Assembly (NCBI GenBank): GCA_017881265.1
Contig: JADGRA010000002.1
Coordinates: 1-38,353 of the forward strand
Length of the DNA stretch: 38,353 bases
DNA from: Myxococcaceae bacterium
GTDB taxonomy: Bacteria; Myxococcota; Myxococcia; Myxococcales; Myxococcaceae
Direction of reading: 5' to 3'
The notes beneath the pieces were generated by a model. The model ran no database searches and had not been told where the DNA came from. It saw nothing but the letters and a program-made list of their open reading frames with translations. Positions 1-38,353 of the stretch are shown here, piece after piece. The position numbers were made by a program, and so were the translations under genes. Within the stretch, counting starts at the first letter, position 1. Each line of letters starts with the position of its first letter.

Positions 1-1242
1 CAGCCGCTCTCGGCCGAGATGGAGGGCAACCTCCGGGCCGAGGTCCGACGCGAGGCCAAGGCCGCCACCGAGGAGCTGCGGCGGCGCGTTGCCCAGCGCG
101 ACGCGCTGCGCGCGCAGTTCCCCATGTCGGCCGTGCCGCACAAATACGTCATCGTCGCGACTGGCAACATCTACGACGACGTCGACCAGGCACGGGCGGC
201 CGCCCAGGCCGGGGCGGACGTCGTGGCCGTCATCCGCAGCACGGCGCAGTCGCTACTCGACTACGTGCCCCACGGCGCCACCACCGAGGGCTACGGCGGC
301 ACCTACGCCACGCAGGAGAACTTCCGCATCATGCGCGAGGCGCTCGACGAGGAAAGCCGGCGGCTGAAGCGCTACATCCAGCTCACCAACTACTCCTCCG
401 GGCTGTGCATGGCGGAGATTGCGTTTTGCGCGGCGTATGAGCGGCTGGACATGCTCCTCAACGACGCGATGTACGGCATTCTCTTCCGCGACATCAACAT
501 GCGGCGGACCTTCATCGACCAGTATTTCAGCCGCCGCATCTGCGCGCTGGCCGGCATCATCATCAACACGGGTGAGGACAACTACATCACCACCGCCGAT
601 GCCTACGACGCGGCGCACACCGTCATCGCCAGCCAGTTCATCAACGAGGCCTTCGCTCGCCGGGCCGGGCTGCAGGACTGGCAGCTGGGGCTGGGGCACA
701 GCTACGAGATTGACCCGGCGCGCCCGGAGACGCTGCTGTTGGAGTTGAGCCAGGCCATGCTGGTCCGGCGCTGCTTCCCGGACGCTCCGCTGAAGTACAT
801 GCCGCCCACCAAGCACAAGGAGACGGACATCTTCTTCAGCCATGCCTACGACGTCATGGCGGACCTGGTGGCCGTCTGGACGCGGCAGGGCATCCAGCTG
901 CTCGGGATGATGACCGAGGCGATGCACACTCCGCTGCTCGCCGACCGCTACGTGGCCCTCAAATCGGCGGCCTACATCCACCGGGCCGCCCGGGGCATCG
1001 ACGAGGAATTCACCGTGCGCGAGGACGGCAAAATCGCCGGGCGGGCGCGGGCCGTCTTCGGCCGCGCCATGGAATTGCTCGAGGAGTGTCGCCGCGATGG
1101 ACTGGTGGCGGCCATCGGCCGCGGGCGCTTCGGTGACGTGAAGCGCACCGAGACGGGGGGCAAGGGCCTGGACGGCGTGGTGGAGAAGGCCCCGGACTAC
1201 TTCAATCCCTTCCTGGACCTCCTCGAGGGCACGCTGGCATGA
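1..1242 (+). CDS. kamD: Lysine 5,6-aminomutase, alpha subunit (5' end outside window)
   Basis: This is the large subunit of the adenosylcobalamin- and PLP-dependent mutase that moves the terminal amino group of D-lysine or L-beta-lysine to carbon 5, an early step of lysine fermentation. The frame is open to base 1, so about 100 N-terminal residues of the usual ~516 are missing. An internal ATG at 19 is not a convincing start because the preceding codons continue the same reading. Family-typical segments include 'PHGATTEGYGGTYAT', 'YFSRRICALAGIIINTGEDNY' (first part) and 'KYMPPTKHKETDIFF'. The stop overlaps the kamE start (ATGA at 1239-1242), so the two subunits are translationally coupled. 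The assignment is from sequence recognition; substrate preference cannot be read here. Confidence 0.95.
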   Translation, partial: QPLSAEMEGNLRAEVRREAKAATEELRRRVAQRDALRAQFPMSAVPHKYVIVATGNIYDDVDQARAAAQAGADVVAVIRSTAQSLLDYVPHGATTEGYGGTYATQENFRIMREALDEESRRLKRYIQLTNYSSGLCMAEIAFCAAYERLDMLLNDAMYGILFRDINMRRTFIDQYFSRRICALAGIIINTGEDNYITTADAYDAAHTVIASQFINEAFARRAGLQDWQLGLGHSYEIDPARPETLLLELSQAMLVRRCFPDAPLKYMPPTKHKETDIFFSHAYDVMADLVAVWTRQGIQLLGMMTEAMHTPLLADRYVALKSAAYIHRAARGIDEEFTVREDGKIAGRARAVFGRAMELLEECRRDGLVAAIGRGRFGDVKRTETGGKGLDGVVEKAPDYFNPFLDLLEGTLA

Positions 1243-2021
1243 GCGCGGCCAAGCAGCCCATCCGGGCCTACGGAGACCGTCGGGACGACGGCGTTCTACA
1301 GCTGTCCTTCACGCTGCCGGTGCCGCTTTCCGAAAAAGCCAAGGAGGCGGCGCAGCAGTACTGCAAGGCGCTCGGGCTGCAGGACGTGAAGGTGGCCTCG
1401 GCCGAGGCGGCGGCGGGCCAGTACACCTTCTTCGTCGTCTACGCGCGGAGCCCGGTGGTGCTCGACTACGCGGCCATCGACGTGCCGGAAGTCGTCTTCA
1501 AGAAGCTGGGCTTCGACGAGTTGAACCAGCTGATTGAGGCGGAGCTCGGCCGCCGGGTGGTGGTGTTTGGCGCCTGCACCGGGACGGACACCCACACCGT
1601 GGGCATCGATGCCATCCTCAACATGAAGGGCTACGCCGGGGACTACGGGCTCGAGCGCTACCCGGGCTTCGAGGCCTACAACCTGGGCAGCCAGGTCCCC
1701 AACGAGGAGCTCATCAAAAAGGCGGTGGCCAAGGACGCCGACGCCATCCTCGTCTCCCAGGTCGTCACGCAGCGGGACGTGCACAAGGACAACAGCCGGC
1801 ACTTCATCGACGCGGCGCGGGCGGCGGGGCTGCCCGGCAAGACGCTGCTGCTGCTCGGCGGCCCGCGGGTGGACCACAAGCTCGCCCTCGAGCTCGGCTT
1901 CGATGCGGGCTTCGGCCCAGGCACCAAGCCGTCGCAGGTGGCCAACTTCATCATCCATGCCCTGCTCAAGCGGCTGGGCAAGGAACCCGCTGGCATGCAC
2001 TACGAGGGAGAGCCCACGTGA
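1239..2021 (+). CDS. kamE: Lysine 5,6-aminomutase, beta subunit
   Basis: This 260-aa cobalamin-binding subunit partners KamD. An N-terminal dimerisation part is followed by a B12-binding Rossmann domain. The motif '[17 protein letters not shown]' carries the cobalt-ligating His (His119) and, exactly 11 residues later, the Lys (Lys130) that in the Acetoanaerobium enzyme forms the internal aldimine with PLP. That His-to-Lys spacing is diagnostic of this family. Later glycine-rich segments ('[20 protein letters not shown]') fit the B12 base-off cradle. The ATG overlaps the kamD stop, and the C-terminal TGA overlaps the GTG of the next gene. Both key residues are present, so it should be active. 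Confidence 0.96.
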
Positions 2022-2413
2022 GCACCGTCCACGCGCAGCTGCGGCTGCGGATGAGCAGCCATGATGCCCACTACGGGGGCGCCCTGGTGGACGGGGCCCG
2101 CATGCTCGGGCTCTTCGGCGACGTGGCCACCGAGCTCTGCATTCTCCTGGACGGGGACGAGGGGCTGTTTCGGGCCTACGACAAGGTCGAGTTTCTCGCC
2201 CCGGTGTTTGCCGGGGACTTCATCGAGGCCGAGGGCTGGGTGACGGAGGTCGGCCGGACCAGCCGGAAGATGCGCTTCGAGGCGCGCAAGGTCATCCGTC
2301 CGCTGCCCGAGGTGTCGAATTCGGCGGCCGAGACGCTGGCCGAGCCCATCGTCGTCTGCCGCGCCACCGGCACCTGCGTCGTCCCCCTGGCCAAGCAGCG
2401 GGTCAAGCGGTGA
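2018..2413 (+). CDS. kal: 3-aminobutyryl-CoA ammonia-lyase (hotdog fold)
   Basis: This 131-aa single-domain hotdog protein matches L-3-aminobutyryl-CoA ammonia-lyase, which eliminates ammonia from 3-aminobutyryl-CoA to give crotonyl-CoA late in lysine fermentation. Recognisable features are '[18 protein letters not shown]' near the N-terminus and the '[20 protein letters not shown]' strand-turn typical of hotdog acyl-CoA enzymes. Length equals the family norm (~130 aa). The GTG start sits in a GTGA overlap with kamE, and its TGA overlaps the GTG of kce. Position between kamE and kce strongly supports the specific assignment over a generic thioesterase. Confidence 0.9.
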
Positions 2414-3234
2414 GGCCGTACGTCATCACCGCGGCACTGGTGGGCGCCGAAACGACGCGGGAGCAGACGCCCTACCTGCCCATCAGCGCGGAGGAAATCG
2501 GCGAGGAAGCGGCGCGCTGCCGCGAGGCGGGTGCGGCCATGGTGCACATCCACGTGCGCGAGCCGGACGGCCGACCCTCCCAGGACAGCGAATTGTTTCG
2601 CGCGGCAGTGCGGGAAATCCGCAAGCGTTCCGACATCCTGGTGCAGACGTCCACCGGCGGCGCGGTCGGCATGGACGTCGACGAGCGCTGCGGCCCGCTG
2701 CGCCTCACCGGCGCAGACCGGCCGGACATGGCCACCCTCACCACCGGCTCGGTCAATTTCGGCGACGAGGTCTTCAGCAACCCGCGCCCGCTGGTGCGGG
2801 AAATCGCGCGGCGCCTCCGCGCCCTCGGCATTCGCCCCGAGATTGAGTGCTTCGACGCCGGGATGGTGGAGGAGGCGGAGGCGCTAGCGCGCGAGGGCCT
2901 GGTGGACTTACCGGCCCACTATGACTTCGTCCTCGGGGTGCCGGGAGCGCTCGGCGCGAGCGAGCGCGCGCTGGACTTCCTCATGGCTTCCCTTCCGTCG
3001 GGGAGCACCTTCACCGTGGCCGGGGTGGGCAGACACCAGCTGCCGATGGCCGCCCTGGCGGCCAGCAAGGGCGGCCACGGCAGGGTGGGGCTGGAGGACA
3101 ACATCTACCTGTCCAAGGGCGTGCTGGCCAAAGGCAGCTGGGAACTGGTAGCCGAGGCGGCCCGACGCGCCCGCGCCGCGGGCCGCGACATTGCTTCCCC
3201 GGCCGAGGCGCGGAAGCTTCTCCGGCTCAGCTAG
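2410..3234 (+). CDS. kce: 3-keto-5-aminohexanoate cleavage enzyme (BKACE family)
   Basis: This 274-aa TIM-barrel enzyme of the beta-keto acid cleavage family (DUF849) condenses 3-keto-5-aminohexanoate with acetyl-CoA to give 3-aminobutyryl-CoA and acetoacetate. The metal-binding 'MVHIHVRE' (HxH) follows strand 2. Also present are 'TSTGGAVGM', '[10 protein letters not shown]', '[12 protein letters not shown]' and '[14 protein letters not shown]', all family hallmarks. GTG is the start (GTGA overlap with kal). BKACE members differ in substrate, but linkage to kamDE and kal makes the lysine role the best inference. Its product feeds directly to Kal, so the cluster order is not pathway order. Confidence 0.93.
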
Positions 3235-3257
3235 AGTCCCCCCCGGCGCCCCCCCCT

Positions 3258-3965
3258 GTGTCCGACCGCCTCACCGTCTGCTCGCTGGGAGTCCGCTTCG
3301 GCCACACCGAGGTGCTGCGGGATTTGAGTTTCGCGGTGCCGGAGTCCTCCACCATGGCCGTCATTGGCCCCAACGGCGCGGGCAAGACGGCCCTCTTCAA
3401 GGCCCTCATCGGCGCGCTGCCCTCCACCGGGACCCTCACCTGGGCGCCTGGCACCCGCATCGGCTACGTGCCGCAGCGGCTCGACCTGGAAAGGGACCTG
3501 CCGCTCAGTGGGCGGGACTTCCTGAATGCCAAGGCGGCGCTGGTGGGGGCGAGCCAGAGCGAGGTGAAGCGCGCCACGCAGCTGGTCAACCTCGGCCGGG
3601 CGACGGCGCTTCGCCCCATTGGCAGCCTGTCGGGGGGCCAGTTTCAACGGCTGCTGCTGGCCTTCGCGCTCCTGGGGCACCCCAACGTGCTGCTCTTCGA
3701 TGAGCCCACCACCGGCATCGACGAGCCGGGGGAGGAGCTGCTGTACGCCACCGTGGAGCGTCTGCAGCGCGAGGAGAAGCTGACGCTCATCTTCATCTCG
3801 CACGAGTTGAGTCTCGTCTACCGCATGGCGGCGCTGGTGCTGTGCCTCGGGCGGCGCGGGGTGAGCTGCTTCGGGCCGCCCCGGCAAATCCTCACCCCGG
3901 ACACCCTGGAGCGCACCTACGGGGCTCCGCTCGACCACTACCTGCACGACGTCCATGAGCATTAG
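3258..3965 (+). CDS. Metal (zinc/manganese-type) ABC transporter ATP-binding protein
   Basis: This 235-aa nucleotide-binding subunit has a Walker A 'GPNGAGKT' (residues 37-44), a signature 'SLSGGQFQR', a Walker B 'LLFDEPTTG' and a switch His in 'ISHEL'. Overall it resembles ZnuC/MntB-type ATPases of the ABC-3 family. The start is GTG at 3258, 23 bases after kce, so it may be co-transcribed with the lysine genes. It overlaps the permease gene by 11 bases. Its C-terminal 'TYGAPLDHYLHDVHEH' is His-rich, as often seen in zinc systems, but zinc versus manganese or iron cannot be decided from sequence. Confidence 0.92.
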   Translation: MSDRLTVCSLGVRFGHTEVLRDLSFAVPESSTMAVIGPNGAGKTALFKALIGALPSTGTLTWAPGTRIGYVPQRLDLERDLPLSGRDFLNAKAALVGASQSEVKRATQLVNLGRATALRPIGSLSGGQFQRLLLAFALLGHPNVLLFDEPTTGIDEPGEELLYATVERLQREEKLTLIFISHELSLVYRMAALVLCLGRRGVSCFGPPRQILTPDTLERTYGAPLDHYLHDVHEH

Positions 3966-4716
3966 CGGCCTTTTGCTGTCGGGCAGCATGGCGGTCGCGG
4001 CCGGCGTGGTGGGCTGCTTCGCCGTCATGCGGCGCATGACGCTGGCCGCAGACGCCATGTCCCACATCGCGCTGCCGGGCCTCGGGCTCGCGCTGGTGCT
4101 GCACCTCAACCCCGTCGTCGGCGGCATCGCCATGCTGCTGCTGGGGGCGCTGCTCATCTGGGGCCTGGAGCAGCGCACCGGCATCTCCACCGAGACGGTG
4201 GTGGGCGTCGTCTTCTCCACGGCCCTGGCGGTGGGGAGCATGCTGGCCTCGGGGGAGGAGCTCCTCGATGCGCTTTTGGGAAAGCCCGGGGTGCTCTCCC
4301 CGATGGAACTGGTCTTCGGGCTTCTGGCCCCGCTCGGCGTGGTGCTGTTTCTCATCCGCGCCCGAAACCGCCTCCTCATCACCCTCGTCTCGCCGGACCT
4401 GGCCCGCACCGTCGGCATCCGGGTGGAGCGCCTCAACCTGGGCTTTCTGTTGGCCTTCGCCGTGACGGTGGCCCTCGGGCTGCGCTACCTGGGGGTGCTG
4501 CTGATGGGCTCACTCATCATCATCCCCGCGGCCACGGCCAAGCACCTCGCCCGAAACGTCCGGTCGATGTTTCTGGTTTCGGTGGGCGTCTCCGTCGGGG
4601 CGACGGTGCTGGGCAGCACCCTGGCCGGGTTGCTGCACCGCCCCACCGGGCCGCTCATCATCGCCGTGGCGGCGGCGTGCTTCTTCGTCAGCCTGGCCTG
4701 GCGAAGGCCCGCGTAG
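3955..4716 (+). CDS. Metal ABC transporter permease, ABC-3 (ZnuB-like) family
   Basis: This 253-aa integral membrane protein has about seven or eight hydrophobic helices spread across its length. The 'RRMTLAADAMSHIALPGLGLA' coupling region and 'GVLLMGSLIIIPAATAK' are typical of ABC-3 permeases for zinc, manganese or chelated iron. It begins inside the ATPase gene (11-base overlap). No periplasmic metal-binding lipoprotein (ZnuA-like) is present in the window. After its stop, a 29-base gap separates it from the convergent gene at 4746. Confidence 0.92.
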   Translation: MSISGLLLSGSMAVAAGVVGCFAVMRRMTLAADAMSHIALPGLGLALVLHLNPVVGGIAMLLLGALLIWGLEQRTGISTETVVGVVFSTALAVGSMLASGEELLDALLGKPGVLSPMELVFGLLAPLGVVLFLIRARNRLLITLVSPDLARTVGIRVERLNLGFLLAFAVTVALGLRYLGVLLMGSLIIIPAATAKHLARNVRSMFLVSVGVSVGATVLGSTLAGLLHRPTGPLIIAVAAACFFVSLAWRRPA

Positions 4717-4745
4717 GCACCTGCGCCCGAAGCGGGGACGGACGG

Positions 4746-7160
4746 CTAATGCTTCTTCCCGCCGCCGGACGGGGCCGGCCGGGAGGCGGGTTGCCGAGGC
4801 GCCTGCGGCTTGGGGGCCGACTGCTGCGGGCGCTGCTGGGGCGGCGGACGCGTGCCTCCGCCCATGGAGGACTGGTAACTCTGGGTGCGTTCATTTCCGC
4901 GCTGGCGTGCCTGGTAGTCGCCTTGGATGTTGGACGGGGCAGGCCGGGCCGTGGGCGTCGCCGGGCGCTGAGCCGGCGTGGGCGTGGGGGCGGGGCGCTG
5001 CGGGGGGGTGGGCGAGGGCGCAGGGGTAGGGCGAGCCGCCGGGGTGGGTGGCGTGGCCGGACGCGTCCCCGCGGCTGGCCCCCCGGCCGAAGGCGTGCCC
5101 GGGGCGGGACGCGCCGCGCCGCCGGCGCCGCCGGCAGTGCCTGGCGCCGGCGTGGCGGCGGGCTTCCAGCCGGACTTGTCCCGCTGCTGCCAGTTGCCGT
5201 CCTTCGTCTGCCGCAACACGTTTCCATTCTTGTCGGCGTAGACGTTGTTGGGCGTGGCCGGACGGGTTGCCGGGCGCGCGGCGTTGGCGGGCGGCGTGGT
5301 GGGCCGCGGGACGACGGCATTCGCGTTGCTGGGCCGCTGGTACAGGCTGGCCTGGGGGGGACGACCGCCCGGGTAGCCCCCGGGGGGTGGCCGGTAGCCG
5401 GGTGGGTAGCCGCCCGGAGGGCGGTACCCCGGAGGGGGCCGGTAGCCATACCCAGGCCCGTAGTAAGGCGGCGGGCGGTAGCCGCCCGGGCCGTACCAGC
5501 CACCGCCGTAGGGTGGCCGCCAGGGCGGCCGGTAATAGGCGCCGCCCCACGTCGTGCCGTAATGGAGGAAGCCGACGCTGTACCCCACGCCGTAGCTCCA
5601 CCCCGTCCAGGCGTTGTAGTTGACGCTGAAGCCCCAGGTGACGGGCCGCGGGTAGTAGACGACGGGCGAGACGTAGGCCGGGTAGACGTAGCCCGTGCCG
5701 TACACCACCGCGCCATTCCACGTGTAGCAACCCATGTAGCCGGGCGTGTAGCCGACGTACACCGCCTGCGGCGTCGCCTGGTAAATGGTGACGTACTTCA
5801 CGTTGTACACCGGGCTTGCCGGCGGGATGGTTTGCACGGCCTGTGGCACGGACGTCGCCACCGCCCAGGGCCCCTGCGGCGAGGGCGCCACGTACCAGAT
5901 GGCGTTCACACAGGCGTAGTAGCTGCCATCGATGAGCAGCACGGACGACGGGCTATTCACCGCGTAGGACATGCTGGTGCCGGGAATGGGCTGGAAATTC
6001 GGCTGCCCGTCGTACTGGATGGGGGGCGCGGGCGCGTCTCGCTTCACCTCGGCCGTCTGGGGAATCTGCGCATCGATGATGGCCTCTTTGGCCTGCGTGG
6101 TGCCGGAGACGAAGGCCAGCACGTCGCCCTTGGGGGAGGTCGGGGGGATTTTGGTGAATTCCGGAGGCAGCTGGTCCGAGCGCACGAACGTCCAGGGGCC
6201 TTCCAGCGCGGGGCCGGAATACCAGCGTCCGGCGAGGACGATGAAGTACTTCTGGCTCGCGACGTCCCGGAAGATGTTGTCGTCGGTGTTGGTGACGTAG
6301 AGCAGCTCGGTACCACTGAGGAGCGCGAAGTTGGGCTCGCCTTGCGTCTGGACCAACTCGGTGGGCTCGGTGGCCACCAGGATGTCCGGGGGCGCGGCGT
6401 CCTTGGGAGGCGGCGCGCTCTGGTCCTGCTTGTCGCCCTTGAGGACCACCGCGGCCACCTCCGCCGGCGGATTGGGGATGACACCCCACGGCCCGGCGAG
6501 CAGGTCGGCCGTCTGGTACCAGATGGTGCCGTTGGTCAGGTAGTAGCGCTGCGCGGCCGGGTCGTAGAAAAGCGGGTAGGGCGTATTGACGACGCTATCG
6601 ATGCCCGACTTCTCGATGGTCTTCTTGATGGGGGGGCCGTCGAGGACCACCAGCACCGTCGGCTTGGTTGTGAAGAGGATTTTCGGGGGCGTGGCCTTCA
6701 ACTCATCCGCCGCAGTGCGTTGCACCTGCACCTGCGCCAGGGCCGCGGTGAGCCCGTCGAGCGTCATGGAGAGGTCCCACTTGGGCGTTTCCGCTTCGAT
6801 GTCCGCCGCGAAGCGCTTCTCGTCGTTCTCCGTGGCCTCCGGCAGCTTGAGGCGCGTCACCTTGACGCCGAGCACCTGGACCAGGCGCTGGTCGCGGTCG
6901 ATGTTGACCTCGGCGGAGAACCAGAAGGCGCCGAAGACCGGCTCCGTCTTTCCCTTCGGGGTGAGCGCGAAGGCCGCGCGGCCGTTGAGGGTGGTCCCTT
7001 GCAGGGCCTCGGGCTGCGGCTCATAGACGACGATGGTTCCAGCGACGGAGTCAATCTGCCGGGGCCAACTCGTCGTCCAGTCCGAAGCCGCGCGTGCAGG
7101 ACCGCCTGCGACCAGCAGGCCAAACAGCGCGGCGGCGAGCAGCGAACGGGACCAAGCCAT
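4746..7160 (-). CDS. Large secreted protein with three WY-GPW repeats and Tyr/Pro-rich tail
   Basis: This 804-aa protein has no function I can name. A signal peptide (residues 1-25, ending PARAA) predicts export. Residues ~26-160 form a mixed domain. Three degenerate ~65-residue modules follow (about 161-228, 258-326, 378-435), each ending in W-Y, then 7-8 residues, then G-P-W. Residues ~455-545 are Tyr/Gly-rich, then come repeats of the 'PPGGYPPGYRP' kind (~545-605). The tail is Pro/Ala/Thr-rich (to 804) with an island at 640-666 ('VYADKNGNVLRQTKDGNW'). Similar proteins in proteobacteria carry only vague names. The start ATG at 7160 is chosen because it begins the signal peptide; the open frame upstream reads antisense through fabF. 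It diverges from fabF across 123 bases. Confidence 0.8.
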   Translation of the reverse strand: MAWSRSLLAAALFGLLVAGGPARAASDWTTSWPRQIDSVAGTIVVYEPQPEALQGTTLNGRAAFALTPKGKTEPVFGAFWFSAEVNIDRDQRLVQVLGVKVTRLKLPEATENDEKRFAADIEAETPKWDLSMTLDGLTAALAQVQVQRTAADELKATPPKILFTTKPTVLVVLDGPPIKKTIEKSGIDSVVNTPYPLFYDPAAQRYYLTNGTIWYQTADLLAGPWGVIPNPPAEVAAVVLKGDKQDQSAPPPKDAAPPDILVATEPTELVQTQGEPNFALLSGTELLYVTNTDDNIFRDVASQKYFIVLAGRWYSGPALEGPWTFVRSDQLPPEFTKIPPTSPKGDVLAFVSGTTQAKEAIIDAQIPQTAEVKRDAPAPPIQYDGQPNFQPIPGTSMSYAVNSPSSVLLIDGSYYACVNAIWYVAPSPQGPWAVATSVPQAVQTIPPASPVYNVKYVTIYQATPQAVYVGYTPGYMGCYTWNGAVVYGTGYVYPAYVSPVVYYPRPVTWGFSVNYNAWTGWSYGVGYSVGFLHYGTTWGGAYYRPPWRPPYGGGWYGPGGYRPPPYYGPGYGYRPPPGYRPPGGYPPGYRPPPGGYPGGRPPQASLYQRPSNANAVVPRPTTPPANAARPATRPATPNNVYADKNGNVLRQTKDGNWQQRDKSGWKPAATPAPGTAGGAGGAARPAPGTPSAGGPAAGTRPATPPTPAARPTPAPSPTPPQRPAPTPTPAQRPATPTARPAPSNIQGDYQARQRGNERTQSYQSSMGGGTRPPPQQRPQQSAPKPQAPRQPASRPAPSGGGKKH

Positions 7161-7283
7161 GGCGACCTCACTCCCCGGGGGGGGTTGCACGTCCAGCCCC
7201 TCAGACGGACGGGGCGCTTCTTTAATCACACCTGCCCGCCGAGAGGCGATGCCGGGCCGCCTTCTGTGCGACGCTTCCTGGGT

Positions 7284-8525
7284 ATGGCGGCGCGCAAGGT
7301 GGTGGTCACCGGACTCGGCCTCGTCACCCCGCTCGGCACGGGCGTCGAGGTGACCTGGCAAGGACTTCTCGCCGGGAAGTCCGGCGTCGGCCCCATCACC
7401 CGCTTCGACCCGGGACGGCTCCAGACCCGCATTGCCGCGCAGGTGAAGGACTTCGACGCCCTGCAGTGGATGGACCGCAAGGAGGCGCGCCGCACGGACC
7501 TCTTCGTCCAGTACGCCCTGGCCGCTGCCGAGATGGCGTTGCGGGCGAACGGCTTGCGCGTCGGCCGTGACTACCTCCCGGAGCGGGTGGGCGTCATCCT
7601 CGGGTCGGGAATTGGCGGCCTGGCTTCCGCCGAGGAACACCACGAGAGGGTGCTGCAGGTGGGCTTCGACCGGCTCTCGCCCTTCTTCGTCCTGCAGATT
7701 CTCACCAACACCGCGGCCGGCCTGGTGAGCATCCGCACCGGCGCCGCCGGGCCAAACTGGGCGCCGGTGTCCGCCTGCTCCACCGGGGCGCACGCCCTCG
7801 GTGAGGCGTTGTGGAACATCCGCACCGGGCGCACCGACGCAGTCATCGCCGGCTCTGCCGAAGCGGCGGTGACGCCGTTAAGCGTCGGCGGTTTCGAGGC
7901 CATGCGCGCCCTCTCGGCCCGCAATCAGGACCCCGCAGGGGCGAGCCGACCGTTTGACCGGGAACGGGACGGCTTCGTCCTGGGCGAGGGCGCCGGTGTC
8001 CTTATTCTCGAGGAGAAGGAATCCGCCCAGCGGCGCGGTGCCCCGCTTCTGGCGGAATTCGCCGGCTATGCCGCCAACGCGGACGCGCACCACCTCACCC
8101 AGCCCACCACCGACGGGGCGCGGGCGGCCTCGTGCATGTCGCTGGCGCTGGCCGACGCGGGCCTCGCCCCCGGCGAGGTGGGGTACCTCAACGCCCATGG
8201 CACTTCGACGCCCCTCAATGACGTCCATGAGACGCGCGCCATCAAGCGGGCCTTTGGCGAGCATGCCCACCGGCTCGCGGTGAGCTCCACCAAGTCCATG
8301 ACGGGGCACCTGTTGGGGGCGGCTGGCAGCGTGGAGGCGGCGTTCAGCGTCTTGGCGCTTGCGCGCAGCGTCCTGCCCCCCACCATCAACCAGCGCACGC
8401 CGGACCCGGAGTGCGACCTCGACTATGTCCCCAACACGGCACGGCCGGCGAACGTGCGTGCAGTGATGAGCAACTCGCTCGGCTTCGGCGGCACCAATGC
8501 CGTCTTGCTGTTCACGCGGCCCTAG
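7284..8525 (+). CDS. fabF: Beta-ketoacyl-ACP synthase II (FabF/KAS II type)
   Basis: This 413-aa condensing enzyme performs decarboxylative Claisen elongation of acyl-ACP with malonyl-ACP. The Cys-His-His triad is visible: Cys165 in 'SACSTGAHA', His305 in 'NAHGTSTPLND' and His342 in 'KSMTGHLLGAAG', with Lys337 alongside. The C-terminal 'SNSLGFGGTNAVL' is standard. Length equals E. coli FabF. It stands alone, not beside acpP or fabG, so a secondary role in a specialised fatty-acid or lipid pathway is possible. No good ribosome-binding site precedes the ATG. The frame is open for some 2.6 kb upstream, but that part is antisense to the secreted-protein gene and is not coding. Confidence 0.94.
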   Translation: MAARKVVVTGLGLVTPLGTGVEVTWQGLLAGKSGVGPITRFDPGRLQTRIAAQVKDFDALQWMDRKEARRTDLFVQYALAAAEMALRANGLRVGRDYLPERVGVILGSGIGGLASAEEHHERVLQVGFDRLSPFFVLQILTNTAAGLVSIRTGAAGPNWAPVSACSTGAHALGEALWNIRTGRTDAVIAGSAEAAVTPLSVGGFEAMRALSARNQDPAGASRPFDRERDGFVLGEGAGVLILEEKESAQRRGAPLLAEFAGYAANADAHHLTQPTTDGARAASCMSLALADAGLAPGEVGYLNAHGTSTPLNDVHETRAIKRAFGEHAHRLAVSSTKSMTGHLLGAAGSVEAAFSVLALARSVLPPTINQRTPDPECDLDYVPNTARPANVRAVMSNSLGFGGTNAVLLFTRP

Positions 8526-8599
8526 CGCAACTGCGCCAGGCGCTGAAGTACCGCGCCGCCCAGGACACGAAGAAGGGCAAGTAGTCGCGAGGGCAGCCG

Positions 8600-8640
8600 G
8601 AGGCCCCGCTGCCACACCGGAAACTGCCTGGCGGGGCCTC
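8600..8640. terminator. Hairpin between convergent fabF and carboxyltransferase genes
   Basis: A perfect 10-bp inverted repeat (GAGGCCCCGC at 8600-8609 and its complement at 8631-8640) with a 21-base loop lies in the 124-base gap between the two convergent stops. It probably terminates both genes. No clear T-tract follows on either strand, so this is a likely but not canonical terminator. Confidence 0.5.
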
Positions 8641-8649
8641 GACGGGCTG

Positions 8650-10230
8650 TTACAGGGGTGGCACTTCGCGGCGGCGCCAGGGCCGTTCCACCGTCTTGTT
8701 CACGCTGCGCCGGAGCGCCAGGGCGAGCTGCCACCGCGTGTCGCGGGGGTCGATGATGTCGTCCACCATGGCCATGGCGGCCGCGCGGTCGACCCGGACG
8801 TGGGGCCGCAGCGAGGCGGCGAGCTCCTCCTTGAGGGCCTTGGCCGCCTCCGGACTGCCGGCCGCATCCAGCAGCTTCCGGGCGGCGATGGCCACCAGCC
8901 CGTCGGCCCCCATGACGCCAATCTCGGCCCCCGGCCAGGCCACCAGGAGGTCCGGTTCAAAGGCCCGGCCATTCATGACGTAGTAGCCCGCGCCAAAGCC
9001 CTTGCGCACGACGACGGTGAACTTGGGGACGGTGGCCGAGGCGACGGACTGCAGCATCCTCGCCCCGTGGCGGATGAGGCCCTGCTGCTCGGTCTTGGTG
9101 CCCACCAGGAAGCCGGGGACGTCCTGCAGAAACAGCAGTGGCAGCTGGAAGGCGTCGCACAGGGCGACGAAGCGGGCGGCCTTGTCGCTCGCGGCGACAT
9201 CCAGCACGCCGCCGAGAAACATGGAGTTGTTGGCGATGATGCCGAGTGGGTACCCGTCGATGCGGCCCAGCCCGGTAATAATATTTCGGGCGAAGCGCGG
9301 CTTGATGCTGAAGAAGTGCCGCTCATCCACCAGCGCGTGGATGACCTTGTGCATGTCGAAGGCCTGGCGCGGGTTGTCTGGCACCACGGCAAGCAGCGCC
9401 TCGTCGCGCCGCTGGGCCGCGTCGGGGCTGAGCTGTCGCGGGGGCCGCTCCTGACAGTGCGACGGAAAGAACGACAGGTAGTCGCGCACCGCGCGGATGC
9501 AGGCCGCGTCGTCGGGGAATTCCCCGTCGGCGACGCCGGACAATTCGTTGTGCATCCGGCTCCCGCCCAGTTCCTGCTCGGTGACTTTCTCGCCCACTGT
9601 CGACTCAACCAGGGTCGGTCCGCCGACGGCAATCGAGCCGATGTCTTTCACCATCGGGACGTAGTCAGCGAGGCCCGGGATGTACGCCGTGCCGGCCGCT
9701 CCGGGGCCCAGCATGGCGGCCACCTGGGGAACCACGCCCGACAGCACCGACTGCTCTCGGAAGAGGTAGCCCGTGTCGGCGAAGCCGGCCAACCGCCGCG
9801 GGTCCACCTCGCCTGCCTCCAGCCGAGCCCCGGCCGAATCCACCAGCCACACCAGGGGGAGCCGCTCCTTCAGCACCAGGTCCCGCAGCCGGGTCACCTT
9901 GCGCTCGCCCACCTCCCCGATGGAGCCCCCGAGGACGGTGAAGTCGTAGATGGCCGCGGCCACCGGGCGACCGGCCACCTGTCCAATGGCGGTGAGGACG
10001 CCGTCCGCCGGCGTGGGGCGGGAGGCGTCCTCCTCTTCGGGCAGTCGGCCTTCGGCGGCCGCCAGGCCGCCCAGTTCCTGGACGGTGCCGGGGTCGAAGA
10101 GGAGAGCCAGCCGCGCACGGGCGTCCAGCTTGTTGCGCCCCCGCTGACGCGCGACGCGCTCCGCGCCACCCATTTCGGCCTTCTTGGCCCGGAGCTGCTC
10201 CAGTGCTTCCACCCGCTCCTTCATCCCCAT
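8650..10230 (-). CDS. Biotin-dependent acyl-CoA carboxylase, carboxyltransferase (beta) subunit
   Basis: This 526-aa crotonase-fold enzyme transfers carboxyl from carboxybiotin to an acyl-CoA. N- and C-terminal carboxyltransferase halves are visible: 'VDSAGARLEAG' (130-140), 'GPGAAGTAYIPGLADY', then 'ANNSMFLGGVLD' and 'DVPGFLVGTKTEQQGLIRHG' (370-389). In 'RKGFGAGYYVMNGRAF' (409-424) the position that is Asp422 in Streptomyces propionyl-CoA carboxylase is Tyr417. The 'GAG-Y-GRAF' context looks closer to methylcrotonyl- or geranyl-CoA carboxylases, so the substrate is open. I chose ATG 10230, preceded by GGGGAGG 13 bases upstream; the longer frame to 10308 adds an unconserved stretch. No biotin carboxylase subunit is nearby. 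Confidence 0.9.
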   Translation of the reverse strand: MGMKERVEALEQLRAKKAEMGGAERVARQRGRNKLDARARLALLFDPGTVQELGGLAAAEGRLPEEEDASRPTPADGVLTAIGQVAGRPVAAAIYDFTVLGGSIGEVGERKVTRLRDLVLKERLPLVWLVDSAGARLEAGEVDPRRLAGFADTGYLFREQSVLSGVVPQVAAMLGPGAAGTAYIPGLADYVPMVKDIGSIAVGGPTLVESTVGEKVTEQELGGSRMHNELSGVADGEFPDDAACIRAVRDYLSFFPSHCQERPPRQLSPDAAQRRDEALLAVVPDNPRQAFDMHKVIHALVDERHFFSIKPRFARNIITGLGRIDGYPLGIIANNSMFLGGVLDVAASDKAARFVALCDAFQLPLLFLQDVPGFLVGTKTEQQGLIRHGARMLQSVASATVPKFTVVVRKGFGAGYYVMNGRAFEPDLLVAWPGAEIGVMGADGLVAIAARKLLDAAGSPEAAKALKEELAASLRPHVRVDRAAAMAMVDDIIDPRDTRWQLALALRRSVNKTVERPWRRREVPPL

Positions 10231-10317
10231 TGCAGAAGCCCGTCCTCCCCAGAAAGACACCTGTGCGACATCCGCCCCCACGCGGCGCGGCGCGCGCGAG
10301 GTTAGCATCGCCTGGCC

Positions 10318-11283
10318 ATGGCTCGGCGGCCTCTACGCATCGTCAGCTACAACGTCCGCTACTTCGGGCACGCGTTGAGCGGGCTGGCCACCACCCGGCG
10401 CTCCATCGAGGGCATCGCCCGCAAGCTGGCGCACCTGGACCCGCTCGCCGACGTGGTGTGTCTGCAGGAAGTGGAGACGCGCAGCCTTCGCTCGACGGTG
10501 GCGTTCCGCAAGGGGGCCGCGACGCAGCTGGAAGCCTTCATGGAGGCGCTGGCCGCGGACTTCGCGCGCCCCAGGCGCGCCTTTCCCTACGAGGCCTACT
10601 ACTTCCCCGCCCACACCTACCGGCTGCGCCAGACGGCCATCTACACCACCGGGCTCGCGGTCCTCGTCAACCGGGAACGCCTCACCGTGCAGGGGCACAA
10701 CGGGCGGCAGCCCCACTCCATCACCCACCACCACGTGGCCCGGCTGCGCCAGGCCAAGCAGAGTCGCATCTGCGCACACGTCCGGCTGGCCGCCCCCGGG
10801 GGGGCGCTGCACGTCTTCAACACCCACCTCAGCCTGCCCACGCCCTTTGCGCGCTCCTTCTGGGCGGCACGGGAGAAGATGGGCTTCGGGTCGAATCAGG
10901 TGCAGGAGGCGCGCAAGCTGGTGGCGCACGTCCAAGCGGTGGCCGGGCGCGAGCCGTTCGTCGTCTGTGGCGACTTCAACTCCTCCCCCGCCTCGCCGGT
11001 GTACCGCTACCTCACCTCCGAGGCCGGCTGGCACGGGGCCCAGGAGCAGCTCAAGCAGATTGACGCCACCGCCCGCACCGGCTTCCCTACCGCGGGCTTC
11101 TTCCGCCTCCGGATGCACCTCGACCATCTGTTCGGGGGCAACGGGGTGCGCTGGGTGGACCTGGAGGGGACGGCCCCCTTCGGCGCGAGCCCCTTCCAGG
11201 GGCTGTCGGACCACATCCCCCTCATCGCCCGTTTCCAGCTGGGGGCGCCCGGGCCTGCCCACAGAAGCGAAGACGTCGCGTAA
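10318..11283 (+). CDS. Endonuclease/exonuclease/phosphatase (EEP) family hydrolase
   Basis: This 321-aa protein is a complete EEP (DNase I-like) domain. Metal and catalytic motifs appear in order: 'SYNVRYFG' (Asn12), 'CLQEVE' (Glu51), 'FNTHLSL', 'VCGDFNSSP', 'HLDHLF' and 'LSDHIPLIA'. No signal peptide is evident, so it is probably cytoplasmic. The family includes nucleases, inositol-phosphate phosphatases and sphingomyelinases; the substrate cannot be assigned. It diverges from the carboxyltransferase gene. A TAGCAT at 10303-10308 could be a -10 element giving a very short leader, but no matching -35 is seen. Confidence 0.88.
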   Translation: MARRPLRIVSYNVRYFGHALSGLATTRRSIEGIARKLAHLDPLADVVCLQEVETRSLRSTVAFRKGAATQLEAFMEALAADFARPRRAFPYEAYYFPAHTYRLRQTAIYTTGLAVLVNRERLTVQGHNGRQPHSITHHHVARLRQAKQSRICAHVRLAAPGGALHVFNTHLSLPTPFARSFWAAREKMGFGSNQVQEARKLVAHVQAVAGREPFVVCGDFNSSPASPVYRYLTSEAGWHGAQEQLKQIDATARTGFPTAGFFRLRMHLDHLFGGNGVRWVDLEGTAPFGASPFQGLSDHIPLIARFQLGAPGPAHRSEDVA

Positions 11284-11303
11284 GCTAGTGACTTCAAGCG
11301 CCC

Positions 11304-12863
11304 TTGGCCCGCCTCGACCCCATCTTCGAGCGGCTCCACCGCGAACGCGGCAGCGAGCTCGTCTTTGCCTCCGGCCAGCCGGTGGTGATGCGCACCGCCG
11401 CCGGCGACGTCGCGGTTCTGCGCCAGCAGCTGACCTCGCAGCAGATTGCCGGCGTCTTCGCCGAGCTCGTCCCGCCGGAGATTCGCAACGGCTTTCCCGC
11501 ATCCGGGGTGACGCGCTTCGCCTACGAGGCACCCGCCGGATGGGTGGGCGTCCTGTTCGAGCGCAAGGAGGCGCTGGTGCGGGCGCTGGTGCGTCCGCAG
11601 CCTGGCGAGGCCGAGGCGCCCGGCCCGGCGCCGGCGGCCGACAAGGCGGAGGGGCGCCCCGGGCCCGCCCCGTTGCAGCGGCCGGCCGCAGCGTCGGCCC
11701 CCGCCCCCGCTGCCCCTGCGGACGACGCTGCCCCCGCGGAGCCCGGCCCGCTTCCCCCAGCGCCGGCCGACCCGCGCGCGGCCATGGTCCAGCTGCTGGA
11801 GGCGGCGGTGGAGCGGGGGGCCTCGGACCTCCACCTCACCAGCGACGGGCCGCCGGCGATGCGCATCGACGGGGACATGGTGCAGCTTGAGGACTACGGG
11901 CCTGTGGCGCGCGCGCGGCTGCGGGAGATGATTTTCTCCATCTCCCCGGAGAAGAACCGCGCGCAGTGGGAAGCGGAGCGCGACACGGACTTCGCGCTCG
12001 AGATGCCCGACGTCCGCTTTCGCGTCAACGTCTTCGAGGACCGCCGAGGCATCGGCGCGGCCATGCGCCAGGTGCCGGCCAAAATCCGGACGGCCGAGGA
12101 TCTGGCCCTTCCCAAGGCGGTCATCGAGCTGTGCGCGCACAGCAAGGGCCTGGTCCTGGTGACCGGACCGACGGGCTCCGGCAAGTCCACCACGCTGGCG
12201 GCGATGGTGGACTACGTCAACCGCACGCGGGCCCAGCACATCATCACCATCGAGGACCCAGTCGAATTCGTGCATCCCAACCGGCGCTGCCTCGTCCACC
12301 AGCGGGAAGTGGGCGTGCACACCGCCTCCTTCAAGCAGGCCCTCCGGGCAGCCCTGCGCGAGGACCCGGACGTCGTGCTGGTGGGGGAAATGCGCGACCT
12401 GGAAACCATCTCCATCGCGCTCGAGACGGCGGAGACGGGCCACCTCGTCTTCGGCACGCTGCACACCAACACGGCGCCGTCGACGGTGGACCGCATCATC
12501 GACCAGTTCCCGGCGGACCGGCAGTCACAGGTCCGGACGATGCTCTCAGAAAGTCTCCGGGGCGTCGTGTCCCAGACGCTCTGCAAGCGCCGCGGAGGGG
12601 GACGGGTGGCGGCGCTGGAGATTCTGGTGGTGACCCCGCCCGTGGCCAACCTCATCCGGGAGGGGAAGACGTTTCAAATCCAGTCGACCATGCAGACCGG
12701 ACGGTCCTTCGGAAACCAGATGCTGAATGACGCGCTGCTCGAGCTGGTGAAGAAGTCCGTGGTCGAGCCAGACGAGGCCTACGCCAAGTCGGTCGCCAAG
12801 GCCGAGTTCCGCCAGCAACTGGACCGGGCGGGCTTCAAGCTCGGCGCGGCCGAGGAGCGCTAG
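11304..12863 (+). CDS. PilT-like type IV pilus retraction ATPase with duplicated N-terminal domain
   Basis: This 519-aa AAA-type secretion ATPase has a full PilT core from about residue 158: 'ERGASDLHLTSDGPP', Walker A 'GPTGSGKS' (288-295), Asp box 'IEDPVEF' (316-322), Walker B 'DVVLVGEMRD' (356-365), His box 'GHLVFGTLHTNT' and C-terminal 'NLIREGKTFQI'. Residues ~5-90 repeat the PilT N-terminal (PAS-like) domain in degenerate form ('RERGSELVFASGQP'). A ~65-residue Ala/Pro linker joins the copies. Canonical PilT is ~350-380 aa. The start is TTG at 11304, because an in-frame TGA lies at 11289-11291. It is probably a PilT paralogue rather than the main retraction motor. Its stop overlaps the convergent gene. 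Confidence 0.9.
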   Translation: MARLDPIFERLHRERGSELVFASGQPVVMRTAAGDVAVLRQQLTSQQIAGVFAELVPPEIRNGFPASGVTRFAYEAPAGWVGVLFERKEALVRALVRPQPGEAEAPGPAPAADKAEGRPGPAPLQRPAAASAPAPAAPADDAAPAEPGPLPPAPADPRAAMVQLLEAAVERGASDLHLTSDGPPAMRIDGDMVQLEDYGPVARARLREMIFSISPEKNRAQWEAERDTDFALEMPDVRFRVNVFEDRRGIGAAMRQVPAKIRTAEDLALPKAVIELCAHSKGLVLVTGPTGSGKSTTLAAMVDYVNRTRAQHIITIEDPVEFVHPNRRCLVHQREVGVHTASFKQALRAALREDPDVVLVGEMRDLETISIALETAETGHLVFGTLHTNTAPSTVDRIIDQFPADRQSQVRTMLSESLRGVVSQTLCKRRGGGRVAALEILVVTPPVANLIREGKTFQIQSTMQTGRSFGNQMLNDALLELVKKSVVEPDEAYAKSVAKAEFRQQLDRAGFKLGAAEER

Positions 12864-13057
12864 GCGCCGGGCCCCGGCCGAGGCGAGAGCACGTCGTTCA
12901 CCGAGGGCATGCGGCGGATGTCCGAGCGCCCCACCTTCCAGGCTTGCTGGACAATCCACGAGAGGGACCGGTCCTGCCGCGTCGCCTCGCGCTGGATTTC
13001 CTCCAGCATCTCCTCCGGGAAGTAGAGGCTCTGCTTGCGGTGGTCGGTACCCGCCAT
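12860..13057 (-). CDS. Small ribbon-helix-helix-like protein, copy 2 of a tandem pair
   Basis: This 65-aa protein begins 'MAGTDHRKQSLYFPEEMLEE' and continues with a Q-R-E-A-T-R-Q-D-R-S-L-S-W helix. The short basic strand followed by two amphipathic helices is the pattern of Arc/MetJ-type DNA-binding proteins. I recall a myxobacterial small-protein family of this kind (TIGR04563), many copies per genome, without known function; family number is from memory. It starts 6 bases after the stop of its paralogue, so the two form an operon. A GAGGAAGG stretch upstream is a plausible ribosome site. Its stop lies on the opposite strand of the PilT-like gene's stop (4-base convergent overlap). Confidence 0.85.
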   Translation of the reverse strand: MAGTDHRKQSLYFPEEMLEEIQREATRQDRSLSWIVQQAWKVGRSDIRRMPSVNDVLSPRPGPGA

Positions 13058-13063
13058 CGGAGG

Positions 13064-13273
13064 CTAGCCTTCCTCGCGCAGGTCAGGCAGCGCCGGCTCG
13101 CCCGTCACGTCGTTGACGGCCGGGAAGGACTTGATGCGCTCGCGGGCAATCCGCCACGCTTGTTGGACTACCCAGGACAGCGACCGGTCCTGCCGGGTCG
13201 CCTCTTCCTGAATCTCCCGGAGCATCTCCTCCGGGAAGTACAGAGACTGCTTGCGTTTGTCAGTGCCCGCCAT
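13064..13273 (-). CDS. Small ribbon-helix-helix-like protein, copy 1 of a tandem pair
   Basis: This 69-aa protein is very similar to its neighbour over the first ~50 residues ('KRKQSLYFPEEMLREIQEE', 'RQDRSLSWVVQQAW') and diverges at the C-terminus ('ERIKSFPAVNDVTGEPALP'). The ATG at 13273 is chosen because homology begins there; 26 further codons are open upstream but look unconserved. GGGAG sits 10 bases before the ATG. A sigma-70-like promoter lies at 13372-13400, giving a leader of about 90 bases. Probably a sequence-specific DNA-binding or toxin-antitoxin-like antitoxin fold protein; no toxin gene is adjacent, so a stand-alone regulator is more likely. Confidence 0.85.
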   Translation of the reverse strand: MAGTDKRKQSLYFPEEMLREIQEEATRQDRSLSWVVQQAWRIARERIKSFPAVNDVTGEPALPDLREEG

Positions 13274-13371
13274 GCCGTGCCGTCTCCCTAGGGAATCGCC
13301 CCTCCAGGACAGCCGAATCCGCACCGTGGCAGCCCGACTCCTGGAACCCACTGTGGCGTCCCTTAGGAGGT

Positions 13372-13400
13372 GTTATCCGACAGCATTGGAGGCGGGTCAA
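13372..13400 (-). promoter_or_regulatory. Sigma-70-like promoter of the RHH-like gene pair
   Basis: On the minus strand TTGACC (13400-13395) and GATAAC (13377-13372) are separated by 17 bases. This predicts a start near 13365 and a ~90-base leader before the ATG at 13273. It lies downstream of the minus-strand terminator at 13425-13472, so the pair would be transcribed independently of the candidate small RNA. Confidence 0.5.
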
Positions 13401-13424
13401 ACCTATGACCGCGCCGGGCGTACG

Positions 13425-13472
13425 AAAAAAAGGGGCCGCCCCGGCTCTCCTGGGGGAGAACCGGGGCAGCCC
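13425..13472 (-). terminator. Strong Rho-independent terminator (minus strand)
   Basis: GGGCTGCCCCGGTTCTCC, loop CCCA, then the complementary arm (13472 down to 13433) form an uninterrupted 18-bp stem if two G-U pairs are allowed. One base later comes T7 (13431-13425). On the plus strand the same positions would be two A-C mismatches and there is no T-run, so it acts on minus-strand transcription. It ends the candidate small RNA. Confidence 0.8.
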
Positions 13473-13565
13473 GGAGAGAAGGGCACCCTGGAGAGCCCGG
13501 TAAAGGCTCCCAGGACGCCCCGTGGACCCAGAGGGGGAGGGGGGGGACCCCTGGGTCCATCTTTC
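13425..13565 (-). ncRNA. Candidate small regulatory RNA, Pxr-like, three stem-loops
   Basis: Read on the minus strand, this part of the 367-base gap folds into three consecutive hairpins. The first is a perfect 9-bp stem (13551-13559 with 13523-13531) whose 19-base loop contains C8-T-C5. The second (13488-13513) has 4+5 bp with one bulged base. The third is an 18-bp terminator stem followed by U7. Two G-U pairs in the terminator exist only in minus-strand RNA, which fixes the orientation. No ORF is supported. Myxococcus Pxr, which blocks development when nutrients are present, is as I recall a three-hairpin RNA with a cytosine run in stem-loop 1, so this may be its homologue. The 5' end is estimated; a convincing sigma-54 promoter was not found by eye. 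Confidence 0.6.
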
Positions 13566-13583
13566 TGACGTATTCGCAGGGCT

Positions 13584-13606
13584 GGAACACGGGAACCCGC
13601 TGTTCC
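13584..13606. promoter_or_regulatory. Palindrome upstream of the candidate small RNA and tilS
   Basis: GGAACACGGG / CCCGCTGTTCC: six perfect outer pairs (GGAACA...TGTTCC), one bulged base and a GC-rich inner arm. It lies 20-40 bases upstream of the predicted small-RNA 5' end and about 35 bases upstream of tilS. It could be an operator shared by the two divergent units. No T-tract follows, so it is not a terminator. Confidence 0.35.
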
Positions 13607-13640
13607 ATTCCTGAAACCCATCCTAACGAGGGGGGCTGCC

Positions 13641-15005
13641 GTGCTTCAACGGAGCGTCTCGACGACACTGCCCTCCATCCGGAGCCAACCCGTGTCCCAG
13701 GACGACAAGCCCTCCCCTGCATCGCCCGTGCGTTCCGCGCTGGAGGAGTTTTTCAGGGCCTACGGCGGACGGACGTTGCTGGCGGTGTCCGGCGGGGTGG
13801 ACTCGCTGGCCCTGTTGACGGCGGCAGCCGAGCTCGCCCCGGAGCGCGTGGGGGTCGCCAGCCTGGACCACGGCCTGCGGCCCACCTCGGCTGGGGAGGT
13901 GGAGGCGGTGCGCGCGCTGGCCGCGTCCCTGGGGCTGGCCTTCCACACGGCGCAGCTGGGGCTGCGGCCCGGCCCCGGCATGGAAGCCCGGGCCCGGGCC
14001 GCACGCTACGCGGCCCTCGAGACACTGCGCGCCCAAGGGGGCTACCAGTGGGTGGCCACCGCCCACACCCGCGACGACCAGGCGGAGACGCTCCTCATGC
14101 GCCTTGGGCGGGGCGCCGCTCTGCGCGGCGCAGGCGGCGTCCGGTCCCACCGGGGACACCTGGTGCGCCCGCTTTTGTCGGTGGGCCGCGCCGACCTCGA
14201 GGAACACGTCGCGGCACGGGGCCTCGTCCCGGTGCGGGACCCTTCCAACGCGGACCTCTCGCTGCTGCGTGCGCGCATTCGCCACGGCGTACTGCCCGCG
14301 CTGGTGCAGGCGGCCGGCCCGGCCGCCGTCAAGAATCTGGCGGCCTTCGCCGCCCATGCCGCCGAGGACGAGGCGCTGCTCGCCGAGCAGGCAGCTCTGG
14401 CGCTGGAGCGCGCCCGCGTGCCGGGCGGGCTGGACGCCGTCGCCGTGCGCAGCTTGCCGGGCCCCCTGCAGCGCCGGGCGCTGGTGGCCTGGCTGGCCGA
14501 GGCCGCTGTCGCGGTGAGTGGGCGGCTGGTGTCCCAGGTGCAGGAGGCCCTGCGGCGCGGGGGACACTGTGGGCTACCGGGGCACCGGCTGCTTCGCAGC
14601 GAAGGCGGCCTGGTGCGGATTGCGGCCGAGGCGCCTGCAGGTGCCGAGGTGGCGCTCGCGCCCGATGCCTGGGTGCTTTTCGGCGGCTTCCGGTTGCGCC
14701 TAGACTCCTCCTCGACGCCCGGGCCGGCGGCGTTCCCGGTAGGCCAGCAGGTTGGCCCCCTGAAGGTGCGGGGCCGACGGCCCGGCGACCGGGTCCACGC
14801 CAACGGAGGGCGGCGGCGCTCCGTGCAGGACATCTTCGTGGATGCGCGCATCCCGGCCGAGCAGCGGGACAGCTGGCCGCTGCTGGTCGAGGCGCAGGAG
14901 CGGGTGCTGTGGGTGGTTGGCCTGTGGCCGCCCGTCCGCCCGGGGATCGCCGGCCCTGCCGTCCTGGCCGAACCGACAAGCGCGATGCGGCGCGACGGGT
15001 TATAG
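13641..15005 (+). CDS. tilS: tRNA(Ile)-lysidine synthase
   Basis: This 454-aa PP-loop ATPase attaches lysine to cytidine 34 of the CAU-anticodon isoleucine tRNA so that it reads AUA. The PP-loop 'SGGVDS' is at residues 50-55, followed by 'SLDHGLRPTS', 'ATAHTRDDQAETLLMRLGRG' and 'VRDPSNADLSLLRARIRH', all TilS signatures. The C-terminal TilS domain ('VRGRRPGDRVHANGGRR', 'VQDIFVDARIPAEQR') is complete. The GTG start at 13641 follows GAGGGGGG by five bases; a second GTG at 13692 would remove 17 poorly conserved residues. It heads the block that continues with ftsH. Confidence 0.95.
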   Translation: MLQRSVSTTLPSIRSQPVSQDDKPSPASPVRSALEEFFRAYGGRTLLAVSGGVDSLALLTAAAELAPERVGVASLDHGLRPTSAGEVEAVRALAASLGLAFHTAQLGLRPGPGMEARARAARYAALETLRAQGGYQWVATAHTRDDQAETLLMRLGRGAALRGAGGVRSHRGHLVRPLLSVGRADLEEHVAARGLVPVRDPSNADLSLLRARIRHGVLPALVQAAGPAAVKNLAAFAAHAAEDEALLAEQAALALERARVPGGLDAVAVRSLPGPLQRRALVAWLAEAAVAVSGRLVSQVQEALRRGGHCGLPGHRLLRSEGGLVRIAAEAPAGAEVALAPDAWVLFGGFRLRLDSSSTPGPAAFPVGQQVGPLKVRGRRPGDRVHANGGRRRSVQDIFVDARIPAEQRDSWPLLVEAQERVLWVVGLWPPVRPGIAGPAVLAEPTSAMRRDGL

Positions 15006-15080
15006 GGCTGCCACGGCGCTTGCGACGGGAGGGTGAACGCCCTCAGAATGCAGGTCGCAGGCGCGAAAGGGTTTCTGGAC

Positions 15081-16994
15081 GTGCGATCGAGCTACAAGAC
15101 CATCGGGCTGTGGGTAATCCTCATCGCCCTCTTCGTTTGCTTCTACAACATCTTCTCTCGTCAGACGGAGGAGGTGGTGGAGCCGAGCTTCACGTCGCTG
15201 CTTACAAGGATTGACGAGAAGAAGGTCCGCCTGGTCGCCGTCAAGGGCAATACCTACTCGGGGACCTTCGAGGACACGCACGAGAAGTTCCGCACCACCG
15301 GCCCCGCCGCCGACGCCACCATGCTCAAGCAGCTCCGCGATGCGGGCGTCGAGGTGAAGTACGAGAAGGAAGAGCAGAACAGCCTGTGGCTGACCATCCT
15401 CGGTCAGTGGATGCCGGTGCTGTTCCTCTTCGTCTTCTTCGTCATCTTCATGCGCCAGCTGCAGGGCACCGGCGGCAAGGCGATGACCTTCGGGAAGTCC
15501 AAGGCCAAGCTGCTGAGCGAGAGCCACAACAAGGTCACCTTCTCGGACGTGGCTGGCATCGACGAGTGCAAGGAAGAGCTCGAGGAGATTATTGCCTTCC
15601 TCAAGGACCCCAAGAAGTTCACCAAGCTCGGGGGCCGCATTCCCAAGGGCGTGCTGATGATGGGGCCGCCGGGGACGGGCAAGACGCTGCTGGCCAAGGC
15701 AGTGGCCGGCGAGGCGGGCGTGCCGTTCTTCTCCATCAGCGGCTCGGACTTCGTCGAGATGTTCGTCGGCGTGGGCGCGAGCCGCGTCCGCGACCTCTTC
15801 GAGCAGGGCAAGAAGAACGCCCCCTGCATCATCTTCATCGACGAGATTGATGCGGTGGGACGCCACCGCGGCGCCGGGCTGGGCGGCGGACACGACGAGC
15901 GCGAGCAGACCCTCAACCAGCTTCTGGTGGAGATGGACGGCTTCGAGTCCAACGAGGGCGTCATCCTCATCGCTGCCACCAACCGCCCCGACGTCCTCGA
16001 CCCGGCGCTGCAGCGGCCGGGGCGCTTCGACCGGCGCATTGTGGTTCCGCGCCCGGACCTCAACGGCCGCATCGGCGTGCTGATGGTGCACACCAAGCGA
16101 GTTCCGCTGGCCCCGGAAGTCGACCTGGAGATTATTGCCCGGGGCACCCCGGGGATGACCGGGGCCGACCTCGAGAACCTGGTCAACGAGGCGGCGCTGT
16201 TCGCCGCGCGGCACAACAAGGAGCGGGTGGAGGTCGCCGACTTCGAGAGCGCCAAGGACAAGGTCTTCATGGGTCCGGAGCGCAAGTCGATGATTATGAC
16301 GGAGAAGGAGAAGCGGAACACCGCCGTGCACGAGGCAGGGCACGCGCTGGTGGCCAAGCTGCTCCCCGGCTGCGACCCGGTGCACAAGGTCTCCATCATC
16401 CCGCGCGGACAGGCGCTGGGCGTCACCTGGTCGCTCCCCACCGAGGACCGGCTCAACCTCTACCGCCAGTCCACCCTGGACCGCATCTGCATGGCGATGG
16501 GCGGGCGCATCGCCGAGGAACTCGTCTTCAACGAAATCAGCTCGGGCGCCGCCAACGACATCGAGCGCGCCACCGAGACGGCCCGGGCGATGGTGTGCCG
16601 CTGGGGGATGAGTAGCAAGCTGGGGCCGTTGGCCTTCGGGGCCCGCGAGGGCGAAGTCTTCCTCGGCCGCGACCTCTACACCCGGCCCGACTACTCCGAG
16701 GAGACGGCACGGCAGATTGATGAAGAGGTGCGCGAGATTGTCATGAGCTGCTACGAGCGCGCCAAGAAGCTCCTCCAGGAGAACTTTGACACGCTCAACC
16801 GCATCGCCGACGGCCTCATCGAGTACGAGACGCTGGAGGCCGATGACGTGGAGACCCTGGTGAAGGGTGGCACCATCACCCGGGACCGCCCGAAGCCGCG
16901 GGTGAACGCGCCCCCCAAGCTGGAGAAGAAGGACAAGCGGAAAATCCTCGACGCCCTCGAGCCGCTGCCGGCGCTGGAGCCCAACAAGGCGTAA
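15081..16994 (+). CDS. ftsH: ATP-dependent zinc metalloprotease FtsH
   Basis: This membrane-anchored AAA+ protease degrades unassembled membrane proteins and short-lived regulators. From the chosen GTG (15081, '[12 protein letters not shown]') it is 637 aa. A first membrane helix is immediately N-terminal ('[16 protein letters not shown]'), a periplasmic segment follows, then a second helix ('[15 protein letters not shown]'). The AAA module has Walker A 'GPPGTGKT', Walker B '[10 protein letters not shown]' and the arginine-finger region '[11 protein letters not shown]'. The zinc site is 'HEAGH', with the third ligand in '[11 protein letters not shown]'. A longer frame starts at GTG 15033, where GGGAGG directly abuts the codon. 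The shorter start is preferred because family members begin just before the first helix. Confidence 0.96.
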
Positions 16995-17016
16995 GGGCTG
17001 GCACGTCGGTTGGTCC

Positions 17017-18246
17017 ATGCTCGCTCGCCCCATCGCGCTGGACCGCTCTTCGGACCTCGACGCCGCGCTGGTGCGCCTGGGCCTGCCAACCAAGGCGCGG
17101 GAATACCTGCTGGAAAAGCTGCCGCACGCCCAGCTGTTGCTGACGGGGCTCGGCCCCACCGAGGGCCGCTTCCTCAAGCGCGTCTGTGAGGAGGGCGCCG
17201 CTGGCCTCTACCCCCGCTTCGTCTCGGGCCAGCAGGCCCTCCGGCCGGGAACGGCGCTTCTGTCCGGTGCCCGGGACCAGCTGGCGCGCCTCGTCCAGGC
17301 CGCGCGCGAGGGCCCGGAGCTTCAGCCGCTGGCCGAGGCGTTGGAGCGGGCGCTGGCGGTGGGCACCCTTCCCGAGCCAATGGACTTGGGTGGCCGCCGC
17401 TTCGTCTGGGGAGAGCGGACGTACGTCATGGGCGTCCTCAACGTGACGCCCGACAGCTTCTCGGACGGAGGCAACTTTTCCTCAGTGGAGAAGGCCGTCG
17501 CGCACGGCCTCGCGCTTGCCGCGGCCGGGGCGGACGTGGTGGACGTCGGCGGGGAGTCCACCCGCCCGGGCGCCGCCGAGGTGCCGCAGGACGAAGAATT
17601 GCGCCGCGTCCTTCCCGTCATCCAGGGGCTGCGCGCGCAGTCCGAGGTGCCCCTGTCCATCGACACCCGCAAGGCAGCCGTGGCCGAGGCGGCACTGGCG
17701 GCGGGTGCGGCGCTGGTGAACGACGTCACCGGCTTCACCGCGGACGCGGGCCTGGCGGCCGTCGCCGCCCGGGCCGGCGCCGCTGCCTGCCTCATGCACA
17801 TGCAGGGCACCCCCCGCACCATGCAGCAGGCGCCGCACTACCAGGACGTGGTGGCGGAGGTGCTGGAGGCGCTCGCGGCCTCGGTGGCCCAGGCCGAGGC
17901 GGCCGGCATCCCCCGGCGGCGCATCTGGGTCGACCCGGGCATTGGCTTCGGGAAGACGCTCGACCACAACCTCTTCCTCCTGCACCACCTGCAGGAATTG
18001 CGGCTCCTCGGTTGCCCCATCGTCCTCGGCACCAGCCGCAAGGCCTTCCTGGGGGCGCTGGCCGGCGGGAAGCCTGCGGACCGGCGCCTGCCGGGGACGG
18101 TGGCTTCGCTGGCGGCCGCGGCGGTAGCAGCCGGGGTGGACGTGGTGCGCGTGCACGACGTGGCAGACGTCCGTGACGCACTGGCCGTTGTAGACGCCAT
18201 TCGCCACGCCCGGGGCGGCGGGACGCTCTGGGAGGCCAGCCGCTGA
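17017..18246 (+). CDS. folP: Dihydropteroate synthase with ~125-residue N-terminal extension
   Basis: This enzyme condenses 4-aminobenzoate with hydroxymethyl-dihydropterin diphosphate in folate synthesis. The TIM-barrel core spans ~130-405: 'MGVLNVTPDSFSDGG' (138-152), 'DVGGESTRPGA' (176-186), 'SIDTRKA', 'NDVTGF', 'LMHMQGTPRTMQ', 'DPGIGFGKT', 'LGTSRKAF' and 'RVHDV'. Residues 1-125 are an extra helical-looking segment ('LPTKAREYLLEKLPHAQLLL') absent from typical ~280-aa FolP. The ATG lies 22 bases after ftsH, and the ftsH-folP linkage matches E. coli. No strong ribosome site is seen, so translational coupling is likely. Confidence 0.94.
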   Translation: MLARPIALDRSSDLDAALVRLGLPTKAREYLLEKLPHAQLLLTGLGPTEGRFLKRVCEEGAAGLYPRFVSGQQALRPGTALLSGARDQLARLVQAAREGPELQPLAEALERALAVGTLPEPMDLGGRRFVWGERTYVMGVLNVTPDSFSDGGNFSSVEKAVAHGLALAAAGADVVDVGGESTRPGAAEVPQDEELRRVLPVIQGLRAQSEVPLSIDTRKAAVAEAALAAGAALVNDVTGFTADAGLAAVAARAGAAACLMHMQGTPRTMQQAPHYQDVVAEVLEALAASVAQAEAAGIPRRRIWVDPGIGFGKTLDHNLFLLHHLQELRLLGCPIVLGTSRKAFLGALAGGKPADRRLPGTVASLAAAAVAAGVDVVRVHDVADVRDALAVVDAIRHARGGGTLWEASR

Positions 18247-18311
18247 AGCGCAAGAAGTGCGCGCCACGCCGCCACCGCTGCTGTGGCACACTTCTGGCTG
18301 GAGGCGTGTCC

Positions 18312-20204
18312 ATGGCCCTCGAACATCTCCTCACCGTCGGTGACACATTCCTGGCCCCCGAGTCGCTGCGCCGCACGGCTGTCCCGGCGGACGTGGCCGC
18401 GGAGCGGGCACGCAGCCTGAAGGACCCGGACGCCTTCTGGGGGGCTTGGGCAAAGCGCTTCCGCTGGAGTGAGCCGTGGAGCCAAGTCTTTGACTGGCAA
18501 TACCCCGACCACCGCTGGTTCGTCGGCGGCAAGACCAACGTCGTCGACAATGCCCTCGACCGGCATGCCGATGGCCCCCGGAAGAACCACCTGGCCCTCA
18601 TTTGCCTCGGCGAGGATGGAAGCGAGCGCCGGGTCACCTACGGCGAGCTGCGTGACATGGTGTCCCGGCTGTCGACCGGCCTGCGCGCGCTCGGCGTCGA
18701 GACGGGGGACCGGGTCCTCATCTACATGCCCCTCACCCTGGAGGGCGTGGTGTCGATGCTGGCCGTGGCCAGGCTGGGCGCCATCCACTCCGTCGTCTAC
18801 GCCGGCCTCGGCGTCGGGGCGTTGCGCGACCGGATTGTCGATGCGGGGGCCAAGGTCATCATCGCCGGAGACGTCGGCTTCCGGCGCGGCAAGCCGGTCG
18901 AGCTGCAGGCGTTGATGGACGAGGCGATGCAGGGCCTCGACGTGCGACACGTCGTCTGGTTCCAGCGTCGGGCGGGTGGCGGCCGGCCGCTCAAGGCGCA
19001 CGAGGTGGACTTTCACCGCCTTCTGGCCGAGCACCAGCCGAAGACGGCGCCGGTGCAGGTGGACGCCGAGCATCCCCTCTTCATCCTTTACACCTCCGGC
19101 TCCACCGGAAAGCCCAAGGGCGTGGTGCACGTCCATGGCGGCTACATGGTGGGCATCACCTACCACCTGCGCACCTTCTTCGACGTCCGCGACGACGACA
19201 TCTACTGGTCGACCAGCGACATCGGCTGGGTGGTAGGTCACTCCTATATTGTGTACGCGCCGCTGTTGGAGGGCGTGACGGCGGTACTGCGCGAGGGCTC
19301 CCCGGACTACCCGGACCCCGGGGTGACGTGGCGGGTGGTGGAGAAGCTGAAGGTGAACGTCATGTTCACCGCGCCGACGGCCATCCGCATGTTCATGAAG
19401 TTTGGTGCGGAGCTCCCGGCCAAGGCCAACCTCGCCTCGCTGCGACTCATCACCGTGGCCGGCGAGCCCCTCAACCCGGAAGCCTGGCGGTGGGCGTTTG
19501 AACACCTGGTGGCCAGCGGCAAGCGCGGCTTCATCTGCGACAACTGGTGGCAGACGGAGCTCGGAGGCCCGACGCTGGGCACGCCGACGTCGCTGGCGGC
19601 GAAGCCGGGAAGCGTCGGTGTGGCATTGCCCGGCGTGGACGCCGCCGTCATCGACGCCGATGGCAAGGAGGTGCCGGCCGGCAAAGGGGGGTTGCTCGCC
19701 CTGCGCCGTCCCTTCCCCCACATGATGCGCACCGTCTGGGGAGACCATGCCCGGTACAAGCAGTACTGGGAGGAGTTCCCCGGCAAGGTGTACGCCGCCG
19801 GCGACGTGGCCAGCTGGGACAAGGACGGGTACTTCACCGTGCTGGGGCGCAGCGACGACGTCCTCAACGTCGCGGGCCACCGCATCGGCAGCGCGGATGT
19901 GGAGAGCGCCCTGGTCAGTCACCCGGCGGTGGCGGAGGCAGCCGTCATCGGCATCCCGGACTCCCTCAAGGGAGAGGCCATTTCTGCCTTCGTCCTGTTG
20001 CGCGCCGGGCGCAAGGACTCCCCCGAGCTGCGGGCGGAACTGGTGGACCACGTCCGCCATGAGCTTGGGCCCATCGCCACCCCCCACTCCATCGAGGTGC
20101 GCGAGCGGCTGCCCAAGACGCGAAGTGGAAAAATCATGCGACGGCTACTGCGTGCCGAGGCACTCGGCCTGGAGAAAGGCGATACTTCCACTCTGGAGGA
20201 ATGA
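18312..20204 (+). CDS. Acetyl-CoA synthetase-like (AMP-forming) acyl-CoA ligase
   Basis: This 630-aa ANL-superfamily ligase activates a short carboxylate through an acyl-adenylate. It has the N-terminal acetyl-CoA synthetase segment, the P-loop '[18 protein letters not shown]', '[20 protein letters not shown]', 'NWWQTELGG', '[20 protein letters not shown]' and the C-terminal catalytic Lys607 in '[10 protein letters not shown]', the usual acetylation target. The Trp in 'WWQTE' limits the pocket to acetate or propionate in Acs. The ATG at 18312 is preferred because TGGAGG lies 7 bases upstream; GTG 18306 is too close to it. Propionate is a possible alternative substrate. It sits between folP and glmM. 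Confidence 0.92.
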
Positions 20205-20208
20205 GCGG

Positions 20209-21561
20209 ATGGGTCGACGGCTGTTCGGCACGGATGGGGTGCGTGGGACGGCCAACGTCTGGCCGATGACGGCCGAGGTGGCGATGCAGCTGGGCCGGGC
20301 GCTGGCCTACTTCATCCGCAACGGCACCCACCGACACCGCGTCGTCATCGGCAAGGACACCCGACTCTCCGGCTACATGCTGGAGCAGGCGCTGGCCGCC
20401 GGCATCACCTCCATGGGCGTGGACGTGGACTTGGTGGGACCGCTGCCCACGCCGGGCATCGCCAACATCACCACCTCCATGCGGGCCGAGGCCGGGGCCG
20501 TCATCTCCGCCTCGCACAACCCCTACCAGGACAACGGCATCAAATTCTTCTGGCGGGACGGCTTCAAGCTCCCCGACGAGGCGGAGGCACGGCTGGAAGA
20601 ATTGATGGACAGCCGGCACGTGGATGAGATTCGGCCCACCGCGGACAAGGTGGGCCGCGCCTTCCGCCTGGACGACGCCCGCGGTCGGTACATTGTCTTT
20701 CTGAAGAACACCTTCCCCCGGGAACTGACACTCGAAGGGATGACCATCGCCGTCGACTGCGCCCACGGCGCGGCCTACCGCACGGCGCCGGAAACCCTGC
20801 GCGAGCTCGGGGCCAACGTCATCTCCTTGGGCTGCGAGCCCAATGGCCTCAACATCAACGACGGCTGCGGTGCCCTGCACCCCGAGGCGCTGGCCCGCAC
20901 CGTGGTGCAGCGCGGGGCCCACGTCGGGCTGGCGCTGGACGGGGACGCCGACCGGCTGGTGGTGGTGGACGAGCGGGGCCAGGTCGTCGACGGCGACGCG
21001 GTGCTTGCCCTGTGTGCCGGGGAATTGGCCGAGCGGGGGGCCCTCCGCACCAAGACGCTGGTGACGACGGTGATGTCCAGTCGCGGGCTGGACCGCGCGG
21101 TGGCCCGCTGGGGGCTGCAGGTCGTCCGCACCCAGGTGGGCGACCGCTACGTCGTGGAGGAGATGCGCCGCGGCGGTCATGCCTTCGGCGGTGAGCAGTC
21201 GGGCCACCTCGTCTTCCTCGACCATGCCACCACCGGCGACGGCACGCTGGCCGCGCTCCAGGTGCTCGCCCTGCTATGCCGGAAGAAGAAGCCGCTCTCA
21301 GAGCTCACCGCCATTTTCGAGCCGGTCCCCCAGACGCTGCTCAGTTTCGGGGTGCGAGAGCGGCGGCCGCTGGAACAGCTGGACGACGTCCAGCGCGCCA
21401 TTCGCGGCGCCGAGGCCAGCCTCGGCCAGGAGGGCCGGGTGCTGGTGCGCTTCTCCGGGACCGAGGCCAAGGTGCGCATCCTGGTGGAGGGGCCCGACCG
21501 GGAGCGCAATGACGCCCATGCCCGTGAAATCGCCCATGCCCTCTCCGCGGTGCTCGGCTAG
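20209..21561 (+). CDS. glmM: Phosphoglucosamine mutase
   Basis: This 450-aa enzyme converts glucosamine-6-phosphate to glucosamine-1-phosphate for UDP-GlcNAc and peptidoglycan synthesis. '[16 protein letters not shown]' opens it, Ser102 in '[13 protein letters not shown]' is the phosphorylated serine, 'LALDGDADR' binds magnesium, 'GGEQSGH' contacts sugar and '[11 protein letters not shown]' binds phosphate. Length equals E. coli GlmM. The ATG at 20209 follows GGAGGA (20195-20200), which lies within the last codons of the upstream ligase, so the two are coupled. The open frame further upstream is antisense-like shadow of the ligase gene. Confidence 0.96.
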
Positions 21562-21570
21562 AAGGGGCCC

Positions 21571-22293
21571 ATGCAACAGCGCCTCGGTGTCAACGTCGAC
21601 CACGTGGCCACGCTCCGCCAAGCGCGGCGCGCCACCTACCCGGACCCCGTCACCGCCGCCGCCATCGCCGAGATGGCCGGCGCACACCAAATCACCATCC
21701 ACCTGCGCGAGGACCGGCGCCACATCCAGGAGCGCGACCTGCGCTTGCTCCGGGAGACGTGCCAGACGGCCCTGAATCTGGAGATGGCCGCCACCCAGGA
21801 GATGGTGAAGGTGGCTTACGAAGTGAAGCCCGACCTGGTGACGCTGGTCCCGGAGCGCCGCGAGGAGCTCACCACCGAAGGGGGGCTGGACGTCGCCAAC
21901 CAGCGGGACGCCCTGGCCCAGCTCATTCGCCACCTGCGGGACGGGGAGATTGAGGTCTCCGTCTTCATCGACCCCGACCTCGACCAGATTCGCGCCGCCC
22001 ACAAGGTGGACGCCGACCGGGTGGAGCTGCACACCGGTCGCTACTGCGAGGCGCGCAATGCCGGCGAGCGCCAGCGCGAGCTGGAACGCCTGGTGGACGC
22101 GGCCAAGGCCGCCACCAAGCTGGGGATGGGCTGCGCGGCCGGGCACGGCCTCAACTACGACAACGTCCAGCCGGTGGTGGCCATCTCCGAAATCGATGAG
22201 CTCAACATCGGTCACGCAATTGTCGCGCGGGCGGTACTGGTGGGCCTCGACCGGGCAGTGCGAGACATGCTGGCCCTGATGCGCCGAGCCTGA
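21571..22293 (+). CDS. pdxJ: Pyridoxine 5'-phosphate synthase
   Basis: This 240-aa TIM-barrel enzyme joins 1-deoxyxylulose 5-phosphate to 3-amino-2-oxopropyl phosphate in de novo vitamin B6 synthesis. The start '[19 protein letters not shown]' is the PdxJ signature; '[16 protein letters not shown]', '[17 protein letters not shown]', 'RVELHTGRY' and '[11 protein letters not shown]' complete it. It begins 9 bases after glmM. In many proteobacteria acpS follows pdxJ; here nnr follows directly. Its product cofactor is also needed by the KamDE enzyme at the left end, though no regulatory link is visible. Confidence 0.96.
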
Positions 22294-22343
22294 AGGGTGG
22301 GCCAAGGCCCGGGCGTGGGGCCGTGGACGGGGAGGGGACGCTG

Positions 22344-23855
22344 GTGAAGCCGCTGCTGACTGCCGAGGAGATGCGCGCCCGCGAGGCCCAGGCCGTCCGG
22401 GCGGGCGTCTCCGCCCAGGAGTTGATGGAACGCGCCGGCCGGGCCCTGGCGGACGAGGCGCTGCGGCTGGCGGCTCCGGAGGGACGCTTTGCGTGCCTGT
22501 GTGGACCGGGCAACAACGGCGGTGACGGCCTGGTGGCGGCCCGCCACCTCGCCCTCGCCGGACGCCAGGTGCTGGTGGTGTTACTTGCGGCCCGGAGCGC
22601 CTTGAAGGCCGAAAGCAAGGCCAGCCTGGAGGCCCTGCAGGCGATGGGAGGTTCGGCGGCCGGGGCCCTCGGCGACTTTGTGCCCCGCCCGGGCGACGTG
22701 GCGGTGGACGCGCTCCTCGGCACCGGTCTCAACCGGGCGCCGGACGGCGCACTGGCCGACGCCATTCACACCCTGTGGAAGTGGCGCGCAGGCGGCGTCC
22801 GGGTGCTGGCGGCGGACCTCCCCTCCGGGTTGGCGAGTGACACAGGGGTGCCCTTCCGGCCGGCCGTCCACGCCGACGCCACGGTGGCCTTCGGGGCCCT
22901 CAAGGTAGGGGAGGCGCTGGAGCCAGGGGCGTCGCTGTGTGGCGACGTGTACGTCGCCGACATTGGCCTTGCCCCGGAGGACGCCTCCGTCGTCCTCCTC
23001 GAGGAGGAGGACGTACGCGGCTGGCTGCCGGAACGTCGGCCGGACTCGCACAAGGGCACCTACGGGCACCTGCTGGTGGTGGCCGGAAGCCGGGGAAAGA
23101 GTGGCGCGGCGGCGCTGGCCGGGCTTGGCGCGCTGCGGAGCGGCGTGGGGCTGTGCACCGTGGCCACCCCGGACGACGCCCTCTCGGACGTGCTGGCCCA
23201 CGGGCCGGAGTTGATGGGCGTCGCCCTGGACGCCCAGAAGCCCCTGGGGCCGATGCACCTGGAGGCGCTGCTGGAGGTGGCGGAGGGCAAGGACGCGCTG
23301 GTGCTGGGGCCGGGCATTGCACGCGGGAAGAAGACGCACCAGCTGATTGCCGCCCTGCTGGAGCGCTTCCCGGGTCCGGTGGTGCTGGATGCGGACGCCC
23401 TGAATGCCCTCACCGGACGCCTGGAGGTGCTGCGCTCGGCCCAAGGGCCGCTGGTGCTGACACCCCACCCCGGGGAGATGGCCCGGCTGTCTGGCCTCTC
23501 GGTGTCGGAGATTCAGGCCGACCGCGTGACGGTGGCGCGGGACTTCGCTCGGGCCCACCGGGTGGTGCTGGTGCTGAAGGGGGCGCGCACGGTGGTGGCC
23601 CTGCCGGACGGACGGGCGCGGGTCAACCCCACCGGCAACCCGGGCATGGCCACGGGCGGCGCAGGCGACGTGCTGTCGGGCGTGTGCGGCGCGTTTTTGG
23701 CGCAAGGCCTGGCCCCGGCGGATGCGGCCAGCGTGGCCGTCTACGCGCACGGCCTGGCCGGAGACGTGGAACAGGAGTGGCGGGGGGAACTCGGCCTTCT
23801 CGCCTCGGACCTCCTCTCCGGGCTCACCTCGGTGTGGGCGCGATGGAACCGCTGA
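22344..23855 (+). CDS. nnr: Bifunctional NAD(P)H-hydrate epimerase / ADP-dependent dehydratase
   Basis: This 503-aa two-domain enzyme repairs hydrated NADH and NADPH. The N-terminal YjeF_N epimerase (~1-215) shows 'LTAEEMRAREAQAV', 'CGPGNNGGDGLVAARHLA' and 'ADLPSGLASDTG'. The C-terminal YjeF_C dehydratase (~225-500) shows 'SHKGTYGHLLVVAGS', 'VLDADALNALTG', 'LTPHPGEMARL' and 'GNPGMATGGAGDVLSG'. GTG 22344 is chosen because GGAGGGG lies 6 bases before it and homologues begin close to this point; an upstream GTG at 22323 adds seven residues. It overlaps tsaE by 13 bases, a common nnr-tsaE arrangement. Confidence 0.95.
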   Translation: MKPLLTAEEMRAREAQAVRAGVSAQELMERAGRALADEALRLAAPEGRFACLCGPGNNGGDGLVAARHLALAGRQVLVVLLAARSALKAESKASLEALQAMGGSAAGALGDFVPRPGDVAVDALLGTGLNRAPDGALADAIHTLWKWRAGGVRVLAADLPSGLASDTGVPFRPAVHADATVAFGALKVGEALEPGASLCGDVYVADIGLAPEDASVVLLEEEDVRGWLPERRPDSHKGTYGHLLVVAGSRGKSGAAALAGLGALRSGVGLCTVATPDDALSDVLAHGPELMGVALDAQKPLGPMHLEALLEVAEGKDALVLGPGIARGKKTHQLIAALLERFPGPVVLDADALNALTGRLEVLRSAQGPLVLTPHPGEMARLSGLSVSEIQADRVTVARDFARAHRVVLVLKGARTVVALPDGRARVNPTGNPGMATGGAGDVLSGVCGAFLAQGLAPADAASVAVYAHGLAGDVEQEWRGELGLLASDLLSGLTSVWARWNR

Positions 23856-24352
23856 GCGTCTCCTTCACCACGCCCACGGCCGAGAAGACGCGGGAACTGG
23901 GCGCGGCCCTGGGGCGACTGCTGCACCCGGGGGACTTCGTGGCGCTGCTGGGCGACTTGGGCGCGGGGAAGACGGAGTTTGCCCGCGGGATGGCCGAGGG
24001 GTGCGGGGTGCCGCCGGAGGAGGTGGCGAGCCCGACCTTCGCGCTCATCCACCGCTACCAGGGGCGCCTGCGCCTGGTGCACGCTGACCTCTTCCGGCTG
24101 TCCGGCGAGGACGACCTCTACGGCACCGGGTATTACGACGTGCGCGACGCCGAGCAGGCCGCCGTCGTCGTCGAGTGGGCGGACCGGGTGCCCTCAGCGG
24201 TGCCGGAGGATGCGCTGCGCATCCACTTCGACGCGGGACCGGGCGAGATGGAGCGCCGCCTGACGGCGACGCCCACTGGCCCGGTGTCCGCCCGGCGCCT
24301 CCAGCAGTGGGCAAGGGACGTGGCGCCCCTCGCCGTACCGGCGCCCGGGTGA
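23843..24352 (+). CDS. tsaE: tRNA threonylcarbamoyladenosine biosynthesis ATPase TsaE
   Basis: This 169-aa P-loop ATPase works with TsaB and TsaD in forming t6A at position 37 of ANN-decoding tRNAs. Walker A 'GDLGAGKT' is at residues 37-44, followed by 'GVPPEEVASPTFALIHRYQG', 'LVHADLFRLSGEDDLYGTGY' and 'VVVEWADRVP', the family signatures. The ATG lies inside nnr (13-base overlap). The C-terminal ~25 residues ('ARRLQQWARDVAPLAVPAPG') go slightly beyond typical TsaE. It is the last gene of the block; a hairpin follows. Confidence 0.94.
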   Translation: MEPLSVSFTTPTAEKTRELGAALGRLLHPGDFVALLGDLGAGKTEFARGMAEGCGVPPEEVASPTFALIHRYQGRLRLVHADLFRLSGEDDLYGTGYYDVRDAEQAAVVVEWADRVPSAVPEDALRIHFDAGPGEMERRLTATPTGPVSARRLQQWARDVAPLAVPAPG

Positions 24353-24356
24353 CGGC

Positions 24357-24378
24357 GAAGCCCCCGCCGGGGGGCTTC
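24357..24378. terminator. Bidirectional hairpin between tsaE and the TPR gene
   Basis: A perfect 9-bp stem (GAAGCCCCC at 24357-24365 and its complement at 24370-24378) with a 4-base loop fills most of the 32-base gap between the two convergent stops. It is symmetric, so it can serve both strands. The T-tract is minimal. Confidence 0.65.
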
Positions 24379-24384
24379 TGGCGC

Positions 24385-25839
24385 CTAGCTTCCCGCGGCC
24401 ATCCGCTGGGCTTCGGGGCGCACGAAGGCGTAAGCGGGGTGCAGGGCGTTGAAGTTGACGACGGCCTCGGCCGCCGTGTGCGCGCGCTGCCCGTCGCCTT
24501 TGCCCTGGAGTGCCGCCGCGGTGAGGTACAGCACCCGCGGGTTTTGGTCGGTGGACAGGGCCAGCTCGGCCAAGGCCGCGTCGTAGTCGTGCTGGGCGAT
24601 GCGAACCATGCCCAAAAGCTCATGCACCTGCCACACCTCGAAGGGGATGCGCTTGGCCTCCACCTGCGCCTGGAATTGCGCAGCCTGGGTCTGGGCCGTC
24701 TTGACGTCCCCCCGCGCCAGCGCCACCCGGGCGGTGTTGAAGAGGTGATTTCGGCGGTTGGCCTGTTTCACTTCGCCCGGGACGGATGCCTTCTCCATCA
24801 GCGTCACCGCTTCGGCGAAGCTGGCCGCGGCGGCGTCGAATTGCCCGGCATGCAAGAGAATGTTGCCGAGCAGCGTGGCGTCCCCGGACTGCGCAGAGAA
24901 GTCGCCGGACTTCTCGGCGATGGAACGCTCCTCGCCCACCGTACGCGCCGCGTCCTCGGTCCGACCCTCGAGCACGTAGGACTGGGCCGCCCAGAAGAGG
25001 GCCTGCCGGCGCTCGCCGTCGTTGCGCGCCACGCTGGTCATCTTCCTGAGGGTCTTGCGTGCCTCCTCGCCCTTGCCCTGAAACATCTGGTCATTGGCGA
25101 TGCCAATCAGCGAGGCGACGAAGTGCGGGTCGAGCGCCAGCGCCTTCTGGTAGCTGGTGATGGATTCGTCGAAGCGCCCCACCTTCATGAGGAACTCGCC
25201 GTAGGAGTCGTACGGGTTGGGGTCGCGCGGGAGCAACTCGATGTATTTCTGGAACGCCTTCTCGGCCTCGGGGTACTTGCCCTCGAAGCGGTAGGCGTAG
25301 CCGAGCTGGTTGTAGGGCGTGGTGAAGCTGGGCGACACCGTGCTGGCCTGGGTGAGGTACCGGATGGCCGTCGCGTAGTCCTGGATGCCGAAGTAGTAGG
25401 TGCCAAGCAGGGTCAGGGCGCGCTCGTCGGCCGGGTACTTCTCCACCAGCGCCGTGTACAGCCGGCGCTGGCCGTCCAGGTCTCCCGTCACGCCGGCGTC
25501 GAGGCCGGCAATCATCAGCCGCTCGCCCTCCGTCACCTGGGCCGAGAGGGACACGGCCTTGCGGAGGGCCGAGAAGAAGGTCTGGTTGGTGGGGGCCGCC
25601 AGCGCCAGGCCGAGGTAGGCGAGTGCGAAGGACGGGTCCTTGGCAACCGCCTTCTCGAAGAGAGCGTACGCGTCCGTCGCCCGCAGCTTCTCGTTGGCGT
25701 CGCGCCCCCGAAGGTAGAGCTGGCGCGCCTCCTCCGAGGACGTGGTGATGGGGACCTTGGCCGGGGCCGGGGCGGCACTGACGGCCAGGGGCAGGGTGAG
25801 AAGACAGAGACCAAACAGGGCGCTGCGGCGTGTGGACAT
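24385..25839 (-). CDS. Secreted tetratricopeptide-repeat protein
   Basis: This 484-aa protein has a signal peptide (residues 1-22, 'LFGLCLLTLPLAVSAAPAPA'), so it is exported to the periplasm or beyond. The rest is helical repeat. Clear TPR units include 'DAYALFEKAVAKDPSFALAY', 'YATAIRYLTQASTVSPSFTT' and 'FDESITSYQKALALDPHFVA'. Later repeats are degenerate. There is no catalytic domain; it is presumably a scaffold. The start is secure: GGAGGAG lies seven bases before the ATG. It stands between a convergent tsaE and an upstream amidotransferase gene 131 bases away on the same strand. The specific partner is unknown. Confidence 0.85.
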   Translation of the reverse strand: MSTRRSALFGLCLLTLPLAVSAAPAPAKVPITTSSEEARQLYLRGRDANEKLRATDAYALFEKAVAKDPSFALAYLGLALAAPTNQTFFSALRKAVSLSAQVTEGERLMIAGLDAGVTGDLDGQRRLYTALVEKYPADERALTLLGTYYFGIQDYATAIRYLTQASTVSPSFTTPYNQLGYAYRFEGKYPEAEKAFQKYIELLPRDPNPYDSYGEFLMKVGRFDESITSYQKALALDPHFVASLIGIANDQMFQGKGEEARKTLRKMTSVARNDGERRQALFWAAQSYVLEGRTEDAARTVGEERSIAEKSGDFSAQSGDATLLGNILLHAGQFDAAAASFAEAVTLMEKASVPGEVKQANRRNHLFNTARVALARGDVKTAQTQAAQFQAQVEAKRIPFEVWQVHELLGMVRIAQHDYDAALAELALSTDQNPRVLYLTAAALQGKGDGQRAHTAAEAVVNFNALHPAYAFVRPEAQRMAAGS

Positions 25840-25970
25840 AGGGCTCCTCCTGACGTCCCTGCACGGAGGGAGCGGAGGGGCCATTGCGCCCGGGCGGCCC
25901 TGCTTGCAGCCAACGGGGCCGGGGCGGCCGCCAACGGCCGGGGGAGGCCTTCCCGCCGGGGGCCCGTGGG

Positions 25971-26795
25971 CTAGGGCCGGGCCTTGAGGAGGGCGGGGAC
26001 GGTGGCCGCGAAGAAGCGGACGGCCGAGTCCACTCCCACCACGCCCTCGTCGGGGACTTCCAGCCAGACGTCCCCGGCGCTCAGCTCCTCGCTGGCCACC
26101 TGGAACTCGTGCAGGCGCTGCGCCGCCCTGGGCCAGTCCTGAAACGGCTTTCCGGCGGTGGCCTCGGTGGACATCCACAGGCTGCGGCCCCGCCGTGTGG
26201 CGACCATCAGTTCGCCGTCGCTGACCAGCAGGTTGAGCGCGCTCGGGGACTGTCCGCCGCGGTCGGTGATTTTGGCCACACTGGCCATGGTGTCTGCCAG
26301 CGCCCAGGCCACCAGTTCCACCGGCGGGTGCGCGTCCTCCTTCACCTTGGAGAAGAGGCGCGAGAGAAACATGCCGAAAAGGCGCTCCGAGTCAGTGGTG
26401 CCCTTGAGGCGCTTGCGGTAGCGGGGAGCCACTTCCTGCTCGAGTGCTCCACGCGTGGTGGCGTAATTCGCGACGGTGCCGTTGTGGCAGAACGTCCACC
26501 GCCCATGGACGAAGGGGTGGACATTCTTCGCTTCCACCTCTCCCACCGACGCCAGCCGGACGTGCGCCACCACCGCGCGCGCCTGGAGCAGCCCGGCCAC
26601 CCGCTCGAACTCGGGGTCGAGGTGCGCCGGGCCGAGCCCGTGCGCCACCTCGGGGAGGGCCCCGCGCACGTAGGCAGCGATGCCCCAACCGTCAGGATGC
26701 TCGACGGACTGGCGACGGAGCGAGTTGCGCTCAGACACGAGGGCTGCGTGGACTGGCTCGTGCGCCGAACACCGGAAGCCGTACAAGCGACACAT
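25971..26795 (-). CDS. Class II glutamine amidotransferase (YafJ/EgtC-like)
   Basis: This 274-aa protein begins 'MCRLYGFRC', so removal of Met exposes the N-terminal nucleophile Cys2 of Ntn-type glutamine amidotransferases. Supporting motifs are 'HPDGWGIAAY', 'VVAHVRLASVG', 'NVHPFVHGRWTFCHNGTVAN' and 'TTDSERLFGMFLSRL'. It is a stand-alone amidotransferase domain without a synthetase partner; relatives include YafJ, EgtC and yeast DUG3 (gamma-glutamyl peptide hydrolysis). The start is fixed by the Cys. No ribosome-binding site is evident before the ATG, and no good promoter was found by eye in the 201-base gap upstream. Confidence 0.9.
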   Translation of the reverse strand: MCRLYGFRCSAHEPVHAALVSERNSLRRQSVEHPDGWGIAAYVRGALPEVAHGLGPAHLDPEFERVAGLLQARAVVAHVRLASVGEVEAKNVHPFVHGRWTFCHNGTVANYATTRGALEQEVAPRYRKRLKGTTDSERLFGMFLSRLFSKVKEDAHPPVELVAWALADTMASVAKITDRGGQSPSALNLLVSDGELMVATRRGRSLWMSTEATAGKPFQDWPRAAQRLHEFQVASEELSAGDVWLEVPDEGVVGVDSAVRFFAATVPALLKARP

Positions 26796-26948
26796 TAGGT
26801 AGTTACTCTCTACACCGACCGACCCACGCGCGCCCGGGTGTCGGGGTAGACTCACTAGAAAGATGAAATGAAGGGGTGCGCCGAGCGTTATGGGCGCATG
26901 GGTGTTCTGTCCCTCCGGTGGTCGGAAGGCGGAGCGGGAAAGCCCTGA

Positions 26949-26985
26949 CCCCGGGACCGCCCTTGGATGGGGCGGACCCCCGGGG
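26949..26985 (-). terminator. Hairpin downstream of hutI
   Basis: In the 201-base gap after the hutI stop, CCCCGGG (26949-26955) pairs with 26979-26985 and CCGCCC (26957-26962) with 26970-26975, leaving a small internal loop and a 7-base apex. It is GC-rich and lies 12 bases beyond the stop. No clean T-tract follows on the minus strand, so Rho independence is uncertain. Confidence 0.5.
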
Positions 26986-26996
26986 CCTTCTGTCCT

Positions 26997-28289
26997 TTAG
27001 GGGCACCTGGCCCCATCATTTGCGCGCAGCACCACGCGGCCGCCCTTCACGACGGCGCGCGCGTGCCGGACGCCGAGGTGGGCAGACAGGTGCGCCACCT
27101 CCCGACAGCCGAGCACCAAGAGGTCTGCCGGTCCTCCCACCTTCAAGCGGCCGACGTCGGTGCGGCCGAGGGCCTGCGCCCCCCAGCGCGTGACGCCCAG
27201 CAGGGCCTCGTCCGGGGTGAGTCCGTTCAACAGGCAGGCCAGCCCGAGGCTGAGGGAGAGGTTCTCGGTGGGCGCCGAGCCTGGGTTGACGTTGCTGGCC
27301 AGCGCCACCGGGACCCCGGCCTCGCGCAGCGCCTTGCCGGGCGCGTACGTCGGCCGGCGCAGCACCAGGGTGGCCACCGGCATGAGGACCGCCGTCACGC
27401 CGGCGCGGGCCAGGGCGGCAATGCCCTGTGGCGAGACGCACTCCAGGTGGTCCGCGCTGACGGCCCCCAGCTCCGCGGCGAGCTCTGCCCCCCGCCCGGC
27501 GCTCAGCTGGTCCACGTGCAGGCGCAGCCGGAGGCCCAGGCGCTTGGCCTCGGTGAGGAAGGACCGGGCCTCCTCGGGCGTGAAGGCGCCCTGCTCGACG
27601 AAGGCATCGGCAAATTCGGCCAGCCCTTCCCGCACCACGGCCTCCAGGGTGCGCCGGCCGAGGGCCAAGAAGCCGGCGCGGTCGCTGGCCCATTCCGGGG
27701 GCAGCGCATGCATCCACAGGAAGGTGGGCACCAGCGTCACCGGCTGGAGCGAGCCAAGCCGGCGGACGACGCGCAGCAACTTCAACTCATCCTCCAGCGT
27801 CAGCCCGTAGCCGCTCTTCACCTCCAGCGTGGTCACCCCGTGGGCCAACAGCCGCTCCAGCCGCGGCAAGGCCAGGCGGATGAGGGCGTCCTCGTCCTTG
27901 GCGCGGGTGGCGAAGACGGTGGAGATGATTCCGCCCCCTGAGCGGGTGATGCCCACCGCGTCCACGTCCAGCGAGCGCAGGGCGAATTCCTCGGAGCGGT
28001 CCCCGGCGAAGACGACGTGGCTGTGGCAATCGACGAAGCCCGGAACGACCAGGCCGCCCTCGGCATCGAGGAACTCCGTCCCGCGGGTCACCAGGCCATG
28101 GGGCAGGGCCGTCTCCGGGCCAATCCAGGCCACCTCATGGCCCCGGATGCCGACCGCGTCGCCGGCGCGCGAGGCCAGCGTCAGGCCCGCGTCGCTGCTC
28201 TCCGGCCCATCGGCGGTGAGCACGGCCGAGGCCCCGCGCACCAGCAGGGTGAAGGGGACGCTGTCGCCATCTATGTCGCTGGAGCTCAT
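26997..28289 (-). CDS. hutI: Imidazolonepropionase
   Basis: This 430-aa amidohydrolase opens the ring of 4-imidazolone-5-propanoate to give N-formimino-L-glutamate in histidine degradation. The metal motif is 'FVDCHSHVVFAGDRSEEF' (HxH), followed by 'GGGIISTVFATR', 'TLEVKSGYGL', 'HVDQLSAGRGAELAAELG', 'SADHLECVS', 'MPVATLVL' and 'ALASNVNPGSAPTENL'. Length is slightly longer than the ~405-aa norm because of an extended N-terminus. It starts 16 bases after hutU, so the two are one transcript. hutH and the later hut genes are not in the window. Confidence 0.96.
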   Translation of the reverse strand: MSSSDIDGDSVPFTLLVRGASAVLTADGPESSDAGLTLASRAGDAVGIRGHEVAWIGPETALPHGLVTRGTEFLDAEGGLVVPGFVDCHSHVVFAGDRSEEFALRSLDVDAVGITRSGGGIISTVFATRAKDEDALIRLALPRLERLLAHGVTTLEVKSGYGLTLEDELKLLRVVRRLGSLQPVTLVPTFLWMHALPPEWASDRAGFLALGRRTLEAVVREGLAEFADAFVEQGAFTPEEARSFLTEAKRLGLRLRLHVDQLSAGRGAELAAELGAVSADHLECVSPQGIAALARAGVTAVLMPVATLVLRRPTYAPGKALREAGVPVALASNVNPGSAPTENLSLSLGLACLLNGLTPDEALLGVTRWGAQALGRTDVGRLKVGGPADLLVLGCREVAHLSAHLGVRHARAVVKGGRVVLRANDGARCP

Positions 28290-28305
28290 CAGGGCCAGGT
28301 GGGCG

Positions 28306-29970
28306 TCAGGAGGCCAACAGGCCAGGGACCTTCACTCCCCGCTCGCGGGCGACCTCGGCGGCGCGCGGGTACCCGGCGTCGGCGTGCCGCAGGACGCCCA
28401 TGGCCGGGTCGGACTTCAGGACCCTTTCAATGCGGCGGGCCGCGGCCTCGGTGCCATCGGCGACGATGACCTGGCCGGCGTGCAGGGAGTAGCCGATGCC
28501 CACCCCGCCGCCATTGTGGATGCTGACCCAAGAGGCGCCGTTCACGGCATTCACCAGCGCGTTGAGGAGGGGCCAGTCCGCCACCGCGTCGCTGCCGTCG
28601 GCCATCGCCTCGGTCTCGCGGTGCGGTGAGGCGACGGAACCGCAGTCCAGGTGGTCGCGGCCGATGACGAGGGGAGCCTTCACCTCGCCCTTGCGCACCA
28701 ACTCATTGAAGGCCAGGCCGGCGCGGTGGCGCTCCCCGTAGCCGAGCCAGCAGATGCGCGCGGGAAGGCCCTGGAAGGCGACGCGCTCTGCGGCCAGCGT
28801 AATCCACCGCTTGAGGGCCGGCTTGTCGGGGAAAAGTTCCAGGATGGCGCGGTCGGTGCGGTGGATGTCGGCCGGGTCCCCGGACAGCGCGACCCAGCGG
28901 AACGGTCCGGAACCCTCGCAGAAGAGGGGCCGGATGTAGGCTGGCACGAAGCCGGGGAAGGCGAAGGCGTCTTGCACGCCCGCCTGCTGCGCGCCGGCGC
29001 GCAGGTTGTTGCCGTAGTCAAACACGTGGCAGCCGGCCCGTTGAAAGTCGAGCATGGCCTGCACCTGGACGCCCATCGAGGCGCGCGCGCGCCGGATGTA
29101 TTCGTCCGGGTCGCGGGCCCGGAGGCTTGCCGCCTGCTCCAGGGTAAAGCCGTGGGGGACGTAGCCGTTGAGAGGGTCATGGGCCGACGTCTGGTCGGTC
29201 ACCAGGTCCGGACGGAGGCCCCGCCGGTAGAGCTCCGGGTAGACGTCGGCCGTGTTGCCCAGAATCCCGATGCTGCGGGGCTGGCGCTTGACCAGGGCCG
29301 CCTCGGCCAGCTGGAGCGCCTCGTCCAAGTCTTTGGCCACGACGTCCAGGTAGCGCGTCTCCACCCGCCGACGGGCGCGGACTGGGTCCACCTCCACGCC
29401 GAGGAAGACGGCGTTGCACATGGTGGCAGCCAGGGGCTGCGCGCCCCCCATGCCGCCGAGGCCGCCGGACAGCACCAGCCGGCCGGAGAGGTCGTCCGTG
29501 CCGAAGTGGGTGCGTCCGGCCTGGGCAAACGTCTCGTAGGTCCCCTGCAGGATTCCCTGGGTGCCGATGTAAATCCAGCTACCGGCCGTCATCTGCCCGT
29601 ACATCATCAGGCCCTTGGCCTCGAGGTCGCGGAACACTTCCCAAGTGGACCAGCGGCCGACGAGGTTGGAGTTGGCGATGAGCACCCGGGGGGCGTCCGG
29701 GTGCGTCTTGAGGACGCCGACCGGCTTGCCGGACTGCACCAGCATGGTCTCGTCGTCGGCGAGAGTGCGCAGCGTCGCCACCATCTGGTCGAACGCCTCC
29801 CAGCTGCGAGCGGCCTTGCCGGTGCCGCCGTACACCACGAGGTCCGCCGGACGCTCGGCGACGTCTGGGTCCAGGTTGTTCATCAGCATCCGCAGGGCGG
29901 CTTCCTGCACCCAGCCCTGACACGACTTCTGGGGGCCGCGCGGGGCCCGGACGACGCGAGGGGAGGACAT
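28306..29970 (-). CDS. hutU: Urocanate hydratase
   Basis: This 554-aa NAD-dependent enzyme converts urocanate to imidazolonepropionate, the step before HutI. Signatures include '[20 protein letters not shown]' near the N-terminus, '[17 protein letters not shown]', '[19 protein letters not shown]' and the region with the active-site Cys, '[17 protein letters not shown]'. Length matches the family (~555-560). ATG 29970 begins the conserved region; the frame is open further but would read through the divergent grpE promoter. No strong ribosome site is visible. It diverges from grpE across 111 bases. Confidence 0.96.
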
Positions 29971-29981
29971 GGCTGGCTGTC

Positions 29982-30011
29982 GTCGTACGACGCGCGCCCC
30001 CCTCGACTCAA
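29982..30011 (-). promoter_or_regulatory. Possible promoter of hutUI
   Basis: On the minus strand TTGAGT (30011-30006) and TACGAC (29987-29982) are 18 bases apart and would start transcription about five bases before the hutU ATG. The match to consensus is moderate. It lies back to back with the grpE promoter at 30047-30074. Confidence 0.3.
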
Positions 30012-30046
30012 GGCCTTCGGCGTGTCTTTCCCCCAGCCAGGCGGCG

Positions 30047-30074
30047 TTGACAGGCGGTACGGCGTGGTTAACTT
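30047..30074 (+). promoter_or_regulatory. Sigma-70-type promoter of grpE, predicted leaderless start
   Basis: A perfect TTGACA (30047-30052), 16-base spacer and TAACTT (30069-30074). Seven bases later comes the GTG at 30082, so the predicted transcription start coincides with the start codon. No Shine-Dalgarno sequence exists between them. The geometry is the same, base for base, as that of the PilZ gene promoter at 32754-32781. Confidence 0.55.
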
Positions 30075-30081
30075 CAAGTCC

Positions 30082-30696
30082 GTGCGCATCAACGACCGCC
30101 GACGCTTTCACCCCGACGGTGCGCCGCGGGACACCGGCTCCACGACAGCGGAGCCGGCGGCCGCGCCTGTTCCGGCGGAGAGTCCCGTTGCGGCGCCGGA
30201 GCGCGCTGCGGAGGCCATGCAAGTGGAGCAGCTACGCGAGGACTTGGCGGCCGCCCGGGCCCGCGTCAATGAGCTCGCCCGTGGCTTGCAGGACTCGGTC
30301 CGCGACCGAGAAGCCTTCAAGGAGCGGCTGTCGCGGGAAAATGAACGGCTGCGGGACATCGAGAAGGCGGAGAGCGCCCGTCTCGTCATCGACGCCATCG
30401 ACGCGCTGGACTTGTCGCTGCGCGCGGCCGACGACTCGCCCCTGGCCCGCGGCGTCCGCCTCATCCGGGACGACCTCGTCAGCCGGCTGGCCGCCCAGGG
30501 CATCGAGCGGCTGGCCCTCACCGGTGCGCCGTTCGACCCCAACCAGGCCGAGGCGATGGACACCGAGGTGGTGGCCGACCCCAAAGCCGACGGCAAGGTG
30601 CTGGCCGAGCTGCGGGCGGGCTACACCTTGAACGGTCGCGTCGTCCGGGCGGCCCAGGTGCGGGTCGGCCGGTACGTGCAGCCCGCCAGGGCTTAG
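30082..30696 (+). CDS. grpE: GrpE-type nucleotide exchange factor
   Basis: This 204-aa co-chaperone would release ADP from DnaK. An N-terminal disordered acidic/Ala-Pro stretch (~1-55) precedes a long coiled coil ('[20 protein letters not shown]', '[13 protein letters not shown]') and the C-terminal beta head ('[16 protein letters not shown]', '[20 protein letters not shown]', 'VRVGRYV'). The head matches GrpE, but the usual 'RPA' after GRV is 'RAA' and the dimer helix is divergent, so it may be a second GrpE paralogue. The start is GTG at 30082 with no ribosome site; other in-frame GTGs (for example 30064) lie inside the promoter. dnaK is not adjacent; an HtrA protease gene follows after 15 bases. 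Confidence 0.87.
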
Positions 30697-30711
30697 ACTC
30701 CCCGGGGAGAG

Positions 30712-32109
30712 ATGCTCCTCCCCGTCCTCCTCGTCCTCGCCACCCTCGACCCGCAGCACGCGCTGGAGGACTGGGCGCGCGCCCGGGGGCGGGCCTTCGA
30801 CGGAGGCGACGTCACGGCGCGGCCTCCCATCTGGCGCGAGCGGGCGCCGGGAGCCAGCCTGCGCGACTTCACCCCTCCCGGCTCGCTCGCCCCCCTCATC
30901 CGCACCGTCAGCCCGGGCGTGGTGAACGTCGTCACCTACCAGAACCCCGGGGACGGGATTCCGGCGGGCCGGGTCCCGGCGGCGATGGGGTCCGGATTTC
31001 TCCTCGGCCCGGAGGGCTACGCCGTCACCAACCACCACGTCGTCAAGGGGGCCGAGGCGCTACAAATCCGCCTGAGTGACGGCCGCGTCTTCGACGCCCA
31101 GCTGGTGGGGTCGGACCCGGGCACCGACGTGGCGCTCATCCGCGCGCAGACCAAGGGAGCGCGGGACCTCCCCTCCGTCATGTTGGGGGACTCGGACACG
31201 CTGGAGGTCGGCGACTGGGTGGTGGCGATTGGCAATCCCTTCGGGCTGGAGCGCAGCGTGGCGCACGGGTTGATTTCGGCCAAGGAGCGCGTCCTCGGCG
31301 TCGGGGCCTTCGACGACTTTCTGCAGACCGACGCGCTCATCAACCCGGGCAACTCCGGGGGCCCGCTCTTCAACATGCGCGGCGAGGTGGTGGGGATGGC
31401 GACGGCGGTGGTGACGCATGCGCAGGGCATCGGCTTCGCCGTCCCCATCAACATGGTGAAGGACCTGCTGCCCAACCTTCTGGACAACGGCCACCTGGAG
31501 CGCGGCTGGCTCGGCCTCACCGTTGCCGAGCAGCCCTCGGGCGACGGGCGCTCACACCTGGCGGTGGTGCAGGACGTCTTCCCGTCCGGGCCAGCGGCCG
31601 CGGCTGGCCTTCGCCCGGGCGACCGCATCACCCATGTGAATGGGCGGCCCTTCGACTCCTACCTGGCCCTTCTGCGGAGGGTGTCGCTGCTGGCGCCGGG
31701 CACCCTGGTGCGCCTGAGCGTGCAGCGCGGTCAGGCCCCGCCCCGCGAACTGGTGGCACGGGTGGGGGAGCCGCCGGCGCAGCGGCCGGCCCCGGCCATC
31801 GACACGCCGGCGGTCGAGCCGCCGCACGAGGACGTCCTCGGCCTCACCGTGGCGGACTTGGACGCCGCGGCGGCGCAGCGGCTGCGGGCCCATGGGCCGG
31901 GCGTCTGGGTGCAGGCGGTGGAGCCCGGGGGGCCGGCCGCGCGTGCCGGCCTGCGCGCGGGTGACGTGGTGGTGGAGGTGGACGGCCGGCGGGTGACGTC
32001 GGCCGAGGACTTCCGGGCCGCCGTGGGCCAGCCCGGGGAAGGCCGGAAGCTGACGCTGCGCCTGGAACGGCGGGGCCAGGCGCGCAGCGTCGTGCTGGGA
32101 GGGGCCTAG
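30712..32109 (+). CDS. HtrA/DegP-type periplasmic serine protease with two PDZ domains
   Basis: This 465-aa S1C protease has a short N-terminal hydrophobic signal (1-12), a trypsin-like domain with the triad His109 ('TNHHVV'), Asp139 ('GTDVALI') and Ser215 ('NPGNSGGPL'), then PDZ1 (~250-345, 'RGWLGLTVAEQ', 'GLRPGDRITHVNGRP') and PDZ2 (~370-460, 'AGLRAGDVVVEVDGRRV'). It performs envelope protein quality control. It follows grpE by 15 bases with GGGGAG before the ATG, so both may be stress-linked and co-transcribed. The gene is convergent with the small secreted-protein gene, four bases apart. Confidence 0.93.
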   Translation: MLLPVLLVLATLDPQHALEDWARARGRAFDGGDVTARPPIWRERAPGASLRDFTPPGSLAPLIRTVSPGVVNVVTYQNPGDGIPAGRVPAAMGSGFLLGPEGYAVTNHHVVKGAEALQIRLSDGRVFDAQLVGSDPGTDVALIRAQTKGARDLPSVMLGDSDTLEVGDWVVAIGNPFGLERSVAHGLISAKERVLGVGAFDDFLQTDALINPGNSGGPLFNMRGEVVGMATAVVTHAQGIGFAVPINMVKDLLPNLLDNGHLERGWLGLTVAEQPSGDGRSHLAVVQDVFPSGPAAAAGLRPGDRITHVNGRPFDSYLALLRRVSLLAPGTLVRLSVQRGQAPPRELVARVGEPPAQRPAPAIDTPAVEPPHEDVLGLTVADLDAAAAQRLRAHGPGVWVQAVEPGGPAARAGLRAGDVVVEVDGRRVTSAEDFRAAVGQPGEGRKLTLRLERRGQARSVVLGGA

Positions 32110-32113
32110 GACG

Positions 32114-32728
32114 TCAGTGCTGCGGGACCTCGTACCGGGCGAGGATGGCCCCTCCGCTGGTCGAGATGAGGAGGGCCTCCAGCCGGGCCCGGCAGCCGGT
32201 CAGCTTCCCGCCGGCCTTGTGGGTCAGCACCCAGAAGCCCTCGGGGAAGAAGAGGAGTTCCACCCGGACGTCGCGCCTGCGGAACAGCCGTTCCACGGAC
32301 TCCACCGTCTCACCCTCGGGCAGCACGCCGGGCAGCGTCAGCTGCGGGAAGAGGGGGTTGCCGCGGGCGTCCGTCTTCTTTGGCGTCTGGTTGGTGAGGG
32401 CGTGCGCGCCCCCGGGGAAGAAGGGCGTCACCAGGACGGTGAAGTCCCCGCCCGCTGCTCCGGCCGGGGCGAAGGCCACCATGCTGGCCGCGTCGGCGCG
32501 GACCAGCGCGTAGAAAAGCTTGCCGTTGACGTTCTTCTGGAAGGTCTCGGCCCTCTGCCGGCACTGGGACGTGTTGGTCGCGTCCCCGCAGTCCCCGGTG
32601 TACTCCTCGAGGAAGCCGGCCAGCCCGCCGTCGAAGGTTTGCGCCTGCGCCTTCAGCGCGTCGAAGCGGGCGTCCTCCGCCCAGGCTAACCACGGCAGCA
32701 GTCCCAAGAGCAGCGTCCAGCGTTTCAC
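32114..32728 (-). CDS. Small secreted protein of unknown function
   Basis: This 204-aa protein starts with a clear signal peptide ('MKRWTLLLGLLPWLAWAEDA', cleavage after AWA). Mature residues include a Cys pair near the N-terminus ('GDCGDATNTSQC'), 'LFYALVRADAASMVAF' and 'VLVTPFFPGGAHALTNQTPK'. I do not recognise a catalytic motif. It looks like a conserved myxobacterial exported protein family, possibly one of the DUF60xx families, but that is memory, not a search. It diverges from the PilZ gene across 60 bases. Confidence 0.75.
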   Translation of the reverse strand: MKRWTLLLGLLPWLAWAEDARFDALKAQAQTFDGGLAGFLEEYTGDCGDATNTSQCRQRAETFQKNVNGKLFYALVRADAASMVAFAPAGAAGGDFTVLVTPFFPGGAHALTNQTPKKTDARGNPLFPQLTLPGVLPEGETVESVERLFRRRDVRVELLFFPEGFWVLTHKAGGKLTGCRARLEALLISTSGGAILARYEVPQH

Positions 32729-32753
32729 GGGCGTCCCCCACTAGGTCGGTATT

Positions 32754-32781
32754 TTGACTACATCTGACTACCGGCTACCGT
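32754..32781 (+). promoter_or_regulatory. Sigma-70-type promoter of the PilZ gene, predicted leaderless start
   Basis: TTGACT (32754-32759), 16-base spacer, TACCGT (32776-32781), then seven bases to the ATG at 32789. The predicted start of transcription is at the start codon, and no Shine-Dalgarno sequence is present. Spacing from the -35 box to the start codon is 35 bases, identical to grpE. Confidence 0.5.
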
Positions 32782-32788
32782 AGACACC

Positions 32789-33136
32789 ATGCACGACCGC
32801 CGCGGCAGCCTTCGTTTCGACAAGGTGTTCACTGTTTACATCACCACGGCGGACGGGATGGCCCGCGGCATTGCCCGCAACATCTCCGCGGCGGGCCTGT
32901 ACGTGGAGACGCAGGCCGCTGCCCCCCTCGGGGGCCGGCTGCGGCTGACCTTCACCGGGGAGGACGGCACCGAGATGACGTGCCTGTGCGAGGTCCGCTA
33001 CCAGGTGGCCCTCTCCTACGGCGCCAAGGACGGGCGCGCCGGGCACACCCGGGGACTCGGCCTGCGCGTCGTGGCCTACGAGACGCGCGAAGACGAGCCG
33101 TTGCTGCTGGTCGACCGCGAACGGGTGATGCACTGA
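32789..33136 (+). CDS. PilZ-domain protein
   Basis: This 115-aa single-domain protein shows the two PilZ signatures: an arginine patch at the N-terminus ('RRGSLRF', residues 4-10) and 'ARNISAAGLYVET' (the N/DxSxxG motif, ~28-41). Between and after them is a six-strand barrel-like pattern. PilZ proteins bind cyclic di-GMP, and the retained Arg and NxSxxG residues suggest binding is possible, but the spacing is shorter than typical RxxxR and binding is unproven. It is convergent with the glutamate dehydrogenase gene (10 bases between stops). Its predicted promoter starts transcription at the ATG. Confidence 0.85.
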   Translation: MHDRRGSLRFDKVFTVYITTADGMARGIARNISAAGLYVETQAAAPLGGRLRLTFTGEDGTEMTCLCEVRYQVALSYGAKDGRAGHTRGLGLRVVAYETREDEPLLLVDRERVMH

Positions 33137-33146
33137 ACGCGAGTCG

Positions 33147-34697
33147 CTAGTTGGAGAAGCCTTCCAAGAGGTAGTGGGCTTCAATCCGCTTGAGGGCGAG
33201 AATCATCGCCGCCAGGCGCGGTTCGACCTCCTTGCCCACGCAGAAGGGCCGGCTGTCGTGCATCTCCGTGCGCCGCGGCCGATTCCTGGAGATGTCGCGG
33301 ATGATGCGGTAGTTCCGCTTGATGGCGTGCTCGAGCTTGGCGTTTACTTCCTGCTCGGTCCACGACTCCATCCGCTTGTTCTGGAGCCACTCGTAGTAGC
33401 TCACCGTCACGCCGCCGGCATTGGCGATGATGTCCGGGATGAGGTCGATGCCTCGCTTCACCAGCACCTGGTCCGCCTCAGGCGTGGTCGGACCGTTGGC
33501 GCCCTCGGCAATCACTTTCACCTTCAGCCGCTCGGCGACGTCCCCGGTAATCTCCCCACCCAGGGCGGCCGGGATGAACATGTCGGCCGCGACGTCCCAC
33601 AGGTCGTTCTTCTCAATCCGCTGGGCGCCCGGGAAGCCGGCGACGCTCCGCTTGAGATTTTTCGCGTCATTGACATAGGCGATGAGCGCCGGGACGTCGA
33701 TGCCGTCACCGTTGTACAGCGTCCCGTCCGAGTCGTTGACGGCCAACAGCCGCGCTCCCAGGCCGGCGAGAATCTCCGCCGCATTGGAGCCGACGTTGCC
33801 GAAGCCCTGCAGGGTGAAGGTCTTGCCCCGCAGCGTCTCGCCCTTCTCGGCGTAGTAGTCCTCGATGCAGTACACGACGCCCTGCCCGGTGGCCTTCACG
33901 CGGCCCTCGGAACCGCCGATGCGGACGTCCTTGCCGGTGACGATGGCCCGGCCGGTGTGCCGCTCGCGCTCGCCGTCGATGTACTGGCGCATGAGCAGCG
34001 CCATGATTTCCCCGTTGGTGCCGACGTCCGGCGCGGGGATGTCGATGCTCGGGCCGATGAGACTCTTCAGCTTGAACATGAAGCGCAGGGTGATGTTCTG
34101 CAGCTCCTCCCGCCCGTACTGGCGCGGGTCAATCTGGATGCCGCCTTTGCCCCCGCCGAAGGGCACCTCGCTGATGGCCGTCTTCCACGTCATCTCCGCG
34201 GCCAGCGCCTTGAAGAGGTCGAGCGACACGTCGCGGTGGTAGCGGATGCCGCCCTTGTACGGCCCGCGCGCCTGGTTGTGCTGGACGCGGTAGGCCTTGA
34301 AGCGGGCCGACTCGCCCGGGACCAACTGGTAGACGTTCCCGTCGGGAAGCCGCAGGTGCCCGCGGCGGATGACGACGTCCGAGCCGAGCAGCGCCTTCCC
34401 ATTGAGGAGAATCTGCCCGTCGGCCAGCCGCTCTAGCCCCCCGGGGTCGCGCACCTGCGTCACACCCAGGTCCGAGAACTGCGTTGCGGCGTCCTTGTGC
34501 AGCGGTCGCAGGCGGTCCTTCAGTTTGGTAGTGACGTAGAAAATATGCTCGTAGTCCGGCTCCTCCAGTTCCAGCCGGACTCGTGCGTTGAGTCCGATGG
34601 TGTCCGACGCACGATGGAAAATCTCCATGGCGTCGGTGTAGAGGGTGCGGCGCGGCGTGGGGCTCGGCACGCGCATGAAGTTCTCGGGTTCGGGCAT
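33147..34697 (-). CDS. gdhA: Glutamate dehydrogenase (NAD(P)-dependent)
   Basis: This 516-aa enzyme interconverts glutamate and 2-oxoglutarate plus ammonia. The N-terminal substrate domain has 'RVQHNQARGPYKGGIRYH' and 'VPFGGGKGGIQIDP', then 'DIPAPDVGTNGEIMALLM'. The C-terminal Rossmann domain has 'TLQGFGNVGSNAAEIL', 'VAADMFIPAALGGEIT' and 'AEGANGPTTPEAD'. It is longer than common hexameric GDHs (~415-450 aa). The extra length is an N-terminal ~20 aa plus a ~45-residue insertion (~85-130, 'PGGLERLADGQILLNGKALL') between two strands of the substrate domain. The 'ADDS' coenzyme-preference position is not clear to me. ATG 34697 is taken as the start. Confidence 0.93.
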   Translation of the reverse strand: MPEPENFMRVPSPTPRRTLYTDAMEIFHRASDTIGLNARVRLELEEPDYEHIFYVTTKLKDRLRPLHKDAATQFSDLGVTQVRDPGGLERLADGQILLNGKALLGSDVVIRRGHLRLPDGNVYQLVPGESARFKAYRVQHNQARGPYKGGIRYHRDVSLDLFKALAAEMTWKTAISEVPFGGGKGGIQIDPRQYGREELQNITLRFMFKLKSLIGPSIDIPAPDVGTNGEIMALLMRQYIDGERERHTGRAIVTGKDVRIGGSEGRVKATGQGVVYCIEDYYAEKGETLRGKTFTLQGFGNVGSNAAEILAGLGARLLAVNDSDGTLYNGDGIDVPALIAYVNDAKNLKRSVAGFPGAQRIEKNDLWDVAADMFIPAALGGEITGDVAERLKVKVIAEGANGPTTPEADQVLVKRGIDLIPDIIANAGGVTVSYYEWLQNKRMESWTEQEVNAKLEHAIKRNYRIIRDISRNRPRRTEMHDSRPFCVGKEVEPRLAAMILALKRIEAHYLLEGFSN

Positions 34698-34950
34698 GTG
34701 GGGACTCTCAGCAGTTGAGGTTTGAGACTGACCCGGGCGGGCGACTGTCAGACTTCGCTCCGGGACGGTCCGAGCAAAGCGCGCGCCCCTCGACACCGCG
34801 AGAAAACGCACGCTCGACGCGCGGCTCTTTCGCACGCTTCGCATGGAAAAACAAATGCTTGCGCGTTGCGTCGAGACGCGCACCTGGGTCCGGACTGCCC
34901 GTGCGCGAAACGTCCTGCGCACTACTGGCCTGTGCGCTACGCGCCCCTCG
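34698..34950. other. 253-base gap between gdhA and the kinase gene
   Basis: No ORF here looks genuine. The gdhA promoter should lie in this stretch. CTGACA (5 of 6 matches to the -35 consensus) occurs on the minus strand near 34750, but no convincing -10 pairs with it. A short A/T-rich patch surrounds 34845-34860, and the words CGCACGCT and TGCGC recur. Confidence 0.4.
34861..34881 (-). terminator. Possible terminator downstream of the kinase gene
   Basis: GCGCGT (34861-34866) and its complement (34876-34881) form a 6-bp stem with a 9-base loop. On the minus strand nine bases later there is a T5 run (34851-34847) in an A/T-rich patch. The stem-to-T distance is long, so it is a weak candidate for ending the kinase transcript ~70 bases after the stop. 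Confidence 0.35.
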
Positions 34951-37893
34951 TCAGTTGGTGTGTTGGGTGGGGGTGTGCACTGGACCCAGGTACCGGTCGT
35001 ACCAGTCGAGGGTTTCCTTGATGACCTGGGAGCGAGGAACCAGGTGTCCAGCGTCGTAGGTGATTCGGCGCTTGTGCTCGGGCGGCGTTCCCAGCAAGCG
35101 GAACATCGGGGCCTGGGACGTTTCCGGAGGAAAGAAGAGGTCCAGACGTCCGTTGAGCATCAGGACCGGAATCTTGATGTGCGGAAGGAAGTTGAAGGGG
35201 TCGGCCTCGGGCAGCACGCGATTGAAGGAGAGTCCCGCGACCTGGAGAACGGCCGTCTGGAGACGGGGTTCGACTGCAGGCAGCAGCCCACCGAGCATCC
35301 CGCCCCAGCTCACGCCGTAGTAGCCAACTTTGCCTGCCACCAGGTCTTCGCGGGTCTCGAGATAGTCGATGGTCCGGCCGAGGTCGCGTGCCCACTGGAT
35401 GACGTAGTCTCGGTAGGAGGCCGAGTCGTTTTCTTCGTCATCTTTCAATTCGGTGGGCCGTTCGAGAGTTCCCCGGTAGACGGGGTAGACGAGCACACGT
35501 CCGGACCGAACGATGAAATCCCAGTAAGAGGCCTCCTGGTCGATGGAACGCATGAAGATGGCGCCTGAGCCTGGGAACAGCACGATGGTCTGAAAGGGAG
35601 GGGAGCCCTTCTTCGGAAGAAAGAGGTAGGCCAACATGCGCTCGTTGCCGTACGCGGCGTCGAAGGACACCTTCTGTCTGGTCCAGTCGTCCGTGGTCAC
35701 CGTCTGTTCAACGACCGTGTTGAGCGGCTTGCGGTCGTAGGCGTACTGGCGCAGGTACACCTTGAATTCCGCGTCGCTGACGGGGGTCTCCTTCGAATAG
35801 TCCCGGAAGGGAACCGCGATGGGTGCCTTCGCTTGCTTCAGCGTTTCCGGGTCATCGGCGTAAGTCACCAGTCGGAAGCCGTTGCTGGGCGAGCGGTCCC
35901 ATGCTGACTGGGCGTTGCGGTCGAGGAAGGCATACGGCGCATCGTTCCAGCCTCCGCCGAGGATGAAGCGCCCTCGGCCCGCGCCGACCTGCTCGTTGAA
36001 GCACCACTCCCGCACGTTGCCCGCCATGTCGAAGGCCCCATAACGGCTGAGCCCCTGGAACTGGCCCACAGGGGCGGGCCCCTTGTCGGCGAAATTGCTG
36101 GCCGGAATCAGCCAGCGCGCTCCCCAGGCTCCGGCCGCGTTCTTCCAGTGGTGGACGGTGGGGAGGTCACGACCCTCGAAGGCCGCGTAGGCCGCGGCCT
36201 CGTACCAGCTGACGCCGCTCACCGGGTACTCCGCTTGCCCCTTGGGGAAGTCGCTCAGCTCCCAGGAACTCGGCCCAGGACGGCCGGTCCGGTCGGTGAA
36301 GCGAGCCATGGCCTCTTCCCAGCTGAGGCTGTGTCCGTCCTCCTCGAAGGGCTCCTTCCAGAATTCCTTTCTCTGGTAGCCCCCGGCGTCCACGAAGGCC
36401 TTGTAGCGGCTGTTGGTCACCTCGTAGCGGTCTAGGAAGTAGTCGGCGAGCTTGACTGGCGGTGCCTCCAGTCCGGATCCTGGGGCCGCTAGGGGGACGT
36501 GAACAACGCCCTCGGGGATGGTTCCCAGCCGGTCGAGCGGATAGCGGCCGTTGGCACGGAGCCACCAGTACGCCGCCGCCGCCTCGTACGGCCGGTAGCC
36601 GTCCAACTCAAAGCGCAGCCGGTAGAAACCATCCTTCGGAAACCACACATCCTTCAACGGAGTCGTCCCGAGGTCGTGCCAGGTCGGGTCGGCACCGTCG
36701 TAGTCGCGGATGGAGACGCGGGCTCCAGCTGGCTCGGAGAAGACGCTGGCTCGGCCCGCAAAATTGCGCCAAGCGGCCGCGAGTTCTGGATCTCCCGGCC
36801 TGGCTGCATTGGCCTTCATGGCCAGCAGGTGGGCCGCCAAGGGCTGGTCGGTGTCCGACAGGCGATGGAGCTCCGGAAGGATTTGCGTGCGCAGCCACTT
36901 CTCGTCCTTCCGGTTTGCGAGGAGGAACGCGGCCAGGGCGACACAGGCGAGCAGGGTCACCGCGCCTGCAGCGACTAGAGCCCGGGTTCGCCGGCGAGGT
37001 GGCCCCTTCGCGAGCTGCACGCTCGCCGCGGTCGAGCCACCCGTGGGCGTGCTCACCGCTTCGAGTTCGGCCAACAGTTCGGCGGCGCTCTGCCACCGGT
37101 CGGTGCGGCTCTTGGCCAGGCAGCGCATGACCGCGTTGGCCATCGCCGGCGGCACGGACGGAGCGATTTGGTCGACCGGCTCCGGGATTTGCTCGATTTG
37201 AGCGCGGAGCACTTGCTGGATGTTGGTGCCAGAAAACGGTGGCCGCCCAGCGAGCATCTCGTAGGCCACGATGCCCACCGAGTAGACGTCGGCGCGGTAG
37301 TCGATGTCGTCGTCACCCGCCGCCTGCTCGGGTGACATGTACTGGGGCGTGCCGATGGCGACGCCGAGGGACGTCAGCTGCTGCTGGCCGCTCACCTCGC
37401 TCAGCGCTTTGGCGATGCCGAAATCCGCGACCAGCGCATGGCGGCCGGAGAGCATGATGTTGTCGGGTTTGATGTCCCGGTGCACCACGCCCTGCGCGTG
37501 CGCGTAGGCGAGCGCGTCGACGACTTCCTTCAGGATGCGCGTGGCGTCCGGCAGCGCTGGCTGCTTCTCGCGGCTGAGCCGTTGCCGGAGGGACTCGCCG
37601 TCCACATACGGCATGACGTAGTAGAGGAAGCCGTCCGCCTCGCCCGAGTCGTGCAGGGGCAGGATGTGCGGGTGGGTCAGCTTCGCCGCAATTTCGATTT
37701 CCCGCAGGAAGCGCTCGACGCCGAGGGCCGCCGCGAGGCCAGGTTCCAGGACCTTGATGGCGACTTTCCGGCCATGCCGCAGGTCCTCGGCGAGGTAGAC
37801 CGTCGCCATCCCACCCGAGCCCAGTTTTCGCTCTAGGCGGTAACGGTCGGCCAGCGCGGTCTTCAGACGCTCGAACTGAACGACGAGCGTCAT
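34951..37893 (-). CDS. Membrane Ser/Thr protein kinase fused to PEGA, FGE-like and alpha/beta-hydrolase domains
   Basis: This 980-aa multidomain protein starts with a Hanks-type kinase (~18-280): glycine loop 'GSGGMATVY', Lys47 in 'VAIKVL', catalytic Asp140 in 'HRDIKPDN', Asp157 in 'DFGIA' and 'GTPQYMSPEQ'. A single membrane helix (~304-326) follows. Outside are a PEGA-like domain (~384-436), a formylglycine-generating-enzyme/C-type-lectin-like domain (~475-680, 'DRYEVTNSRYKAF', 'SWYEAAAYAAFEGRDLPT', 'FDMAGNVREWC') and a hydrolase domain (~740-980) with candidate triad Ser862 ('GVSWGGMLGG'), Asp918 ('NGRLDLF') and His950 ('DAGHLV'). The FGE domain has no Cys pair in 'LGGGWNDAPYAFLDRN', so true FGE activity is unlikely. 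All kinase residues are present. Start ATG 37893; GTG 37914 is an alternative. Confidence 0.92.
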   Translation of the reverse strand: MTLVVQFERLKTALADRYRLERKLGSGGMATVYLAEDLRHGRKVAIKVLEPGLAAALGVERFLREIEIAAKLTHPHILPLHDSGEADGFLYYVMPYVDGESLRQRLSREKQPALPDATRILKEVVDALAYAHAQGVVHRDIKPDNIMLSGRHALVADFGIAKALSEVSGQQQLTSLGVAIGTPQYMSPEQAAGDDDIDYRADVYSVGIVAYEMLAGRPPFSGTNIQQVLRAQIEQIPEPVDQIAPSVPPAMANAVMRCLAKSRTDRWQSAAELLAELEAVSTPTGGSTAASVQLAKGPPRRRTRALVAAGAVTLLACVALAAFLLANRKDEKWLRTQILPELHRLSDTDQPLAAHLLAMKANAARPGDPELAAAWRNFAGRASVFSEPAGARVSIRDYDGADPTWHDLGTTPLKDVWFPKDGFYRLRFELDGYRPYEAAAAYWWLRANGRYPLDRLGTIPEGVVHVPLAAPGSGLEAPPVKLADYFLDRYEVTNSRYKAFVDAGGYQRKEFWKEPFEEDGHSLSWEEAMARFTDRTGRPGPSSWELSDFPKGQAEYPVSGVSWYEAAAYAAFEGRDLPTVHHWKNAAGAWGARWLIPASNFADKGPAPVGQFQGLSRYGAFDMAGNVREWCFNEQVGAGRGRFILGGGWNDAPYAFLDRNAQSAWDRSPSNGFRLVTYADDPETLKQAKAPIAVPFRDYSKETPVSDAEFKVYLRQYAYDRKPLNTVVEQTVTTDDWTRQKVSFDAAYGNERMLAYLFLPKKGSPPFQTIVLFPGSGAIFMRSIDQEASYWDFIVRSGRVLVYPVYRGTLERPTELKDDEENDSASYRDYVIQWARDLGRTIDYLETREDLVAGKVGYYGVSWGGMLGGLLPAVEPRLQTAVLQVAGLSFNRVLPEADPFNFLPHIKIPVLMLNGRLDLFFPPETSQAPMFRLLGTPPEHKRRITYDAGHLVPRSQVIKETLDWYDRYLGPVHTPTQHTN

Positions 37894-37897
37894 GGAT

Positions 37898-37946
37898 GGA
37901 GACCCGGGGCCCACTGACCGTCCATGCTGCTTCACTCGGGGTCTCC
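37898..37946 (-). promoter_or_regulatory. Inverted repeat in the leader of the kinase gene
   Basis: GGAGACCC (37898-37905) and its exact complement (37939-37946) are 33 bases apart. In the mRNA the stem would close four bases before the ATG at 37893, so it may limit ribosome entry. No good Shine-Dalgarno sequence lies outside it. The function is inferred only from position. Confidence 0.3.
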
Positions 37947-38039
37947 CGTACAAGGTGCTTGCCCGGGCTCCGCCGGGGCAGCGACGCGGCCACGCAAGGC
38001 TGCCTTGCGAGTCGACGGGGCGCCTGATGAGTTGCCTGG

Positions 38040-38065
38040 GCCCGGGCGGAGCGCCGCGCCCGGGC
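38040..38065 (-). terminator. Hairpin downstream of the last gene
   Basis: GCCCGGGCG (38040-38048) and its complement (38057-38065) make a perfect 9-bp GC stem with an 8-base loop, 9 bases beyond the stop at 38075 on the minus strand. It lies in the 181-base gap upstream of the kinase gene. No T-tract follows; termination is likely but not canonical. Confidence 0.5.
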
Positions 38066-38074
38066 GGGCAGTCC

Positions 38075-38353
38075 TCACCAGGAATTCTGTGCAGCGGGCG
38101 GGCTGCCGCCCAGCCAGGCGCCGAGTGCGCGCACCGCGTCGTCCGCTCGGTGAAAGACGGGCAGTCCCCCGTCCTCGAGTGCTGCCACCAGTGGCTGGTA
38201 GAGGCTTCCACCGTCGATGACGGCCACCAGGGGCTTCTTCGACGCTGCGAAGAGTGGGGGCAACGTGCGCGCGAGGCTCTGCGGCGAGGCGATGGTCTCC
38301 GGCTCCTCCGCCGCGGTGCCGAGCGAGGCGAGGGCCGGCGACATCGGGACGAC
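38075..38353 (-). CDS. C-terminus of a probable NDP-forming acyl-CoA synthetase (5' end outside window)
   Basis: Only 92 C-terminal residues are visible, and the frame stays open to the window edge; the ATG at 38344 is internal. 'VVPMSPALAS', then 'KKPLVAVIDGGSLYQPLVAALEDGGLPVF' (first part) and 'HRADDAVRALGAWLGG' fit the end of the CoA-ligase region of NDP-forming acetyl-CoA synthetases, where 'KP-VAV' and 'G-PVF-----AVRAL' recur. Such proteins recycle acyl-CoA to acid with ATP formation, or act with an acetyltransferase domain. With so little sequence the call is tentative. Confidence 0.55.
   Translation of the reverse strand, partial: VVPMSPALASLGTAAEEPETIASPQSLARTLPPLFAASKKPLVAVIDGGSLYQPLVAALEDGGLPVFHRADDAVRALGAWLGGSPPAAQNSW

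Follow-up and report, generated by a model that had tools for sequence, protein, structure and literature searches.

The small RNA Pxr blocks fruiting-body development in Myxococcus xanthus and is processed to a short form; in the literature found for this study, it is the sole small RNA of this organism to have been studied in depth. Small RNAs with C-rich loops have also been described in other bacteria, among them sX13, GsrN and B11, the last of which is a 6C RNA. In B11, the C-rich loop pairs with G-tracts that adjoin ribosome-binding sites (PMC12395582), the C-rich loops of sX13 from Xanthomonas act on G-rich motifs without Hfq (PMC3771888), and the C-rich loop of GsrN from Caulobacter acts on the katG leader and activates katG (PMC5869019). 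Since M. xanthus is without hfq (PMC5684412), action independent of Hfq, as seen with sX13, would be needed there.

The window analyzed in this study is the whole 38,353-nt stretch of contig JADGRA010000002.1 from a Myxococcaceae bacterium. Its minus strand encodes a three-hairpin RNA of approximately 135–160 nt which represents a family of oriented, structured and terminated small RNAs, a conclusion that is strongly supported. The RNA and its neighbors comprise the following features:

13641–15005, plus strand: tilS (tRNA-Ile lysidine synthetase), the divergent neighbor.
13607–13611, minus strand: GGAAT, a candidate ECF-type -35 element, 52 nt before hairpin 1.
13584–13589, minus strand: TGTTCC, a candidate -10 element that follows GGAAT by 17 nt.
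13523–13559, minus strand: hairpin 1 (SL1), a 12-bp stem with a 13-nt loop (U-C8-U-C3), where conservation of the RNA is highest.
13480–13521, minus strand: hairpin 2 (SL2), a stem of 18 pairs interrupted by a single 1-nt bulge.
13433–13472, minus strand: hairpin 3 (SL3), 18 pairs with a 4-nt loop, forming with U7 an intrinsic terminator and an addition seen in family f1.
13425–13431, minus strand: U7, 3' of SL3.
13064–13273, minus strand: RHH gene 1, 69 aa, TIGR04563 (123 bits against a cut-off of 65), downstream of the RNA.
12860–13057, minus strand: RHH gene 2, 65 aa, TIGR04563, a tandem copy.

Read from 13559 to 13523, SL1 has the sequence UGGACCCAGGGG-U-C8-U-C5-UCUGGGUCCA (as DNA, TGGACCCAGGGGTC8TC5TCTGGGTCCA) with the pyrimidine run C8-U-C5 at 13546–13533. 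The region 13415–13575 has a folding energy of -102.8 kcal/mol compared to -69.5 ± 4.3 kcal/mol for 200 dinucleotide shuffles, none of which was as low (z = -7.78). A preliminary description of this DNA had placed the C8-T-C5 run in a 19-nt loop closed by nine base pairs. While both the hairpin and the run are present, the minimum-energy fold extends the stem to 12 bp and reduces the loop to 13 nt, and this extension is kept in relatives. Hairpin 2 is a bulged stem as had been proposed; however, its length had been undercounted as nine base pairs. The third hairpin was found just as described, with its 18-bp stem at 13433–13472 of the minus strand followed by U7 at 13431–13425.

A small-protein reading of the same region was rejected. 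The 72-aa open reading frame on the minus strand derives from the hairpin sequence and, since the length of the C-run differs by 1–2 nt among relatives, its frame is broken and the region is not a coding sequence. On the plus strand, a frame of collagen-like Gly-X-Y repeats (13251–13568) is merely the reverse complement of the hairpins.

Covariation was evaluated in an alignment of 37 sequences, from which a covariance model of SL1 and SL2 was also built. Standard pairs occupy 90.5% of the structure cells compared to 82.9% in shuffled alignments, two-sided changes occur at 14 of 24 pairs, and the covariation score of 0.314 (0.185 when shuffled) was reached by none of 500 shuffles. Structures that were slid along the alignment were 39–61% paired. 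For SL1, 99.3% of the cells are paired and the column pairs 4-36, 5-35 and 9-31 show compensatory changes, and for SL2 two-sided changes are present in 11 of the 12 aligned pairs. RNAalifold recovered SL1 and most of SL2 unaided. An alignment of relatives had been put forward earlier as a means of finding compensatory changes and, in these 37 sequences, the stems are indeed conserved and covarying.

The SL1 loop is nearly invariant and is more conserved than the varying letters of its own stem. Across relatives it takes the form (U)C5-8-U-C5, of which C8 is the most common, and the C-run is one or two nucleotides shorter in five genomes (G016, G018, G036, G046 and G163). SL1 also contains G-U pairs, at columns 11-29 in 36 of the 37 sequences and at columns 8-32 in 21. 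As these G-U and U-G pairs would read A-C on the opposite strand, they fix the RNA to the minus strand. T-runs follow the hairpins on the same strand across families, so that the proposed orientation is upheld by both features. In distant families, including Anaeromyxobacter, the RNA is approximately 72 nt and consists of SL1 and one terminator hairpin with a T-run. In Anaeromyxobacter, as in other families, the counterpart of SL2 itself serves as the terminator, and family f1, which includes the source genome, has the extra SL3 with strongly conserved arms. Since the distant families keep just SL1 and a terminator hairpin, SL1 with its loop is the working core of the RNA.

A blastn-type search with the interval produced matches in 37 of 60 related genomes from several families of the order, one per genome except for two in G036. 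With the covariance model, 126 of the 195 Myxococcota genomes searched gave a match (108 of the 149 of good quality), again as one copy per genome with the exception of G036. In this genome (L087:1994-2191), SL1–SL2 is doubled in tandem with C7 loops in both copies. A single match, in G163, was located outside the myxobacterial order. Exact matches to a 24-mer from the core of SL1 were found in 46 GTDB contigs that are myxobacterial by title or content, including Myxococcus, Corallococcus, Archangium, Anaeromyxobacter and M. xanthus AM003 (L036). One record titled Comamonas sp. KCTC 72670 (BNCN01000007.1; L039) contains Myxococcus-like sequence with tilS, the RNA and two TIGR04563 genes, and is mislabelled or contaminated. 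In three genomes of 2.1–2.7 Mb from one genus (g21: G020, G033 and G158) in the family of the source genome, the window RNA was not detected and a pxr-like match has been kept. The TIGR04563 search covered two of these, G020 and G033, and found one gene in each.

The preliminary description had considered the RNA a candidate homologue of Pxr. Genuine pxr was identified in the searched genomes by means of published primers and a published probe (PMC5684412, PMC5568312). Its SL1, CTGAAGGYGGTTC7AC4TTCAGC, was found in 7 of 60 genomes with a gapped pattern; a pattern with C6 gave no matches, the real run being C7. In M. xanthus, the Pxr loop UUC7AC4 is presented by a GCUGAAGG stem. A model made from the seven pxr sequences matched nearly all family-f1 genomes with just marginal matches elsewhere. 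Both pxr and the window RNA are present at separate loci in G008, G014, G015, G022, G027, G029 and G034, and in many more genomes by model; thus, the window RNA is not Pxr. In the M. xanthus-like genome G022, pxr is situated between pxrR on its upstream side and the acetyltransferase gene pxrA on its downstream side, and is preceded by a TGGCAC-type sigma-54 promoter, as published. A tblastn search with pxrA and with pxrR (nla19), which Pxr follows in the same orientation, returned matches at pxr loci and none within positions 1–20000 of the window. A sigma-54 promoter of the form TGGCAC-N5-TGCTA precedes pxr in most of seven loci (L077–L083). The window RNA is without this promoter and, together with its relatives, has GGAAT-N17-TGTT upstream. 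The source genome has a divergent pxr candidate of its own on another contig (G000:C35:22486-22598, L128:3987-4099, 36.6 bits) with the loop UUCCCCCCCACC (UUC7ACC), a conserved SL3 and a T-run; pxrR was absent from the 4 kb read upstream of this candidate.

From these comparisons, it is extremely improbable that the window RNA is the Pxr of the source organism or its direct orthologue. The two RNAs do come from the same broad group of organisms, and the window RNA shares with Pxr the three hairpins, the C-run in loop 1 and the use of the third hairpin as terminator, although its relatives in other families have two hairpins. The window-RNA model matches Pxr genes weakly, with at most 15.5 bits (E of about 0.1 in 21 kb), mostly via the C-run of hairpin 1, and the Pxr model matches SL2–SL3 of the window RNA with 20–26 bits via generic hairpins. 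Set against this likeness, orthology is refuted by the coexistence of both RNAs, and the source genome holds a pxr candidate elsewhere. The stem, the loop (C8UC5 compared to C7AC4), the type of promoter and the neighboring genes all differ, with no pxrR adjoining, and the window RNA extends to families in which no pxr match is convincing, Anaeromyxobacter included. While the homology that had been claimed is not supported, the C-run of the first loop and the order of the hairpins are a real resemblance, which may point to a comparable mode of action. One scenario of common origin, in which a myxobacterial C-loop superfamily has the window RNA as its older member, Pxr arose from a copy of this RNA in one family and both, with their similar C-runs, compete for the same mRNAs with G-tracts, is regarded as distinctly unlikely. 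If it were true, the decision between growth and development would rest on two C-loop RNAs and not on Pxr alone. The suggestion that cross-hybridization with the window RNA accounts for an unexplained additional band on published Northern blots of Pxr was rejected, the duplex with the probe having an energy of -30.7 kcal/mol compared to -29.1 ± 2.9 kcal/mol for shuffled RNA.

The surroundings of the RNA bear on two further explanations, each of which ties it to an adjacent gene. Upstream sequence was sufficient at 111 loci, including that of G163, and in all 111 tilS is divergent and 82–311 nt from SL1; these loci are partly redundant, several being counted twice. Most relatives have GGAAT or GGAAA approximately 45–65 nt upstream of SL1, and many have TGTT(G) or TGTTC at the position equivalent to the -10 element. 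As a sequence motif, GGAAT-N17-TGTT looks like an ECF-type promoter. The constant presence of tilS might mean that the RNA regulates tilS or is held in place by shared promoter DNA. This is highly improbable: conservation is strongest in the hairpins and not in the shared promoter stretch, with divergent transcription the conserved part of the RNA is not antisense to the tilS message, and a fixed location can be plain inheritance. On the other flank are one or two small RHH genes of TIGR04563, a family that was identified in 58 of the 60 relatives, is close to the RNA in most and was absent from all 14 control genomes. These genes follow on the same strand, approximately 170–340 nt downstream, in Anaeromyxobacter and in the majority of family-f1 genomes, an arrangement that speaks for a role of the RNA in cis, as leader or attenuator of the RHH genes. 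Such a role is nonetheless very unlikely, as a strong terminator ends the RNA and the position of the genes is not constant. A convergent lipoprotein-like gene (~2 kb, ~590–760 codons) is located between the RNA and the RHH genes in several clades (L066, L067, L040, L085, L089 and L090), is not present there in the window, and some other clades have no RHH gene near the RNA. TIGR04563 also occurs in genomes where the RNA was not found, and among relatives no conserved complementarity was identified between the RHH ribosome-binding sites and the SL1 loop, on which ground the RHH mRNA was also rejected as a target. A TCGGATAAC-like motif precedes the RHH genes in many relatives, and RHH gene 1 is probably its own transcription unit. 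Since the convergent gene separates the RNA from the RHH genes in several clades, the RNA is a unit of its own. This gene and the TCGGATAAC-like motif are consistent with the earlier view that the RNA and the RHH genes are separate and have separate promoters.

It is considered fairly likely that the window RNA is a stand-alone, trans-acting sRNA with its own promoter and terminator, and that it acts by pairing of its C-rich loop with G-tracts in the vicinity of ribosome-binding sites. Transcription would begin at a promoter divergent from that of tilS and stop at the intrinsic terminator. The exposed (U)C5-8-U-C5 loop of hairpin 1 would carry the function by pairing with G-rich tracts close to the ribosome-binding sites of several mRNAs, altering their translation or stability, and hairpins 2 and 3 would serve to stabilize the RNA and end transcription. 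The anatomy is that of C-rich-loop sRNAs, with an exposed C-rich loop, a stable conserved stem, a terminator of its own and an intergenic location. Judging from this analysis, the RNA probably silences or tunes mRNAs with G-runs. In eight genomes, 102 GGGGAGGGGG-N2-14-ATG sites were counted compared to 45 in a reversed control, an excess that the purine bias of Shine-Dalgarno sequences could explain, and no conserved target emerged from the G-tract search of eight genomes. A protein-binding role would explain the conserved loop equally well. As a decoy or scaffold, the C-rich loop would bind and titrate a protein, for example of the poly-C binding or cold-shock type, and the loop is more strongly conserved than would be expected of a seed with changing targets. 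Along with the single copy per genome and the outcome of the G-tract search, this lends the decoy some weight; it is still rather unlikely, given that known bacterial C-loop sRNAs of such anatomy act by pairing and that no candidate protein partner was identified.

A covariance search of Rfam had been suggested earlier as a check on the Pxr assignment. With Rfam 15 at the gathering threshold there were no matches in the whole window, and the window RNA passes no Rfam threshold. Membership in the 6C family (RF01066) was rejected at 22.2 bits against a gathering threshold of 47, and the low-scoring Rfam matches to Scr3202 and ar7 were far below their thresholds. No report of the window RNA was found in the literature searched. 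Two surveys of structured RNAs, covering 26 and 50 bacterial genomes, name no myxobacteria in their main text. In one M. xanthus predation transcriptome, unnamed sRNAs were detected and omitted from further analysis; the window RNA may be among them. The window RNA is a separate, uncatalogued family, belonging to a functional kind, the C-loop sRNAs, that is already known.

Compared to Pxr, the window RNA has the broader distribution; its loop is nearly invariant, and it is present in M. xanthus itself. Its position beside tilS is fixed and easily deleted, and its function is therefore directly testable. It may also serve as a control in work on Pxr, since the same cells contain both RNAs and the two C-runs are similar.

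Among the known systems, Pxr of M. xanthus (PMC5568312, PMC5684412) resembles the window RNA in its length, in its three hairpins of which the last is the terminator, and in a first-loop C-run broken by one other base. It differs in the sequence of stem and loop, its sigma-54 promoter, its pxrR neighbor and its locus. In the genomes searched, Pxr is convincing in one family only, where it is often multicopy, whereas the window RNA is broader. The actinobacterial 6C RNA / B11 (RF01066, PMC12395582) also presents C-rich loops in stable hairpins but belongs to another phylum and has another sequence, as reflected in the score of 22.2 bits against 47. By description, sX13 (PMC3771888) is comparable as a 115-nt RNA whose three stems are capped by C-rich loops; it has three such loops compared to the one long C8UC5 loop of the window RNA. 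GsrN, likewise a C-rich-loop sRNA by description, is alphaproteobacterial and has as its activator a stress sigma factor of the ECF type, a feature to which the window RNA may be likened through the motif reading of its ECF promoter.
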